Shown: positions 1 through 64,000 of the stretch, piece after piece | How positions within the stretch are numbered: position 1 is the first letter of the stretch | How the letters are laid out: each line of letters begins with the position of its first letter | Translations under genes and position numbers: made by a program | DNA from: Stenotrophomonas sp. SAU14A_NAIMI4_5 | Lineage (GTDB): Bacteria > Pseudomonadota > Gammaproteobacteria > Xanthomonadales > Xanthomonadaceae | Length of the DNA stretch: 64,000 nt | NCBI RefSeq assembly: GCF_003086795.1 | Contig: NZ_CP026003.1 | Coordinates: forward strand, 2,466,569-2,530,568 | Direction: 5' to 3' | Notes under the pieces: generated by a model | Told to the model about the DNA's origin: nothing | The model's input: the letters and a program-made list of their open reading frames with translations, nothing else | The model's database searches: none

Positions 1-340
1 TCACCAGGATATCGCCCAGGTCCGAATGACCGGTGCCGGAGAAATGCGTGTGCGAGAAGCCGACGATGCTGCTGTCGTCGTAGCGGTAGCCGGCGGCCCA
101 GCCATAGGCCTTTTCGCGTGGCTGGATGCGCGTGTCCGGGCTGAGCTGGACCATGCCGAACGGCACCGTGGCACCCGGGTAGGTATGCCCTTCCCCACCG
201 GTGCCGATGAAGGGGTCGACCGAGGCATAGGCCTTGTCGGCGGCGGACCGCGCAGGGGCAGCACCGGCCAGACCGGAAGCGAACATCGCCGAGGCAGCGA
301 CAGCGAGCAGGAAACGACGTTGCGACAGGGGCATCGGCAT
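1..340 (-). CDS. GH92 alpha-1,2-mannosidase, N-terminal part (cut by window edge)
   Basis: Only the first 113 codons are inside the window. The start is ATG at 340; a second ATG at 334 is possible. A signal peptide is visible: basic QRR, a hydrophobic stretch, then small residues around 20-27. The mature start carries the hallmark N-terminal signature of family 92 glycoside hydrolases: VDPFIGTGGEGHTYPGATVP followed closely by FGMVQLSPDT. The segment FSHTHFSGTGHSDLGD, also typical of the family, follows. Known members are Ca2+-dependent exo-alpha-mannosidases acting on N-glycans or mannans, and bacterial forms are exported. The predicted role is periplasmic or outer-membrane glycan trimming. 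Mannose linkage specificity cannot be judged because the catalytic half lies beyond position 1. Confidence 0.85.
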   Translation of the reverse strand, partial: MPMPLSQRRFLLAVAASAMFASGLAGAAPARSAADKAYASVDPFIGTGGEGHTYPGATVPFGMVQLSPDTRIQPREKAYGWAAGYRYDDSSIVGFSHTHFSGTGHSDLGDILV

Positions 341-695
341 TTGGATCGATTCAGGTGGTGCTCAGGAGCCTAGCATCACGCCCTTGACTCTGCATGTTGC
401 GGTGCAGCTGAACCGTTCCATACGCGACAGAATCAGTCCGTTTTTCATCTGCAACTTTTTGTATTTCTGCCGGCGTCACCGGTGATGACACTGTGCCGCC
501 ACCTAAGCGCCGCAGAGTGGACGGGCCCGAAATTAAGACGATTGCGTGCCAAGGCAGGGAGCGGGATTGCCGCATCACCTTTGTCAGGAACCACTGTCGG
601 GTCACACCCGCGTCACGCCCTCTTAGCGCCTGATACAGATTGACGCAGTCTGTACGGGTGTATTCCGGAAGTACTCTCACAACAGGAGTTTCGTC
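341..695. other. Intergenic region upstream of the first autotransporter
   Basis: This 355-nt region separates the divergent GH92 gene from the autotransporter gene. It must hold both promoters. A TTGACG at 640-645 with a TATTCC at 661-666 is a weak sigma-70-like candidate with a short 15-nt spacer. A CAGGAG ribosome-binding site precedes the ATG at 696. I see no convincing small gene, RNA or repeat here. Confidence 0.4.
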
Positions 696-3047
696 ATGAA
701 AGACGCTGTCCGTCGTTCGCTTGCACTGGCTGTCACAGCCGCTCTTTGCATTGCATCCCCGCTGCAAGCCCGGCACCTCGGCCCAGGAAACAGCGCCTCA
801 GTTGGCACCGCGGATACACCAGAAGGATGGACGCTGGATAACGCGAGCCTCAGGGTTGTTCCTGGCGGTGACGTGCTGGGAATCGCTGCAAGCAGCGGCT
901 CGACCGTTCAGATCGATGGTCTAACAATGACTGGGGCAGCAGACAATGCAGGCCACGAATCGCCCATCTGGTTCAGTAACAGCTCGCTCACAATGGCGAA
1001 TTCTTCCATCAGCAACACCACAGGCCGCGCCCTTACGCTGGTAGGTGGTGTCGGCACCGGCCTGGCAGGATCAAACGCAACGATCACGAACAGTCAGCTC
1101 TTTGGCGTTGGCATCGGCATCAGCGTCAGTACTCGCGACGCGGGCCAGCGATCCACACTACTACTTGACCAGACACTGGTCGATGCTACAGCCCAGGATG
1201 CCTCACAGCAATTCAGCGGCCATGGCCTGCTTGTTCTTGGCGCTGCCGACGTCACCATTAGGAACGGCAGCCAGATCGTGGGCGACAACCACGGAATCTA
1301 CCACGCTGAGAACGCCATCGCGGACGACGAGACACATATCATCATCGACGCCTCACGCGTCGAGGGCCGCACCGGATCTGCGCTTCATGTGTCCAACCCA
1401 CGTGGCGGCAGAGAAGCGGTCGTTTCCCAGTTCGTGGTACAGAACAATGCGCAGCTGGTTGGCGGTGATGGAAACCTGCTGCTTGTTGATGCTTCTGCGG
1501 CAGTCGTCGGCCTCTCAGTCGACAACTCCAACCTCACTGGCAATATCGTGAGTGTTGGAGGTAGCACAGTGGACGTTGCAATGAACAACAACGCCACTCT
1601 CCTCGGCACCACCCGGAACATCACCTCGATGGCACTGGACAACGCCCGCTGGCAGCTGACCGGAAACAGCAGCACCGGCAGCCTGTCACTGGGCAGTGGC
1701 AGTGAAGTCGCGCTGGGCGACGGCTCTGCTTTCCACACCCTCAACGTGTCCGGCAACTTCACCGGCAACGACGGCACCTTCCTGTTCAACACCGTGCTGG
1801 CCGGCGACGATGCCGCCAGCGACAAGCTGGTCATCGGCGGTGACACCAGCGGTACAGCCAACGTGCGCGTCAACAACGTCGGCGGCGCAGGCGCGCAGAC
1901 GGTCAACGGTATCGAACTGATCACCGTGGGCGGCGCCTCCAACGGCCAGTTCAACCTGGCCGGCCGCGCGGTCGGCGGCCAGTATGAGTACTTCCTGCAT
2001 AAGGGCACCGGCGCCGATGGCAACTGGTACCTGCGTTCGGTGCTGCCCACCGCGCCGGACCCGTGCGAGGTCGATCCGAGCCTGCCGCAGTGCAACCCGT
2101 CACTGCCGGGTCCGGATCCCGACCCGGTGCTACGCCCTGAGCCGGGCGCCTACTTGGCCAACCTGCAGGCCGCGCAGACGATGTTCCGCCTGGGCTACCA
2201 CGATCGCCATGCTGGCCAGAATGCCGGCCGCGCGTGGGCCCGCGTGGATGGTTCGCGCAACGGCTTCGATGCGGTCAGCCAGCAGCTGGACATCCGTGGC
2301 AACAGCCAGGCACTCACGGTGGGTGCCGACCTGTGGCGCCTCGACTCCGGCAGCAGCGTGGGCGTGATGCTGTCCACCGGCAATGCCAGCAGTACCTCCA
2401 CCAATGAGCTGACCGGTTACTACGCGCGCGGCAAGGTGAAGGGCGAGGCGTTGGGCCTGTATGGCACATGGCGCGGTGGCAATGGCGCCGACCCGTATGC
2501 GGGCTTCTACGTGGATGGCTCGGTGCAGCGTGCGCAGTTCCGCAACCGTGTGGAAGGCGTCGGCCTGGCCGGCGAGCGCTACGACAGCCGGGCCTGGCAA
2601 GGCGCGGTGGAAACCGGTTATGCCTTCCGCCTGGGAGGCGCCAGCAACGGCGGCATCTACCTGGAACCGCAGCTGCAGGTCGGCTACAGCCGCTGGGATG
2701 ATGATCGCCACACCGAAACCAACGGCACCGTGGTTGGTACCGAGAATGCCGATGGCCTCTTCGGGCGCGCTGGCCTGCGCCTGTCCGGCGTGACCCGCTG
2801 GGGCAATGGTGCGGCTGAAGTGCAGCCCTACCTGGCCGCCAACTGGCTGCATACCCGCGCCGAGTCGCAGATCAGCATGGACGACGAGGTGGTGGATGCC
2901 CGCATCCCCCGCAGCCGTGGCGAGTTCAGTGCCGGTGCCTCGGTGAAGTTCGGCAGCGGTGTGGGCATCTGGGGCGGGCTGTCGCTGCAGCGCGCCAGTG
3001 GTTATCACCAGAACGCCGCGCAGGTGGGCGTGAGCTACAGCTGGTAA
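696..3047 (+). CDS. Autotransporter adhesin, first of a tandem pair
   Basis: This 783-residue protein is a classical type Va autotransporter. CAGGAG sits 8 nt before ATG 696. Residues 1-25 form a signal peptide ending LQA. Residues of about 30-460 form a repetitive beta-helix-like passenger rich in Asn, Gly and Thr, with recurring short SxLTxxNSxI-type strands. A Pro/Asp linker (GPDPDP) at about 470-478 leads to the beta-barrel, about residues 482-783, which starts PGAYLANLQAAQTMF and ends in an aromatic residue (VSYSW), as outer-membrane barrels do. The protein should export its passenger to the cell surface, and an adhesin role is inferred from the fold only. From roughly residue 280 on it is nearly identical to the next gene, whereas the N-terminal passenger has diverged. 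Confidence 0.88.
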   Translation: MKDAVRRSLALAVTAALCIASPLQARHLGPGNSASVGTADTPEGWTLDNASLRVVPGGDVLGIAASSGSTVQIDGLTMTGAADNAGHESPIWFSNSSLTMANSSISNTTGRALTLVGGVGTGLAGSNATITNSQLFGVGIGISVSTRDAGQRSTLLLDQTLVDATAQDASQQFSGHGLLVLGAADVTIRNGSQIVGDNHGIYHAENAIADDETHIIIDASRVEGRTGSALHVSNPRGGREAVVSQFVVQNNAQLVGGDGNLLLVDASAAVVGLSVDNSNLTGNIVSVGGSTVDVAMNNNATLLGTTRNITSMALDNARWQLTGNSSTGSLSLGSGSEVALGDGSAFHTLNVSGNFTGNDGTFLFNTVLAGDDAASDKLVIGGDTSGTANVRVNNVGGAGAQTVNGIELITVGGASNGQFNLAGRAVGGQYEYFLHKGTGADGNWYLRSVLPTAPDPCEVDPSLPQCNPSLPGPDPDPVLRPEPGAYLANLQAAQTMFRLGYHDRHAGQNAGRAWARVDGSRNGFDAVSQQLDIRGNSQALTVGADLWRLDSGSSVGVMLSTGNASSTSTNELTGYYARGKVKGEALGLYGTWRGGNGADPYAGFYVDGSVQRAQFRNRVEGVGLAGERYDSRAWQGAVETGYAFRLGGASNGGIYLEPQLQVGYSRWDDDRHTETNGTVVGTENADGLFGRAGLRLSGVTRWGNGAAEVQPYLAANWLHTRAESQISMDDEVVDARIPRSRGEFSAGASVKFGSGVGIWGGLSLQRASGYHQNAAQVGVSYSW

Positions 3048-3071
3048 TCGAGCCGGCAAACCGTGCTTTCG

Positions 3072-3104
3072 GGGTGTCATGCGCGTTAGATGCGCATGAC
3101 ACCC
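3072..3104 (+). terminator. Perfect 13-bp inverted repeat after the first autotransporter gene
   Basis: GGGTGTCATGCGC (3072-3084) and GCGCATGACACCC (3092-3104) form a perfect 13-bp stem with a 7-nt loop, 24 nt after the stop codon. No U-tract follows, so it may be a factor-dependent terminator or an mRNA-stabilising hairpin rather than a classical rho-independent terminator. Confidence 0.6.
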
Positions 3105-3222
3105 TGTAACCCCATTGGAAGGGCGCCGTCCTTACGGTCTGTCGCCTCGCAGAGGCGGTGCAACAGCGCAGCGAAGTAAACGCGGCCCTTTCCTGAAGTT
3201 GGATTCCAAAAGGAGCTTTCTC

Positions 3223-5583
3223 ATGAAGATCGCCGTTCGTCGTTACCTCGCACTGGCTGTGGCCAGCTCTCTTGCCTTGGCTTTCGCACCGGCATATGCG
3301 CGCTCGCTTACCCCGGGGCAAAGTGCCACGGTGCAGCCCGGTGACACACCTGAAGACTGGAATCTTAACGGAGCGACGCTTGTCATCAATCCGGGTGGCA
3401 GTTCGTTGAATATTGATGCGACGCGCGAATCGAATGTCCGACTGTCCGGCGCCCAGATATCCGGCTCGTCAGCAGATTCCGGCGGCGTACGAGTACTGAA
3501 CAGCACGTTGGAAATGGCGGATACCGTTGTGGAGAACGCTTACGGCCGAGGCGTGAACCTTGCAACGGCGATATCGACTGGCCTATCGGCGCCCGCGGCC
3601 AACATCAGCAACAGTACAATCACTGGGCTTGGTCTTGGAATCAGTCTGTCGATCCGCGAACCAGGACAACGCGCAACGCTGAATCTCGACAACACCAAAG
3701 TCTTGGGCCGCCTGGACGGCACGCCGGGCGCACTTGGCGGCAACGGAATGCTGGTACTTGGAAACTCAGAAGTGCTGATCGCCAACGGCAGCACCATCAC
3801 TGGTGAGCAGAATGGGATATTTGCGTTCGAAACAGCGGTAAATCTCAACGACCCAGCAAAGGTTGTAATTGACGCTTCGCGGGTGGAAGGCATGGCTGGA
3901 TCGGCGCTTTTTGTCGGCCCAGCACGCGCTGGCCGCAACGACTCTGAAATTCTGTTCACGGCACAGAATGGCGCCGAAGTCGTCGGCAGCAACGGCAACC
4001 TGCTTGAAGTAACCTCCACGGCAGCCAAAGTCGGCTTCACCGTCGACGACTCCAACCTCACCGGTAACATCATCAACACCGGCGGCAGCACAGTGGACAT
4101 TGCGTTGACCAACAACGCCAGCCTGCTCGGCACCACCCAGAACATCACTTCGATGGCATTGGACAACGCCCGCTGGCAGCTGAGCGGCGACAGCAGCACC
4201 GGCAGCCTGTCTCTGGGCAGTGGCAGTGAAATCGCACTGGGCGACGGCTCCGCCTTCCACACCCTCAACGTGTCCGGCAACTTCACCGGCAACGACGGCA
4301 CCTTCCTGTTCAACACCGTGCTGGCCGGCGACGATGCTGCCAGCGACAAGCTGGTCATCGGTGGTGATACCAGCGGCACCGCCAACGTGCGGGTCAACAA
4401 CGTCGGCGGCGCAGGCGCGCAGACGGTCAACGGTATCGAGCTGATCAGCGTGGCTGGCGCGTCCAACGGCCAGTTCAACCTGGCTGGCCGCGCGGTCGGC
4501 GGCCAGTACGAGTACTTCCTGCACAAGGGCACCGGCACCGATGGCAACTGGTACCTGCGTTCGGTGCTGCCGACCGCACCGGACCCGTGCGAGGTCGATC
4601 CGAGCCTGCCCGAGTGCAACCCGGAACTTCCGGGTCCGGGTCCGGGTCCGGATCCCGACCCGGTACTGCGCCCCGAGCCCGGCGCCTACCTGGCCAACCT
4701 GCAGGCGGCGCAGACCATGTTCCGCCTTGGCTACCACGATCGCCATGCTGGTCAGAATGCGGGTCGCGCGTGGGCCCGCGTGGATGGTTCGCGCAACGGC
4801 TTCGATGCGGTCAGCCAGCAGCTGGACATCCGTGGCAACAGCCAGGCACTCACGGTGGGTGCCGACCTGTGGCGCCTCGATTCCGGCAGCAGCGTGGGCG
4901 TGATGCTGTCCACCGGCAATGCCAGCAGCACCTCCACCAACGAGCTGACCGGCTACTACGCCCGCGGCAAGGTGAAGGGCGAGGCGCTGGGCCTGTATGG
5001 CACGTGGCGCGGCGGCAATGGCGCCGACCCGTATGCGGGCTTCTACGTGGATGGCTCGGTGCAGCGTGCGCAGTTCCGCAACCGTGTGGAAGGCATCGGC
5101 CTGGCCGGCGAGCGCTACGACAGCCGGGCTTGGCAGGGCGCGGTGGAAACCGGTTATGCCTTCCGCCTGGGAGGCGCCAGCAACGGCGGCATCTACTTGG
5201 AACCGCAGCTGCAGGTCGGCTACAGCCGCTGGGATGATGATCGCCACACCGAAACCAACGGCACCGTGGTCGGTACCGAGAACGCCGATGGCCTGTTCGG
5301 GCGCGCCGGCCTGCGCCTGTCCGGCGTGACCCGCTGGGGCAATGGTGTTGCCGAAGTGCAGCCCTATCTGGCCGCCAACTGGCTGCATACCCGCGCCGAG
5401 TCGCAGATCAGCATGGACGACGAGGTGGTGGATGCCCGCATCCCGCGCAGCCGTGGCGAGTTCAGTGCCGGTGCGTCGGTGAAGTTCGGCAGCGGTGTGG
5501 GTATCTGGGGCGGGCTGTCGCTGCAGCGCGCCAGTGGCTACCACCAGAATGCCGCGCAGGTGGGCGTGAGCTACAGCTGGTAA
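3223..5583 (+). CDS. Autotransporter adhesin, second of a tandem pair
   Basis: This 786-residue autotransporter is a paralogue of the preceding gene. I chose ATG 3223 because AAAAGGAG lies just upstream and it opens a clean signal peptide (MKIAVRRYLALAV, cleavage near AYA at 24-26). An in-frame ATG at 3115 would add 36 non-signal residues. A beta-helix-like passenger spans about 30-470, a linker with an expanded Pro-Gly run (LPGPGPGPDPDP) follows, and the barrel spans about 485-786 and ends VSYSW. The barrel and distal passenger differ from the upstream copy by only a few residues, while the first 250 passenger residues are clearly different. This suggests duplication with later gene conversion of the 3' halves. 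The surface ligand is unknown. Confidence 0.88.
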   Translation: MKIAVRRYLALAVASSLALAFAPAYARSLTPGQSATVQPGDTPEDWNLNGATLVINPGGSSLNIDATRESNVRLSGAQISGSSADSGGVRVLNSTLEMADTVVENAYGRGVNLATAISTGLSAPAANISNSTITGLGLGISLSIREPGQRATLNLDNTKVLGRLDGTPGALGGNGMLVLGNSEVLIANGSTITGEQNGIFAFETAVNLNDPAKVVIDASRVEGMAGSALFVGPARAGRNDSEILFTAQNGAEVVGSNGNLLEVTSTAAKVGFTVDDSNLTGNIINTGGSTVDIALTNNASLLGTTQNITSMALDNARWQLSGDSSTGSLSLGSGSEIALGDGSAFHTLNVSGNFTGNDGTFLFNTVLAGDDAASDKLVIGGDTSGTANVRVNNVGGAGAQTVNGIELISVAGASNGQFNLAGRAVGGQYEYFLHKGTGTDGNWYLRSVLPTAPDPCEVDPSLPECNPELPGPGPGPDPDPVLRPEPGAYLANLQAAQTMFRLGYHDRHAGQNAGRAWARVDGSRNGFDAVSQQLDIRGNSQALTVGADLWRLDSGSSVGVMLSTGNASSTSTNELTGYYARGKVKGEALGLYGTWRGGNGADPYAGFYVDGSVQRAQFRNRVEGIGLAGERYDSRAWQGAVETGYAFRLGGASNGGIYLEPQLQVGYSRWDDDRHTETNGTVVGTENADGLFGRAGLRLSGVTRWGNGVAEVQPYLAANWLHTRAESQISMDDEVVDARIPRSRGEFSAGASVKFGSGVGIWGGLSLQRASGYHQNAAQVGVSYSW
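4630..4662 (+). repeat. Short GGGTCC tandem repeat in the passenger-barrel linker
   Basis: Three consecutive GGGTCC units, then GGATCC, encode a Pro-Gly/Pro-Asp run in the linker before the barrel. The paralogue at about 2105-2125 has only one GGGTCC unit before GGATCC. The unit is 6 nt, so changes in copy number keep the reading frame and only change linker length. Confidence 0.7.
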
Positions 5584-5633
5584 GCGTGCAACGAGGGAGT
5601 CGGGCCCTGCCCGGCTCCCTCGATTCCCTCTCT

Positions 5634-6035
5634 TCAGCCACCCACCGCGGCGATCCAGTGCGGCAGGTTGTAGTAGTTGGTGATGCGCGCGACCTTGCCG
5701 TCACGGATCTCGAAGAACGCACCCGCCGGCAGCACGTACGGCTGGCCGTGCGCTTCAGGCAGACCTTCGTCGGTGGCCAGGTACTGGCCGTTGACGGTGA
5801 ACTCGGCGGCACCACGGCTGCCATCGGCACTGCCGAACACCACGATGTCGGTCAGCTGCTCGCGGTAGGAACGCGCCATCTTCTGGCAGAACGCACGGAA
5901 CGCGTCCTTGCCCACTTCGCGGCCGCCCTGGTTGATGTCATGCACCACGTCGTCGGTGACCTGGGCGACGAACGCCTCGATATCGCCGCTGTTGAAGGCG
6001 TCGTAGTAGGCGCGGATGACGTCGGTGGCACTCAT
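5634..6035 (-). CDS. SnoaL-like / NTF2-fold protein
   Basis: This 133-residue protein is cytoplasmic, with no signal peptide. I chose ATG 6035, which has AGGA upstream, over an ATG at 6083 that would add a Pro-rich tail overlapping the promoter of the divergent gene. The N-terminal IRAYYDAFNSGDIEAF followed by DDVVHDI is the typical cone-fold opening of SnoaL-like, ketosteroid-isomerase-related polyketide cyclases. The C-terminal part holds AGAFFEIRDGKVARITNYYN, also characteristic. Members include isomerases, hydrolases and proteins of unknown function, and no substrate can be assigned. It is divergent from the GNAT gene and convergent with the second autotransporter. Confidence 0.75.
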   Translation of the reverse strand: MSATDVIRAYYDAFNSGDIEAFVAQVTDDVVHDINQGGREVGKDAFRAFCQKMARSYREQLTDIVVFGSADGSRGAAEFTVNGQYLATDEGLPEAHGQPYVLPAGAFFEIRDGKVARITNYYNLPHWIAAVGG

Positions 6036-6110
6036 GGGAGGATCCTGGGGATGGGCGGGCCGGGGAGCATAGCCTATACTCACCCCCAGTATCCATGGGC
6101 GACAACGAAC

Positions 6111-6698
6111 GTGCGCATCACCACGCTACAGGGGCTGGCAGCAACCCCCTTCCTGGACGACCTCGCGCGCCTGCGCATTCGCGTCTTCCGTGACTTCCCG
6201 TATCTCTATGAAGGCGACCTGGCCTACGAGCGCGGCTACGCGGCCACCTACGCGGCGGCCGCCGGCAGCATCATCGTGCTGGCCCAGGATGGCGACCGCG
6301 TGGTCGGCGCGTCCACGGGAATCCCCATGCGCGAGGAGACCGCTGAGTTCCAGGCGCCATTCCTGGGCAGCGCCTGGGACACCGACCGGATCTTCTACTT
6401 CGGCGAATCGGTGCTGCTGCCGGAGTACCGCGGCCGGGGCCTGGGCGTGCGTTTCTTCGAGGCACGCGAGGCGCACGCCCGGCAGGCCGGCTTCGACCTG
6501 TGCTGCTTCAGCGCGGTGCAGCGCCCGCTTGACCATCCGCTGCGCCCGGCCGACTACCAGCCGCTGGATGCGTTCTGGCACAACCGTGGCTACGTCCATC
6601 ACCCCGAGTTGAGCACGTCGTTCACCTGGCGCGACGTCGGCCACAGCGAGAAGACTGCCAAGCCAATGTCGTTCTGGCTGAAGGCGCTGACCGCATGA
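6111..6698 (+). CDS. GNAT-family N-acetyltransferase
   Basis: This 195-residue protein starts at GTG 6111; no in-frame ATG fits nearby, and everything upstream overlaps the divergent gene. The acetyl-CoA binding loop is visible as LLPEYRGRGLGVRFFE, matching the R/Q-x-x-G-x-G/A motif, after the strand ending FGESV. The N-terminal segment (LARLRIRVFRDFPYLYEG) is typical of a subgroup found next to or fused with nitrilase-superfamily hydrolases. It shares a 4-nt ATGA overlap with the downstream hydrolase, so the two are translationally coupled and probably act in one pathway. The acceptor substrate is unknown. Confidence 0.8.
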   Translation: MRITTLQGLAATPFLDDLARLRIRVFRDFPYLYEGDLAYERGYAATYAAAAGSIIVLAQDGDRVVGASTGIPMREETAEFQAPFLGSAWDTDRIFYFGESVLLPEYRGRGLGVRFFEAREAHARQAGFDLCCFSAVQRPLDHPLRPADYQPLDAFWHNRGYVHHPELSTSFTWRDVGHSEKTAKPMSFWLKALTA

Positions 6699-7582
6699 TC
6701 CGCTTCGCTGCCAGCCAGTACGCGATCGAGCTGATCGAGCAGTGGGACGACTACGCCACCCACCTGGACGCCCACGTTGCAGAAGCCGCCGCGGCCGGCG
6801 CGCAGCTGGTGCTGCTGCCCGAGTACGCGGCGATGACCCTGACCGGCCAGCTGCCGCCGGACGAGCGCGGCAACCTGGCCGCGTCCATGGCCGGTATCCA
6901 GCCGCTGCTGCCGCGCTGGCTGGCGCTGTGCGCACAGATCGCCCAGCGCCATCGCGTCTGGTTCTGCCCCGGCTCGGCACCGGTGCTGGACGCTGATGGC
7001 CAGTACCGCAACCGCGCATTCCTGTTCGGCCCGCAGGGCCTGCTGGGCCATCAGGACAAGCTCATCATGACCCGCTTCGAGCGCGAGGAATGGAACATCG
7101 CCGGTGGCCGCGAGGGCCTGCGCACGTTCGAGACGCCACTGGGCATCCTGGGCATCCTGATCTGCTACGACACCGAATTCCCGATGCTGGCCCGGCAGCT
7201 GGCCGAGGCCGGCGTGGACCTGCTGCTGGCACCGAGCTGCACCGATACCGAGGCCGGCTACCACCGCGTGCGCATCGGCTCGCAGGCGCGTGCGCTGGAA
7301 AACCAGCTACCGGTGCTGGTCTCGGCCACCGCCGGCATGGCCAGCTGGAGCCCGTCGGTGGATGTGAACTACGGCCGCGCGGCGATGTATGTGCCGGCCG
7401 ACCGCGGCATGCCGGCCAACGGCGTGCTGTGCGAGAGCGAGCGGGTGTTCACCGAGGAAAGCCGCTGGTTGATCGGGCAGATCGATGCCGCCGCGGTCTC
7501 TGCGGTGCGCCGCGAGGGCCAGGTGGCGTTGTACCGCGACTGGCCGGAGCAGTTCGCGGTGAAGGTGCAGCGGACGGCGTAG
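6695..7582 (+). CDS. Carbon-nitrogen hydrolase (nitrilase superfamily)
   Basis: This 295-residue protein is close to the usual size for the superfamily. All three catalytic residues can be placed: Glu43 in LLPEYAAM, Lys122 in HQDKLIMTRFE and Cys157 in ILICYDTEFPM. Such enzymes hydrolyse or condense amide and nitrile bonds; the exact substrate is not predictable. The start codon overlaps the stop of the GNAT gene (ATGA at 6695-6698), which supports a joint acyl/amide modification pathway. The stop codon TAG at 7580-7582 is formed by the GTAG end of a SMAG-like palindrome that continues downstream. Confidence 0.85.
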   Translation: MIRFAASQYAIELIEQWDDYATHLDAHVAEAAAAGAQLVLLPEYAAMTLTGQLPPDERGNLAASMAGIQPLLPRWLALCAQIAQRHRVWFCPGSAPVLDADGQYRNRAFLFGPQGLLGHQDKLIMTRFEREEWNIAGGREGLRTFETPLGILGILICYDTEFPMLARQLAEAGVDLLLAPSCTDTEAGYHRVRIGSQARALENQLPVLVSATAGMASWSPSVDVNYGRAAMYVPADRGMPANGVLCESERVFTEESRWLIGQIDAAAVSAVRREGQVALYRDWPEQFAVKVQRTA

Positions 7583-7697
7583 CGCCGGGCCGACGCTCGG
7601 CTGACGCCTTCTGTAGAGCCGAGCCCATGCTCGGCTGGAACAGCAGTCAAGCATAGGCTCGACTCTACAAGAGCAGTCGAGCCATGCTCGACTCTAC
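7579..7697. repeat. Cluster of SMAG (GTAG) palindromes
   Basis: Four elements are seen. A degenerate one begins at GTAG 7579. A clear copy spans 7613-7636 (GTAGAGCCGAGC, stem to CTCGGCT). Two copies lie in inverse orientation at 7645-7668 and 7675-7697, each ending in CTAC. They fill the gap between the hydrolase and the convergent Sel1-repeat gene and may act as bidirectional terminators or mRNA 3'-end stabilisers. Confidence 0.8.
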
Positions 7698-7704
7698 AAG
7701 GGCG

Positions 7705-9702
7705 TCACCGCGCTGGCAGGCCGTCGCTCACGCGTTCCATCGCCTGCCGGTAGCGGCGGCTGCCAAACAGGCCGCGCTGCAGGGTCGTGCGCAACGCCTG
7801 CACCTCGTCCTCTTCCGGCTGCTGCGCGCAGGCGCGCTCGGCCCAGAACACCGCGCGGTCAAACTCGACCTCGCTGCGCGCGGCGTAGTACTGCGCCAGC
7901 ATCCAGGCCGCCTGCGTCCACGCCTGTCCACCCCAGAACTCCAGCGTATCCAGCAGGCGCGGCAGGCGCCCCTCGGCAGGCACCTGCGTGCGCAGGTAGT
8001 ACCCCGCACCCGCTACGCAGCTGCGGACGCGACGCTGCAGACGCTCGCCCCACTCTTCTTCGGTCGCCGCCAGCTCCAGGCAGCGCAGCTCGCAGGCATT
8101 GGACAGATGCACCAGCTCGTCCGCGCCGATGCCGGCGATCCCGCCCTCCTCCAAGCCACGGTCGTAGACCAGGCTGAGGTTGTAGAGCGCGCGGCCACTA
8201 TCCCGCTCGGCCGCACGGCGGTACCACTGGATGGCCAGCGCCGGATCGTAGGCAGGCGCGTGCTCGAAGTAGTGGTAGCCGAGCGCGGCCTGCATCTCCG
8301 GGAAGCCCAGTTCGGCACCGACCTGCGCCATGTGCAGCAGCGCGGTGTGCTGCAGCGATTCGTCGAAGGCATGGTAGACGTCGTTGAACGGGCAGTCCGC
8401 GCCCGGCGCCGGCACCGCCATCAGCGCGGCCGCGTGGCGCCAGGCCGCCTCGGCCTGCGCCGCATCCGGCGTCACCCCGCACCAACCGGTGTCGCGCAGT
8501 ACGCCCTGCATTACCGCCGCCCAGGCCGAGTTTCGCCACTGCCGTGCCACCACCGGCGCCAGCCACTCACCCATGCCAGTTGCCGCGGCTGCATGCAGCA
8601 TGCGCATCAGCTGATGATCATCGAAACCGCGCGGCACGCTCGGGTCGGCCGCCTGCGCGTAGTACGCCGCAGCCATTTCGGCGTTGTCCACCCGCGATGC
8701 CAGCTCGGCCAGCTGCAGATGGATACCCGTCCGCTCCAGCGCCGACTGCGGCTGGGCCAGCAGTTCCATGCCGCGCGCGAAGGCCTGCTGCACCGCGCTG
8801 CGGTCGTCGGTGTCGATGCTGTCCACGTCGATGGCATCCAGCCACACGATCATGCGCAGCTGGTTGCGCTGCGATGCGTCCAGGCCTTCGGCCAGGGGAC
8901 CCTCGGCCAGCGCCAGAATCTCTTCATGGCTGCCGCCCCAGCGCGGCGTACGCAGCCGCGCGTAGGTGTCCAGCAGCGGCAGTGCGTGCCCTGCAGCCTG
9001 CAGGCCCATCTGCAGCCAGGCCAGTGCCGGCTGCGGCGAAGCCTCGTCGCTCGCGATCGGGTCGCCCTCCTCATCCAGTTCCGGCGGCGGCGGAATCGCG
9101 GCAGACCAGGACGCAGGCATCTGCGCCGGCAGCTCCGGCAGGCGCGGCGCCTCGGCCATCCACGCGCCGAGCAGGGCCTGCATGTCGCGCCACGGGCCGG
9201 CGCCATCGGCGGGATGGAAGCCATCGTGCATCCAGTCGCTCATCCACACCGGCACACCGAACGCCGCCACGCTGCGCATCAGCTGGTGCAGCAGCGGCCA
9301 GGGCAATGGCCCGCGATCGGCCAGGGCAATGGCGTGGACGAACAGCGCGGTCTGCGCGGCATGCACGCTGGACCAGGCGCCCTCGCCCACCGTTGACGTC
9401 CAGCCCGAGCCGCGCAGATCGACGGCGATGCGGTCCCACACCAAGGCGGCCAGCATCAGTGGCGCATCAGCCTGCGGAACCTGCCGCTGCCACACACCCA
9501 GAGCCTGCCACAGCGCATTGATCGAAAGCGCCTGCGGCGGCGCAAGCAGGGCCAGTGCACGCGCACCGCCCTCGGCGTCTTGCGGTGCGAGGAGCTCGGG
9601 CAAGGCGGACTCGATGGCCTCGAAGCGATGGGCGAGCAGGTCATCCCAGATCGCGGGTGCGGCGTGAAGCCGCGGGGATTCAGCGGAAAGCGGAGAGGTC
9701 AT
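7705..9702 (-). CDS. Large Sel1-repeat protein of unknown function
   Basis: This 665-residue protein has no signal peptide or membrane segment and is rich in Ala, Trp and Leu. About two thirds along, the segment MQAALGYHYFE ... AIQWYRRAAERDSGRALYNL fits the Sel1/TPR-like repeat consensus, with a further YYAQAADPSV-type helix pair upstream. The rest looks all-helical. Sel1 proteins usually serve as protein-binding scaffolds. I cannot name a partner. The gene stands alone between two SMAG clusters, convergent with the hydrolase. Confidence 0.65.
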   Translation of the reverse strand: MTSPLSAESPRLHAAPAIWDDLLAHRFEAIESALPELLAPQDAEGGARALALLAPPQALSINALWQALGVWQRQVPQADAPLMLAALVWDRIAVDLRGSGWTSTVGEGAWSSVHAAQTALFVHAIALADRGPLPWPLLHQLMRSVAAFGVPVWMSDWMHDGFHPADGAGPWRDMQALLGAWMAEAPRLPELPAQMPASWSAAIPPPPELDEEGDPIASDEASPQPALAWLQMGLQAAGHALPLLDTYARLRTPRWGGSHEEILALAEGPLAEGLDASQRNQLRMIVWLDAIDVDSIDTDDRSAVQQAFARGMELLAQPQSALERTGIHLQLAELASRVDNAEMAAAYYAQAADPSVPRGFDDHQLMRMLHAAAATGMGEWLAPVVARQWRNSAWAAVMQGVLRDTGWCGVTPDAAQAEAAWRHAAALMAVPAPGADCPFNDVYHAFDESLQHTALLHMAQVGAELGFPEMQAALGYHYFEHAPAYDPALAIQWYRRAAERDSGRALYNLSLVYDRGLEEGGIAGIGADELVHLSNACELRCLELAATEEEWGERLQRRVRSCVAGAGYYLRTQVPAEGRLPRLLDTLEFWGGQAWTQAAWMLAQYYAARSEVEFDRAVFWAERACAQQPEEDEVQALRTTLQRGLFGSRRYRQAMERVSDGLPAR

Positions 9703-9762
9703 CGGAATTCAAGCAGAGCGACAGCACCGGCGGATTATAGCGCTGCGGCGGGGCTGCGCTCC

Positions 9763-9869
9763 GTAGTGGTCAAGCTTGCTTGACCGCCTTTTGCCGTTCC
9801 GTCGAGCAGGCTCGACGCCTACCAGAGCGAAAGGCAAAGGCAACAGCCGTCGAGCAAGCTCGACGCTAC
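9763..9869. repeat. Three SMAG palindromes
   Basis: Copies lie at 9763-9785 (GTAGTGGTCAAGC...), 9801-9822 (ends GCCTAC) and 9849-9869 (ends GCTAC). The last overlaps the thioredoxin gene, whose TAG stop (9866-9868 on the minus strand) is the GTAG end of the repeat. The stems are GGTCAAGC/GCTTGACC and CGTCGAGC/GCTCGACG types. Confidence 0.8.
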
Positions 9870-10189
9870 GTCGGCAGCGCTGCCACCAGGGTGGACAGAT
9901 CGGCGCTGTCCACCGGCCGCACCACGCGTGCCACTTCCTGGCCGTCGCGCAGCAGTACCACCGTCGGCCACAGCTTCACCTGGAACGAGCGGCCCAGCGG
10001 CTTGCCCTTGCCATCCTCGATCTTCCAGTGCGGCAGATCATGCGCGTCCACGAACTGCTGCAGCGCCGGCTGCGCGGCCTGGCAATGGCCGCACCACGGC
10101 GCACCGAATTCGATCAGCAGCCAGCCGGCCTGCGCATCGACATCGCTGCGGGCCGGCTCGGCGGCCTGGTGGTCGCGCATGAAGGGCAT
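9866..10189 (-). CDS. Thioredoxin-fold protein
   Basis: This 107-residue protein shows the active-site motif APWCGHCQAAQP with Cys33 and Cys36, and the conserved cis-proline strand as LWPTVVLLRDGQEV. The second motif, WCGHC, is more like PDI and TlpA types than the WCGPC of classical thioredoxin. No signal peptide is present, so it is probably a cytoplasmic reductase. I chose ATG 10189, 4 nt after the stop of the upstream gene; ATG 10180 is an alternative. It follows the host-attachment protein gene in one operon. Its last codons run directly into a SMAG repeat that supplies the stop. Confidence 0.85.
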   Translation of the reverse strand: MPFMRDHQAAEPARSDVDAQAGWLLIEFGAPWCGHCQAAQPALQQFVDAHDLPHWKIEDGKGKPLGRSFQVKLWPTVVLLRDGQEVARVVRPVDSADLSTLVAALPT

Positions 10190-10193
10190 GCCG

Positions 10194-10610
10194 TTACGCC
10201 GCCAGTGCGCGCTGGATGTCTTCCAGCGGTGCGTTGGTGAAGTTCTTGGCCAGGTCATCCAGCAGCCGCGCCTGCGTTTCCTTGTGCAGCAGCGGGCGGA
10301 TGCGGCCCAGGGTGATCGGATCGGCCACCAGGATCAGGTGCGAGTAGCGGTTCTTCAACGCATCCTCGTTCAACTGCTCGGCCACCTGCTTGGCGAACGT
10401 CGCTTCGTTGAGCTGGGAAATGGACATATCCTTCGGCACGGCACCGGCAGGCCCCTGTCCCGACACGCCCTGCTCGCTGATGTCCTGCAGGCGCAGCTCG
10501 CCCTGCTGCTTCAGCGTGAGCTGATGATCGGTGCCGACGTTGGTGAACACGCGCGCCGAACCACCATCAGTGACGACGACAAGGGTACCTTCGGGAATGC
10601 GACGGGTCAT
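10194..10610 (-). CDS. Host-attachment family protein (AtsE-like)
   Basis: This 138-residue protein starts at ATG 10610, preceded by CCGGAGC. It begins with a strand TLVVVTDGGSARVFTN and later carries YSHLILVADPITLGRIRPLL, both diagnostic of the family named for a plant-attachment protein of Agrobacterium (PF10116-type). These resemble eRF1-like or release-factor-like folds, and no enzymatic activity is established. It is the first gene of a two-gene operon with the thioredoxin-like protein; 4 nt separate them. A direct role in attachment here is only by family name. Confidence 0.75.
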   Translation of the reverse strand: MTRRIPEGTLVVVTDGGSARVFTNVGTDHQLTLKQQGELRLQDISEQGVSGQGPAGAVPKDMSISQLNEATFAKQVAEQLNEDALKNRYSHLILVADPITLGRIRPLLHKETQARLLDDLAKNFTNAPLEDIQRALAA

Positions 10611-11223
10611 GCGATGCTCCGGTTGCGTTGGTTCGCCACCACCGTAAAGGCTGCGTTGTGAGCGATGCGGCCACACTGCGTCCACAGCATGTCATCGCAG
10701 CAGGCGACATCAAAGCACGCACATGAACAGGCAGGTTGGAACACAGCGTCCGCTACAGCCCGCTTCGCTGCATGTTCACGCCGTAACCGTTATCATGAAC
10801 CGATGATCGACACGACGTACTACGTGGCAGGCACGCCTGTTACGTGGGAAGCACGGCCGACCGGCGTACCGCTTGCCACACCCGCTCCCACCCCCTCATT
10901 CCTTCGCCGCGTGCAGGATCCGGGTGGATGACGCCGCTCAGGCGCTGATCTTCACTTTTTTTCGATGCGCACCCCGCTTGGTCCGGTCAGCCCGTTCTGA
11001 TCGGCGGCATCTGCCATCACCGCTGGCATTGATCTTCACCAGCCCTCGCCGATCCACGGCGTAGTTTCCCGTGCGTGATCTTTTCCCGTACGTCCTGGTC
11101 CAGCGTGGACCGCCCGCTTCGATGCCCCTGCGCCAGTTGCGCCAGCATCGCCGTTTCCGATTTCCGGGACACACCACACCGCCTATTCCGCACTCCCCCT
11201 CCAAGAACAGAAAGGACGTCCCC
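10611..11223. other. 613-nt region between the divergent host-attachment and proP genes
   Basis: This gap must contain promoters for both flanking genes. A 42-codon frame starts at ATG 10803 (MIDTTYYVAGTPV...) but lacks a recognisable ribosome-binding site and has no family I know. On the minus strand around 10938-11200 an open frame ends in a Lys/Arg-rich tail; I could not support it as a gene. There is no SMAG repeat. An AAAGGA ribosome-binding site precedes proP at 11224. Confidence 0.4.
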
Positions 11224-12711
11224 ATGCAGGACAACTCCGATGCCCATGCCCATTTCGGCTGGTTCAAACGCCGCCGCCACCTGAAGGTCGACGAGATCAC
11301 CGTCGTCGACAAGCCCATGCTCAAGCGCGCCGTCGGTGCCGCTGCACTGGGCAATGCGATGGAATGGTTCGACTTCGGCGTCTACGGCTACCTTGCCGTG
11401 ACCATCGGCCAGGTCTTCTTCCCCTCCAGCAATCCCACCGCGCAGGTGATCGCCGCGTTCGCGACCTTCACCGTGGCCTTCCTGGTGCGCCCGCTGGGCG
11501 GCCTCGTGTTCGGTCCGCTGGGTGACCGCTACGGGCGGCAGAAAGTGCTGGCCTTCACCATGATCCTGATGGCGCTGGGCACCTTTGCCATCGGCCTGAT
11601 TCCGTCCTACGAACGCATCGGCATCTGGGCCCCGGTCCTGCTGCTGCTCGCGCGCGTCGTGCAGGGCTTCTCTACCGGTGGCGAGTACGGCGGCGCGGCC
11701 ACCTTCATCGCCGAGTATTCCACCGACCGCAACCGCGGCCTGATGGGCAGCTGGCTGGAGTTCGGCACGCTGGGCGGCTACATCGCCGGCGCCGGCACGG
11801 TCACCGCGCTGCACATGCTGCTGAGCAGCGAGGACATGCTGGACTGGGGCTGGCGCATCCCGTTCCTGGTCGCCGGTCCGCTGGGCCTGCTCGGCCTGTA
11901 CATGCGCATGAAGCTGGAAGAGACCCCGGCCTTCCGCGCCTTCGCCGAGGAAGCCGAGAAGCGCGAGCATGACCGCCCGGGCCTGGGTGACCTGTTCCGC
12001 GTGCATGGCCGCCAGCTGCTGGTGTGCATGGGCCTGGTACTGGTGTTCAACGTCACCGACTACATGCTGCTGACCTACATGCCCAGCTACCTGAGCGTGA
12101 CCATGGGTTATGCGGAGAGCAAGGGCCTGCTGCTGATCATCATCGTGATGCTGGTGATGATGCCGCTGAACATCGTCGGCGGTCTTTTCAGCGACAAGCT
12201 CGGCCGCCGGCCGATGATCATCGGCGCCTGCATCGCGCTGCTGGTGCTTGCCGTGCCGTGCCTGCTGCTGATCGGCAGCGGCAACGACTGGCTGATCTTC
12301 CTCGGCCTGATGCTGCTGGGCCTTGCCCTGGTGTGCTTCACCAGTTCAATGCCGTCCACGCTGCCGGCGCTGTTCTACACGCCGGTGCGTTACAGCGCGC
12401 TGTCGATCGCGTTCAACGTGTCGGTGTCGCTGTTCGGCGGTACCACGCCGCTGGTCACCGCCTGGCTGGTCGAGCGTACCGGGGATCCGCTGGTGCCCGC
12501 CTACTACCTGATGATTGCGGCAGTGATCGGCCTGATCACCATGATGTTCGTGAAGGAGACGGCGAACATGCCGCTGCGCGGTTCGCCGCCGGCCGTGGCC
12601 AGCGACAAGGAGGCCGCCGCCCTGCTGAAGAGCGACGGGCCGGTGACGGTGGACCCGACCCTGCCGCCGCTGCCGGAAGCCGGTGACGGCGAGACGCCCA
12701 AGCCTGCCTGA
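11224..12711 (+). CDS. proP: ProP-type proline/glycine-betaine H+ symporter (MFS)
   Basis: This 495-residue protein belongs to the metabolite:H+ symporter branch of the MFS, with 12 predicted membrane helices. The signatures are GNAMEWFDFGVYGYLA in helix 1, the loop 2-3 motif GDRYGRQKVL and the helix 5 region QGFSTGGEYGGAATFI. The repeated loop motif SDKLGRRPM lies in the second half. It would import compatible solutes during osmotic stress. The start ATG 11224 has AAAGGACG upstream; earlier ATGs would add a non-transporter tail. The C-terminal tail after VKETAN is short and Pro-rich, so the antiparallel coiled coil of E. coli ProP that tunes the osmotic set point is absent. Confidence 0.85.
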   Translation: MQDNSDAHAHFGWFKRRRHLKVDEITVVDKPMLKRAVGAAALGNAMEWFDFGVYGYLAVTIGQVFFPSSNPTAQVIAAFATFTVAFLVRPLGGLVFGPLGDRYGRQKVLAFTMILMALGTFAIGLIPSYERIGIWAPVLLLLARVVQGFSTGGEYGGAATFIAEYSTDRNRGLMGSWLEFGTLGGYIAGAGTVTALHMLLSSEDMLDWGWRIPFLVAGPLGLLGLYMRMKLEETPAFRAFAEEAEKREHDRPGLGDLFRVHGRQLLVCMGLVLVFNVTDYMLLTYMPSYLSVTMGYAESKGLLLIIIVMLVMMPLNIVGGLFSDKLGRRPMIIGACIALLVLAVPCLLLIGSGNDWLIFLGLMLLGLALVCFTSSMPSTLPALFYTPVRYSALSIAFNVSVSLFGGTTPLVTAWLVERTGDPLVPAYYLMIAAVIGLITMMFVKETANMPLRGSPPAVASDKEAAALLKSDGPVTVDPTLPPLPEAGDGETPKPA

Positions 12712-12818
12712 GGCATCGTAGGCGCCCGCGCATGGGTCGTGAAAGGGGCCCATGCCGGCCCTGCACTGTCGGATAACCGCAATCACGCATGCTGGCTTCA
12801 TCCCTGATGGAGACAGCC

Positions 12819-13907
12819 ATGCGCACGCTACTTCCGCCCGTTCCCTTCCACGCCGGCATGGAGCAGCCAGAGGCTGACGAGGCCGAGACCATCGACGCGC
12901 TGCGCGAGGTGTTCCTCGGCATGGCGCGAACGGTGGCCGCAGCCGAAGGCCATGCGCATCGTGCCGTGCATGCAAAAGGCCAAGCGCTTCTCAAGGGCAG
13001 GCTGAAGGTTTCTGATGGCCTGCCACAGGAACTGGCACAAGGACTCTTCGCTGCGCCTGCTACGTACGAGGCCGTCGTTCGCTTCTCTTCCCCGCCCGCC
13101 GAACAGTTGCCGGACACGGTGTCCACGCCGCGGGCCATCGCCATCAAGATCCTTGGTGTGAGCGGCGCCCGCGTTGCGGAGAGCGAAGAACAGCACAGCC
13201 AGGACTTCCTGATGGTGAACGGCCCGGCCTTCACCAGCCCGGGTCCAAAAGGCTTTCTCCGTTCAACAAAGCTGCTGGCGGCAACCACCGAGCGCATGCC
13301 GCGAACCAAGGCAGTGATTTCGGCCGCCCTCCGCGGCGGTGAAAGGCTGCTGGAAGCCGCAGGCGGCGGCAGCGGCAAGATCAAGGGGATGGGCGGCGAA
13401 CCGCAGACACACCCGATGGGGGAAACCTTCTTCAGCCAGGTGCCGTTCCGCTTCGGCCCCTACGTGGCCAAGTTCTGCCTGCGTCCTGTGTCGGCGACCT
13501 TGCAGGCACTGGATGGTGCACCGGTAGAGAACAGCGAGGACAGCCAGCGCGATGCCATCCAGGAGGCGCTTGCGAGCGGGCGCGGCGATCTGGTCTGGGA
13601 GCTGTGTGCGCAGCTGTGCCGGGACGAAGAAGCGATGCCCATCGAGGATGCCTCGGTGGAATGGCCACAGGAGCAGAGCCCGTTCATTGCCGTGGCCGAG
13701 CTGCATGTTCCGCCCCAGGTGAGCTGGGATGATGCGGAATCACCGGGCGTCGAAGACCGGCTGGCGTTCAGTCCATGGCACGCGCTGGAAGCACATCGGC
13801 CGCTGGGTGCGCTTAACCGCGCACGCAAGGTCGTCATGGCCGCCTCGCGTGCGCACCGGTCGCAGCACAATCGGTGTCCGCTGCACGAGCCGGTTGCAGG
13901 CACATGA
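12819..13907 (+). CDS. Catalase-like haem protein (small catalase-family protein)
   Basis: This 362-residue protein is shorter than true catalases (about 480-750). It shows the family's layout: an N-terminal HAHRAVHAKGQALLKG, then AVVRFSSPP ... RAIAIKIL, which corresponds to the catalase core segment normally ending in a GFA(V/I)K(F/V) stretch, and EEQHSQDFLMVNGPAF. Related proteins are annotated as SrpA- or Y4iL-like. The distal haem-pocket His is probably in the HAHR or HAKG segment, and activity toward peroxide is unproven for this subgroup. I chose ATG 12819 because GGAG lies 6 nt upstream; earlier ATGs at 12789 and 12807 lack one. It stands alone, followed by a SMAG cluster. Confidence 0.75.
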   Translation: MRTLLPPVPFHAGMEQPEADEAETIDALREVFLGMARTVAAAEGHAHRAVHAKGQALLKGRLKVSDGLPQELAQGLFAAPATYEAVVRFSSPPAEQLPDTVSTPRAIAIKILGVSGARVAESEEQHSQDFLMVNGPAFTSPGPKGFLRSTKLLAATTERMPRTKAVISAALRGGERLLEAAGGGSGKIKGMGGEPQTHPMGETFFSQVPFRFGPYVAKFCLRPVSATLQALDGAPVENSEDSQRDAIQEALASGRGDLVWELCAQLCRDEEAMPIEDASVEWPQEQSPFIAVAELHVPPQVSWDDAESPGVEDRLAFSPWHALEAHRPLGALNRARKVVMAASRAHRSQHNRCPLHEPVAGT

Positions 13908-13928
13908 TCCAGCCCTCCGGTGAGCGAT

Positions 13929-14058
13929 GTAGAGTCGAGCCTGCTCGACTGTTTCTTGCAAGCCAGTCGAGCAAGCTCCACTCTACAAAAAGCGGGAGCA
14001 GCCGAGCATGGGCTCGGCTCTACAAAGAGTTGGATCAGTCGAGCAAGCTCGACGCTAC
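13929..14058. repeat. Cluster of four SMAG palindromes
   Basis: Copies lie at 13929-13950 (plus), 13965-13986, 14000-14023 and 14038-14058 (the last three in inverse orientation, ending CTAC). They belong to GTCGAGC and GCCGAGC stem subtypes. The last copy provides the TAG stop of the minus-strand gene ending at 14055. Confidence 0.82.
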
Positions 14059-14639
14059 GGTTCCTGCCGGGTCAGTTTTCCCGGCGTCCAGTGCAGGACC
14101 CACTGATACGGCCCCTCTGGCGGGCAGACGTGGCGGAAGCCGCGGGGTATCTCGCAGACCGTCGCACCGGCGGTCACGATGAAGTCGACGATGATGCGGC
14201 TGCCCTCGATGCGGATGGACTGCACCGCACCCGGTATCTGCATGCCCGCATCATCGGCATAGCCGGATGCACGGATGGCCGCGTAATCCTCTGCATCCAC
14301 CGGCGACAGGCTCTTCGGATTCTCCTTGCCGCGTGGATCATCCGGCGTCAGTGCCGTCATCACGGCAACGACGTTTCTTTGTGCGAACGTTCCCCCGGTG
14401 TAGGTGGACGTGTAGAAGTAGATGATCTCAGAACGGCCATCGCCATCCAGATCGGCCACGCCAGTCCATGCAGGTCGGAAGTCAAGTTCGATGTCATCGC
14501 CCGGAATGAGCTGCAGCGTAGCCTCGGCCGCCTTCAGCGCCTGCACCAGGCTGGGCGGCGCGGGTGCCGCCTGCAGGGGCAGGGCCAGCGCGGCCACAAT
14601 CAATGCAGACAATGCGCCGGCAAAGCGACGTACGTGCAT
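14055..14639 (-). CDS. Secreted protein of unknown function with FG-GAP-like calcium loop
   Basis: This 194-residue protein starts at ATG 14639, preceded by GGGGGA. Residues 1-24 are a clear signal peptide (MHVRRFAGALSALIVA...LQA). The segment WTGVADLDGDGRSEIIYFY is a DxDxDG loop of the FG-GAP/VCBS kind, usually Ca2+ binding in integrin-like propellers, though only one is present here. Two Cys (ATVCEIP and HVCPPEG) could form a disulphide. It is probably periplasmic. I do not recognise a family. Its stop TAG is the GTAG end of a SMAG repeat. Confidence 0.6.
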   Translation of the reverse strand: MHVRRFAGALSALIVAALALPLQAAPAPPSLVQALKAAEATLQLIPGDDIELDFRPAWTGVADLDGDGRSEIIYFYTSTYTGGTFAQRNVVAVMTALTPDDPRGKENPKSLSPVDAEDYAAIRASGYADDAGMQIPGAVQSIRIEGSRIIVDFIVTAGATVCEIPRGFRHVCPPEGPYQWVLHWTPGKLTRQEP

Positions 14640-14781
14640 GGCGTCCCCCGTGACAGACGCGCGCGGACCGCGCACCAGCCACTGCATCCCTTCGTTCATG
14701 TGCTGCATCCTCATCCATGGCTTCAATGCCCCGGATCATCGCACAGGCCGTGCACCCGGCGCGGCCAATGCCGACGACTGC

Positions 14782-16359
14782 TCACCCCGTGGCCGGCGCG
14801 TCCGTCTGCAGCAGGCTGTCGCGCTCACGCAGCGGGAAGCGGATATGGGCATCTACGCCGTCAGCGCGGAACTGCAGCTGCCCGCTGCCCGCCAGTTCGT
14901 AGGGCACGCGTTTCTCGATGAGCGAGCAGCCCAGGCCCCGCCGCTGCGGCGGCGACCAGTCCGAAACCGTCACATGGTTCTCGCACCAATGCAGCGCCAG
15001 CCAGGGACTACCCCCGTCCTCCGCCTGCACGGACCACGACACGCTGATGCGGCCATTCCTGCTGATGGCGCCGTACTTCAGCGAGTTCGTCACCAGCTCA
15101 TGCACGGCCAGCGACAACACCTCGGCCGCTTTCGGCGGCAGCAGCAGGTCGGGGCCCTCCAGCCCGTACTGGTCCGATCGATGCACCTGCACCGATATTT
15201 CCTCGTCCAGCATGCCGCGCAGGCACACGCCGGCATTGTCGGCGCGCGTCAGCAGCGCCTGCGTGCGGGCCAGCGACATCAGGCGGCCGCACAGGCGCTC
15301 TGCATATTCTTCGACGCTGCTTACCGTTTCCTGCGTGCGCCATGCAATGGCGTGGATCATCGCCATGATGTTGCGCACCCGATGCTGCAGCTCGGCCAAC
15401 AGCACGGCCTGGCGCTCGGTTGCACGCTTCAGCGTGTCGATGTCGATGGCGATGGCGAACACGCCGGTGACCTCGCCCTGCGCATCACGCAGCGGCGCCG
15501 CTGCGATGCGTGTCCAGCGCACCTGTCCATCATCGTGGGTGAACTGGAATTCCAGCCCGGGCACCACCGTGTCGCCGCGCAGCGCACGGGCGACCGCGAA
15601 GTCCTCGGGCCCAATCGCGCTGCCATCCTCGTGCCACCCCTGCCAGCGCTGCATGTTGCCGGTGTCACGCGAAGGCAGCTCACCGGTGGGCAGGTAGGCG
15701 CGCATCTGCTCGTTGGACTGCAGCACCCGACCCTCGGTGTCGACGATGCACAGCCCCACCGGCAGCATCTGGAAGGCGAGTGACAGGCGTTCGTCACTCT
15801 GCCGCCGGCGCTGCTGCTCGTGCGCCCGCGCGGCGTGCGCCGTGTGCGCGGACGTGGTTTCGAACATGGTCACCAGCACCCCTTCGATGCGCCCGCCGGC
15901 GTCACGGATCGGGCTGTAGGTGATGGTGAACCAGATGTCTTCCAGCACGCCCTGGCGGGCCAGCGGGTAGAGCTTGTCCTCGTAGGTGATGGTCTCGCCC
16001 TGCCAGACGCGGGCATAGATGGGGCCGTTGATGTGCCACACCTCCGGCCAGCAGACACGCGTGGCCTGGCCAAGGCCGCCCGGGTGCTTGTCGGCCAGGA
16101 TCTCGGCGTAGCCATCGTTGTACAGCTGGACCAGTTCCTCACCCCACAGCACGATCATCGGGAAGCCGTGGGCCAGCATCAGATCGACGGTCGCCCGCAG
16201 GTGGGGTGCCCACTCCTCGCGTGCACCCAGTGGCGTCGCCGACCAGTCGTGGGCGGCGATGCGCTCGGCCATGCCGCCACGCAGCGCGTGCAGGGGCGGC
16301 GACGTCGGCAGCACCGGCGTGGTCGCCACGGGCGAGCTCATCTGCAATCGGCTACCCAT
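14782..16359 (-). CDS. PAS-domain sensor histidine kinase of the HWE family
   Basis: This 525-residue kinase has no membrane helix. N-terminal PAS/GAF-like modules span about 35-180 ([12 protein letters not shown]...) and a second PAS spans about 190-310, with the segment [20 protein letters not shown]. The phospho-accepting His326 lies in [18 protein letters not shown]. The N-box has the extra His ([13 protein letters not shown]) and the WxE motif (LHWCEN) that define HWE kinases, and the G-box is [11 protein letters not shown]. The start ATG 16359 has GAAGG upstream and lies 9 nt after the receiver gene's stop. HWE kinases commonly work in light, redox or general-stress signalling. The cytoplasmic PAS pair suggests an internal signal. 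Confidence 0.85.
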
Positions 16360-16368
16360 GTGCAGCCT

Positions 16369-16770
16369 TCACTGGCCACCTGCGGCCGCACGCGTGGCCT
16401 GCACCAGCGTCTCCAGCTGCTGGGCCAGCGCCTGGATGTGATAGGGCTTGGCACAGCGCGGCACGTCGGCGAAACGGCTGGGCACGTTGTCGTCATAGCC
16501 GGACGTCAGCAGGAAGGGGATGCCGGCTTCGACCAGGCGATCGGCCAGCGGGTAGACCTGCTGGCCACCCAGGTTGATATCCAGCAGCGCCACATCGATG
16601 GGCTGTTCATCCACCAGCCTGCCCAGCGCGGCGAGGTCGCCCGCAGGCCCGACGACCTGCACGCCCTTCAGTTCCAGGTAGTCGACCAGGAACATGGCGA
16701 TGGCGAATTCATCTTCCGCCACCAGTACACGCACGCCTTCCAGGCCCGGATTATCAACGGCTTCCAACAC
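16369..16770 (-). CDS. Stand-alone response-regulator receiver domain
   Basis: This 133-residue protein consists of one CheY-like domain. The acidic pair is Glu19-Asp20 in LVAEDEF, the phosphorylation site is Asp64 in LLDINLGG, and Thr89 and Lys108 (AKPY) complete the switch. There is no output domain, as in many receivers paired with HWE kinases. The start is GTG 16770, supported by AGGAG 8 nt upstream; longer frames overlap the divergent gene's promoter. It is transcribed ahead of, and with, the adjacent HWE kinase (9-nt gap). It presumably passes phosphate to a partner encoded elsewhere. Confidence 0.85.
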
Positions 16771-16920
16771 GTACAACGCTCCTGTCCAGGCGGCACTTCC
16801 GACTGTTGCAGGCAAAGGGTGGCCAATCGGCCTACAAGAGCGCGTGACGACCGCGCACGCGCGCCCGCGCCGGGCCGGCGGCGGTACCATTTCCCGGTCT
16901 CCACTCCCCCCTGTCCCACC

Positions 16921-17319
16921 ATGGCCTACGCCCGCATCATCTCCACCGCCGACAACTACCTGCATCACGTCAGCAACGGCACCTTCAGCGTCGACGCCGA
17001 CGAGCCGGCCACGCTGGGCGGACAGGGCCGCGGCTTTGCCCCCTTCGATCTGTACCTGGCCTCGCTGGCGTCGTGCACCGCCATCACCCTGCGCATGTAT
17101 GCCCAGCGCAAGGGCTGGGAACTGGGCGAATTTGGTGCCGAGCTGCGCTCCGAGCGCGACGAGGACGGTCGCCTGCACGTGCACCGGGTGCTGCATGCCA
17201 GTGCCGAGCTGAGCGATGCGCAGTGGTCGCGGCTGCTGGAGGTGGTGGAAAAGACCCCGGTGACCCTGGTGATGCGCGAAGGCGCCCGCATCACCAGCGA
17301 GCGCGGCCAGGCCGGCTGA
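16921..17319 (+). CDS. OsmC-family protein lacking the second peroxidatic cysteine
   Basis: This 132-residue protein starts at ATG 16921. The family's N-terminal half is plain: [20 protein letters not shown] followed by [14 protein letters not shown], which contains the first reactive Cys. OsmC and Ohr peroxidases use a second Cys in a CP(V/I) motif near the C-terminus; here the aligned segment reads [12 protein letters not shown], with Thr in place of Cys. It may therefore not be a typical two-Cys hydroperoxidase. It is divergent from the receiver/kinase pair and convergent with the Lrp-type regulator, and is probably monocistronic. Confidence 0.8.
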
Positions 17320-17329
17320 GGGCCGGGTT

Positions 17330-17794
17330 TCAGAGCGGCAATTCGGTGGTCTGCTTGATCCGCTGCATCGGGATCTCGGTCTTGGTGTTCTGCACGCCGG
17401 CGATCCGGTTCAGGTGCCGGATCTGGAACTGGCGGTAGGCATCGAGATCGGCCACCGCCACCCGCAGCAGGAAATCGCAGTCGCCCGCCATCAGGTGGCA
17501 CTCGAGTACTTCCGGGAAGGACTTGATGCTGTTGATGAAGTGGTTGGTGGTGTCCTCGTCCTGCCCGCGCAGCCAGACCCGCACGAACACGGTGAACCCC
17601 CGGCCCACCTTGGCCGGGTTCAGCAGCGCCACGTAGCGATCAATGTAGCCGCCCTCTTCCAGCAGGCGCACCCGGCGCAGACACGCGGAGGGTGACAGGC
17701 CCACCTGGCGGGCGAGCTCCAGGTTCTGCAGCCGGCCATCGCGCTGCAGGGCATCGAGGATGCGGCGGTCGAGGGCGTCAAGCTCGTTCTGCAT
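17330..17794 (-). CDS. Lrp/AsnC-family regulator, likely controlling azlCD
   Basis: This 154-residue regulator has the standard layout. An N-terminal winged helix opens LDALDRRILDALQRDGRLQN with the recognition region VGLSPSACLRRVRLLEEGG. A C-terminal RAM ligand-binding domain (about 65-150) includes the CHLMAGDCDFLLRV segment typical of amino-acid-sensing members. The best-known relatives respond to leucine or lysine. It is divergent from the azlC/azlD pair, with a 125-nt gap that would hold its operator. In Bacillus the homologous exporters are controlled by an Lrp-type protein (AzlB), so the same link is likely here. Confidence 0.88.
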   Translation of the reverse strand: MQNELDALDRRILDALQRDGRLQNLELARQVGLSPSACLRRVRLLEEGGYIDRYVALLNPAKVGRGFTVFVRVWLRGQDEDTTNHFINSIKSFPEVLECHLMAGDCDFLLRVAVADLDAYRQFQIRHLNRIAGVQNTKTEIPMQRIKQTTELPL

Positions 17795-17919
17795 GGCATT
17801 TCACCGGATTGGCACAAGAGCGCACAGGATTTCAAATAGTCGGATCATTGCGGCATCAACGCAACCCGATTCTGCGGCTTCGCCGCTAGCATGGTCGTCC
17901 CCACACACGCGATCGCTCC

Positions 17920-18654
17920 ATGGACGCCCGCACCACCCTGCCCCTGCCCGACCCCGCCTGCGACACCGCGCCGCGTGCCGAATTCCTGCGCGGCCTGCGC
18001 GCCGCCGTCCCGGTGATGATCGGCTTCCTGCCGTTCGCCCTGGTGCTGGGTGCGCAGGCCGCACAGAAGGGCCTGAGCGCCCTGGAAGTACCGCTGATGA
18101 CCGGTCTCAATTTCGCCGGCGGCTCGGAATTCGCTGCCGTCGAGCTGTGGACCTCGCCGCCGCATATCGCCCTGATCGTGGCGATCACCGCGCTGGTCAA
18201 CAGCCGCCACCTGCTGATGGGCGCCAGCCTGGCCCCGCTGCTGCAGCACCTGCCGCGGCGCCGGGTACTGCCCGCACTGTTCTTCATGTGCGATGAGAGC
18301 TGGGCGCTGGGCGTGGCCGATGCCCGCCGGCGGGCGCTGGGCTTCAGCCTGGCCTATTACCTGGGTGTCTCGGCCGGCCTCTACACCGTCTGGGTGGTGT
18401 GCACGACCCTCGGCGCACTGGTCGGGCCGCTGCTGGGCGACATCCATGCCTATGGCTTCGACATGGCCTTCCCGGCCGTGTTCCTGGTCCTGCTGCGTGG
18501 CATGTGGCAGGGCATGAAGCCCGCGCGGCCCTGGCTGGTCAGCCTGGTGGTGGCGGCGGGCACCTACCTGCTGGTACCCGGCGCCTGGTACGTGGCCAGC
18601 GGCCCGCTGGCCGGCCTGGCCGCGGCGTGGCTGCTGGCGGAGGACGCAGCATGA
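17920..18654 (+). CDS. azlC: AzlC-family branched-chain amino-acid exporter, large subunit
   Basis: This 244-residue integral membrane protein has about six helices. It carries the family hallmark AEFLRGLRAAVPVMIGFLPF, the segment LNFAGGSEFAAVEL and ALVNSRHLLMGASLAP. AzlCD pairs export branched-chain amino acids and analogues; YgaZH of E. coli exports valine and methionine. The last codons overlap the start of azlD (ATGA), so the two subunits are made together. The divergent Lrp-type gene is the probable regulator. Confidence 0.88.
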   Translation: MDARTTLPLPDPACDTAPRAEFLRGLRAAVPVMIGFLPFALVLGAQAAQKGLSALEVPLMTGLNFAGGSEFAAVELWTSPPHIALIVAITALVNSRHLLMGASLAPLLQHLPRRRVLPALFFMCDESWALGVADARRRALGFSLAYYLGVSAGLYTVWVVCTTLGALVGPLLGDIHAYGFDMAFPAVFLVLLRGMWQGMKPARPWLVSLVVAAGTYLLVPGAWYVASGPLAGLAAAWLLAEDAA

Positions 18655-18965
18655 TCCTCGGCGGACTGATCCACTGGACCGCGCTGCTGACCATCGTGCT
18701 GATGGCCGCGGTCACCTATCTCACCCGCATCGTCGGCTACCTCGCCCTGCGCAACCGCACCTTGAGCAGGCGCGCGGTGACGGTGATGGAGGCGGCGCCG
18801 GGCTGCGTGCTGATCTCGGTGATCGCACCGGACTTCGTGGCAGACAACCCGGCCGACCTGGCGGCGCTGGCCATTACCCTGCTGGCCGCCACGCGGTTGT
18901 CGATGCTGCCGACGGTGCTGATCGGCGTGGTGTCGGCGGGCGTGCTGCGGTACGTGCTGGGGTGA
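18651..18965 (+). CDS. azlD: AzlD-family small subunit of amino-acid exporter
   Basis: This 104-residue protein has three to four hydrophobic helices. ATG 18651 lies inside the azlC stop (4-nt overlap). The motif TYLTRIVGYLALRNR near the N-terminus and MEAAPGCVLISVIAP in the middle are typical of AzlD/YgaH. It acts as the obligatory partner of AzlC in the inner membrane. A SMAG palindrome follows the stop, between this gene and the convergent glgX. Confidence 0.87.
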   Translation: MILGGLIHWTALLTIVLMAAVTYLTRIVGYLALRNRTLSRRAVTVMEAAPGCVLISVIAPDFVADNPADLAALAITLLAATRLSMLPTVLIGVVSAGVLRYVLG

Positions 18966-18974
18966 CGCGGCACC

Positions 18975-18997
18975 CGCCGGGCATGGCCCGGCGCTAC
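18975..18997 (-). repeat. SMAG palindrome between azlD and glgX
   Basis: CGCCGGGCATGGCCCGGCGC plus TAC (18975-18997) is a perfect GCCGGGC-type SMAG with its GTAG on the minus strand. Its position between two convergent genes fits a bidirectional terminator role. Confidence 0.8.
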
Positions 18998-19010
18998 CCT
19001 TGCCGCAGCA

Positions 19011-21117
<2,107 letters not shown>

Positions 21118-21131
<14 letters not shown>

Positions 21132-21291
21132 CGTTCTCGTCCTTACCCGCATGTAGGGCTGCTATCTCTGCTTCCACCAAACGCTCGGCCATGTGCCAAT
21201 GACGTTGTTCCTGATCATCCGGGCGGCCCTCGGCCTCCCAGATCTGGTGCGCCAGCATCTCGATGCGTCGGCGTCGCTCACTGCTGTCCAT
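21118..21291 (-). CDS. DUF2934 small protein within the glycogen operon
   Basis: This 57-residue, highly charged, mostly helical protein has the DUF2934 pattern HQIWEAEGRPDDQEQRHWHM then AERLVEAE. ATG 21291 is chosen because it keeps the family start. It overlaps treY by 14 nt at its start and glgX by 14 nt at its end, so its translation is tied to both. Small DUF2934 proteins recur beside glycogen and trehalose genes in proteobacteria; no molecular function is established. A role as a regulatory subunit or scaffold is a guess. Confidence 0.78.
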
Positions 21292-23818
21292 CTGCCCCAC
21301 TCTCCTGGCTGATCCACACCGCAACGGGGCTGCCGTCAAACAGCAGCGCATCCGAGGCGGAACCGTTGAAAATCTCCGTGCGACCGTCCAGCACGTTGTG
21401 CATCGTTCGTTGCGGCACCGCCGTCACGCGCTGCTCCGCGTCCTCGGTCCACGCAAGGGCAGGACCGGGGCATCGCTCGGCACTCGCCCTGCGCACCGCC
21501 ACCAGCAGCACCTGTCCTGCGTGCTCACGCACGAAGACGAGATCTGCTGAAGCGGGATCGGACAGGTTCCGCAGCGTTCCGCACAGGAACAACGCCGGAT
21601 GCTCGCGCCGCAGCTGCAGCAGCTGCGAGAGCAGGCGCATCTTCGGCGCGCCTTCGTGCCAGTCCTGCAGCAAGTCCGACCACGATCGATCATCAGCCAA
21701 TGCCTGTGCGCGCTGTGCGAAATCCACGGGGCGCCGGTTATCCGGATCGACCAGACTGAGATCCCAGAACTCGGTGCCCTGGTAAATATCGGGAACACCC
21801 GGCAGGCACAGCTGCAGGCACAGCTGTGCAAGCCCGTTGCTGGCACCGGCGGCTGCCAGCGTCCTCACGAAACCCGTCATCGCATCGCGCACGCCCTGCA
21901 GTTCCCTGGCTTGCATCAAGGCCTGCAGCCACTGCTGCGCGGCGTCTTCAACGGCGAGGTCGGGATCGAGCCAGCTGCTGATCCGCTTGCCTTCCCGCAG
22001 CGCCTTGCGCAGCCACTGGTCCATGCGCTGTGGGAAGTCCGCGGCGGGCGCGCCGTGCATCGGCCAGGCGCCGACCAGCGCCTGCCACAGCGCATAGCTT
22101 TCGGCAGCGGGCAATGGCATAGGCATCGTTGCCGCCGCGCACTGCTGCTCCCAATCGGCCAGCGCCGACTGCCATGCCCCGACATCGCTGCTGATCAGCG
22201 CCAGGCGCGCACGCACATCCGGGCCGCGTTTATGGTCGTGTGTAGCCAGGGCCAGCATCGCAAGCGGGTGCTGGCGCGCACGGGCCGCGGCAATTTCAAC
22301 CAACGCTTCGCCGTCAAGCCCGATGCGCTGCGGATCGCTTCCAACCTCGTTGCGTGACAGCGCACGGAAGTAGCGATAGAACGCCGTGTCTTCCACCGCC
22401 TTGGCATTGAGCGGTGCCGAAAGCTGGCCGAACCGCACGCGAAGTTCCTGGCTCTCGGGCGACTGCAGGGCGCTGACCAGCAGGCTCACGGCCGCGCGCC
22501 CCGCGGCGTCGAGACCCTGCACGGCAGCTGCTTCGGCCCTGGCCAGAAAACTCCGCTCGGCCGTTGTCTGCAATGCGTAGGGGCGATAGACCGGATAGTG
22601 GCGCAGCAGCGCGCAGAGTGCCCGACGCAACATCGCGTCGCTGATGTCACTGAGGCCTGCCGCCTCACCGACTGTCTGCCGCACACAGACCAGCAGTCGC
22701 TGCAGGTCTGCGTGCAGCGATCCATCCAGCAGTGCATCGCGGGCCGTCTGCTGCACCTGCTCCAGACTGCGCGTGTCGCCTGAGCGCGCCTGCCACTGGT
22801 CACTCAAGGCCTTCGCCGAATCGGGTGCATGCAGCCACGCACCGGCCTGGTCCATGAAGTCGTAGCCCGTGGTGCCATTGCACGCCCAGCCGGCAGGCAA
22901 TGCCTCACCCTCGGCGAGGATCTTTTCCACGTGCAGGGTGATGTCCGCACCACGACGACCGCAGGCTTCTGCGGCGGCATCGAGATGTGCCCGCAGCCGC
23001 TGCAGGTAACCGCCTGGATCGGCCAGACCGTCGATGTGGTCGATCCTCAGGCCATCCACCCAGCCCTCGCGCACCAGCCGCAGCGGCAGCGCATGCACGG
23101 CATCGAAGACGTCCTCGCGCTCGACCCGCAACGCGGCCAGCGAGGTGATGTCGAAGAAGCGCCGATAGTTGACCTGGTCGCCGCCGGTACGCCACCACGC
23201 CAGGTGATAGTGCTGCCGCTGAAGCAGCATGTGCATGCGCTCCGCGGAGCGGTTGCAGCGCTCGATCCAGCCCTGGCGGGCGCCAGGCTGCAACGGATAG
23301 CTGCGCGGCGACAACGGCAGGCGCAGATCGTGATGGACCAGGCAGGGCTGGTCCTTGAACTCTTCTACTCGCAGAACGCCAGCCTCGATGGCCCCCTGCA
23401 GCGGTCGGTCAAGCACGGGCAGCCAGAGCCGCTGACCCGCGCCGGCCGCCTCCCAGTCGATGTCGAACCACTGCGCATGGCGGCTGCGCCGCCCGTGCAT
23501 CAGCACGTCCGACCACCACGGATTCTGCGGCGCGGCGGCCAGATGGTTGGGCACGATGTCCAGCAGCAGCCCCAGCTCACGCTCGCGGGCGCGACGCGCC
23601 AGCCGCAGGAAGCCGTCCGCGCCGCCCAGTTCCGGGTTGATCCGGGTGGGATCAATGCCGTCGTAACCGTGCGTGGAACCCGGCATCGCTGCGGCGATGG
23701 GTGACAGATACAGGTGACTGACGCCCAGCGTGGCGAAATAGTCCGCCTGTGCCGCCGCTGCATCGAAATCAAAGCCGGCATGCAGCTGCAGGCGTGCGGT
23801 CGCGCGAAGTGCGGTCAT
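21278..23818 (-). CDS. treY: Maltooligosyl trehalose synthase TreY
   Basis: This 846-residue GH13_26 enzyme turns the reducing-end alpha-1,4 bond of maltodextrins into an alpha,alpha-1,1 bond, giving maltooligosyl trehalose. The N-terminus opens TARLQLHAGFDFDAAAAQAD and GVSHLYLSPIA, typical of TreY. The nucleophile is in DGLRIDHIDGLADP, the acid/base in LHVEKILAEGE, and the late PLNAKAVEDTAFYRYF segment is family-specific. ATG 23818 overlaps the malQ stop (ATGA). TreZ, which releases free trehalose from the product, is encoded two genes upstream. Trehalose made this way serves as an osmolyte and desiccation protectant. Confidence 0.93.
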   Translation of the reverse strand: MTALRATARLQLHAGFDFDAAAAQADYFATLGVSHLYLSPIAAAMPGSTHGYDGIDPTRINPELGGADGFLRLARRARERELGLLLDIVPNHLAAAPQNPWWSDVLMHGRRSRHAQWFDIDWEAAGAGQRLWLPVLDRPLQGAIEAGVLRVEEFKDQPCLVHHDLRLPLSPRSYPLQPGARQGWIERCNRSAERMHMLLQRQHYHLAWWRTGGDQVNYRRFFDITSLAALRVEREDVFDAVHALPLRLVREGWVDGLRIDHIDGLADPGGYLQRLRAHLDAAAEACGRRGADITLHVEKILAEGEALPAGWACNGTTGYDFMDQAGAWLHAPDSAKALSDQWQARSGDTRSLEQVQQTARDALLDGSLHADLQRLLVCVRQTVGEAAGLSDISDAMLRRALCALLRHYPVYRPYALQTTAERSFLARAEAAAVQGLDAAGRAAVSLLVSALQSPESQELRVRFGQLSAPLNAKAVEDTAFYRYFRALSRNEVGSDPQRIGLDGEALVEIAAARARQHPLAMLALATHDHKRGPDVRARLALISSDVGAWQSALADWEQQCAAATMPMPLPAAESYALWQALVGAWPMHGAPAADFPQRMDQWLRKALREGKRISSWLDPDLAVEDAAQQWLQALMQARELQGVRDAMTGFVRTLAAAGASNGLAQLCLQLCLPGVPDIYQGTEFWDLSLVDPDNRRPVDFAQRAQALADDRSWSDLLQDWHEGAPKMRLLSQLLQLRREHPALFLCGTLRNLSDPASADLVFVREHAGQVLLVAVRRASAERCPGPALAWTEDAEQRVTAVPQRTMHNVLDGRTEIFNGSASDALLFDGSPVAVWISQESGADGQQ

Positions 23819-25653
23819 GCGTGGCCTCCGTCGCGACCCGCGCTGACGCGCTGCAGCCGCGACTGCAGTGCGGCCTCATTCCAGTGCAGCGGCAAGCGCC
23901 GCCGCCAGTTCGGGTGGCCACCGACGGTACCCGGCAGGTTGACCTGTGTACGCAGTCCCAGCGCGTCTTCCAATGGAAGGAGGGCCAGCCGCGAGGGGGT
24001 CCTGGCCAGCAGGCCCAGTGCATCGTCTTCCACGCAATCTCCATGAATCAGGTCGGACAGGGCCACGGCATCCAGGCGCCGTTGCCCCAGTGCTGAGGGC
24101 AGGTCTTCGATTTCGCCCAGCCGTGCGCGCCAGCGCAGATCACGCCCGCGCAGCCAGCCGGCCAGCGGCGGCAGATCGTGGGTCGACGGCATGGCGACGG
24201 CGTCGCGGCGCCAGCGTTCGGAAGGCAGGAAGCCCGCCGCATCACGGGTGAACGGCAGGACATCCACACCCAGCACACCGCGCGCGGCCAGCTGCTGGCG
24301 GATGCCTGCCGGAACCACACCCAGGTCCTCACCGATCACCAGGCACTGGTGCCGCCACGATTCCAGCACCAGCAGGTTCAACAGATCCTGCAGCGGAAAC
24401 TGCAGATAGACCCCGTCGCGGGCGGATGCGCCCTGCGGCAGCACCCACAGCCGGTGCAGGCCGAGGATATGGTCGATGCGCACGCCACCACGGCCGGCCA
24501 TGACCGCCCGCAACAGGTGGATGAAGGGCGCATAGCCCTGGCTGCGCAGGGCCAGCGGCGAGAAGCTGGTGATGCCCCACGCCTGGCCCAGGGTATTGAA
24601 GGCATCAGGTGGCGCACCCAGCTCCAGGCCGGCCAGCATGGCGTGGGCCTGCGTTCGCGCTTCGGCACCGTCGGGTGCGCAGCCCACCGCCAGATCGGCA
24701 ATCAGGCCGATGGCCGCGCCATTGCTGCGGGCCTGCGAGTGCAGCTGTGTCCAGCAGCGCTGCGCGACCCACTGTGCGAAGGCGTGGTCCTGCGCGTTGC
24801 CACTGCGGGCATCGGCCGCCAGCGCAGCGTATTCCTGCAGCGCCGCGCCTGCTTGGTCCTGCCATTGGCAGACCTCGGCCCACAGATCGGGTTGCGCCTG
24901 CTGCAGCTGCCGTCGCGTGGCGAGCAGCCAGCGCCACTTGAGGTCAGCCGCACCGGGCCAGTCGATCCGCCGCGCGGCCGTAGCAGCGTTCACCGCCTCG
25001 GCCAGCGCTGGATCCTCCGACAGCACGGCGCGGGCGGCATCCGGTAGCGCCTGCAACAACGAGGCCTGCAGCGGGTCGAGCCAGCGGCGGTCGCTGGGCG
25101 AATATGGACTGTAGCCGGCACCCGGCGGCAAGCCGGCGTGCATCGGGCTGAGCGCAAGCGCCTGCCCACCGTGCTGCCCCAGCCGCTGCAGCCATGGTGC
25201 ACAACCGGCACTGTCTCCGATGCCGGCATCGCCTGCGCTGCGCAGGCTGTAGACCTGCGCCGCCAGGCCCCAGCCTCGGTCGAGATGCGCGGGCCACCAA
25301 GCCTTCTGCGGTGCGACGGCGACCGCGATGCGACGCGGCCCCTGCTGCCAGTGCCAGTAGCCAGGCTGCAGCGGCACCGGCCATCGCCCAGCCGCATCCT
25401 GCTGCGCATCGCATTGCCGGCCGGTCTCATCGACCCAGCACGCTGCGCCTGCAGCACCCGGCAGGACCACCGCCTCCCCGCAGATCGCGGTGTGCAGTAG
25501 CGCACCCGCCGTTTCCGCCTGCGGCTGCAGCACCTGCAGAACAGCGCGCAGCACCTCCGGCGCCACCTCGCAATGCCGCCCGGCAACATCCTCCCACTGC
25601 GGCATCAGCCCCGCAGAACGCGCGGCTGCCTGCAGCGCTATATCGCCGCTCAT
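23815..25653 (-). CDS. malQ: 4-alpha-glucanotransferase MalQ
   Basis: This 612-residue GH77 amylomaltase transfers maltodextrin segments, remodelling chain lengths. The catalytic residues are placed in GGVRIDHILGLHRLW (nucleophile), CLVIGEDLGVVP (acid/base) and STHDLPPLAGW. The C-terminal NLPGTVGGHPNWRRRL is the family's end motif. The N-terminal about 120 residues are extended, as in the E. coli-type enzyme. ATG 25653 overlaps the treZ stop; longer starts lack support. Within the operon it would disproportionate dextrins released by GlgX into sizes suited to TreY. Confidence 0.92.
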   Translation of the reverse strand: MSGDIALQAAARSAGLMPQWEDVAGRHCEVAPEVLRAVLQVLQPQAETAGALLHTAICGEAVVLPGAAGAACWVDETGRQCDAQQDAAGRWPVPLQPGYWHWQQGPRRIAVAVAPQKAWWPAHLDRGWGLAAQVYSLRSAGDAGIGDSAGCAPWLQRLGQHGGQALALSPMHAGLPPGAGYSPYSPSDRRWLDPLQASLLQALPDAARAVLSEDPALAEAVNAATAARRIDWPGAADLKWRWLLATRRQLQQAQPDLWAEVCQWQDQAGAALQEYAALAADARSGNAQDHAFAQWVAQRCWTQLHSQARSNGAAIGLIADLAVGCAPDGAEARTQAHAMLAGLELGAPPDAFNTLGQAWGITSFSPLALRSQGYAPFIHLLRAVMAGRGGVRIDHILGLHRLWVLPQGASARDGVYLQFPLQDLLNLLVLESWRHQCLVIGEDLGVVPAGIRQQLAARGVLGVDVLPFTRDAAGFLPSERWRRDAVAMPSTHDLPPLAGWLRGRDLRWRARLGEIEDLPSALGQRRLDAVALSDLIHGDCVEDDALGLLARTPSRLALLPLEDALGLRTQVNLPGTVGGHPNWRRRLPLHWNEAALQSRLQRVSAGRDGGHA

Positions 25654-27371
25654 GCCGGCAGCCAGCGCAGCTGCAGACCACCGCCCGCCTGCAGCCACGG
25701 GCCGGTGGGCAGATCCAGCAGCGATTCTCCGTCAGGCAGCGAGTGCGGCACTTCGGCAGGCCCTGCGTTGATGGCGATCCACCATTGCCCGACAGGCAAC
25801 TGCCACCCCGCCTGCACCGCGCCCGTGCCCAGCACCGTCGCGCCCAGCGAGCGCGCCTGCTCGAGCCCGGGCTGCAGGCAGCGTCGGCGCAGGGCGAGCA
25901 GATCGCGAAGCCACGCCAGCGAGTCCTGTGCCGCAAATCCGGCGGCCGGTGGCGGCACATACGATGCCTGCAGCGTCGCGGGATCATTCGGGTCGGGAAT
26001 CCGCGCCCGCGAGGCGGCGTCGGCAAATGCGCTGAAGCCAGCGAACTCACGTCGACGCCCTTCGCGCACTGCTTCGTCCAGCGGCGCGTGGTAATCGGTG
26101 AAGAACAGGAACGGTGACGTGGCCTGCCACGGCTCGCCCATGAACAGCAGCGGCACCATGGGCGTCAGCACAGTCAGCGCGGTGGCCATGCGCAGCGCCG
26201 GAGGCTCCAGCAGCTGGCTCAGGCGCTCACCAAAGGCGCGATTGCCAACCTGATCGTGGTTCTGCGCGAACACGACGAAACGCGACGGCGGCAGGTCGCC
26301 ACTCGCCTCGCCACGGGCCTCGCCATGCAGGTCGGGCTCACCCTGCCAGGCGAAGCCCTCAGCCAGGCAGCGCGCCAGCAGCGCTTCGGCACGGCCCGCG
26401 TAGGCGGCGTAGTAACCTTCGTGCTCGCCGGTCAGCAGCACATGCAGCGCATTGTGGAAGTCGTCATTCCACTGCGCCTGGTAGGCGCCTCGCAACCAGC
26501 GCGCCTGGTTGCGCTCGTTTTCCAGCACCAGGTGCGCGCGCGGCACCTCGGTGCGGATCGCATCGCTCAGCTGCTGCAGGAAGCGGTCATCATCGATGGC
26601 GTGCACCGCATCCAGGCGCAGCCCGTCAAACCGATACTCCTGCAGCCACATCAGCGCGTTGTCGATGAAGAAGCGCTTCACATGCGGCTGTTCGAAATTG
26701 ATGGCCTCACCCCACGGGGTGTTGCGACCGCTGTGGAAGAAGTCCTTGGCATACTGCGCCAGATGGTTGCCCTGTGGCCCGAAGTGGTTGTAGACCACAT
26801 CCAGCAGCACCGCCAGGCCGGCGGCATGCGCCGCATCGACGAATCGCTTCAGTGCTTCGGGTCCGCCATAGGCCTGTGCCGGGGCGTAGGGAAATACACC
26901 GTCATAGCCCCAGTTGCGGCTCCCTGGGAACTGCGCCACCGGCATCAGCTCGATGGCGGTGATGCCCGTCGCCGCCAGCATCGGCAGCTGCGCCGTCAGC
27001 GCGGCAAATCCGCCGGCTGCCTCGACGTGCACCTCGTAGATCACCATGTCCGGCCAGGCGACGCCGCCCCAATCCCGCGTCTGCCAGGCATACGCATCCT
27101 CGGCCAGGACGGCGCTGGGGCCTTCAACACCCTCGGGCTGCCAGCGCGAAGCGGGATCCGGCACCTCGCTGCCATCCGGCAGGCGGAAGCGATAACGATC
27201 GCCCTGCCCCGCCGTCGTGCGGATCCAATGCAGGCCATCGGCCTGCCGAAGCATCGGTAACGTGGCGCCGCCCAGTACCAGCTCCACCTGGCTGATGTCA
27301 GGCGCCCACAGCCTGAACTCCACCATCCCCGCGCCCGCTGGCCACGCACCCAGACGACCGGCAGCGGTCAT
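25650..27371 (-). CDS. treZ: Maltooligosyl trehalose trehalohydrolase TreZ
   Basis: This 573-residue GH13_10 enzyme releases trehalose from maltooligosyl trehalose made by TreY. A CBM48-like N-terminal domain ([17 protein letters not shown]) precedes the barrel. Key motifs are [33 protein letters not shown], the nucleophile in [13 protein letters not shown], the acid/base in LVLENERN and [16 protein letters not shown], which is diagnostic for TreZ. The start ATG 27371 overlaps the glgB stop (ATGA), so I rejected upstream starts. It is coupled to malQ downstream. Confidence 0.93.
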
Positions 27372-29602
27372 GCGACAACCTGCAGGTACAGCGTGGACAT
27401 CGGCGGCAGGGTCAGTCGCAGTGATTGCGCGTGCCCGTGCATCGGTCTCGCATCGGTGGCCACCGCGCCCAGATTGCCGGCGTTGCCGCCTGCATAATGG
27501 TGGCTGTCGGTGTTCAACCGCTCCGACCACAGGCCGGATTCGGGTACGCCAACGCGGTAGCCCTCGCGGCGCACAGGCGTGAAATTGCTGACCACCAGCA
27601 TCGCCGGTGCGTCGCCGGTCGGGTCCTGCCGGATGAAGGCGTAAACGCTGTTACGGCTGTCGTCGGCCACACTCCAGGCAAAGCCGCGCTCGTCGCGCTC
27701 ATCGCGATGCAGTGCGGGCTGATGCAGCAGTTGTGCATTCAGATCACCGACCAGACGCATCAATCCGCCGCCCTCGGCTGTCGCCGCCTGCTCCCATTCC
27801 AGTCCGCGCTGGTGTGCCCACTCGCCCGACTGACCGAACTCGCCCCCCATGAACAGCAGTTTGCTGCCCGGGTGCGCCCACATGAAGGCGTAGTACGCCC
27901 GCAGCTGTGCGAACTGCTGGACGCGGTCGCCCGCCATCTTGGTGAGCAGCGAGCCTTTGCCGTGCACCACCTCGTCATGCGACAGCGGCAACACAAAACG
28001 TTCTGAGAAGGCATAGACCAGGCCGAAGCTGATCTCGCTGTGATGATGCGGGCGATGCACCGGGTCGCGCTGCAGGTAGTGCAGCGTGTCGTGCATCCAG
28101 CCCATGTTCCATTTGTGGGTAAAGCCCAGCCCGCCGCCGGCCACCGCATTGGTCACACCGGGCCAGGCCGTGCTCTCCTCGGCGATCACCAGCACGTCCG
28201 GGAAACGCTCGCGCAGGGTCTGGTTCATGCGCTGCAGGAAGGCCACCGCCTCCAGGTTCTCGCGGCCGCCCTGTGCATTGGGCACCCACTGCCCCTCGGG
28301 GCGGCTGTAATCGCGATACAGCATCGACGCCACTGCATCCACGCGCAGTCCGTCGATGTGGAAGTGCTCGATCCACTCCAGGGCGCTGCCAATCAGGTAG
28401 GCCGACACTTCATTGCGGCCGTAGTTGTAGATCAGCGTGTCCCAGTCGGCATGCTTGCCCTCACGGGGATCGGCGTGTTCGTACAGGGCGGTGCCATCGA
28501 AGCGCGCCAGACCGTGGGCATCGTCGGGGAAATGCGCGCTGACCCAATCAACGATCACGCCCAGACCGGCCTGGTGACAGCGGTCCACGAAGCGGGCAAA
28601 GGCTTCCGGGGTGCCGTAGCGCGCCGTCGGTGCGTAGATGCCCAGCGGCTGGTAGCCCCAGGAGCCACCAAAGGGATGCTCACTGATCGGCAGCAGCTCG
28701 ATGTGGGTGAAGCCCAGCCCGGTGACGTGGGGGATCAGCCGATCCGCCAGTGCATCCCAATCCAGCACGCTGCCATCCTCGGCGCGCTGCCAGGATCCCG
28801 CGTGTACCTCATAGATGGACAACGGCGCGTTGATGCCCTGCCGGCTGCGCCGCTGCAGCCAAGCTTGGTCGGTCCACTGCAGCGGCGCGGCAGACACCAC
28901 GCGTGAGGCGGTGGCGGGTGAGCGCTCGGCCCAGCGTGCCATCGGGTCGAGTTTGTCGGGCAGGGTCTGGCCGTCTGCGCCGATCAGACGGAACTTGTAG
29001 CACGCGCCCGGCCGCACCCCGGGGATGAACAGCTCCCACACGCCTGCGGCATGGCGCAACCGCATCGGGTGGCGGCGACCGTCCCAGCCATTGAAGTCGC
29101 CGACGACCGCCACGCGCTGCGCGTTCGGTGCCCAGACGGCGAAACGCACGCCCTCGATGCCTTCAACGGTCATTTCGGTAGCGCCCAGCGCGCGCACCGC
29201 TTCGGCGTCGCCCTGGTGGATACGCTGCAGCAGCGCCTCATCCAGCAGCGGGCCGAACGCATATGCGTCGTGCACCTGCTCGACGCCATCGGGGAAGTGC
29301 AGCGCCAGTAGCGGGACCGCGTCGGCACCGGCGCGCCCCTCGAACAGGCCCGGCAGATCAGTGCAACGGAGGTCCCAGCGGCGGCCGCTGCCCTCGATCA
29401 CCTCCACCCGCTGTGCGTTCGGAACCAGCGCGCGGATCACACGACCACCGTTGCCATCGGCATGCGGGCCCAACCAGGCGAACGCATCGGCCGGGCGACC
29501 CTGCACCAGCGCCTGCAACTCGGCCGCCATCGGCGCAACCTCATCACCCTGCGTCACCGCGTCGTAGTCGAATGCCACCGCACCCCGCCCCTCGTCGTTC
29601 AT
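27368..29602 (-). CDS. glgB: 1,4-alpha-glucan branching enzyme GlgB
   Basis: This 744-residue GH13_9 enzyme introduces alpha-1,6 branches into glycogen. Two tandem N-terminal CBM48-like modules are present: about 30-130, and about 140-240 with [20 protein letters not shown]. The barrel shows [18 protein letters not shown], the nucleophile in [13 protein letters not shown], the acid in [14 protein letters not shown] and [15 protein letters not shown]. The length equals E. coli GlgB within a few residues, apart from the N-terminus. ATG 29602 overlaps the glgA stop by 4 nt. Confidence 0.95.
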
Positions 29603-31143
29603 GCAGCCACCTGGCAGGTCTGCTGGTACAGCGCCAGGTAGGCCTTGCCGGCCGTTTCCCAACCGCCCGGACGCAGCATCGCCGCACGTCGCATCGCGTG
29701 CATCAGTGCCGGCAGCCGGAACGTGCGCATCGCCCGCTCCACGCAGCGGCGCAGCCCATCGGCATTGGCACCATGGAACAGGAACCCGGTCACGCCGTCC
29801 TCGACCGTATCAACCAATCCGCCCGTCGCGTGCGCGACCGGCAGGCAGCCAAAGCGCTGTGCATACATCTGGCTGAGGCCGCAGGGTTCGAAGCGCGAGG
29901 GCATCAGCAGGAAATCAGCGCCGGCGAACATCTGCCGCGCCAGGCCCTCCTCGAAGCCGATGAAGGCGCCGACCCGCCCGGGGTAGCGCTGGGCCAGTGC
30001 CTGCACCTGCGCTTCCACCTGCGGCTCGCCACCGCCGATCACCACCAGCTGGCCACCGGCCGCCACAATCTGCGGGGCGACGTCACAGGTGATGTCCAGG
30101 CCCTTCTGATGGACCAGACGCGAGACCACGGCGAACAAGGGGCCCGACGAGGGCTGCAGCCCAAAGGCCTGGCGCACGGCCTGCGCATTCTCTTCACGGC
30201 CCGCGCACTGGCCGATGCTGAAACGTGCCTTCAGGTGAATGTCACGGCGCGGATCCCAGCTGGCGTCGATGCCGTTGACGATGCCACTGAGGTGTCCACC
30301 GGCAGCGCGTTGCGCCAGCAGTTCGTGCAGGCCACAGCCATCCTCGGCAGCGGTGATCTGCTGCGCATAGCGCAGGCTGACCGTGTTCAGGCGGGTGGCA
30401 TTGGCAATGCCGCCCTGCAGGAAGGACATATGGCCATGGAAATGCAGTTCGTCCAGATGCTCCGCAGGTACGCCGAGGGTCGGCGCCAGAGCAAACGGGA
30501 ACAGCCCCTGGTAGGCCAGGTTGTGGATGGTCAGCAGGGTCGGCACCGCGGTTCGATCCCAGCGTACATAGGCAGCGGCCATCGCCACCGGCCAGTCGTT
30601 CAGGTGCAGCAGCTGCGGCGCCCAGTCCAGCCCGGCACGACCGGCGGCCACTTCCGCAGCGGCATGGGACAAGGTGGCAAAACGCACCGCGTTGTCCTGC
30701 CATTCGCGGCCCTGCGCATCCACGTAGGGCGAACCCTCGCGCTCGTACAGCGCCGGCGACAGCAGCACATAGATAGGAAGGCCATCGGCCTGGAGCGCCA
30801 TGGCCACGGTGCAGGCCGGCAGCCCGGCACGCCCGGCGACGCGACCTACCTCACGCAGATGCGGCAGGCGCTGCAGCACTTCGGGATAGCCCGGCAACAG
30901 CACGCGTGCATCACAGCCGCTGCGCACCGCGCGCGGCAGCGCGGCTGCCACATCACCCAGGCCGCCGGCCTTGATGAAGTCCGCCATTTCGGTGGCAACG
31001 AACAGTACCCGCTGCACCAGCTCCGGCAGTTCGATCGGCTGTGATGGGCCACGGCGGGTGCCGATCGGCACCAGGTCGAGGGCGGGCAGGACAGTCTCTG
31101 CAACGGGATCGTGCAGGGAATCGGCGACGAGGTCGAGGGCCAT
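29599..31143 (-). CDS. glgA: Glycogen synthase GlgA
   Basis: This 514-residue GT5 enzyme elongates alpha-1,4-glucan from ADP-glucose. The nucleotide-sugar loop is [17 protein letters not shown], with the K-x-G-G-L motif. An extra about 40-residue N-terminal tail precedes it. The C-terminal part has [11 protein letters not shown] and the EX7E-type segment [17 protein letters not shown] with [15 protein letters not shown] 31143 is preceded by AGAAG; an ATG at 31263 would add 40 unlikely residues. It opens the seven-gene operon, whose promoter must lie in 31144-31398. ADP-glucose must come from a glgC elsewhere in the genome. Confidence 0.94.
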
Positions 31144-31398
31144 GGTGAACTTCTCTGAATCAGTCAGGCAGACGCCAGCCACGCCCGAATGGGCGCCAGG
31201 TCTGGGAAGGAAGTCGTCGCGGAACGTGGGGGACGTTTGCGTAGGCTCTACGCGAATGTGCACTGTTCCATATCAAACAGCCGTGAAGCGATGGCGATTT
31301 GTTTGTGACAGCGCGTCATCAGTTCAGTACGCAACGTTGGGTGCGCACCGCTGCGGGCACCCTGCGTCACCCGGTCGCAGGGCCTCACCCGGCTGCAC

Positions 31399-31412
31399 TT
31401 GACCAATATCAA
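31399..31412 (+). promoter_or_regulatory. FNR-like box upstream of the PAS/diflavin operon
   Basis: TTGAC-CAAT-ATCAA (31399-31412) matches TTGAT-N4-ATCAA at 9 of 10 positions. It is centred about 83 nt before ATG 31489. The Fnr/Anr-like protein encoded at 35801-36577 is the likely binder. Confidence 0.6.
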
Positions 31413-31488
31413 TCCGCAGCATTCACCGGGCGCGTATCTCTATGCAGGAACCCCAACACCGGCGCTGCCGGCTTCCAGAGGACCTGCG

Positions 31489-31917
31489 ATGAGCTACACC
31501 CCCGACAACGCCCAGCTGCTGAACGCCCTGCAGAACGTCATGGTGATCTCCACCACCGACCTGCAGGGCAACATCACCTATGCCAACGACCTGTTCTGCA
31601 CGCTCACCGGCTTTGCGCGCGAGGAGCTGATCGGCCAGCCGCACAGCATCGTCCGCCACCCGGACGTGCCCAAGGCCGTCTACAAGGACATGTGGGACAC
31701 CATCAAGGCCGGCAAGATCTGGACCGGCATCGTGCCGAACCTCGGCAAGGGCGGCGCGCTCTACGTGGTCGATACCACCGTGCAGCCCCTGTTTGACGCC
31801 GAGGGCAACATCACCTCGTACATCAGCATCCGCCGCGTGGTGAACGATCTGATGCAGAACTACGACCTGGTCGAGTTCAGCAAGGAAACCTTCGACGACT
31901 TCTACGAAGCCGCATGA
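31489..31917 (+). CDS. Single PAS-domain protein (Aer-like sensor)
   Basis: This 142-residue protein is essentially one PAS domain. I chose ATG 31489 because AGAGGA lies 7 nt upstream. The core reads VMVISTTDLQGNITYANDLF, then LTGFAREELIGQPHSIVRHP followed by PDVPKAVYKDMW, closest in feel to the FAD-binding PAS of the aerotaxis receptor Aer. The downstream strand is GALYVVDTTVQPLFDAEGNI. A helical tail of about 25 residues follows, with no kinase, HAMP or MCP domain. ATGA overlap couples it to a diflavin reductase, so the PAS may sense or gate redox flow through it. An FNR-like box lies upstream. Confidence 0.82.
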   Translation: MSYTPDNAQLLNALQNVMVISTTDLQGNITYANDLFCTLTGFAREELIGQPHSIVRHPDVPKAVYKDMWDTIKAGKIWTGIVPNLGKGGALYVVDTTVQPLFDAEGNITSYISIRRVVNDLMQNYDLVEFSKETFDDFYEAA

Positions 31918-33461
31918 ACGCGCTGCCCGCCAGCCACCTGTCGGGGCTCCCCATCGGTCGACTGCTGGTGGGCTTCGCCTCCGAATCGGGCAATGCCCGC
32001 GCCCTGGCCCAGCGCCTGGGCGCGGACCCGGACCTGCAGCCGCACGCGCCGCAGGTCCTGCCGTTCGACCAGATCGATGTCGCCAGCCTCGGCCACGGCG
32101 ACGTGCTGCTGGCCATCTCCAGTTCGTTCGGTGATGGCGAGCCGCCGGCCAACGGCGAGCAGTTCTTCGACAGCCTCCGCCAGATCACCGAGCTGCCGGG
32201 CCTGCGTTACGCAGTGTTCGGGCTCGGCGACACCGGCTACCCCAGCTTCTGCGGCTTCACCAAGGCGCTGGACACGGCGCTGAGCGAGCGCAAGGCCATC
32301 CCTCTGCTGCATCGCGTGGATGCCGACCTCGGCTACGAACAGTTCTTCCAGCAATGGCGGCCGGTGCTGGGCCAGGTGCTGCAGGGGGATCTGGCCGCCG
32401 GCCAGGACCTGCGGCTGCAGGTGACGGCCTATGGTGAGGACAACGCCTTCGCCGCGCCCATCCTCGAACGCCGCCGCCTGAACAGCCATGGGCCGGCGGC
32501 CTGGCACCTGCAACTCGAGATCGCCGGCAGCGGCATGGCCTACCGGGCCGGCGACACCCTGCACGTAGTGCCCGACAACGATCCGTCACTGCTGCAGGCG
32601 CTGGCCACGTGGTACGGCGATCCTGCTGCCATCACCGCCCTGCAGGACCGCGAACTGCGCCTGCACAGCAAGAGCGTGCTGCGCGAGCTGGCCCGCCTCA
32701 GCGGCAGCGAGACGTTGAAGGGCCTGCTCAAGGTCAGCCAGAAACGCGAAATGGACGCCTACCTGCACGGGCTGGACATGCTGGACCTGCTGCAGGACCA
32801 CGCGACCCCGGACAGCGTCCCGCTGGAACGGCTGTGCGGCCTGCTCTCGCAGCGCCTGCCCCGCGCCTATTCGATTGCCTCCCATCCTGGCGATGACCAG
32901 GTAAGCCTGTGCGTGCGCGAAGTGCGCTACACCCTGCGCGGCCGCGAGCGCTTCGGTACGGCCACCGGCAGCCTGCTGCATGGCCGTGGCCATGCCCGCG
33001 TGTACTGCCGCTCCAACCCCGGCTTCCATCTGCCCGACGCCCCCGACGCGCCACTGCTGATGGTCGGCACCGGCACCGGCATCGCACCACTGATGGGCCT
33101 GATGCAGGAACTGCAGGCCGGCGCCTGTGCGCGCGATGTGCATCTGGTGTTCGGTGAGAAGCACCGCGAGCACGATTATCTGTACCGCGAACAGCTGCAG
33201 GACTGGCAGTCTGGCGGCCTGCTGGCCGGGCTGCACACCGCCTTCTCGCGTGACGGCACCGAAAAGGTCTATGTACAGCACGTGCTGCAGCAACGCGCCG
33301 ACGACGTGCGCGACCTGCTGTCACGTGGTGGGCATCTGTACCTGTGTGGCAACAAGCGGCATCTGGAAGGCGCGGTACGCGAGGCCATCGATGCGATCGG
33401 GGGCCAGGGGCAGTGGGACGCGCTGCGCGGTGAAGGCCGCACGCACTGCGAGCTGTACTGA
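31914..33461 (+). CDS. CysJ-like NADPH diflavin reductase (FMN + FAD)
   Basis: This 515-residue protein is a single-chain diflavin reductase. The FMN (flavodoxin) domain spans about 15-155: LLVGFASESGNARALAQRL, SSSFGDGEPPANGEQF and VFGLGDTGYPSFCGF. A connecting domain follows. The FAD motif RAYSIASHP lies near 315, and the NADPH domain shows MVGTGTGIAPLMG near 380 and LYLCGNKRHLEGAV near 475. The C-terminal Tyr can stack on FAD, as in CysJ. No CysI (sulfite reductase haem subunit) gene is nearby, and the cys operon context is missing. Coupling to a PAS protein and closeness to the nar island suggest an anaerobic or nitrogen-oxide electron-transfer role; the acceptor is unknown. Confidence 0.85.
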   Translation: MNALPASHLSGLPIGRLLVGFASESGNARALAQRLGADPDLQPHAPQVLPFDQIDVASLGHGDVLLAISSSFGDGEPPANGEQFFDSLRQITELPGLRYAVFGLGDTGYPSFCGFTKALDTALSERKAIPLLHRVDADLGYEQFFQQWRPVLGQVLQGDLAAGQDLRLQVTAYGEDNAFAAPILERRRLNSHGPAAWHLQLEIAGSGMAYRAGDTLHVVPDNDPSLLQALATWYGDPAAITALQDRELRLHSKSVLRELARLSGSETLKGLLKVSQKREMDAYLHGLDMLDLLQDHATPDSVPLERLCGLLSQRLPRAYSIASHPGDDQVSLCVREVRYTLRGRERFGTATGSLLHGRGHARVYCRSNPGFHLPDAPDAPLLMVGTGTGIAPLMGLMQELQAGACARDVHLVFGEKHREHDYLYREQLQDWQSGGLLAGLHTAFSRDGTEKVYVQHVLQQRADDVRDLLSRGGHLYLCGNKRHLEGAVREAIDAIGGQGQWDALRGEGRTHCELY

Positions 33462-33476
33462 CGCCGGGATCCATTC

Positions 33477-33547
33477 CGCCGGGCGTGGCCCGGCGCTACC
33501 GCCTGCGGCACGCTGCTGCCCTTGGTAGCGCCGGGCCATGCCCGGCG
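33477..33547. repeat. Inverted pair of GCCGGGC-type SMAG palindromes
   Basis: The copies at 33477-33499 (ending CTAC) and 33525-33547 (starting GTAG) are mirror images with one mismatch, 25 nt apart. They lie just after the diflavin reductase gene. Confidence 0.82.
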
Positions 33548-33628
33548 GGCTGCGCGCCGCAGCATCGGTTCGGCATGGCCCCGACCCGGCGCTGGGCATT
33601 CATCCAGTGGGCAACGGACCGCTGATCG

Positions 33629-33691
33629 GTAGTGCCGGCCGCTGGCCGGCTCCTCAGGATTGCGGGGTTGCCGGCCAGCGGCCGGCACTAC
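33629..33691. repeat. Inverted pair of GCCGGCC-type SMAG palindromes
   Basis: The 22-nt arms at 33629-33650 and 33670-33691 are perfect reverse complements, with 19 nt between them. The second ends 1 nt before the modC stop region. This subtype (GTAGTGCCGGCC...) differs from the neighbouring pair. Placed between convergent genes, it would form a strong hairpin in both transcripts. Confidence 0.82.
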
Positions 33692-33692
33692 C

Positions 33693-34361
33693 TCAATCGC
33701 TGACGATGCGGCCGTCCACCATGCGTGCTACCTGCTGGCCGAACATGTCCACGTCGTGCGGGTCGTGGCTGATCAGCAGCAGCGGAATGCCGGTTTCAAC
33801 CAGCACCGCCTGCAGTTCCTGCCGCAGGTGCTGGCGCAGGTCATGGTCCAGCGCGGCAAACGGCTCATCCAGCAGCAGCGCCTGCGGCTGGGTCACCAGG
33901 GCGCGCGCCAGCGCGGTACGCTGGCGCTGGCCGCCGGAGACCTGCGACGGCAGCAGGTCGGCCACGTGATCGATACGGAACGCGTGCAGCCAGCGCTCCA
34001 CCGCGTCGATGCGCGCACCACGGCGCGGATTGAACCAGCCACGTTCCAGGCCGAAGGCCACGTTCTGGCGCACGCTCAGGTGTGGGAACAGCGCGTAGTC
34101 CTGGAATACATAGCCCAGCCGGCGCCGTTGCGGTGGCAGGTTCATCCCGCTGCTGCTGTCGAACAGCGCCTGGCCCTGCAGCCGCACATGGCCACGCCAG
34201 GGCCGCAGCAGGCCGGCCACCGCTTTCAGGGTCAGGCTCTTGCCCGCGCCCGAGGGGCCGAACAGCACCACCTGGCGCTGCGTGCATTGCAGCGCCACGT
34301 CCAGCACGAACTGCGGCGTCGCCGCCTGCATCGGCCGGTGCACCTGCAGGTCAAGCCACAT
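33693..34361 (-). CDS. modC: Molybdate ABC transporter ATPase ModC, short form
   Basis: This 222-residue protein shows Walker A GPSGAGKSLTLKAVAGLL, the signature VSGGQRQRTALARAL, Walker B ALLLDEPFAALD and the switch His in LLISHDPHDVD. It lacks the C-terminal TOBE (molybdopterin-binding-like) domain of the 352-residue E. coli ModC. The loop YVFQDYALFPHLSV is typical of ModC/PotA-like ATPases. Its start overlaps modB by 11 nt. Together with ModA and ModB it imports the molybdate needed for the nitrate reductase encoded in the same island. Confidence 0.9.
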   Translation of the reverse strand: MWLDLQVHRPMQAATPQFVLDVALQCTQRQVVLFGPSGAGKSLTLKAVAGLLRPWRGHVRLQGQALFDSSSGMNLPPQRRRLGYVFQDYALFPHLSVRQNVAFGLERGWFNPRRGARIDAVERWLHAFRIDHVADLLPSQVSGGQRQRTALARALVTQPQALLLDEPFAALDHDLRQHLRQELQAVLVETGIPLLLISHDPHDVDMFGQQVARMVDGRIVSD

Positions 34362-35034
34362 CGCGCAGCTCCTGGCGGCGCCCGCCGACCAGCCGCGCGG
34401 CCAGCAGCAGGATGACGATGCACACCACCGAGGTGAGGATCACCAGCGCATTGGCCTTGCCATCCTGCCCGGCCTGCACTGCCTCGTAGATGGCGATGGA
34501 CAGCGTCTGGGTGCGGCCCGGGATGCTGCCCGCCACCATCAGCGTGGCCCCGAACTCGCCCATCGCACGCGCAAAGGCCAGCAGCAGCCCGGCGAGAATG
34601 CCTCGCCAGGCCAGCGGAAGGGTGATGCGGAAGAATACCGCCGCCTCGGACACGCCCAGCGTGCGCGCAGCATTTTCCAGCTGGCCATCGACGCCTTCGA
34701 ACGCAGCCCGCGCCGGCTTGAACACCAGCGGCAGCGAGGCCACCGCGGCGGCAATCACCGCCGCCTGCCAGGTGAACACCAGGTTGATGCCGAACCACGA
34801 CTGCAGCCACACGCCGATCGGGCCATTCCGGCCGATCAGCACCAGCAGGTAGTAGCCCAGCACCGTCGGCGGCAGCACCATCGGCAGGGTCAGCACCGAA
34901 TCCAGCAGCTCACGGCCGGGAAAGCGCCGGCGCGCCAGCAGTGCGCCTAGTGCCACGCCCAGCACCAGGTTGATCGCCGTGGCCCAGCCGGCCACTTTCA
35001 GCGACAAGCCCAGCGCGCTCCAGTCCAGATCCAT
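34351..35034 (-). CDS. modB: Molybdate ABC transporter permease ModB
   Basis: This 227-residue inner-membrane protein has about five helices. It has the classic start DLDWSALGLSLKVA and the EAA-type coupling loop AARTLGVSEAAVFFRITLPL, together with FARAMGEFGATLMVAG, which is highly typical of ModB. It lies 3 nt after modA and overlaps modC by 11 nt, making a tight modABC operon directly downstream of the fnr gene. Confidence 0.93.
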   Translation of the reverse strand: MDLDWSALGLSLKVAGWATAINLVLGVALGALLARRRFPGRELLDSVLTLPMVLPPTVLGYYLLVLIGRNGPIGVWLQSWFGINLVFTWQAAVIAAAVASLPLVFKPARAAFEGVDGQLENAARTLGVSEAAVFFRITLPLAWRGILAGLLLAFARAMGEFGATLMVAGSIPGRTQTLSIAIYEAVQAGQDGKANALVILTSVVCIVILLLAARLVGGRRQELRDVA

Positions 35035-35037
35035 GCC

Positions 35038-35781
35038 TCAGGGCTTGCCGAACCCGTGCTTGACCAGGATCGCCTGGCCCTGCGGCGAGCGGACGAAGGC
35101 GGTGAAGCGCTTCGCTTCGACCGCATGAGTGCTGGCCTGGATCACCGCCAGCGGATAGGCGATGCGCCCGCTCACCGGCACCTCGAAGGCGCGGCGCACG
35201 CGGTCCGGCATCGCCTGCGCGTCAGTGGCGTAGACGAAGCCGGCATCCACTTCACCCCGTGCCACGTAGTCCAGCGACTGCCGCACGTTCTGGGTGGTGA
35301 TGGCCTTGCCCTGCACCGCCGGCCACAGCCCGGCTTTCTCCAGCGTGCCCTTGGCGTAGCGGCCCACCGGCACGCTGTCCGGGTTGCCCAGCGCGATGCG
35401 CTGCACGCCGGCACCGGCCAGATCCTTCAGCGCACGCGGTGCGGCCTTGGCCTGCGGTGGCACCACTACCCACAGCGCGTTCACCGCGAATACCTGGCGG
35501 GTGCCGGGCGCCAGCAGCTTCTGCTGCCCGGCCTGGTCCATCGTGGTTTCGTCGGCCGAGGCGAACACATCCACCGGCGCACCACGGCTGATCTGCTGCA
35601 GCAGCACGCCGGAGGCCGCAAAGTTGAAATCGACCTTGGTGCCCGGATGGGCCTTTTCGTAGGCCGCGCCCAGTTCGCGGAAACTCTCGGTCAGGCTCGA
35701 CGCCGCCGACACCGTCAGGTCGGCGGCCCAGGCCGGCATCGCGGCCAGCACCCCCAGTAACAACAGTCCTGCACGCTTCAT
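35038..35781 (-). CDS. modA: Molybdate-binding periplasmic protein ModA
   Basis: This 247-residue protein has a signal peptide (MKRAGLLLLGVLAAMPAWA, cleavage before ADLTV). The mature protein has the ModA signature TVSAASSLTESFRELG and FNFAASGVLLQQISRGAPVD followed by VFASAD, with the Ser residues that bind the oxyanion. Two ATGs lie side by side at 35784 and 35781; GGGAG is spaced 6 nt from 35781, which I prefer. Only 19 nt separate it from the fnr stop, so read-through from fnr is likely. No modE lies nearby. Confidence 0.92.
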   Translation of the reverse strand: MKRAGLLLLGVLAAMPAWAADLTVSAASSLTESFRELGAAYEKAHPGTKVDFNFAASGVLLQQISRGAPVDVFASADETTMDQAGQQKLLAPGTRQVFAVNALWVVVPPQAKAAPRALKDLAGAGVQRIALGNPDSVPVGRYAKGTLEKAGLWPAVQGKAITTQNVRQSLDYVARGEVDAGFVYATDAQAMPDRVRRAFEVPVSGRIAYPLAVIQASTHAVEAKRFTAFVRSPQGQAILVKHGFGKP

Positions 35782-35800
35782 CATCGGCTCCCGGTGGGTA

Positions 35801-36577
35801 TCAGTCTGGTTCGGATTCGTCGGCCATGGCGAGCGCAGCCAGGCGCTCAGGTTGCAGCAGCAGGATCTCGCGCTGTTTGACCGCGATCACACCGTCATCG
35901 CTCAAGCGCCGCAGCACACGGCTGGCGGTTTCCGGCGCCATGCGCAGGTAGTTGGCGATTTCGGTGCGGGCCATGGTCAGGTTGAAGCGCGTGGCGGAGA
36001 AACCGCGCCGCGCGTAACGCGCGGACATGTCCAGCAGGAACGCGGCCATGCGCTCCTCGGTGCGGTGGTTGGCGGCCAGCGTGGCGACCTTGCCGATCTC
36101 CGCACTGAGCAGGCTGAACAGCTTGGCCTGCAGCCCAGGCATGCGCGTGGCCAGCAGGCTCAGCTTGGGAAACGAAATGCGGCACAGGTGCACTGTATCC
36201 AGCGCCACCGCATTGCAGGGGAAGCGCGAACCGTGGATCGCATTGAGGCCGATCACTTCACCCGGCAGGGCAAAGCCGAGCACCTGGTCGTTGCCCTGGC
36301 TGTCATCGACGAAGGTCTTGACCATGCCTGCACGCACCGCGGCAATGGAATCGAACTGTTCGCCGGCACGGAAGATATAGTCACCGGCATGGAACGGACC
36401 CACATGGTCGACCAGCACGTGCAGGTCACCCAGCGCGGTCTTGTCATAGCCCTGCGAGATGCAGGCATCGGAAAACGCACAGGTGCTGCAGAAATGCAGC
36501 GCATCACCGTCATCGGCGGCGGCGGGGTTCGGTGTGGCCTGGCCAAGGCGGCCGCGGGAAGGCGGATTCATGGACAT
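35801..36577 (-). CDS. fnr: Fnr/Anr-type oxygen-sensing transcription regulator
   Basis: This 258-residue regulator has the three N-terminal cysteines in Fnr spacing, Cys30-x2-Cys33-x5-Cys39 (CSTCAFSDAC), and the fourth at Cys132 (VHLCRISF), giving a full set for an oxygen-labile [4Fe-4S] cluster. The cAMP-type beta-roll spans about 55-150 and a dimer helix follows. The recognition helix PETASRVLRRL carries the E-x-x-S-R residues that read TTGAT half-sites. I chose ATG 36577; MNPP at 36571 is possible, and neither has a strong ribosome-binding site. It lies 11 nt after the HemN-like gene and 19 nt before modA, so it probably shares their transcript and the FNR-like box at 37839. Confidence 0.92.
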   Translation of the reverse strand: MSMNPPSRGRLGQATPNPAAADDGDALHFCSTCAFSDACISQGYDKTALGDLHVLVDHVGPFHAGDYIFRAGEQFDSIAAVRAGMVKTFVDDSQGNDQVLGFALPGEVIGLNAIHGSRFPCNAVALDTVHLCRISFPKLSLLATRMPGLQAKLFSLLSAEIGKVATLAANHRTEERMAAFLLDMSARYARRGFSATRFNLTMARTEIANYLRMAPETASRVLRRLSDDGVIAVKQREILLLQPERLAALAMADESEPD

Positions 36578-36588
36578 CGGAGCGACAC

Positions 36589-37812
36589 TCAAGCGCTGGC
36601 GACCGCCGGCCGGAAACATGCCGCCATCATACGCCACAGCAGCCGCCCCTCCGCAGCCAGGCGCAGCACGCGCGCATCCCAGTGCGCCCAGCCGCGCGCA
36701 AGCAGCGGTTGCAGTTCCGGCGTGGCCTCGGCGAAACAATCATCAAAGGCGACGTCGTTGCGCCACTCGAAGGCGGCGGCATCCACCGAATGGTCGCAGG
36801 CCAGGCTCTGCGCGACCTCGGCCGACAGCCGCTCCTGCTCGGACAGGATCAGCCCGGCGGTCACGCCGATCTGGCCGGCCTGCAGGCGTGCCTGCCACTG
36901 TGCAAGGTCGTCCTCCAGCCGGTAGAACACCTCGCCGATCTGGCTGCAGGCCGCCAGCCCCAGGCCGACGAAGTCGCTGCGGTCGCGGCGCGGCACGCCG
37001 GCCAGGTCACAATGGCGCTGGCCATCGCCGGGCCCGTTGGGATCGGGCAGGTCACCGCGCTGGTAGTGGTCGCCACCGATGGCGACATAGCCGGCATCGC
37101 CAAGCAGCCGCCAGGCCTGCAGCCACTGCCCGGCCGCCGGCTGCTCCGGCAACCCGCACGGCGCGGGCAGCAGCACCCGTTCGGGTGCCTCGGCCAGCAC
37201 TTCATGTACGCGTTCGATGAAGCCCTGATCCGCGAGCGATGGCACCCGCAACTGGTAGTAGCGCGCAGTGAACCCAACCTGGCGTGACTGCGCCAGCAGG
37301 GTCGGCCCCATTGCATCGGCACGATCGATCACGGTCAGCCGGGTACAGCCCACCGCACGCAGCTGCGCCGGGGCCAGCGTACTACCGGCATCCAGCCGCA
37401 CTTCCACCTGCGGCCGAGCCACCGTGCGCAGATGCTGGGGCACGGCATCCAGCAGCTGGCCCAGCGCGCTGGCACCCAGTACCTCGGCCAGACCCAGCTG
37501 CAGCACCATGGCCACCACTTCGCGGTCGTCGGCCAGCACATCGGCCTGGCGCCGCAGGGCGGTCAACAGCGTATCCAGATAGATGTTGGCGGTGGTCAGC
37601 TGCCCTGCCCGCCCCGCCTGGAACCCGAGGGTCAGGCCGCGCGGAATCAGGTGCTCGTTGCTGGCCCGCACGGCTGCGCGCCAGCCACTTTCGCCGAAGC
37701 CGGCACTGAACTGGTCGGCGGCCGGAAACAGTACGTGGCGCGGCTGCTGCAGCAATGCAGCCTTCAGTGCGGTGTCTTCGCTTGCATCGACGGGGAAGCT
37801 CATGGCGGACAT
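36589..37812 (-). CDS. HemN-like protein without radical-SAM cysteines (probable pseudoenzyme)
   Basis: This 407-residue protein aligns by eye along its length with oxygen-independent coproporphyrinogen III dehydrogenase HemN. The N-terminal part has QFSAGFGESGWRAAV. The C-terminal half has YVAIGGDHYQRGDLPDP, DFVGLGLAACSQIGEVFY, LSEQERLSAEVAQSLACD and a final LAAEGRLLWRMMAACF. At the place of HemN's CxxxCxxC cluster loop the protein reads GLTLGFQAGRAGQLTTAN, so all three cluster cysteines and the following Cys are gone. The GGGTPT SAM-binding stretch is also lost (MVLQLGLAEVLGASA). It cannot be a normal radical-SAM enzyme. The frame is intact, sits just upstream of fnr, and has an FNR-like box upstream, so it is probably expressed. 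Confidence 0.75.
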   Translation of the reverse strand: MSAMSFPVDASEDTALKAALLQQPRHVLFPAADQFSAGFGESGWRAAVRASNEHLIPRGLTLGFQAGRAGQLTTANIYLDTLLTALRRQADVLADDREVVAMVLQLGLAEVLGASALGQLLDAVPQHLRTVARPQVEVRLDAGSTLAPAQLRAVGCTRLTVIDRADAMGPTLLAQSRQVGFTARYYQLRVPSLADQGFIERVHEVLAEAPERVLLPAPCGLPEQPAAGQWLQAWRLLGDAGYVAIGGDHYQRGDLPDPNGPGDGQRHCDLAGVPRRDRSDFVGLGLAACSQIGEVFYRLEDDLAQWQARLQAGQIGVTAGLILSEQERLSAEVAQSLACDHSVDAAAFEWRNDVAFDDCFAEATPELQPLLARGWAHWDARVLRLAAEGRLLWRMMAACFRPAVASA

Positions 37813-37838
37813 TTTCCAGCGTTCCTCTGCGCAGGGTC

Positions 37839-37852
37839 CTGATTGAAATCAA
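37839..37852 (-). promoter_or_regulatory. FNR-like box upstream of the HemN-like/fnr/mod genes
   Basis: CTGAT-TGAA-ATCAA (37839-37852, read on the plus strand) matches TTGAT-N4-ATCAA at 9 of 10 positions. It is centred about 33 nt upstream of ATG 37812 and overlaps the stop of the upstream transporter gene. It could drive the HemN-like, fnr and mod genes, giving fnr autoregulation. Confidence 0.6.
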
Positions 37853-39189
37853 GCGTGACGCTGCTGCCGTGCGCGATCGGCCGCGGCCGCGTCGATGGCT
37901 TCGGGCAGGTCGGTTTCGCGGTCGATCTGCGGGAAATGCCGGCGCTCCATCCGGCGGATCGCGAAGTGCATCCACGCCAGCGCCGTGGCCACCAGCACGA
38001 ACAGCAGCATGAAGCAGCTGCTCCAGATGCCCAGCGCATCGTTCAGCGCGCCGAACACGATGGGCAGGATGAAGCCACCCAGGCCACCGATCATGCCGAC
38101 CACGCCGCCCACCGCACCCACGTGCTGCGGGTAGTACACCGGAATGTGCTTATAGACCGCCGCCTTGCCCAGCGACATGAAGAAGCCCAGCACGAACACC
38201 AGCACGGTGAACATCACCACGCCGATGGCCAGGTGGAAGTGGATCGGGCCGTGGATGCCCTTCACTACATACTCGGTATCCGGATAGGCCAGCAGGAAGG
38301 TGCAGATGGCCGAGACGCCGAAGGTCCAGTACATCACCCGCCGCGCACCGATCCTGTCAGCCATCCAGCCGCCGACCACGCGGAACAGGCTGGCCGGAAT
38401 CGAATAGCAGGCCGCCAGCATGCCGGCGTGGCCCACGTCCATGCCGTAGGCGCCCACCAGATAGTGCGGCAGCCACAGTGCCAGGGCGACGAAGCCGCCG
38501 AACACGAAGAAGTAGTACAGCGAGAAGCGCCACACCTGCAGGTTCTTCAGCGGTGCCATCTGCTCGGCGAACGGCACCGGCTTGACGCCGTCACGGCGGC
38601 GCTGCTCCAGCGACGGGTCTTCCTTGCTGAACAGGAAAAACAGCACAGCGGTGACCGCCAGCGCCACCGCCCAGACCTTGGCCACCATGGTCCAGCCGGC
38701 CGCCACCATTACCAGCGGCGCCAGCAGCTTGGTCACCGCTGAACCGATGTTGCCCGCGCCGAAGATGCCCAGTGCCGTGCCCTGCCTGCTGGCCGGGAAG
38801 AACTTGGACACATAGGCCACGCCCACCGAGAAGTTGCCACCGGCAATGCCCACGCACAGCGCAGCGAACAGGAACTGGGTGTAGGTGTGGGCGTAGGTCA
38901 GCATCCAGGTGGCCACCGCGCCACACAGCATCACCAGCACCATCACCTTGCGGCCACCGAACTGGTCCGACCAGATGCCAAGGAAGACCCGGCTGATCGA
39001 TCCGGTCAGCACCGGGGTGGCGATCAGCAGGCCGAACTGGGTGTCGTTCAGCCCCAGCTGCTCGCTGATCTGGATGCCGATGATGGAGAAGATCATCCAC
39101 ACCGCGAAGCACACGGTGAAGGCGAAGGTGCTCAGCCACAGCGCACGCTGCTGCTGCCCGGCACTGACGGGGGCAAGGGCCTGGTTCAT
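37849..39189 (-). CDS. Second nitrate/nitrite transporter of the NarK1/NasA type (MFS)
   Basis: This 446-residue protein has 12 predicted helices. Nitrate-porter features are the helix 1 region TFAFTVCFAVWMIFSIIGIQ and the first nitrate signature GIAGGNFSVGVAYVSKFFP. The second-half motif is GGVVGMIGGLGGFILP. Its short N-terminus and overall pattern fit the type I (proton-coupled) group, unlike the type II NarK encoded upstream of narG. It follows the parvulin gene by 24 nt. Several nitrate respirers carry one porter of each type, one for initial import and one for nitrate/nitrite exchange; that split is inferred here. Confidence 0.87.
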   Translation of the reverse strand: MNQALAPVSAGQQQRALWLSTFAFTVCFAVWMIFSIIGIQISEQLGLNDTQFGLLIATPVLTGSISRVFLGIWSDQFGGRKVMVLVMLCGAVATWMLTYAHTYTQFLFAALCVGIAGGNFSVGVAYVSKFFPASRQGTALGIFGAGNIGSAVTKLLAPLVMVAAGWTMVAKVWAVALAVTAVLFFLFSKEDPSLEQRRRDGVKPVPFAEQMAPLKNLQVWRFSLYYFFVFGGFVALALWLPHYLVGAYGMDVGHAGMLAACYSIPASLFRVVGGWMADRIGARRVMYWTFGVSAICTFLLAYPDTEYVVKGIHGPIHFHLAIGVVMFTVLVFVLGFFMSLGKAAVYKHIPVYYPQHVGAVGGVVGMIGGLGGFILPIVFGALNDALGIWSSCFMLLFVLVATALAWMHFAIRRMERRHFPQIDRETDLPEAIDAAAADRARQQRHA

Positions 39190-39213
39190 GCAATCTCCTT
39201 TCCCAAGAGTGGG

Positions 39214-40113
39214 TCAGCCGTTCCCGGCTTCAGCTTCGATCTCATCCAGCCCGCGCACGGGGTAGCGTTCCTGCAGCTGCAGCAGGTAGGCCTGCACCTC
39301 GCGCTGGCGCACCTGCAGTTCCAGGTAGTCGCGGATCTGCGGCAGCACCGCCTCGAAAGGCTGCGGCTGCCCCTCCTCGCGCGCGTCGATGCAGACCACG
39401 TGGTAGCCCCAGCGCGATTCCACCGGGAAACCGGCCAGGCCCTCGCGCAGCCGGAACACCTGCCGGTCGAACTCGGGCGTGGTCTGGCCACGCTGCAGCC
39501 ATCCCAGATCACCGCCGTCGCTGCTGGACGGGCAGCGCGAATGGCGCAGGGCGAAGTCGGCGAACAGGTGCGGAGCCTCCTTCAGCTCGGCCACCAGCCG
39601 CTCGCCTTCGTTGCGTGCATCCAGCCGCCCGGCCACGTCATCGGCCGGTGCCGCCAGCAGGATATGGCGCAGGCGCACGCGATCGGGCGAACGGAAGCGT
39701 TCCGGGTTCTGTTCGAAATAGCGCCGGCAGTCCTCGTCGCTGGGCACGCGGTCTTCGATCGCGTCCTCGATCAGCTGCTGGATCAGCACTTCCTCGTCAC
39801 TCACCCGGCCACCCTGCGCTGCGTGCAGGCCCAACCGCTGCACCTCAAGGCGCAGCAGCTCGCGCACCACCAGCGCACGTGCCGCCTCGGCCCGCGACTG
39901 TTCCGGACGCATCGCCCGGTGGTGCTGCATCTCGCGGGCGATGTCGGCCTCGCTGATCGCGGTCTCGTCCACGTAAAGCCGGCACGGCGCCGGTTGCCCG
40001 AGCGAGCGCGGCCCCTGCGCCCCCGCCTCGTGGTGGTGCGAATGGGCCTCGGCCGGAACCGGGGCATTGGAGTCGATCACGGTGATCGGCAGGAACTTCG
40101 GCAGGCTGCCCAT
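39214..40113 (-). CDS. PpiC-type peptidyl-prolyl isomerase of the nar operon
   Basis: This 299-residue protein has a parvulin domain at about 150-260: RLRHILLAAPADDVAGR, FADFALRHSRCPSSSDGGDL and FPVESRWGYHVVCIDARE. A His-rich stretch (HSHHHE) lies near residue 25, and a SurA/NifM-like helical N-domain follows. No signal peptide is evident, so it should act in the cytoplasm. It begins 3 nt after narI. In Pseudomonas aeruginosa a PpiC-type gene also directly follows narI, so the link is conserved; NifM, a relative, helps mature nitrogenase. A role in NarGH maturation is plausible but unproven. Confidence 0.87.
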   Translation of the reverse strand: MGSLPKFLPITVIDSNAPVPAEAHSHHHEAGAQGPRSLGQPAPCRLYVDETAISEADIAREMQHHRAMRPEQSRAEAARALVVRELLRLEVQRLGLHAAQGGRVSDEEVLIQQLIEDAIEDRVPSDEDCRRYFEQNPERFRSPDRVRLRHILLAAPADDVAGRLDARNEGERLVAELKEAPHLFADFALRHSRCPSSSDGGDLGWLQRGQTTPEFDRQVFRLREGLAGFPVESRWGYHVVCIDAREEGQPQPFEAVLPQIRDYLELQVRQREVQAYLLQLQERYPVRGLDEIEAEAGNG

Positions 40114-40116
40114 GGC

Positions 40117-40824
40117 TTACTCCCGCGGACCGTAACGCAGCGGGGCCTGGCGGCGGCGCACCACTTGGTAGGGCCGCCACAGGTAGCTGATCGGAATGCT
40201 CCACACGTGCACCAGGCGGGTGAACGGTGCGATCAGGAACAGGGTCAGGCCCAGGAAGATGTGCATCTGGTAGACCCAGCTGACACCCTCGATGTAGTCG
40301 GCGGCACCGGCACGGAAGGTCACGATATGCTGCGCCCACTCGGCCAGCTGCACCATCACCCCACCATCAAGGTGCCCGGACGAGATGCGGATGCTGTACA
40401 GCCCCAGGCACAGCTGGGCAAACAGCAGCACCAGCACCAGCGTGTCGCCAAAACTGCCGGTGGCGCGCACCCGTGCATTGAACAGCCGGCGCACCAGCAG
40501 GATGCTGATGCCGATGAAGCACAGGGCACCGAACACGCCGCCCACCACCATCGCCAGCACCTGCTTCTGCGAGGAGGTGATGAAGTGCTCGTACACCGCA
40601 TGCGGGGTCAGCAGGCCCACCAGGTGGCCACCGAGAATGGCCAGGATGCCGATGTGGAAGCAGTTGCTGCCGATGCGCATGCCCTTGTCCGACAGCATCT
40701 GGCTGGAGCCGGTGCGCCAGGTGTACATGGCCTTGTCATAGCGGGCCCAGCTGCCGATCAGCAGCACCGCCACGGCGATGTACGGGTAGTACTGGAAGGC
40801 GAATTGATGCAGGTAGTAGTTCAT
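40117..40824 (-). CDS. narI: Respiratory nitrate reductase gamma subunit, cytochrome b NarI
   Basis: This 235-residue inner-membrane protein has five helices. It binds two haems b and passes electrons from quinol to NarH. Haem-ligand histidines are visible in NCFHIGILAILGGHLVGL (first pair region) and in VYQMHIFLGLTLFLIAPFTR with LVHVWSIP. The start MNYYLHQFAFQYYPYIA is typical. It overlaps narJ by 4 nt (ATGA at 40821-40824). Confidence 0.95.
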   Translation of the reverse strand: MNYYLHQFAFQYYPYIAVAVLLIGSWARYDKAMYTWRTGSSQMLSDKGMRIGSNCFHIGILAILGGHLVGLLTPHAVYEHFITSSQKQVLAMVVGGVFGALCFIGISILLVRRLFNARVRATGSFGDTLVLVLLFAQLCLGLYSIRISSGHLDGGVMVQLAEWAQHIVTFRAGAADYIEGVSWVYQMHIFLGLTLFLIAPFTRLVHVWSIPISYLWRPYQVVRRRQAPLRYGPRE

Positions 40825-41501
40825 GGCTGGACCTCACGGTGCACGGGACGGCCGGGCGAGCGCGTCGGTGGCTTGCAGTCTTCGGCAGGGGCTTCGGCGC
40901 CGAAGCGTACCGCCTCCTCTTCCCACAACCGGTCCATCGCCTCGGCGGTATCGTCGCGGGGTTCCTCGCTGGCGCGTTGCCGCAGCGCCTCCAGGTTGAT
41001 CTTGCCGTCGCCGGCCTCCACCAGGATTTCCAGCAGCGGCACATGCGGCAGTTTGCGCTCGGCCGCACGTGCGGCCAGCATCCCGGCGATATGGCCGATG
41101 TGGTGCAGCCATTCGCGGGCCTCCTCCTGCGGCCGGTGCGCCAGGAATTCCAGCAGCAGTGGCAGGTAGTCCGGCAGTTCGCGGGCATCAAGCTCGAAAC
41201 CGGCCCGCCGGTAGGTCTCCACCAGGTCGACCATGGCCTGGCCACGGTCACGCGATTCGCCATGGATGTGTTCAAACAGCAACAGGCTCATCGAGCGGCC
41301 GCGGTCGAAGGTCGCCAGCCAGGCGGCCTGCGCGTCGAGCGGATCGCTGTCCAGCAGCTGCTGCACGAAACCGCGCAGCTGCTGGCGGCGGCCAGCCGAC
41401 AACGTGGCCTGGTCACAGGCGGCCAGCAGTTCGTCGCCGTGCTGCCACAGTTCTTCGCGGGGATAATCCAGCAGCACCCCGACCAGCTTCAGGACGCTCA
41501 T
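40821..41501 (-). CDS. narJ: Nitrate reductase assembly chaperone NarJ
   Basis: This 226-residue all-helical chaperone binds the NarG N-terminus and helps insert the Mo cofactor before membrane attachment to NarI. The family features are LKLVGVLLDYPREELWQH at the start and SMSLLLFEHIHGESRDRGQA followed by MVDLVETYRRAGF. It overlaps both narH and narI by 4 nt, which keeps stoichiometry by coupled translation. The C-terminal tail is charged and Pro-rich. Confidence 0.95.
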   Translation of the reverse strand: MSVLKLVGVLLDYPREELWQHGDELLAACDQATLSAGRRQQLRGFVQQLLDSDPLDAQAAWLATFDRGRSMSLLLFEHIHGESRDRGQAMVDLVETYRRAGFELDARELPDYLPLLLEFLAHRPQEEAREWLHHIGHIAGMLAARAAERKLPHVPLLEILVEAGDGKINLEALRQRASEEPRDDTAEAMDRLWEEEAVRFGAEAPAEDCKPPTRSPGRPVHREVQP

Positions 41502-43048
41502 TCGACCACCTCCTTGCGGCGCCGGTGATTCGGCCCGTTGTTGACCACGAAGCTGGTGGTCTTGCGCTGGCCGAACAGGTCGGCCGGGCTGTCACCGTTG
41601 CAGCCGTTGCCGAAGGTGAAGCCGCAGCCGCCGCGCTCGCCGAAGGCATCGCTGGCGTACTCGCGATGGCCGGTGGGAATCACGAAACGGTCCTCGTAGT
41701 TGGCGATGGCCAGGTAGCGGTACATCTCCTCGACCTGGGCGATGCTCAGGCCGGCCTGGTCGAGTACCGCGGTGTCCTCCACGCCATCCACGTTCTTGGC
41801 CCGGCGCCAGGCGCGCATCGCCATCAGCCGTTCCAGCGCGCGCACCACCGGCGCTTCGTCGCCCGCGGTCAGCAGGTTGGCCAGGTAGCGCACCGGGATG
41901 CGCAGCGACGCCACGTCCGGCAGCTCGCCGCTCATGCCGATGCGGCCCCGCTCGGCGGCCGACTGGATCGGCGACAGCGGCGGCACGTACCAGACCATCG
42001 GCAGCGTGCGGTATTCCGGGTGCAGCGGCAGGGCCAGCTTCCAGTCGATGGCCAGCTTGTACACCGGCGACTGCCTGGCCGCTTCCAGCCAGCTGTCCGG
42101 GATGCCTTCCTTGCGCGCAGCAGCGATCACCGCCGGGTCTTCCGGGTCCAGGAAGATGTCCAGGTGTGCCTGGTACAGATCCTTCTCCGCGGCCACCGAA
42201 GCGGCCTCGGCAATCCGGTCGGCGTCGTACAGCATCACACCCAGGTAGCGGATGCGGCCCACGCAGGTTTCCGAACACACCGTGGGCTCGCCCATCTCGA
42301 TGCGCGGGTAGCAGAAGATGCACTTCTCCGACTTGCCGCTCTTCCAGTTGTAGTAGATCTTCTTGTACGGGCAGGCCGACACGCACATGCGCCAGCCGCG
42401 GCACTTGTCCTGGTCGATCAGCACGATGCCGTCTTCCTCGCGCTTGTAGATCGCACCGGACGGGCACGCCGACACGCACGCCGGGTTCAGGCAGTGCTCG
42501 CACAGGCGCGGCAGGTACATCATGAAGGTCTTTTCGAAGGCCCCGTAGATCTCCTTCTGCACTTCATTGAAGTTGTAGTCGCGCGAGCGCTTGCTGAACT
42601 CCGAACCGAGGATCTCCTCCCAGTTCGGGCCCCACTCGATCTTCTGCATGCGCTCGCCGCTGATCAGCGAACGCGGCCGCGCGGTCGGCTGGTGCTGGCT
42701 GTCCTTAGCGGTGTGCAGGTTCTGGTAGTCGAAGTCGAACGGCTCGTAGTAGTCGTCGATCTGCGGCAGGTCCGGGTTGGCGAAGATCTTGGCCAGCATC
42801 CGCCAGCGGCCACCGGCGCGCGGCACCAGCTTGCCGGCGCGGGTACGCACCCAGCCGCCATTCCACTTGTCCTGGTTCTCCCACTCCTTGGGGTAGCCGA
42901 TGCCTGGCTTGGTTTCCACGTTGTTGAACCAGGCGTACTCGACGCCCTCGCGCGAGGTCCAGACGTTCTTGCAGGTGATCGAGCAGGTATGGCAGCCGAT
43001 GCACTTGTCCAGGTTCAGTACCATCGCGATCTGTGCACGGACCTTCAT
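41498..43048 (-). CDS. narH: Respiratory nitrate reductase beta subunit, iron-sulfur protein NarH
   Basis: This 516-residue cytoplasmic subunit carries four Fe-S clusters. Cysteine groups are seen at the N-terminus (CIGCHTCSITC), at about 180 (CEHCLNPACVSACPSG) and at about 210-260 (CRGWRMCVSACPYKK, then CIFCYPR and CSETC). The Trp in CxxW replaces one Cys, which makes the adjacent cluster a [3Fe-4S], as in E. coli NarH. ATG 43048 shares its A with the narG stop (TGATG). It passes electrons from NarI to NarG. Confidence 0.96.
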   Translation of the reverse strand: MKVRAQIAMVLNLDKCIGCHTCSITCKNVWTSREGVEYAWFNNVETKPGIGYPKEWENQDKWNGGWVRTRAGKLVPRAGGRWRMLAKIFANPDLPQIDDYYEPFDFDYQNLHTAKDSQHQPTARPRSLISGERMQKIEWGPNWEEILGSEFSKRSRDYNFNEVQKEIYGAFEKTFMMYLPRLCEHCLNPACVSACPSGAIYKREEDGIVLIDQDKCRGWRMCVSACPYKKIYYNWKSGKSEKCIFCYPRIEMGEPTVCSETCVGRIRYLGVMLYDADRIAEAASVAAEKDLYQAHLDIFLDPEDPAVIAAARKEGIPDSWLEAARQSPVYKLAIDWKLALPLHPEYRTLPMVWYVPPLSPIQSAAERGRIGMSGELPDVASLRIPVRYLANLLTAGDEAPVVRALERLMAMRAWRRAKNVDGVEDTAVLDQAGLSIAQVEEMYRYLAIANYEDRFVIPTGHREYASDAFGERGGCGFTFGNGCNGDSPADLFGQRKTTSFVVNNGPNHRRRKEVVE

Positions 43049-46000
43049 CACACCACCTCCTTGGCGGCGGCCGGAACGGCCTCGCCATCCAGCCAATCGA
43101 TCTTGTCCATCTTGCGGACGATCACGAACTCATCGCGGTTGGTGCCGCAGGTGCCGTAGTAGTTGAAACCGTACGCCAGCTGCGCGTAGCCACCGATCAT
43201 GTGGGTGGGCTTGAGCACGATGCGGGTGACCGAATTGTGGATGCCGCCACGGGTGCCGGTGATCTGCGAGCCCGGCACGTTGATGATGCGTTCCTGGGCG
43301 TGGTACATCATCGCCATGCCGGGCATCACCCGCTGGCTGACCACCGCTCTCGCGGCGATCGCACCGTTGACGTTGAACAGCTCGATCCAGTCGTTGTCGA
43401 CGATGCCGGCACTGCGCGCGTCGTCCTCGCTCAGCCACACGATGGGGCCGCCACGCGACAGCGTCTGCATGATCAGGTTGTCGCTGTAGGTGCTGTGGAT
43501 GCCCCACTTCTGGTGCGGGGTGATCCAGTTCAGCACGATCTCCTTGTTGCCGTTCGGGCGCTGGTTCAGCAGCGGCTCCACCGTGCGCGTGTTGACCGGC
43601 GGCCGGTAGCTCATGAAGGCCTCGCCGAAGTCGATCATCCACTCATGATCCTGGTAGAACTGCTGGCGCCCGGTCACGGTGCGCCACGGAATCAGCTCGT
43701 GCACGTTGGTGTAGCCCGCGTTGTAGCTGACGTTGTCGTCCTCCAGGCCCGACCAGATCGGCGAGGAGATGATCTTGCGCGGCTGCGCCTGGATGTCACG
43801 GAAGCGGATCGCCTCGTGTTCCTTGCCCACCGCCAGGTGGGTGTGCTCGCGGCCGGTGAACGTGCCCAGCGATTCCCAGGCCTTCACTGCCACGTGGCCG
43901 TTGGTCTCCGGGGCAAGGTGCAGGATCACTTCGGCCGCGTCGATGGCGGTCTCGATGGCCGGTCGTCCCTGGCTGACGCCCTCGGCGTGCACGGTATGGT
44001 TGAGCTTGCCGAGGAAATCGATCTCGTGCTTCGTATCCCAGTTCATGCCCTTGCCACCGTTGCCGAGCTTGTCCAGCAGCGGGCCCAGCGAGGTGAACTT
44101 GCGATACAGGTTGGGGTAATCGCGCTCGACCACCGTCATCGACGGCATGGTCTGGCCCGGGATGGCCTCGCACTCGCCCTTCTTCCAGTCGGCCACGCCG
44201 AACGGCATGCCCAGCTCATTGGGCGTGTCATGCAGGGTCGGCACCAGCACCAGGTCCTTTTCAACGCCCAGCACGCCCGGTGCCATGTCGCTGAGGGTGC
44301 GTGCCACGCCCTTGAAGATGTCCCAGTCGCTGCGCGATTCCCAGGCCGGGTCCACCGCCTTGGACAGCGGGTGGATGAAGGGATGCATGTCCGAGGTGTT
44401 GAGGTCGTCCTTCTCGTACCAGGTGGCCGTGGGCAGCACGATGTCCGAATACAGCGCGGTGGTGCACATGCGGAAATCGAGCGTGACCAGCAGGTCCAGC
44501 TTGCCCTCCGGAGCTTCGTCATGCCACTTCACTTCCTGCGGCTTGATCGCGCCCATCTCGCCCAGGTCCTTGCCCTGCAGGCCATGGCGCGTGCCGAGCA
44601 GGTGGCGCAGCATGTATTCATGGCCCTTGCCCGAGGAACCCAGCAGGTTCGAGCGCCAGATGAACATCATGCGCGGGTGGTTCTGCTGTGCATCCGGGTC
44701 GGCGAAGGCGAAGTCCAGCGAGCCGTCCTTGAACTTGCCCAGCGCGTAGTCGGCCGGGGCCACGCCGGCCGCTTCAGCCTCGCGCACCAGCTGCAGCGGA
44801 TTGCGGTCCAGCTGCGGGGTACTGGGCAGCCAGCCCATGCGCACCGCACGCAGGTTCAGATCGGCCAGGCTGCCGCTGTACTTGCTGGCGTCGGCCAGCG
44901 GTGACAGCAGCTCGTCCACCTGCAGCTTCTCGTAGCGCCACTGCCCGGTGTTGAAGTAGAAGAACGAGGTGCCGTTCATGTGGCGCGGCGGGCGGCTCCA
45001 GTCCAGGCCGAAGGCCAGCGGCTGCCAGCCGGTCTGCGGGCGCAGCTTTTCCTGGCCCACGTAATGCGCCCAGCCGCCACCGGTCTGGCCCACGCAGCCA
45101 CACATGATCAGCATGTTGATCAGGCCGCGGTAGTTCATGTCGTTGTGGAACCAGTGGTTCATGCCCGCGCCGACGATGATCATCGAGCGGCCGTGGGTCT
45201 TGTCGGCGGTGCGGGCGAACTCACGGGCGATCTCGATCACTTCAGCGCGCGACACGCCGGTGATGCGTTCCTGCCAGGCCGGGGTGCCCGGTACCATGTC
45301 GTCGAAGCTGGTGGCCACGTTGCCGCCGCCGAAGCCACGGTCCACGCCATACTGGGCCAGCAGCAGGTCGTAGACCGTGGCTACCAGGGTGTCGCCGCCG
45401 TCGGCCAGGGCCAGACGACGCACCGGGATGTTGCGGTCGAGCACGTCCTCGGCCGGGGCCGCGGTCCAGCCGTCGGTCTCGATGCCGCCGAAGTACGGGA
45501 AACTGACCGCTTCAATGCCCTCATGGCCGTCGGCCAGGCTCAGCCGCAGACGGGTATCGGCGCCGTTGCTCTCCTTTTCCTCGATGTTCCACTTGCCCTT
45601 CTCGCCCCAGCGGAAGCCGATGGAGCCGTTGGGCACCACGATCTGGCCGCTGCTCTCGTCGTAGGCCAGGGTCTTCCAGTCGGGGTTGTTGGCCTCGCCC
45701 AGCCCACCCAGTTCGCTGGCGCGCAGGAAGCGGCCCGGCACCAGGCGGCCATCGTCACGGCGCTCCAGGCGCACCAGCATCGGCATGTCCGAATACTGGC
45801 GGCAGTAGTCCTGGAAATACTGCGAAGGCGAATCGACATGGAACTCGCGCAGGATCACATGGCCGAAGGCAAAGGCCAGTGCCGCGTCGGTACCCTGCTT
45901 GGGGTGCAGCCAGTGGTCGGTCAGCTTGGCCAGCTCGGAATAGTCCGGGCAGATCGCCACCGTCTTGGTGCCGTTGTAGCGCGCCTCGGTGAAGAAGTGC

Positions 46001-46791
46001 GCATCGGGCGTGCGCGTCTGCGGCACGTTCGAGCCCCAGGCGATGATGTAGCGGCTGTTGTACCAGTCGGCCGATTCGGGCACGTCGGTCTGTTCGCCCC
46101 AGATCTGCGGCGAGGCCGGTGGCAGGTCGCAGTACCAGTCGTAGAAGGACAGGCAGGCGCCGCCCAGCAGCGACAGGTAACGCGCGCCCGCGGCATAGGA
46201 CACCATCGACATCGCCGGGATCGGCGAGAAGCCGACCACGCGGTCCGGCCCGTACTGCTTCACCGTGTACAGGTTGGAGGCGGCGATGATCTCGTTGGCC
46301 TCTTCCCATTGCAGGCGCACGAAGCCGCCCATGCCACGGCGGGTCTTGTACGAGCGCGCTTTGTCCTTGTCCTCGACGATGCTGGCCCAGGCATCCACCG
46401 GCGCCATGTTCCTGCGGGCTTCACGCCACAGGCGCAGCAGGGTGCCGCGGATCAGCGGGTACTTCAGGCGGTTGGCGCTGTACAGGTACCAGGAATAGCT
46501 GGCGCCACGCGGGCAGCCACGCGGTTCATGGTTGGGCAGGTCCGGGCGCGTGCGCGGGTAGTCGGTCTGCTGGGTTTCCCAGGTGACCAGGCCGTTCTTG
46601 ACGTAGATCTTCCAGCTGCACGAACCAGTGCAGTTCACCCCGTGGGTGGAGCGGACGATCTTGTCGTACTGCCAGCGCTGGCGGTAACTGTTTTCCCAGT
46701 CGCGCCCCTCGCTCTTGGCAAAACCATGGCCATCGGCAAAGGTCTGGGGTTCACGCTTGAAGAACTGCAAGCGATCAAGGAAATAACTCAT
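43048..46791 (-). CDS. narG: Respiratory nitrate reductase alpha subunit NarG
   Basis: This 1247-residue molybdo-bis-MGD enzyme reduces nitrate to nitrite at the cytoplasmic face. The FS0 cluster ligands are placed in STHGVNCTGSCSWKI (His and two Cys) and EPRGCPRGASYSWYLYS (Cys). The Mo-ligand Asp region follows. The length matches E. coli NarG (1247), and the N-terminus has a vestigial Tat-like pattern (SYFLDRLQFFKREP) but no export signal. AGGGAG precedes the ATG. The cofactor comes from the Moco genes immediately upstream in the island, molybdate from modABC downstream. Confidence 0.97.
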   Translation of the reverse strand: MSYFLDRLQFFKREPQTFADGHGFAKSEGRDWENSYRQRWQYDKIVRSTHGVNCTGSCSWKIYVKNGLVTWETQQTDYPRTRPDLPNHEPRGCPRGASYSWYLYSANRLKYPLIRGTLLRLWREARRNMAPVDAWASIVEDKDKARSYKTRRGMGGFVRLQWEEANEIIAASNLYTVKQYGPDRVVGFSPIPAMSMVSYAAGARYLSLLGGACLSFYDWYCDLPPASPQIWGEQTDVPESADWYNSRYIIAWGSNVPQTRTPDAHFFTEARYNGTKTVAICPDYSELAKLTDHWLHPKQGTDAALAFAFGHVILREFHVDSPSQYFQDYCRQYSDMPMLVRLERRDDGRLVPGRFLRASELGGLGEANNPDWKTLAYDESSGQIVVPNGSIGFRWGEKGKWNIEEKESNGADTRLRLSLADGHEGIEAVSFPYFGGIETDGWTAAPAEDVLDRNIPVRRLALADGGDTLVATVYDLLLAQYGVDRGFGGGNVATSFDDMVPGTPAWQERITGVSRAEVIEIAREFARTADKTHGRSMIIVGAGMNHWFHNDMNYRGLINMLIMCGCVGQTGGGWAHYVGQEKLRPQTGWQPLAFGLDWSRPPRHMNGTSFFYFNTGQWRYEKLQVDELLSPLADASKYSGSLADLNLRAVRMGWLPSTPQLDRNPLQLVREAEAAGVAPADYALGKFKDGSLDFAFADPDAQQNHPRMMFIWRSNLLGSSGKGHEYMLRHLLGTRHGLQGKDLGEMGAIKPQEVKWHDEAPEGKLDLLVTLDFRMCTTALYSDIVLPTATWYEKDDLNTSDMHPFIHPLSKAVDPAWESRSDWDIFKGVARTLSDMAPGVLGVEKDLVLVPTLHDTPNELGMPFGVADWKKGECEAIPGQTMPSMTVVERDYPNLYRKFTSLGPLLDKLGNGGKGMNWDTKHEIDFLGKLNHTVHAEGVSQGRPAIETAIDAAEVILHLAPETNGHVAVKAWESLGTFTGREHTHLAVGKEHEAIRFRDIQAQPRKIISSPIWSGLEDDNVSYNAGYTNVHELIPWRTVTGRQQFYQDHEWMIDFGEAFMSYRPPVNTRTVEPLLNQRPNGNKEIVLNWITPHQKWGIHSTYSDNLIMQTLSRGGPIVWLSEDDARSAGIVDNDWIELFNVNGAIAARAVVSQRVMPGMAMMYHAQERIINVPGSQITGTRGGIHNSVTRIVLKPTHMIGGYAQLAYGFNYYGTCGTNRDEFVIVRKMDKIDWLDGEAVPAAAKEVV

Positions 46792-46878
46792 CGTGGATCT
46801 CCCTTTGCGGACATCGGCATCGTGGCTGGGGTGTTCATTGGCTTCGGTGCACTGCTCGGGTTGTCAGCTGGGCTGCCC

Positions 46879-48297
46879 CTAGCAGGGGGTTTCAGCACCG
46901 CGCCGGTAGTACCACCACCAGGTCACGGCCAGGCAGGTGAAGTAGAAAGCGATGAATCCGTACAGCGCCATGTCGGGGCTGCCGGTCAAGGTGATGGACG
47001 AGCCGTAGCTCTTGGGGATGAAGAAGCCGCCGTAGGCACCGATCGCGCCGGAGAAACCGACCACGGCGGCCGATTCGATGCTGGCCTGGTGCCCGGCGGC
47101 GGCCTTGCCCTCGGCGCTGTCGTTGGCCGACCAGCGCTCATGCAGGGTGCGGAAGATCACCGGAATCATGCGGAAGGTGGTGCCGTTGCCGATGCCGCTG
47201 AGCACGAACAGCGCCATGAAGCTGAGCAGGAATCCGTAGAAGTTGCCGCCCTGGCCATGGCTGGGCAGGAAGTGCAGCACGCCGAACACCGCGGCGATCA
47301 TCAGCGCGAACACCCAGAAGGTCAGGCGCGCGCCGCCCCAGCGGTCGGCCATGCTGCCGCCCACCGAGCGCATCAGCGCGCCCAGCAGGGGGCCGATGAA
47401 GGCGTAGGCCAGCGGGTTCACATCCGGGAACTGGCTCTTGACCAGCATCGGGAAGCCGGCCGAGAAGCCGATGTAGGAACCGAAGGTGCCGATGTACAGC
47501 CAGCACATCAGCCAGTTATGCTTGCGGCGGAAGATCACCGCCTGCTCGGCGAACGAAGAACGGGCGCTGGTCAGGTCATTCATGCCGAACCAGGCCGCCA
47601 CCGCGCAGACCGCGATGGCCGGCACCCAGATGAAGCCGGCGTTCTGCAGGTACAGCGGTGCCCCGCCCTCCACCGCCGGCTGCGGCGCGCCACCCAGCGC
47701 ACCAAACACGCCCGCGGTGATCACCAGCGGAATGACCGCCTGGGCGACCGACACGCCCACATTGCCCAGGCCCGCGTTCAGGCCCAGCGCCAGGCCCTGC
47801 TTCTGCTTGGGGTAGAAGAAGGAAATGTTGGACATCGACGAAGAGAAATTCGCCCCGCCGAAGCCACACAGGATCGCGATCACCACGAACACCCAGTACG
47901 GGGTGGCCGGGTTCTGCACGGCGAAGCCCAACCAGATTGTCGGTGCCAGCAGCGAGGCGGTGGACAGCGCCGTCCAGCGGCGGCCACCGAAGATCGGGAT
48001 GACGAAGGAATAGAAGATGCGCAGCGTGGCGCCGGACAGGCTGGGCAGGGCCACCAGCCAGAACAGCTGGTCGGTGCTGAAGCTGAAGCCGATCTTCGGC
48101 AGGCTGATGGTCACTGCCGAGAACAGCACCCAGACCGCGAAGGCCAGCAGCAGCGACGGTATGGAGATGACCAGGTTGCGGGTGGCGACCCGTTTGCCGG
48201 TGCGCTCCCAGTAGCCAGCGTCTTCCGGCGCCCAGTCGCTGATGACGCGGCCGGGACTGGCAGTGCTTCGGACAACAGGATCGCTACCGACGGTCAT
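46879..48297 (-). CDS. narK: Nitrate/nitrite antiporter NarK (E. coli type)
   Basis: This 472-residue, 12-helix MFS protein resembles E. coli NarK from end to end. The N-terminal VISDWAPEDAGYWERTGKRV, the helix 1 region SIPSLLLAFAVWVLFSAV, VPIFGGRRWTALST-like FVIPIFGGRRWTALST, signature CGFGGANFSSSMSNISFFYP and the end region GGFFIPKSYGSS all fit. It imports nitrate in exchange for nitrite during respiration. It is the first gene of the nar cluster, 87 nt ahead of narG, and follows the best FNR box in the window (48394-48407). Confidence 0.94.
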   Translation of the reverse strand: MTVGSDPVVRSTASPGRVISDWAPEDAGYWERTGKRVATRNLVISIPSLLLAFAVWVLFSAVTISLPKIGFSFSTDQLFWLVALPSLSGATLRIFYSFVIPIFGGRRWTALSTASLLAPTIWLGFAVQNPATPYWVFVVIAILCGFGGANFSSSMSNISFFYPKQKQGLALGLNAGLGNVGVSVAQAVIPLVITAGVFGALGGAPQPAVEGGAPLYLQNAGFIWVPAIAVCAVAAWFGMNDLTSARSSFAEQAVIFRRKHNWLMCWLYIGTFGSYIGFSAGFPMLVKSQFPDVNPLAYAFIGPLLGALMRSVGGSMADRWGGARLTFWVFALMIAAVFGVLHFLPSHGQGGNFYGFLLSFMALFVLSGIGNGTTFRMIPVIFRTLHERWSANDSAEGKAAAGHQASIESAAVVGFSGAIGAYGGFFIPKSYGSSITLTGSPDMALYGFIAFYFTCLAVTWWWYYRRGAETPC

Positions 48298-48393
48298 ACA
48301 TGGCTCCAGGGCTGTGGAATGACGTGGGTACTGCTTTCAAGTTGTAACCCGTCGTCATGGGCCTCATTAGGCCCGCACTGCGCGATGACGGGG

Positions 48394-48407
48394 TTGATCT
48401 GGATCAA
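48394..48407 (-). promoter_or_regulatory. Perfect FNR box upstream of narK
   Basis: TTGAT-CTGG-ATCAA is a complete match to the FNR/Anr consensus, centred about 103 nt upstream of the narK ATG at 48297. It lies in the only sizeable gap (48298-48442) of this stretch and should control anaerobic expression of narK-narGHJI. No NarL heptamer pattern was obvious by eye. Confidence 0.8.
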
Positions 48408-48432
48408 TCAGGGGCGGGTTTCCACCCTGCCC

Positions 48433-48446
48433 CTGACAAATGTCAA
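48433..48446. promoter_or_regulatory. Second Crp/Fnr-type palindrome upstream of narK
   Basis: CTGAC-AAAT-GTCAA contains the palindrome TGAC-N4-GTCA. Its half-sites resemble those of DNR/NNR-type nitric-oxide regulators more than FNR. It overlaps the last codons of the upstream hypothetical gene, 39 nt from the perfect FNR box. The regulator is not in the window. Confidence 0.4.
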
Positions 48447-48811
48447 ATCGGTGACTCGGTACTGCCGCGGCGGCTCACGCCGCGCTGGCGCACGCTGTCA
48501 CGCACGTCCACATCGAACTGCAGCTGCAGCGTGGTGCCGTCATCCAGGTACAGCGCAAAGCCGAGCCCATCACGGCACGGCAGGCGCCCGGCCAAGCCGT
48601 CCACCGCCGCACGCGGCAGCACCAGCCGGCAGTAGGTGCCACCATCGAGCAGCACCGCCTGGTCGCCGCCGTGCAGCGACACCGCCGTGCCCCAGCCGCC
48701 GTTGCCGCCGAACCGGGTCAGGTTCTCGACCGATTCACCGGCCAGCAGCTGCGCCAGTTCAGCCTCATCCAGGCGCAGACGCATCGCTTGTTCCTGCAGC
48801 TGCACCTTCAT
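48443..48811 (-). CDS. Small protein of unknown function coupled to mobA
   Basis: This 122-residue cytoplasmic protein has no motif I know. It is rich in predicted beta strands. It opens MKVQLQEQAMRLRLDEAELA and continues through GGWGTAVSLHGGDQAVLLDG to ALYLDDGTTLQLQFDVDV. The start ATG 48811 overlaps the mobA stop (ATGA). Its place as the last gene of the Moco cluster and just ahead of narK suggests a role in cofactor handling or nitrate reductase assembly; this is inferred only from context. The C-terminus overlaps a Crp/Fnr-type palindrome. Confidence 0.6.
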   Translation of the reverse strand: MKVQLQEQAMRLRLDEAELAQLLAGESVENLTRFGGNGGWGTAVSLHGGDQAVLLDGGTYCRLVLPRAAVDGLAGRLPCRDGLGFALYLDDGTTLQLQFDVDVRDSVRQRGVSRRGSTESPI

Positions 48812-49356
48812 GAGGCGACATCCTCCCACTGGGCGGGGGTATTGCAGTTGACCAGGGCGCTTTCGTCGGCGGGGGACAGGCGCACCGCGTGTGCGCCCAG
48901 ACGGTGTTGCAGGGCCTGCAGCGAACGCGGGCCAAGGGGATCGTGGATCATGCTTTCAAGGACTGTACGGCTTTCATTGTCCACATAAAACAGCATCGGA
49001 AGCGGATGACCGTCATAGATCGTGCAGCGGCCAGACTGCGCATCACGCAATTGCTGAAGCAGTCGGGGGGTTAGCCGGGGCGTATCCACCGGCACCACCC
49101 AGGCCGGGCCATCGGGCATCTGCAGGGCCACGCTGTACAGGCCGCCCAGCGGGCCGCAGCGCGCCACCCGGTCGGGAATGCCATCAAAGGCCGGGTAGCG
49201 ACCGCTCACCCAGACCCGCTCCGCACCTGCCAGCATCAGCAGGCCGCGCATGTGTTCCAGCAGGATCCGCCCCTGCCAGGGCAGCATCGCCTTGTCGCGG
49301 CCCATGCGGCTGGACAGCCCGCCCGCCAGCACGATGCCGGCCATCGGCGCGCTCAT
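48808..49356 (-). CDS. mobA: Molybdenum cofactor guanylyltransferase MobA
   Basis: This 182-residue enzyme adds GMP to molybdopterin, making the bis-MGD form used by NarG. The GTP-binding N-terminus is clear: GIVLAGGLSSRMGRDKAMLP. The segment CGPLGGLYSVALQ and WVVPVDTPRLTP follow; the Asp there is the Mg2+ ligand region. It is coupled to the downstream hypothetical gene. A SMAG pair lies in the 93-nt gap between this gene and moaE. Confidence 0.93.
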   Translation of the reverse strand: MSAPMAGIVLAGGLSSRMGRDKAMLPWQGRILLEHMRGLLMLAGAERVWVSGRYPAFDGIPDRVARCGPLGGLYSVALQMPDGPAWVVPVDTPRLTPRLLQQLRDAQSGRCTIYDGHPLPMLFYVDNESRTVLESMIHDPLGPRSLQALQHRLGAHAVRLSPADESALVNCNTPAQWEDVAS

Positions 49357-49373
49357 GGCAGCGCCACGCCCTC

Positions 49374-49435
49374 ATCCACGCATGGCGTGGATCTACTGGG
49401 CCCCACCGTCAGTAGACCCCCGCCATGCGTGGCTG
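49374..49435. repeat. Two SMAG-like palindromes between moaE and mobA
   Basis: ATCCACGCATGGCGTGGAT plus CTAC (49374-49396) and GTAGACCCCCGCCATGCGTGG... (49412-49435) lie head to head. The second stem is imperfect. They interrupt an otherwise tightly packed operon and could set differential expression of mobA versus moaE. Confidence 0.7.
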
Positions 49436-49449
49436 CCAGTGGAGTGGAT

Positions 49450-49935
49450 TCATTCATGGGCATGGTCATGCACCGGCGCGTCGTCGGCATGGCAGAGGCT
49501 GCAGCCTTCGGTCCATTCGCTGTCGCCGTCCTGGTAATGCTCCTGCTTCCAGATCGGGCACTGGTGCTTGACCGCTTCGATCAGCTGCCGGCAGGCACGG
49601 AAGGCTTCATCGCGGTGCGGGCTGCCTGCGGCCACGACCACCGCCACCTCGCCCACCGCCAGGCGGCCCTTGGCGTGGGCCACATACAGCTTCAGCTTCG
49701 GCCCGTAGGCGGCCTGCACCTCGGCGGCCAGCCGCTGCACCTCGTTCAGCACCAGCGGCTCGAACAGGTCATAGCTGATGCCCAGCACCGGGCGACCCTG
49801 GTTGAGGTCACGCACCTTGCCGATGAATACGTCGATACCCCCGAAGCCGGGGTCGGACACCGCGGCGATGCCCTCGGACGGGTCGATCGCCGCCTGTGCG
49901 CGGTCCACCACCTTCGCGATCGTGGGATGGCTCAT
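49450..49935 (-). CDS. moaE: Molybdopterin synthase catalytic subunit MoaE
   Basis: This 161-residue subunit, with MoaD, converts cPMP to molybdopterin. The conserved segments are GIDVFIGKVRDLNQGRPV, YVAHAKGRLAVGEVAVVVAA with GSPHRDEAFRAC, and AVKHQCPIWKQEHYQDGDSEW, which contains the catalytic Lys pair. The C-terminus is His/Asp-rich with two extra Cys (CSLCHADD...HDHAHE), possibly metal-binding. ATG 49935 has GGGGG upstream and lies 1 nt after the moaD stop. Confidence 0.93.
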   Translation of the reverse strand: MSHPTIAKVVDRAQAAIDPSEGIAAVSDPGFGGIDVFIGKVRDLNQGRPVLGISYDLFEPLVLNEVQRLAAEVQAAYGPKLKLYVAHAKGRLAVGEVAVVVAAGSPHRDEAFRACRQLIEAVKHQCPIWKQEHYQDGDSEWTEGCSLCHADDAPVHDHAHE

Positions 49936-49936
49936 C

Positions 49937-50200
49937 TCAACCCCCACTGACCGGCGGCAGGATCGCCACCCGGCCATCGGCCGGCAGCGCATCGTGGTCG
50001 CGCAGCACCTGTTGCTGGTCGGCGAACGCCGAGTAGTCCAGCAGGCCGGCACGGAAGCCCGGCCAGCGCACCGGCAGCAGCTCGCGCAGCGCCTGGCGCA
50101 GGTCGGCAATCGTGGCCCCGGCGACGTCCACCGTGATCTCGCGGCTCGCATCCAGGTCGGAAAACGCACCAAACAACTGCAGGTTCACCTGTTTCATCAT
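49937..50200 (-). CDS. moaD: Molybdopterin synthase sulfur carrier MoaD
   Basis: This 87-residue ubiquitin-like protein ends in the functional Gly-Gly (ILPPVSGG) that is thiocarboxylated and donates sulfur to MoaE. ATG 50200 overlaps the moeA stop (ATGA); the adjacent ATG 50197 is equally possible. No moeB (adenylating enzyme) lies in the window. Confidence 0.92.
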   Translation of the reverse strand: MMKQVNLQLFGAFSDLDASREITVDVAGATIADLRQALRELLPVRWPGFRAGLLDYSAFADQQQVLRDHDALPADGRVAILPPVSGG

Positions 50201-51450
50201 GATTCCTCGCTTACCAGCTGCACCGGCTCGTGGTGACCCCAGCCCTGCACCCGCACATACGTACCGGCTGCGGCCAGGTTGCCCTCGGCCTCCAGCACCA
50301 CCCAGGCGTTGGCCCGCAGCATGGACATCAAACGGAACGACTCCTGGCCGGACAGCACGCGCGCGCTCAGGCGTCCCTGCGCGTCCACTTCCACCCGCGC
50401 ACGGGCGTGGAAGCGCAGGCCCTCGGGCTTGCGCACGTCGGCCTGCAACGGCAGCTGCAGCGGCGTTTCCGCGGCCAGCCCCAGCAGCCGCCGCAGCACC
50501 GGTTCAACGAAGAAGCGCTGGCCCACCGCCGCCGACACCGGGTTGCCCGGCAGGCCGAAATACAGCGCGCCGCCGGGCAGTACCGCAAACAGCAGTGGCT
50601 TGCCCGGGCGGATCGCCACCTTGTGGAAGATGATGCGGGCGCCGCGGTCACGCAGCGCGTCGGGCACGAAATCGTAGCGCCCGGCCGACACCGCACCGGT
50701 GCTGATCAGCAGCTGCGCACCGGCGTCCAGCGCCTGGTCCAGCACGGCATTGAAGGCGGCCACGTCGTCGCCGACCGTGCCCTGCCAGACCACCTCGGCG
50801 CCGGCCGCCTGCAGGCGCCCCACCAGGTAGGGGCGGTTGCTGTCACGGATCTGGCCCGATTCCAGTGCCTGCGCCTCGTCGGTCACCAGTTCCTTGCCGG
50901 TGGCGATCACCGCCGCCTTCGGGCGCGCGGCCACGGCCACCTCGCCTACACCGATGGCGTGCAGCAGGGTGCGGGCGTTGATATCCAGCACGTCGCCGGC
51001 ACGCAGCACGCACTCACCTTCGTTTACATCCTGGCCGCGCAGGCGCACGTGCTGGCCCGGCTTGACCTCGGCGCGCAGGGCGATGCGGGTCGGGCGGCCT
51101 TCATGACTCTGCAGGATCTCCACCTGCTCCACCGGCACCACTGTATCCAGGCCGGCCGGCATGCGTGCGCCGGTCATGATTTCCCAGGCGCCCTCGCCTG
51201 CTTCGGCACCGGCATCGCCGGCCGCCTGCCAGCCCTGCACGGCAAATTCGCTGCCGGCGTCGAAAGTGTTGCCCTCGGCACGCAGCGCAAAACCATCCAT
51301 GGCCGAGTTGTCGAACGGCGGCAGCGACTGTGCGCTGATGATATTGCTGGCCAGGGTGCGCCCGCCCGCATCGTGCAGGCGCAGGCGCTCGGCCGGCAAC
51401 GGCGACGCCGCGTCCAGCAGGTGCTGCAATGCTTCGCTGTACGGGATCAT
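50197..51450 (-). CDS. moeA: Molybdopterin molybdenumtransferase MoeA
   Basis: This 417-residue enzyme inserts molybdate into adenylated molybdopterin. Family motifs: SLPPFDNSAMDGFALRA near the N-terminus, EIMTGARMPAGLDTVVPVEQ, STGAVSAGRYDFVPDAL (a variant of the STGDEL/GGVSVG region) and the late GLPGNPVSAAV. ATG 51450 overlaps the moaCB stop; longer starts are out of family range. It sits fully within the Moco operon. Confidence 0.93.
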   Translation of the reverse strand: MIPYSEALQHLLDAASPLPAERLRLHDAGGRTLASNIISAQSLPPFDNSAMDGFALRAEGNTFDAGSEFAVQGWQAAGDAGAEAGEGAWEIMTGARMPAGLDTVVPVEQVEILQSHEGRPTRIALRAEVKPGQHVRLRGQDVNEGECVLRAGDVLDINARTLLHAIGVGEVAVAARPKAAVIATGKELVTDEAQALESGQIRDSNRPYLVGRLQAAGAEVVWQGTVGDDVAAFNAVLDQALDAGAQLLISTGAVSAGRYDFVPDALRDRGARIIFHKVAIRPGKPLLFAVLPGGALYFGLPGNPVSAAVGQRFFVEPVLRRLLGLAAETPLQLPLQADVRKPEGLRFHARARVEVDAQGRLSARVLSGQESFRLMSMLRANAWVVLEAEGNLAAAGTYVRVQGWGHHEPVQLVSEES

Positions 51451-52466
51451 GCCGCGCTCCCGTGGCCGCCGCCGTCCACCATCGCCAGCGCGTGGCCAAG
51501 GACCGGCGCCAGGATGTCCAGGCACTGCGCGGCCGCACGCGGGCTGCCTGGCAGGGCAAACACCAGCATGCCGCCCAGCTGCACCACTTCGGCCCGGCTC
51601 AGCCAGGCCATCGGCGTGTGCTGTGCACTCAGCGCGCGCACCATCTGCGCCAGCCCATGCACCGGGCGCGCATCCAGCGACTGCAGCGCCTCCGGGGTCA
51701 GGTCACGCGGCCCCAGGCCGGTCCCGCCGGTGCACATGCACAGGCGCACGCCACTCTCGGCCAGCGCGCGCAGACGGCCGGCCAGCGGTTCGATGCCATC
51801 GGCCAGCACCTCGGCCGCCACCACCTCACCGCCCAGCGCCTGCAGGCCGGACACCAGCTTCGGGCCGGATGCATCGGCATAGGTGCCATCGCTGGCGCGG
51901 TCACTCAGGGTAATCACCGCGCAACGGGCGCCTTCCAGGCCCCTGGGTGCACGCGGCTTGAAACGCGCCTGCTCGGCCTCGTCCATGCCATCGGGGTGCA
52001 GCCACACGCCGCGCTTTCCGCCTTCCTTGAACAGCAGGCGGATGCCTTCGATGCGCAGCGCCGGCTCCACCGGCTTGCTCAGGTCGTACAGGGTCAGCAG
52101 GGCCGCATTGACACCGGCCAGCGCCTCCATCTCCACGCCGGTGCGTGCCTCGCTGGCGCACTCGCACCAGACCCGGATCGACTGCCGTTCCGGCACCGGT
52201 GCGCAGAACACCTGCACCAGTTCCAGCGACAGCGGGTGGCACAGCGGCATCAGCATCGACGCCATCTTCGCCCCCTGCAGGCCGGCAATCTCGGCCATCA
52301 CCAGCGCATCGCCCTTGGGCAGGCGGCGCTCGACGATCAGCGGGTAGGCCACCGGCCCCGCATGCAGTTCGCCCACTGCCACCGCGCGGCGGCGGGTGAT
52401 GCGCTTGTCGCGGACATCGGCCATGTGGAAGGCCGCGTTCAATTCCCCAGTCATGGTCGTGCTCAT
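51447..52466 (-). CDS. moaCB: Bifunctional MoaC-MoaB fusion protein
   Basis: This 339-residue protein joins two Moco enzymes. Residues of about 1-160 are MoaC, cyclic pyranopterin monophosphate synthase: HMADVRDKRITRRRAVAVG, LPLCHPLSLE-type MLMPLCHPLSLELVQV and AEARTGVEMEAL-type ASEARTGVEMEALAG. Residues of about 175-339 are a MoaB/MogA-type adenylyltransferase domain with TLSDRASDGTYADASGP and LCMCTGGTGLGPRDLTPEA. The fusion links the first step after MoaA with the adenylation that primes Mo insertion by MoeA. It overlaps moaA and moeA by 4 nt each. Separate moaC and moaB genes are not present here. Confidence 0.93.
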   Translation of the reverse strand: MSTTMTGELNAAFHMADVRDKRITRRRAVAVGELHAGPVAYPLIVERRLPKGDALVMAEIAGLQGAKMASMLMPLCHPLSLELVQVFCAPVPERQSIRVWCECASEARTGVEMEALAGVNAALLTLYDLSKPVEPALRIEGIRLLFKEGGKRGVWLHPDGMDEAEQARFKPRAPRGLEGARCAVITLSDRASDGTYADASGPKLVSGLQALGGEVVAAEVLADGIEPLAGRLRALAESGVRLCMCTGGTGLGPRDLTPEALQSLDARPVHGLAQMVRALSAQHTPMAWLSRAEVVQLGGMLVFALPGSPRAAAQCLDILAPVLGHALAMVDGGGHGSAA

Positions 52467-53443
52467 CCTCCAATCGAGGCCAGGTGCGGGGTCAGCCCGG
52501 TCTGGCCCTGGTGCAATCCGTGCCCGGCCGCTTTCAGGCCGAGCTGGGTGGTGATGCGTGCCAGCAGCGCGTCATGGTCATCGTCGCTCTGCAGCAACGG
52601 CCGCAGCGGCACGCCGAAATCGCCGAACAGGCACAGCCGCAGGTCGCCCTTGGCGGTCACCCGCAGGCGGTTGCAGCCCTTGCAGAAATCGCGCGAATAC
52701 GGCGCGATGATGCCCACGGTGCCGCGGTGCTGCGGGTGGCCGAACTCGCGCGCCGGGCCGGCATCGGCCGCCCGCGGGCGCTCCTGCCAGCCAGCGGCCA
52801 GCAGCTGTTCGATCACCACATCGGCGCGCAGGTGGTGGCGCTGGAAATAGGCTTCGTTGTCGCCGGTGCGCATCAGTTCGATGAAGCGCACGCTGAAAGG
52901 CCGGTCGCGCAGGTAGTCCATCCACTGCGGCAGTTCATCGTCATTGAGCCCGCGCAGCAGCACTGCGTTGAGCTTGATCGACGGCAAGCCCAGCGCCTGT
53001 GCCAGGGCCAGGCCCTGTTCGATCTCGGGCAGGCGGTCGTGCCCGGTGATGGTGTGGAAGCGCTCGCGCTGCAGGCTGTCCATGCTCACGTTCAGCGCGG
53101 TCAGGCCAGCGCGGTGCCAGCCGGGCAGGCGCCGCGGCAGCAGGGTGCCGTTGGTGGTGATGGCCACTTTGCGGATGCCTGGCACCGCAGCCACGGTGCC
53201 GATGATCTGTTCCAGGTCCTTGCGCAGGCTCGGCTCGCCGCCGGTCAGGCGGATCTTGCTCATGCCCAGCGCCGCAAACGCGCGCACGAGGCGCGCAATC
53301 TCGTCCACCTGCAGGAAGCGCGGCCGGCCCTCACCCTGGTAGCCATCGGGCAGGCAATAACTGCAACGGAAGTTGCACGCTTCGGTCAGCGACAGGCGCA
53401 GGTACGGAAAGCTGCGTCCGAATCCGTCGGTGAGTTGGCTCAT
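52463..53443 (-). CDS. moaA: GTP 3',8-cyclase MoaA (radical SAM)
   Basis: This 326-residue enzyme performs the first step of Moco synthesis. The SAM-cluster motif is LTEACNFRCSYCLP, and IRLTGGEPSLRKDLEQI follows. A second, substrate-binding cluster is at FCKGCNRLRVTAKGDLRLC (C-x2-C-x13-C). The C-terminal Gly-Gly required by MoaA is present (ASIGG). ATG 53443 has GGTGGA upstream. It opens the Moco operon; an FNR-like box lies about 115 nt upstream. Confidence 0.95.
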   Translation of the reverse strand: MSQLTDGFGRSFPYLRLSLTEACNFRCSYCLPDGYQGEGRPRFLQVDEIARLVRAFAALGMSKIRLTGGEPSLRKDLEQIIGTVAAVPGIRKVAITTNGTLLPRRLPGWHRAGLTALNVSMDSLQRERFHTITGHDRLPEIEQGLALAQALGLPSIKLNAVLLRGLNDDELPQWMDYLRDRPFSVRFIELMRTGDNEAYFQRHHLRADVVIEQLLAAGWQERPRAADAGPAREFGHPQHRGTVGIIAPYSRDFCKGCNRLRVTAKGDLRLCLFGDFGVPLRPLLQSDDDHDALLARITTQLGLKAAGHGLHQGQTGLTPHLASIGG

Positions 53444-53550
53444 GGCTGGTCCACCTTGTTGCTCCACCGTCTTGCCCGTGCCCGGAATGGCCCGGATTTC
53501 CTCGCCTGCCGGAACAGTTGCCAGATTACGCGGCCGCTCTTGCCTTGGGC

Positions 53551-53564
53551 ATGACTTAAATCAA
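53551..53564. promoter_or_regulatory. FNR-like box between moaA and the divergent gene
   Basis: ATGAC-TTAA-ATCAA (8 of 10 matches; one perfect half-site) sits in the 194-nt divergent region, about 115 nt from moaA and about 80 nt from ATG 53638. It may control either or both transcripts. Confidence 0.45.
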
Positions 53565-53637
53565 TTGCCGCCGGCCCGGCAGCGCACGCGTTGTGGCAGC
53601 ATGCGGCTTTCCGTGCAGCGGATGTGTGACAACCCTC

Positions 53638-54042
53638 ATGATGATGAACGATTTCCAGCAGCTTCTGCACGCCGCAGGCGAACAGGCTGAGCCGCAGCGC
53701 CTGCTGTTCGTGTTCGTGCGTGCCGACCTGCCCGAGGCGCCCACCACCGACCAGCGCGAGCGGCATGACCGTCGCGAAGGCGGCACCCTGTCACCGGTAC
53801 TGTGCGTGGACAAGCTGCCCGCGGAGATACCCAGCTTCCAGGCCCTGGCCACCGAATCGACCCGCACCGGCATCGACTGGGACCTGGTGTTCGTGGCTGC
53901 GATGGATGGCCGTGCCGGGTTTGCACCCAACAGCGATGAAGCCGCCCGTCCGCTGCAGTTGATGGTCAATGCCATCCATGACGGCCAGATCGGCCGCTTC
54001 GCCGCCTTCGACCGCAGCGGCGAACCCATTCAGTTCTATTGA
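53638..54042 (+). CDS. Conserved small cytoplasmic protein of unknown function
   Basis: This 134-residue soluble protein starts MMMNDFQQLLHAAGEQAEPQ. Other clear segments are RLLFVFVRADLP, LSPVLCVDKLPAEIPSF and DWDLVFVAAMDGRAG. Similar proteins in nitrate-respiring pseudomonads are, as I recall, sometimes labelled ribonucleotide reductase subunit alpha, a name the sequence does not support: it is far too short and lacks the catalytic cysteines. It is divergent from moaA with an FNR-like box between, so it may belong to the anaerobic regulon. Its end overlaps the next, convergent gene by 7 nt. Confidence 0.65.
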   Translation: MMMNDFQQLLHAAGEQAEPQRLLFVFVRADLPEAPTTDQRERHDRREGGTLSPVLCVDKLPAEIPSFQALATESTRTGIDWDLVFVAAMDGRAGFAPNSDEAARPLQLMVNAIHDGQIGRFAAFDRSGEPIQFY

Positions 54043-54365
54043 GCCACCAGCTGCAGGGTCAGGAAGAAGATCACCAGTACGGTGTTCAGCCCCCAGGCCA
54101 CGGTCAGCCCGCGTGCGGCCACGCCCAGGTTGGGGGTGCGTGCGCTTGGTGCAGCCCGCCACACCGCCGGGATGATCCAGCCGGTGTAGAGCAGCAGCAC
54201 CGCAAACACCGCCAGCAGCAGCGTGGTGCGCTGGTTGGCCAGGGCCCAGAGGGCAACGGCCCACAGGATGTTGCTGGGAATCACCCCCTGCAGCCAGAAC
54301 ACGCTCCACAGGCGCGAGTGGCCCTGGGTTTCCGGCGTGGGGTGGAAGGACGCGCTTGCAGTCAT
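54036..54365 (-). CDS. Small three-helix inner-membrane protein
   Basis: This 109-residue protein has three hydrophobic segments: WLQGVIPSNILWAVALWALA (about 24-43), LLLAVFAVLLLYTGWIIPAV (about 50-70) and a C-terminal VAWGLNTVLVIFFLTLQLV. ATG 54365 has AGGGAG upstream, so the longer frames are rejected. The family is not known to me. It converges on and overlaps the preceding gene by 7 nt. Confidence 0.65.
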   Translation of the reverse strand: MTASASFHPTPETQGHSRLWSVFWLQGVIPSNILWAVALWALANQRTTLLLAVFAVLLLYTGWIIPAVWRAAPSARTPNLGVAARGLTVAWGLNTVLVIFFLTLQLVAQ

Positions 54366-54450
54366 AAGTCTCCCTTCGGTCCAGGAAGCATGCCCGGCCA
54401 GCCTGCGCCCGGCCGTCCATAACGTCAACCGCCCAGGCAGGCCTGCTCTG

Positions 54451-54473
54451 GTAGCGCTTGACCTCGGTCGACC
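54451..54473 (+). repeat. Degenerate SMAG-like element
   Basis: GTAGCGCTTGACCTCGGTCGACCAG begins with GTAG and has an imperfect GTCGA/TTGAC stem. It is an isolated copy in the divergent region before the lipoprotein gene and is weaker than the others. Confidence 0.4.
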
Positions 54474-54549
54474 AGACCCATCCGCCCGCGCCCACCCTCC
54501 GGTAGAGTCACCCTTACCCAGGGCCACGCCCACCACCAGCCCCCCCACC

Positions 54550-55164
54550 ATGCCCAGCACCCGCAACGGATTGCCTGCTACCCGCCTCTACCCCTTCCTC
54601 GTCGGCAAGCTGGGGCGAATGATGATTCCGGTCCTGCTGGGCGTGGTCTGCGGGTGCACCCCACAGGCGACGACACCGCCACCGGCCGCCGCCAGCGAAG
54701 ACCCGCTGGCCATCGAAGACAGGCCACCGAATGCCGAGGGCCAACCCATGCTGGATGATATTGCCCGAGTGGCCCGCGACGCCGACCGCATCGTGGTCGT
54801 TGAGCATTCCTATCGATACGACACCAACGAAGGCATCAACAGCGGCACGCCGCCACCGGAGCGCAGGTACCGCGAAGTGGTACTGGCCGGCAATGACAAA
54901 CAGCCGTTCCTGGCCACGCTGGAGGGCATCGATCCCTATGTCAGCCAGTGGGTCGCCGCCTGCATCTTCGAGCCCCATCACCGCTTCGAGTTCTACAAAG
55001 GGAACACGCGCACCCACACGCTGGAGGTCTGCTTCCAGTGCAACCAGCTGGAATGGGACGGCGCGAAGAATCCCGTGCCACAGGCGTTCTATGCGGGCCT
55101 GGCGCCCTTCATCGAAAGCCTCGGCATGCAGCCGGAACGCGATTGGCAGGCCCTCGCCCGGTAG
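54550..55164 (+). CDS. Putative lipoprotein of unknown function
   Basis: This 204-residue protein starts at ATG 54550, giving a basic n-region (VGKLGRMM) and a hydrophobic stretch ending in LLGVVCGC, a plausible lipobox with Cys near residue 34 or 36. A shorter start at ATG 54619 would leave almost no n-region. The mature part has four more Cys, including CFQCNQLEWDG, and no motif I recognise. The stop TAG (55162-55164) is the start of a SMAG repeat. The context gives no function. Confidence 0.6.
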   Translation: MPSTRNGLPATRLYPFLVGKLGRMMIPVLLGVVCGCTPQATTPPPAAASEDPLAIEDRPPNAEGQPMLDDIARVARDADRIVVVEHSYRYDTNEGINSGTPPPERRYREVVLAGNDKQPFLATLEGIDPYVSQWVAACIFEPHHRFEFYKGNTRTHTLEVCFQCNQLEWDGAKNPVPQAFYAGLAPFIESLGMQPERDWQALAR

Positions 55165-55214
55165 AGTCGAGCTTGCTCGACTGCGGAAAAACAGTCGAGC
55201 AAGCTCGACTCTAC
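55161..55214. repeat. Perfect inverted SMAG pair
   Basis: GTAGAGTCGAGCTTGCTCGA plus CT (55161-55182) and its exact reverse complement (55193-55214) are separated by 10 nt. The first copy overlaps the stop codon of the upstream gene. Confidence 0.85.
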
Positions 55215-55261
55215 GGCCACATCCGACCTAGACCTGTCATCGCGCAAGGCTAGGATGGGCC

Positions 55262-56509
55262 ATGAACATCCGCCTTTTCTGCGGCTCGATCGCCGCCCTC
55301 TCCCTGATGGCGTGCAGCACGCCGTCGCCCCGCCAGGCCGCTGCAACGCCCCCAGCCGCGATCCAGCCCGCACCGCGCCTGCTGCTGGTCTCCATCGACG
55401 GCCTGCGCGCCGATGCGCTTGATCGCGGTCTCACCCCCAACATCCAGCGGATGATCGACGGTGGCGTGCGCGCGCGCTGGATGACGCCGTCCTACCCGTC
55501 GCTGACCTTCCCCAACCATTACACCCTGGTCACCGGCCTGCGTCCCGGCCACCACGGCATCATCCACAACAGCATGCAGGACCCGCAGCTGGGTGGGTTC
55601 GAGATCAGCAACCCGGCCGCCGTCACCGACGCGCGCTGGTGGGGCGGCGAACCGATCTGGGTCAGCGCCGAGAAGGCCGGGGTGCGCACGGCCACCTGGT
55701 CGTGGCCCGGCAGCGAGGCCGCCATCCAGGGCGTGCGGCCCAGCCAGTGGCAGGTCTACGACCGCAACATCGCTCTGGAAGACCGCGTGCAGACCGTGCT
55801 GGGCTGGCTGTCGCAGACCGGCCCGCAGGCGCCGCGCCTGGCCACGCTGTACATGGAAAACGTCGACAAGGCCGGCCACACCTACGGGCCGGACTCAGCC
55901 GAGTACCGCCAGGCGATCCAGCGCGCCGATGCCATCGTCGGCCAGGTGCTGGACGGCCTGGGCGCGCGGGGCCTGGCCAGCGATACCAACATCGTGCTGG
56001 TGTCCGACCACGGCATGGCCGAGCTGCCGGAAGGCCACGTGCTCGATACCGAACGCATGGTCGACCCGGCCGTTGCCGTGGCCACCAGCGTGGGCCAGCC
56101 GGTCGGCTTCCAGGCCAGGCCCGGTCGCGAGCGCGAGGCCGAGCAGGCCCTGATCGGCCGGCACGACCATTACCAGTGCTGGAAGCGCGCCGACCTGCCG
56201 CCGCGCTGGCAGTATGGCCAGCACCCGCGCACGCCGCCGATCATCTGCGAAATGGACGAAGGCTGGGATGCACTGACGCCCGACATGCTCGCCCGCCACG
56301 CCCATGCCTACCGCGGCGCCCACGGCTACGACAACACCCAGCCGTCGATGCGCGCGGTGTTCGTGGCCACCGGCCCTTCCTTCCAGGCGGGCAGGACCGT
56401 TGAGGGCTTCGACAACGTGGATGTCTACCCGCTGCTGGCCCGCTTGCTGAACGTACCGGCGGCCGCCAACGACGGCAACCCGGACACGTTTGACGCGGTG
56501 CTGCGCTGA
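55262..56509 (+). CDS. Nucleotide pyrophosphatase/phosphodiesterase (NPP), lipoprotein
   Basis: This 415-residue alkaline-phosphatase-superfamily enzyme is close to the structurally known NPP of Xanthomonas. The signal peptide has a lipobox-like ALSLMACS at about 11-18. Metal and catalytic elements: LLVSIDGLRAD (Asp), the nucleophile Thr82 in SYPSLTFPNHYTL, GHTYGPDS and VLVSDHGMAELP. The zinc-binding His at the end is in RGAHGYDNTQPSMRAVFVATG. It hydrolyses phosphodiester or pyrophosphate bonds of nucleotides or lipids in the periplasm. The substrate is not predictable from the sequence. Confidence 0.88.
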   Translation: MNIRLFCGSIAALSLMACSTPSPRQAAATPPAAIQPAPRLLLVSIDGLRADALDRGLTPNIQRMIDGGVRARWMTPSYPSLTFPNHYTLVTGLRPGHHGIIHNSMQDPQLGGFEISNPAAVTDARWWGGEPIWVSAEKAGVRTATWSWPGSEAAIQGVRPSQWQVYDRNIALEDRVQTVLGWLSQTGPQAPRLATLYMENVDKAGHTYGPDSAEYRQAIQRADAIVGQVLDGLGARGLASDTNIVLVSDHGMAELPEGHVLDTERMVDPAVAVATSVGQPVGFQARPGREREAEQALIGRHDHYQCWKRADLPPRWQYGQHPRTPPIICEMDEGWDALTPDMLARHAHAYRGAHGYDNTQPSMRAVFVATGPSFQAGRTVEGFDNVDVYPLLARLLNVPAAANDGNPDTFDAVLR

Positions 56510-56596
56510 TGCATCGAGGCCCCGGCACGTACCGGGGCCACACGCCCGATGTGCTCTGCGATACTCGTCGGCACGCCACTCGCAAGGACGCTGGGG

Positions 56597-57244
56597 ATGC
56601 CGACACCGGAACACACCCGCCTGCTGACTGCGGCGGCAAGATCCACATTGCGCCCGTTGAGCTGCGTGCAGAAGGGTCGCTCACGCACCTGGCTTGACGA
56701 CCACGGCTGGTGGGTCGGGGTGATCGAGTTCCAGCCCTCGGGATGGAGCAGGGGCAGCTATCTCAATGTCGGCGCGTGCTGGCTCTGGGAAGAGAAGGAT
56801 TTCCTGTCCTTCGATGCGGGCCACCGCGTCGCCCCGTTCCAGCCCTTCACCGATACCGCTGAATTTACCGTGGCCGCACAGGCACTGGCCGAGCAGGCGG
56901 CCGCCGAGGTGCTGGCCCTGCGTGACCGCTTCCCCACCCCGGGACAGGTAGGTGCGTTGATGAGCCGTCACCCCAAACCGGGCATCCGGGAGCACATGCA
57001 TGCCGGGATAGCCGCCGGGCTGGCGGGCGCGTACGGCGAGGCTCGCCGGCACTTGGCCCTGGTCGCTGAGGAAAGCCACACAGCGCCATGGGTCGATGTG
57101 CTGAAGCGAAACTGTGCCGAGCTCACGTCACGGCTGCAACCCGGCGGCGGCTTCGAGGCAGAGATCGCCGCCATCGTGACGCGCACCCGCCGCGCGGTCG
57201 GTCTGCCGGAGTGGCGGTCGTCACCCCTCATTCCTCCCGGTTGA
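56597..57244 (+). CDS. Uncharacterised protein, possibly DUF4304-like
   Basis: This 215-residue soluble protein has ATG 56597 with AAGGA upstream. The N-terminal half, WLDDHGWWVGVIEFQPSGWS followed by RGSYLNVGACWLW, is the pattern of a family of unknown function also seen in actinobacteria. The C-terminal half looks helical (HAGIAAGLAGAYGEARRHL). No catalytic motif is visible. A DUF4304 assignment is tentative. Confidence 0.55.
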   Translation: MPTPEHTRLLTAAARSTLRPLSCVQKGRSRTWLDDHGWWVGVIEFQPSGWSRGSYLNVGACWLWEEKDFLSFDAGHRVAPFQPFTDTAEFTVAAQALAEQAAAEVLALRDRFPTPGQVGALMSRHPKPGIREHMHAGIAAGLAGAYGEARRHLALVAEESHTAPWVDVLKRNCAELTSRLQPGGGFEAEIAAIVTRTRRAVGLPEWRSSPLIPPG

Positions 57245-57337
57245 TCACACCGGATCGCCCCTTCGTCGCACACAGGTGTTCCCGGGGCCGGAACCGGGCT
57301 ACGGTGCGGATTGACCCGCACAGGACTGCACCGACCC

Positions 57338-58147
57338 ATGCACCGCTGGCTTCTGCTCGCTATCGCCACCCTGCCCTTCACCGCTGGCGCCATCGTCATC
57401 CGCAGCGATGTGGATGACAGCGCCTACCGCGTTGCGGCCTCCGCCTTCCCGGCCCTGGCCGACATGCCCGGCGAAGGCCACGGCGTGCTCATCGCGCCGC
57501 GCTGGGTGGTGACCGCCGCACACGCCGCGCCGATGGAGGGCATGGATGCCGAGGTGCAGATCAACGGCCAGGCCTACCGCGTCGAACGCGTGGTCGTGCA
57601 TCCGGGCTACCGGCGCATGCCCGATGCATTGGGCCAGGCGGCTCTGGCCTCCGGCAACCCGGGCCCGATCCACGCCTTCCTCGCCGCCTCCGATGACATT
57701 GCGTTGATCCAGTTGGCCACGCCGGTCAGCGACGTTGCGCCGTTTCGCCTTTACCGAGGGCAGGACGAAGCCGGCAGGATCGCCACCCTGGTCGGCAAGG
57801 GCGCGACCGGTACCGGTCTGACCGGGCTGGTGCCACGTGCGCCTCACCGGGGCGATCTGCGCCGCGCGGAGAACGCGGTGACCGGCGGCAACGACCGCTA
57901 TCTCTGGTATCGCTTCGATGGCCCGGGCACCGGTCTGCCGCTGGAAGGCGTGATCGGCAACGGCGACAGCGGCGGCCCGTTGCTGCTCCAGGATCAGACA
58001 GGCTGGCACGTCATCGGCTTGGCGTCGTGGATCACCGCCGTGCCGGAACACGCGCTGGACGCAGGGTTCTACGGCCAGGTGGTCCACAACGTACGCATCT
58101 CGCGCTATGCGGAGTGGATCGTCAGCACAATTCGCGCCGCGCCGTGA
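57338..58147 (+). CDS. Trypsin-like serine protease (S1 family), exported
   Basis: This 269-residue protein starts at ATG 57338 and has a signal peptide (MHRWLLLAIATLPFTAGA). The triad is complete: His in RWVVTAAHAAPM, Asp in SDDIALIQLATPV and Ser in GNGDSGGPLLLQ. It lacks the usual Cys pairs of animal trypsins. It should act in the periplasm or outside the cell. Context gives no substrate. It precedes the BlaI operator region by about 20 nt. Confidence 0.88.
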   Translation: MHRWLLLAIATLPFTAGAIVIRSDVDDSAYRVAASAFPALADMPGEGHGVLIAPRWVVTAAHAAPMEGMDAEVQINGQAYRVERVVVHPGYRRMPDALGQAALASGNPGPIHAFLAASDDIALIQLATPVSDVAPFRLYRGQDEAGRIATLVGKGATGTGLTGLVPRAPHRGDLRRAENAVTGGNDRYLWYRFDGPGTGLPLEGVIGNGDSGGPLLLQDQTGWHVIGLASWITAVPEHALDAGFYGQVVHNVRISRYAEWIVSTIRAAP

Positions 58148-58169
58148 TGCCCGACCGACTTGCGTTGCG

Positions 58170-58196
58170 TGCGACATGTGTCGCAGACTTGCGACA
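58170..58196. promoter_or_regulatory. BlaI-type operator upstream of the blaI-like gene
   Basis: TGCGACA-TG-TGTCGCA (58170-58185) is a perfect 7-bp dyad with a 2-nt centre, followed by another half-site TGCGACA at 58190-58196. BlaI/MecI repressors bind dyads with ACA/TGT cores, and this one sits 32 nt before the repressor gene, fitting autoregulation. Confidence 0.65.
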
Positions 58197-58216
58197 TCGA
58201 TCAAACGCCAGGCCAG

Positions 58217-58603
58217 ATGATGTCCTCCGCACCCACCCCCTCCAATGCCGAACTGGAACTGTTGAAGTGCCTCTGGCGCGACGGCGCCTGCAGCGCACGT
58301 GAACTGCACAACGCCGCTGTCGCCACGCTGGACTGGTCGTACTCCTCTACCCGCAAGACGCTGGAGCGCATGGTCGACAAGGGCCTGGTGAAGGAAGGCA
58401 GCCAGCACGGACTCAACGTGTACAGCGCCAGGGTCGGCAAAGTGGCCACCCTGGCAGCACTCAGCACGGATTTCGCGCGCCGCGTGCTGGAAATCGATGG
58501 GCCGCTGCCCAGCCAGGCCTTCGCTGACAGCCGGCTGCTCAGCAGCCAGGAGATCGAGCAGTTGCAGGCCCTGCTGCGTGCACATGACGAGGGCCAGCCA
58601 TGA
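58217..58603 (+). CDS. BlaI/MecI-family transcriptional repressor
   Basis: This 128-residue repressor has the winged-helix pattern of BlaI: NAELELLKCLWRDGACSARE, then LDWSYSSTRKTLERMVDKGL. BlaI proteins are inactivated by cleavage through a partner M56 protease, here the next gene, which overlaps by 4 nt (ATGA). The segment downstream of the winged helix, VYSARVGKVATLAAL, is in the position of the usual cleavage region (between the DNA-binding and dimer domains). There is no beta-lactamase gene in the window. The start is ATG 58217; ATG 58220 is equally possible. Confidence 0.87.
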   Translation: MMSSAPTPSNAELELLKCLWRDGACSARELHNAAVATLDWSYSSTRKTLERMVDKGLVKEGSQHGLNVYSARVGKVATLAALSTDFARRVLEIDGPLPSQAFADSRLLSSQEIEQLQALLRAHDEGQP

Positions 58604-60069
58604 GCCTGCCGGCAGCCGCCACCTGGGGGGCCGCGCTTGCAACCAGCCTGCTCGGCGCTGGCCTGGCCTGGTACGCAGCACAGGCACTGCAGCGCAGGCT
58701 GCGGCTCTCCCACGCGTCGTCGCATTACTGGCTGGGTGCGTGGCTGTGTGCAGTGCTGCCGCCCGTGCTGGCATTGCTGTTGCCGCTTCAGCACGCACCA
58801 TTGCCGCAGCTGACCGGCGCATTGCCGGTCGCACTGCACGCGCTGCCGGACCGCGTGCTGCCCGCAGCCGAGCCCGCGTCTGCGCTCGGCATGTCACTGG
58901 CGGCAGGCCTGCCGGCCCTGCTATGGGCGGTGTATGGCGGCGGCGTGCTGCTTTGGCTGGCACGTTGGGCGCTGGCCACGCGCCGGCTGCAGGCGGTGCT
59001 GCGCAGCAGTCACCCCGTGCAGACGTCGCAATTGCCGGGCCCAGAATCACGGCAGGCGGTACGGCAGCTGCAGGCCACAGGCATCGCTGTCCGCTGCACG
59101 GAAGGCGGCGGCACGCCGTTCGCCGTCGGCTGGCCCCATGCACGCATCCTCCTGCCTGCAGCCAGCCTCACCCTGCCGGATCGCGCACTGCGCCTGGTCA
59201 TCGGCCACGAGGCCGCGCACCTGCACCGCCGTGATCCACTGCGCGCCGGCATCATGCGTCTGGTAGCCGCGCTGTATTGGTTCAATCCCTTCGTGCAACG
59301 CATTGCCGCGCGCGTACAGCTCGCAGCCGAACTGCAGTGCGATGCCCGTGCGCTGGCCGAAGCGCCCGCCGCTGGCGATGGCCGCCTGCTGGCGCAGGCC
59401 TACGTGGAAACGCTGCGCCATGCCACTGCACTGCGGCCTGCCAGCGCACTGTCACACCGCGATCCCGGCGGCCACCAGCTGCGCCTGCGGCACATGCTGC
59501 AGGGCGATGCAGGCCGCCATCCCGGCAAGGCCATCACGCTGCTGCTGGCCGCGTCCGGTGTGACCGCCACCCTTTGCCTGGCTGCCGTGCAGGCGGCGGC
59601 CACCGCTGTCCCGCCATCGCTGGCCGTACCGCTGCAGGCCGCATCGGTCACGCTGCTGGAAGCCACTGTGCCGCTGGCCCCCGCTTTTGCCGCGCCTGTT
59701 GCCCAAGCGCGGGTCACCAGCGTGTTCGGCCATGCGTCGGACTTCCGCCAACGCGCCCACCGTGGCGTGGACTTTGCAGCGCGACGTGGCACACCCGTGC
59801 AGGCGCCGGCCGATGGCACGATCATCGCCGCCACTCGCACTTACCCTGATGGCCCCAACTACGGCACCGTGGTGGTCATCGACCACGGAGGTGGCTGGCA
59901 GACGTTGCTTGCCCACCTGCAGGACTACGAGGTGGTTGTCGGTCAACGCGTGCGCAAGGGCGAGGTCATCGCCCGCACCGGCAACACTGGCCGCACCACC
60001 GGCCCCCATCTGCACATGGAACTGCTGCGCAGCGGCACGCGCGTCGATCCGCAGGCCTGGCTGCAGTAA
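58600..60069 (+). CDS. BlaR1-like M56 metalloprotease fused to an M23 (LytM) domain
   Basis: This 489-residue membrane protein has an N-terminal M56 part (about 1-290) with several hydrophobic helices and the zinc motif VIGHEAAHLHRRD (His203, Glu204, His207); ELQCDARA supplies the third ligand region. A further hydrophobic segment lies near 310-325. Residues of about 365-489 are an M23 LytM domain: HRGVDFA (His387, Asp391) and GRTTGPHLHMEL (His470, His472), so all four M23 metal ligands are present. BlaR1 proteins normally carry a penicillin-binding sensor here; this one carries a predicted peptidoglycan hydrolase or binder instead. It is coupled to the BlaI gene and precedes a TonB-dependent receptor. 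Confidence 0.88.
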   Translation: MSLPAAATWGAALATSLLGAGLAWYAAQALQRRLRLSHASSHYWLGAWLCAVLPPVLALLLPLQHAPLPQLTGALPVALHALPDRVLPAAEPASALGMSLAAGLPALLWAVYGGGVLLWLARWALATRRLQAVLRSSHPVQTSQLPGPESRQAVRQLQATGIAVRCTEGGGTPFAVGWPHARILLPAASLTLPDRALRLVIGHEAAHLHRRDPLRAGIMRLVAALYWFNPFVQRIAARVQLAAELQCDARALAEAPAAGDGRLLAQAYVETLRHATALRPASALSHRDPGGHQLRLRHMLQGDAGRHPGKAITLLLAASGVTATLCLAAVQAAATAVPPSLAVPLQAASVTLLEATVPLAPAFAAPVAQARVTSVFGHASDFRQRAHRGVDFAARRGTPVQAPADGTIIAATRTYPDGPNYGTVVVIDHGGGWQTLLAHLQDYEVVVGQRVRKGEVIARTGNTGRTTGPHLHMELLRSGTRVDPQAWLQ

Positions 60070-60182
60070 CCCGCTGACGCGCCCGCCGCGCGTTGCCACC
60101 CGAAGCGAAGTGACTCGATGCCCGGCCGCGGGAGGCTCCGCTGCTGCCCGCCGCTTCGCCATCAGAAAGGAATCCAACGAGA

Positions 60183-62378
60183 ATGCAAGGCTCTTCCACG
60201 CAGCGACCGCCACGCCGCCTGCAAGCCAGCACCCGCCTGGCCATCGGCTGCCTGCTCTGGCCCGCCGCCACCGCTGCTGCGCAGATCGCACCATCGGCGC
60301 CGGCCACCACCGAACTGGAGGCCGTGCAGGTGCAGACGCAGCGCTATGACGCGCGGCGTGATGATTTGGCCAGCCGCATCGTCGTCGATCACGAAACCCT
60401 GAGGCGCCACGGTGATACCGATCTGCTGGAGGCGCTCAAGCGCCTGCCCGGCCTGAGCGTCTCCAGCGGCGCACCGGGACGCCCGGGCGCGGTATCGCTG
60501 CGCGGGCTGGGCAGCGGCTACACCCAGATACTGCTGGATGGGCAGCGCGCCCCCGCCGGGTTCAGCCTCGATTCGCTGGCCACCGATCAGATCGAACGCA
60601 TCGAGATCCTGCGTGCGCCCACCGTCGATCACGGAACAGGCGCCATCGCCGGCACCCTCAACATCGTCACCCGCGCCACCGCACCCAAGGACAGCCAACG
60701 CCTGACCCTGTCCTGGGCCGGGAGCCAGTCACGCAGCACGCCCACGGCCAGCTGGCGGCAGACGCACCAAGGCGCGCGGGTCGACCATGCACTTACGGCA
60801 ACCGCCACCGGACGCGCGTTCTTGGTGGAAGAGCACGGCAGCGAACAGGCCTGGGATGCCGATGGGCAGCCACTGCTGCTGCGGAACAGCCAGCTGCGCG
60901 CCACCGGTCGCCGCGACAACGTTTCGCTGTCACCCTCGATGACCCTCAATGCCACGGCGGACGATACGGTTTCGCTGCAGGCACTGCTGGATGCGTCCGA
61001 CTTCCGTCGCGACATGGTGATCGACTGGGACACCCAGCGTGGACCCGCCCTGCGCACGCCGCACTACCGCCAGCGCACGCGCCTGCGCCTGGACCAAGGG
61101 CAGGCCAGCGCGGAATGGACCCGCCAGCTGCAGCGCGGCGGCACCCTCACGGTGCGCGGCGCCGTGGACGGCAACCGCGAAAACTATCGCTTCCGCGAGC
61201 AGGGCCAGGCACAGGATGGGCAGGACAACCTGATCGATCACACCGATGCGCGACTGCATGTCCTGGGCAGCAGCAGCCGCGCGCAATGGACCCTGCCTGC
61301 GCGCGGCCGCCATACCCTGCAGGTCGGCGCCGAAGGCAGCCTGGACGACCGTCGCGAATCGCGCCTGCAGCAGCTGCAGGGCTTCGATGGCGCAGCCGGT
61401 TCAACGAGCGATCTCTCCTTCAATGCACGCCTGCAGCGTGTTGCGGTATACGCGCAGGATGAGTTCGCCCTGGGCGAGCACAGCGCCTTCTACCTCGGCG
61501 GCCGCTGGGAGCGGCTGCAGACCACCAGCGAAGGGCGTGACTTTGCCCCCGTGCGCAATCGCGCCAGCGTGTTCACCCCGGTGCTGCAGGGGCTGTGGAA
61601 GCGGGCCAAGGGCAAGGACCAGCTGCGCGTCTCCCTCAGCCGCACCTTCCGCGCGCCGGAGCTGCGTCTGCTGGTGCCACGGCCCTACACCTCCACCAAC
61701 AACCGCGCACTGAACCCGGACGAGATCGGCAACCCGGCACTGCGCCCGGAACTGGCCTGGGGCCTGGACACTGCCTGGGAGCTGCACGGCCGCGAAGGCA
61801 CACAAGGCAGCATCGGCGGCTACCTGCGCCGCATCGATTCACCCATCCGCACCGTAACCCTGCTGCGTGATGGGCGCTGGGTCGCCACCCCGGTCAACGG
61901 CAGCCGCGCCATTGCCTGGGGTATCGAACTCGACGGACAGATGCCATTGGCCCGCGTGCTGCCCGATGCACCTGAAATCGAACTGCGCGGCAACGCCACC
62001 TGGAACCAGTCACGGGTGCGCGGTGTCCCCGGGCCCGACAACCGCATCCAGGACCAGGTGCCGTTCACTGCCAGCGCGGCCATGGACTACCGGATCACCC
62101 CGCGCTGGAGCAGCGGTCTGGCATTTACGTACCGCAGCGGCGGGCGCATCCGCTACAGTCTGGGCGAAATCGACATCGCCGCTTACCGGCGAGAGCTTGA
62201 GGCGTGGGTGCAGTACAGCACCCACGGGCGTGGCAAGCTACGGCTGACCGGCAGCACCCTGCTCGGCCGGGACAGCGAGAGCGGCCAATGGCGCTTCGGC
62301 GATGGCGGCACCCAGGTGGTTCGCAGCGCGCGGCAGTCGGTCCCCAGCGTACGGCTGCAGTGGGAGCTGCCGCTGTAA
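60183..62378 (+). CDS. TonB-dependent outer-membrane receptor
   Basis: This 731-residue protein has a signal peptide (RRLQASTRLAIGCLLW...TAAAQ). The plug spans about 45-165, with LEALKRLPGLSVSSGAPG and GSGYTQILLDGQRAPAG and IERIEILRAPTVDHGTGAIA. The 22-strand barrel follows, with the FRAPELRLLVPRP box near 490 and NPALRPELAWGLD near 520, and ends in an aromatic-hydrophobic strand (VRLQWELPL). TonB box-like EAVQVQ lies near residue 48. The FRAP and NPALRPEL pattern is common to siderophore and haem receptors but does not define the ligand. Expression may fall under the BlaI/M56-M23 pair just upstream (113-nt gap). Confidence 0.9.
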   Translation: MQGSSTQRPPRRLQASTRLAIGCLLWPAATAAAQIAPSAPATTELEAVQVQTQRYDARRDDLASRIVVDHETLRRHGDTDLLEALKRLPGLSVSSGAPGRPGAVSLRGLGSGYTQILLDGQRAPAGFSLDSLATDQIERIEILRAPTVDHGTGAIAGTLNIVTRATAPKDSQRLTLSWAGSQSRSTPTASWRQTHQGARVDHALTATATGRAFLVEEHGSEQAWDADGQPLLLRNSQLRATGRRDNVSLSPSMTLNATADDTVSLQALLDASDFRRDMVIDWDTQRGPALRTPHYRQRTRLRLDQGQASAEWTRQLQRGGTLTVRGAVDGNRENYRFREQGQAQDGQDNLIDHTDARLHVLGSSSRAQWTLPARGRHTLQVGAEGSLDDRRESRLQQLQGFDGAAGSTSDLSFNARLQRVAVYAQDEFALGEHSAFYLGGRWERLQTTSEGRDFAPVRNRASVFTPVLQGLWKRAKGKDQLRVSLSRTFRAPELRLLVPRPYTSTNNRALNPDEIGNPALRPELAWGLDTAWELHGREGTQGSIGGYLRRIDSPIRTVTLLRDGRWVATPVNGSRAIAWGIELDGQMPLARVLPDAPEIELRGNATWNQSRVRGVPGPDNRIQDQVPFTASAAMDYRITPRWSSGLAFTYRSGGRIRYSLGEIDIAAYRRELEAWVQYSTHGRGKLRLTGSTLLGRDSESGQWRFGDGGTQVVRSARQSVPSVRLQWELPL

Positions 62379-62694
62379 CGCGGGCCGCTGTGCTGACGGG
62401 TAACGCGCTGTCGCGAATGCCTTGGCGATGCGGTGGAGGGACACTGCGAAACACCGATGCGTGTCGCAATTTGCACGCATAGTGGGTGACCTGCGGCGGC
62501 ATGCGTTCGAGCGGCGCAGCAGCAATGCAAGAATTGCGAAAGCGACGCGATCTGCAGGCAGTCGGCTGCCCCTCGCTCTTCTGTAGAGCCGAGCCATGCT
62601 CGGCTGCCTTTCGCGAAGAACAGTCAAGCAGCTTGGACACCGGCGGACGTTCCGGGCACACTTGCCCACGACACCCCCGCACACGATCGATCTC
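62379..62694. other. Intergenic region after the TonB receptor gene
   Basis: This 316-nt gap holds a SMAG repeat at 62583-62605 and an imperfect dyad at 62445-62468 (TGCGAAACAC ... GTGTCGCA) whose right half equals the BlaI-type operator half upstream of the repressor gene. No ribosome-binding site or frame supports a small gene. The promoter for the gene at 62695 must be here. Confidence 0.45.
62583..62605 (+). repeat. SMAG palindrome
   Basis: GTAGAGCCGAGCCATGCTCG plus GCT is a near-perfect GCCGAGC-type SMAG, isolated between the receptor gene and the small membrane protein gene. Confidence 0.8.
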
Positions 62695-63126
62695 ATGGAC
62701 GGACGCGGCCCCGTCGGACAGAAGCCAACGAATCTACAGCCACCCCGGGCGCTCGGCAGGATTGGCAACGCGGTGGCATTGATCGTCGCTGGCTGCGCCG
62801 CACTGATGGGCTTGTGCATGGTCGCCATCGCGGTCTTCGGGCAGATGGGCCTGGGCCGAACCGGCGCGGGCGTCACGGGTGCTGGCTTCCTTCTGCTTTC
62901 AGCGCCCCTGATCGCGCTGCCGTTCTCACGGTCGCTGGCAAAGAGGCTGCTCCTGCTTGTGCTGGCCGCGCTGGCCGCGTTTGCCGGCTGGCTTTGCTTC
63001 TGGCCGCAGGCAGGGGCAACGCCCTCGCCCGCAGCACAGGCGGCAGTCATTGCTTTCGCAGCGCTGTTGGCCTTCCGTGTGTATCTGGCCCGGCGCAGAC
63101 GGGCCGTCGACACCCACGCGGGGTGA
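62695..63126 (+). CDS. Small inner-membrane protein, four hydrophobic helices
   Basis: This 143-residue protein starts at ATG 62695. Hydrophobic segments lie at about 22-46 (ALIVAGCAALMGLCMVAIAV), 55-71 (TGAGFLLLSAPLIALPF), 78-98 (LLLLVLAALAAFAGWL) and 108-124 (AAVIAFAALLAFRVYL). The tail is Arg-rich. No family is recognised and no clear operon context exists; the upstream operator-like dyad is only suggestive. Confidence 0.6.
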   Translation: MDGRGPVGQKPTNLQPPRALGRIGNAVALIVAGCAALMGLCMVAIAVFGQMGLGRTGAGVTGAGFLLLSAPLIALPFSRSLAKRLLLLVLAALAAFAGWLCFWPQAGATPSPAAQAAVIAFAALLAFRVYLARRRRAVDTHAG

Positions 63127-63247
63127 GTGTTGCCAGGCTGCTGCCTGAGCTGTTCGACATGCCGCCTGCGGTGAACCGACCGCAGCGCGCGTTCACCCGC
63201 ATGCTAGATTGGCGCCGGTGCCACGAGGCACGAGAGGATCGGATGCC

Positions 63248-63817
63248 ATGGATGACCGCACTACCCGCCCGCTGATGCGCGCGCGCTTCGCCGTCGGACG
63301 CTTCGCCCTGCTTCTCTGTGCAGGCGTGCTGGCCGCCGGCCATGCCGGTGCGCAGGCAACCGCGCATGCAGAGGACGTCAAAGCCATCGAGCAGGTGCTG
63401 GAGACCTTCCGCACCGCGCTGGTCAACAAGGACAAGCCCACCTACATGAGCCTGTTCTTCTCGGACAAGCCCGAGGACATCGGCTGGCAGTTCGTTTCCG
63501 AGGACGTGCGCCTGCAGGACATCCGCAGGACCAAGCCCGACGCGATCAAGGCGCGGCAGATTCCCTCGAACAATTTCATCTCGCTCATCGACAACGCGGT
63601 GGCCTCGTCCACGCCGAAGGAAGAGGTCTTCTCCAACCCGAAGATCGAAACCGATGGCGACGCCGCCTCTCTGACCTTCGACTACACGTTCCTGTCCGAT
63701 GGCGTGAAGCAGAACTGGGGCAAGGAGATGTGGCAGCTGATCCGCACCGAACAGGGCTGGAAGATCTTCTCGGTGATCTATTCGGTGCGTGACGAGCGCA
63801 GCCCGGCCACCGAGTGA
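63248..63817 (+). CDS. Exported NTF2-like protein of unknown function
   Basis: This 189-residue protein has ATG 63248, with GAGAGGA upstream. A signal peptide is seen at about 9-35 (RARFAVGRFALLLCAGVLAA, ...GAQA). The mature part follows the cone-fold pattern: DVKAIEQVLETFRTALVNKD, then KPTYMSLFFSDK, ending MWQLIRTEQGWKIFSVIYSV, which is typical of SnoaL/NTF2-like proteins. It is probably periplasmic. The ligand is unknown. Confidence 0.7.
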   Translation: MDDRTTRPLMRARFAVGRFALLLCAGVLAAGHAGAQATAHAEDVKAIEQVLETFRTALVNKDKPTYMSLFFSDKPEDIGWQFVSEDVRLQDIRRTKPDAIKARQIPSNNFISLIDNAVASSTPKEEVFSNPKIETDGDAASLTFDYTFLSDGVKQNWGKEMWQLIRTEQGWKIFSVIYSVRDERSPATE

Positions 63818-63831
63818 TCTGTAGATACCGT

Positions 63832-63857
63832 GTCGTCCTTGCCTAGGCAAGGACGAC
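63832..63857. terminator. Perfect 12-bp inverted repeat at the IS110 gene end
   Basis: GTCGTCCTTGCC (63832-63843), TA, GGCAAGGACGAC (63846-63857) form a perfect stem overlapping the transposase stop codon. It may be a terminator or a subterminal inverted repeat of the element. Confidence 0.6.
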
Positions 63858-64000
63858 TTCAGGCTCAAACGGTCGGCCGCTCTTCAGTACTCCCCAGACC
63901 AGGTGTATGAGCTTGCGCATCAGCGCACACATGATGACCTTGAATGGCTTTCCTTTCTCGCTGAGACGTTCTGCAAAGGCCTTCAGAGTCGGGTTGTAGG
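63843..64000 (-). mobile_element. IS110-family transposase, C-terminal end (cut by window edge)
   Basis: The last 51 codons are visible, reading YNPTLKAFAERLSEKGKPFK followed by VIMCALMRKLIHLVWGVLK and an acidic end before TAG. The NPxLKxFxxRLxxxGKPxKV ... AxMRKLIH pattern is the conserved C-terminus of IS110/IS1111-type DEDD transposases, in the region holding the catalytic serine-like tail domain. The codon use is less GC-rich than that of the neighbours, as expected for a mobile element. The remainder lies beyond position 64000. Confidence 0.85.

Follow-up and report, generated by a model that had tools for sequence, protein, structure and literature searches.

A Cys-less HemN-like pseudoenzyme gene in the nitrate-respiration island of Stenotrophomonas

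Among the relatives of HemN, HemW is described in passages of two papers as lacking radical SAM enzyme activity, binding haem and supplying NarI (PMC11442138, PMC10320005). One of these passages reports that haem transfer by HemW depends on its 4Fe-4S cluster. The same text presents CgdH2 of Campylobacter jejuni as a HemN-like protein without dehydrogenase activity that binds haem with a Kd of 4.9 uM and is suggested to receive it from ferrochelatase, and it gives GPRYTSYPTA and RNFQGYTT as motifs required for coproporphyrinogen dehydrogenase activity (PMC10320005). HemN-like proteins without an iron site are already a named kind, because a profile model exists for PsgB (TIGR04419), whose name is HemN-related non-iron pseudo-SAM protein. 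In S. maltophilia, the nar operon comprises Smlt2769-Smlt2774 and a hemN is Smlt1690, with no second hemN named in the passages on it (PMC10304680). Among the titles and openings of abstracts listed in literature searches, none describes a Cys-less HemN of a nar cluster, and of ten papers listed for pseudo-SAM names none deals, by title, with proteins of this kind.

Here we analysed a window of 64,000 nucleotides, the whole stretch of DNA under study, from Stenotrophomonas sp. SAU14A_NAIMI4_5. The gene of interest, pHemN (36589..37812, minus strand), is an intact open reading frame of 407 residues encoding a Cys-less HemN-like pseudoenzyme. It lies in the order narK_a-narGHJI-ppiC-narK_b-pHemN-fnr-modABC, with all genes on the minus strand. 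The NarK/NarU transporter gene narK_a (46879..48297; TIGR00886, 347 bits, above the cut-off) is followed by narG (43048..46791; TIGR01580, 2259 bits), narH (41498..43096; TIGR01660, 983 bits), narJ (40821..41501; TIGR00684, 118 bits against a cut-off of 59) and narI (40117..40824; TIGR00351, 268 bits against 106). Between narI and narK_b, the nar cluster includes a gene for a PpiC-type peptidyl-prolyl isomerase (39214..40113), which related loci retain as well. Next upstream of pHemN is narK_b (37849..39189), a NarK-like MFS transporter gene whose best NCBIfam match is TIGR00886 at 229 bits, under the cut-off of 312. Next downstream is an fnr homologue (35801..36571) with Crp HTH and cNMP-binding domains, which scores 180 bits with the NCBIfam Fnr subfamily (cut-off 228), followed by modC, modB and modA (33693..35784; modA and modB above the TIGR cut-offs, modC below at 193 of 285 bits).

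The FNR-like box predicted directly in front of pHemN is present at 37839..37852, a near-palindrome with one mismatch that overlaps the narK_b stop; an FNR box without mismatch lies upstream of narK_a (48394..48407). Only ~34 bp separate the former from the start of pHemN, an unusual distance that many orthologs share. Of 18 Stenotrophomonas regions checked, which are part of the loci, 16 have a one-mismatch box; in 15 its centre lies 34-42 bp from the match start, so that direct activation is uncertain.

Catalytic motifs and fold of pHemN

According to the original prediction, pHemN keeps the layout of HemN while the cluster cysteines and the GGGTPT site are lost. Both halves of this description stand in an alignment of 45 pHemN sequences, 48 long Cys-less forms and 74 real HemN proteins, the last group being defined by the presence of CxxxCxxC(xC). 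The four cysteine columns are gapped in 45/45 pHemN sequences and present in 74/74 real HemN, as they must be in a group set by the motif; in pHemN, the deleted CxxxCxxCxC loop would have stood at about residues 65-69 (37606..37620, minus strand). The strand and loop bearing the GGGTP SAM site in real HemN correspond to residues 99-112 (VVAMVLQLGLAEVL; 37477..37518, minus strand), where the commonest letters among the 45 sequences are QLGLA. The positions of Tyr56, Gln172 and Arg184 are altered or missing in all 45 and that of Glu145 in 44, with numbers and roles after the E. coli HemN structure. The GPRYTSYPTA and RNFxGYTT motifs are both altered, the latter being replaced by residues 266-278 (RHCDLAGVPRRDR; 36979..37017, minus strand), in which R266, R275 and R278 are invariant (45/45). 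A Gln specific to the Cys-less group occupies the His position of SAIS(H/M)IG, which is Met in E. coli, in 93/93 Cys-less sequences, while 71 of the 74 real HemN proteins have His. Cluster, SAM site, active-site residues and activity motifs are all lost or altered, and therefore catalysis by the HemN mechanism is excluded as far as the sequence tells.

A HemN-like fold with its C-terminal domain is retained, in alignment and in structure, and is confident over the whole length of pHemN. The HemN_C domain covers residues 323-392 (36637..36846, minus strand; Pfam PF06969, 30.4 bits against a cut-off of 24), and a profile of 24 Cys-less proteins aligns with 1OLT over the full length (E 1e-92). 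With the hemN model TIGR00538, pHemN scores 77.3 bits, below the cut-off of 324.95. All 24 Cys-less members match this model and 15 of them match the HemW model weakly; pHemN itself has no match to TIGR00539 (HemW). Besides the fold and HemN_C, pHemN shares with HemN/CgdH (TIGR00538; 1OLT) the N-terminal SN..IP and D-R-[DE]-V elements and the gene order hemN-fnr seen in relatives, but it differs in lacking CxxxCxxC, GGGTP, Tyr56/Gln172/Arg184, GPRYTSYPTA and RNFxGYTT. Like HemW, it is related to HemN and would have no activity as a radical SAM enzyme; HemW, in contrast, keeps the cluster motif, whereas pHemN has no 4Fe-4S cluster ligands and is closer to HemN. PsgB, going by the name of its model, is likewise without an iron site, yet TIGR04419 gave no match at E 10 among 8 Cys-less proteins, a search in which HMMER filters may lose weak matches; in the genome search with this model, pHemN had no match and the sole match, below the cut-off, was the HemW gene. 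The HutW/ChuW and STM4012 families show weak profile similarity to the Cys-less forms, with scores far below the cut-offs, and unlike these forms they are named radical SAM proteins.

The same genome holds a real HemN with all motifs present (G000:C1:1701482-1702849; 532 bits, cut-off 325) and its own HemW (G000:C1:3631172; 353 bits, cut-off 205). At least one further HemN-like match occurs in 35/35 pHemN genomes (short pieces only in G199) and in 10/10 genomes outside the genus that carry Cys-less forms, with the motifs read in some of them. We also considered that pHemN might be a real HemN disguised by misalignment or a frameshift. This reading was rejected because an intact HemN lies elsewhere in the genome and the deletion is common to 45 sequences.

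Maintenance of pHemN and its linkage to nar

A pHemN ortholog (E 7e-73 or better) was found in 35 of 91 genomes of the genus, one of which, G222, has a stated contamination of 10% and a match of 42% identity. Two outcomes that would speak against a pseudoenzyme, a protein without a HemN-like fold and relatives with many frameshifts or stops, were looked for; the fold is there, and none of the 35 ortholog matches has an internal stop. The median dN/dS of pHemN is 0.28 (13 sequences, 78 pairs), with 0.143-0.164 for three close pairs, and 63 residues are invariant across the 45 sequences. pHemN is thus under purifying selection and is maintained, as the original prediction had held from its intact frame and the FNR-like box. 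Against this background, a decaying duplicate of a hemN-fnr pair, retained by linkage alone, appears highly improbable. Its one point of support is that pHemN evolves fastest of six genes, the medians of narI, narK_b, fnr, ppiC and modA being 0.11-0.25, but its value is far from neutral, and stop-free frames, invariant residues and a confident whole-length fold do not agree with decay. One stop was counted in 7 listed Cys-less matches of the family survey; in six the coordinates overrun the C-terminus of the ortholog match, and the seventh, G130, has an open frame of 446 codons.

The proposed place of pHemN in a nitrate-respiration island is supported by its distribution. narG scores above the cut-off in 40 of the 91 genomes, and pHemN is present in 35 of these vs 0/51 others (Fisher 4e-20, uncorrected for kinship; each species is represented by a single genome and the species are kin, so that Fisher values overstate independence). 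An fnr at least 76% identical occurs in 58 genomes, 23 of which have no narG, and none of these 23 carries pHemN. The block narK_a-GHJI-ppiC-narK_b-pHemN (36572..48807) is missing as a unit from four sites that retain fnr-modABC on one side and the mobA-like/moeA genes on the other (L145, L146, L147, L152). There, fnr-modABC lies ~430-440 bases from the mobA-like gene. The four empty sites keep fnr and lack the whole block, so that the boundary falls between fnr and pHemN and leaves the latter with nar. They are four of ten nar-less fnr loci examined; in the remaining six, no modABC accompanies fnr. Our data support the view that pHemN follows nar, not fnr.

This bears on the idea that pHemN works with the neighbouring Fnr, for example in its maturation or autoregulation. 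The gene is directly upstream of fnr in 28/28 loci that hold it (57 examined, some being the same contig twice), it has the FNR-like box in front, fnr adjoins 8 of 10 loci outside the genus, and real hemN-fnr pairs exist in the family. The absence of any copy from the 23 narG-less genomes with a close fnr, together with the empty sites that keep fnr, nevertheless makes an Fnr partner very unlikely.

Genome G188 has two fnr-modABC copies, one with the nar block (L094) and one as an empty site (L152), a hint that the nar region arrived in one piece. No match was found in a plasmid collection that would point to plasmid carriage. G182 and G199 carry fragmentary nar genes. Five narG genomes have no pHemN. 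Three of them (G149, G162, G224) have a nar cluster without pHemN and fnr, and a real hemN-fnr pair elsewhere; in G224, this fnr-paired HemN is in two pieces (L155, about 8479-9911, minus strand), by a frameshift or a sequencing error. In G230, the contig stops short of the pHemN place. The fifth, G160, carries a degenerate HemN next to an fnr, on a different contig and away from the nar cluster (L070, about 9025-10272, minus strand), with a half-eroded CGSACSC and GSGT for GGGT. L070 could be either an early Cys-less branch or a second loss. Further HemN-like proteins with intact CSYRCGFC and GGGTPT were seen in L102 (G230) at 6614-7975 and in L103 (G196, about 7730-8950); the L102 protein belongs to the STM4012 family of radical SAM proteins (584 bits against a cut-off of 380).

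A wider Cys-less group in the family

In the nar clusters of G061 and G115, the place between narK_b and fnr is taken by a HemN-like protein that is longer and likewise has none of the cysteines. Among the 120 of 289 matches listed in a search with the G061 form, and counting the query, 48 are without and 73 with CxxxCxxC. Surveying 395 genomes of the family revealed Cys-less long forms in 10 of the 361 genomes outside the genus, called by a score gap (at least 524 bits vs at most 460 for the next rows outside the genus), and all ten lack both CxxxCxxC and GGGT. One of them, in G239, has a loop reading ALHF, with a His present. A survey of Stenotrophomonas and Xanthomonas for the Cys-less form had been proposed; such forms occur in the former and in four other genera of the family, and conservation in Xanthomonas was not demonstrated. 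A genus-specific oddity was considered and rejected, as long forms are present in other genera.

Outside the genus too, the Cys-less forms accompany nitrate respiration. Nine of the ten genomes have narG on the same contig as the gene, compared with 49 of 361 overall (Fisher 7e-8, uncorrected for kinship); the assembly of the tenth, G239, is incomplete and places narK and modABC close by. Within ~20 kb stretches, 7/10 long forms have nar genes besides narK beside them. The reverse does not hold, as Cys-less forms scoring above the gap are missing from 40 of the 49 outside genomes with narG. An order-wide search at E 1e-139 found such forms in 7 of 299 genomes, all of the same family; this threshold and the score gap would miss diverged forms, several Stenotrophomonas forms scoring 446-454 bits, as real HemN proteins also do.

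In each of four quick trees, with the active-site columns kept in, Cys-less and real HemN proteins fall on opposite sides. The SH-aLRT support of the branch between them is 99.7 without HemW and L070 and also 99.7 with HemW. It is 86.9 with L070, or 91.9 if L070 is grouped with the Cys-less forms, and 10 in a 102-row tree with L070, HemW and L102 together. A single origin of the Cys-less forms is likely, not proven. The retained fold, the lost motifs, the selection and the position in the nar island support the pseudoenzyme reading, which can be widened to a proposed group of Cys-less HemN proteins associated with nar islands.

Possible roles in nitrate respiration

pHemN probably has a different, non-enzymatic job tied to anaerobic respiration. 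We tentatively favour, at a little less than an even chance, that it is a HemN paralogue without radical-SAM chemistry, kept as a non-catalytic component of the nar block, which handles a tetrapyrrole. In this reading pHemN is, first, a dead radical SAM enzyme, as its sequence shows, and second, would serve nitrate respiration, as its linkage supports. Third, its barrel and C-terminal domain may bind a tetrapyrrole, most likely haem. Under anaerobiosis, pHemN might then deliver haem to, or buffer it for, the cytochrome b NarI or further haem proteins of anaerobic metabolism, a task comparable to that of HemW. Haem binding by pHemN is suggested by homology to HemW and CgdH2 and by the replaced residues. 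The likeness to CgdH2 is partial, since, going by the passage that describes it, CgdH2 retains LYxHxPFCxxxCxxC and its reported His ligands, a motif which the Stenotrophomonas pHemN does not have.

The replaced residues differ between the two Cys-less branches. Among the long forms, at least 46/48 sequences agree in each of 20 columns that depart from the real HemN consensus. In four of these columns, His61, Arg213, Arg246 and His286 (P0050 numbering) stand in 48/48 for Tyr, Asn, Tyr and Tyr of real HemN. His61 is at the Tyr56 position and Arg213 is two residues before that of Asp209, so by a parity argument both should face the barrel. At the four positions, the Stenotrophomonas form has mostly G, Y, P and P. 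It keeps HemN's own His (H249, 45/45) and has gained, besides the three invariant arginines, R276 and R139 (44/45 each); all but R139 are in the former RNFxGYTT loop. Compared with real HemN, no gained His, Cys or Tyr is common to both branches.

A broader and more doubtful version is that the nar islands of the family carry a dedicated Fe-S-free haem carrier in the form of a rebuilt HemN barrel. The long forms could then have a bis-His, two-Arg haem site, and the Stenotrophomonas branch would have been shortened and remodelled again. We are aware of no further haem chaperone with a HemN fold that functions in the absence of a cluster. The lack of a shared new ligand and the reported cluster dependence of HemW put a haem carrier at less than an even chance. 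In addition, the genome has its own HemW, and the narG genomes without a Cys-less form (5/40 in the genus and, by the score gap, 40/49 outside) indicate that NarGHI is evidently possible without pHemN.

Pseudoenzyme paralogues often regulate their active kin. pHemN, with the same fold as the enzyme and a further HemN-like gene in the genome, might accordingly be a regulator or decoy of real HemN, binding either coproporphyrinogen or the HemN protein and adjusting haem synthesis under anaerobiosis at the onset of nitrate respiration. We consider this unlikely, as the altered dehydrogenase activity motifs make substrate binding in the old mode doubtful. The new arginines, four of them in the old active-site loop, and the long branch in the tree (2.49) could alternatively reflect a new cluster-free activity in the same barrel, such as binding or converting another anionic ligand. 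No catalytic set was recognised among the residues, and the chance of such an activity appears slim.

For the haem-handling reading that we favour, a role of pHemN would bear on haem supply to NarI. A radical SAM fold that stays under selection after losing both cluster and SAM site offers a clear case for testing how HemN-like proteins take on other jobs. The finding also concerns annotation. Ten of the 48 relatives come with a source name, six as coproporphyrinogen III oxidase and four as hypothetical protein, and the former label hardly fits Cys-less forms by known chemistry. Where such forms are mislabelled, metabolic reconstructions may count a HemN that is absent.
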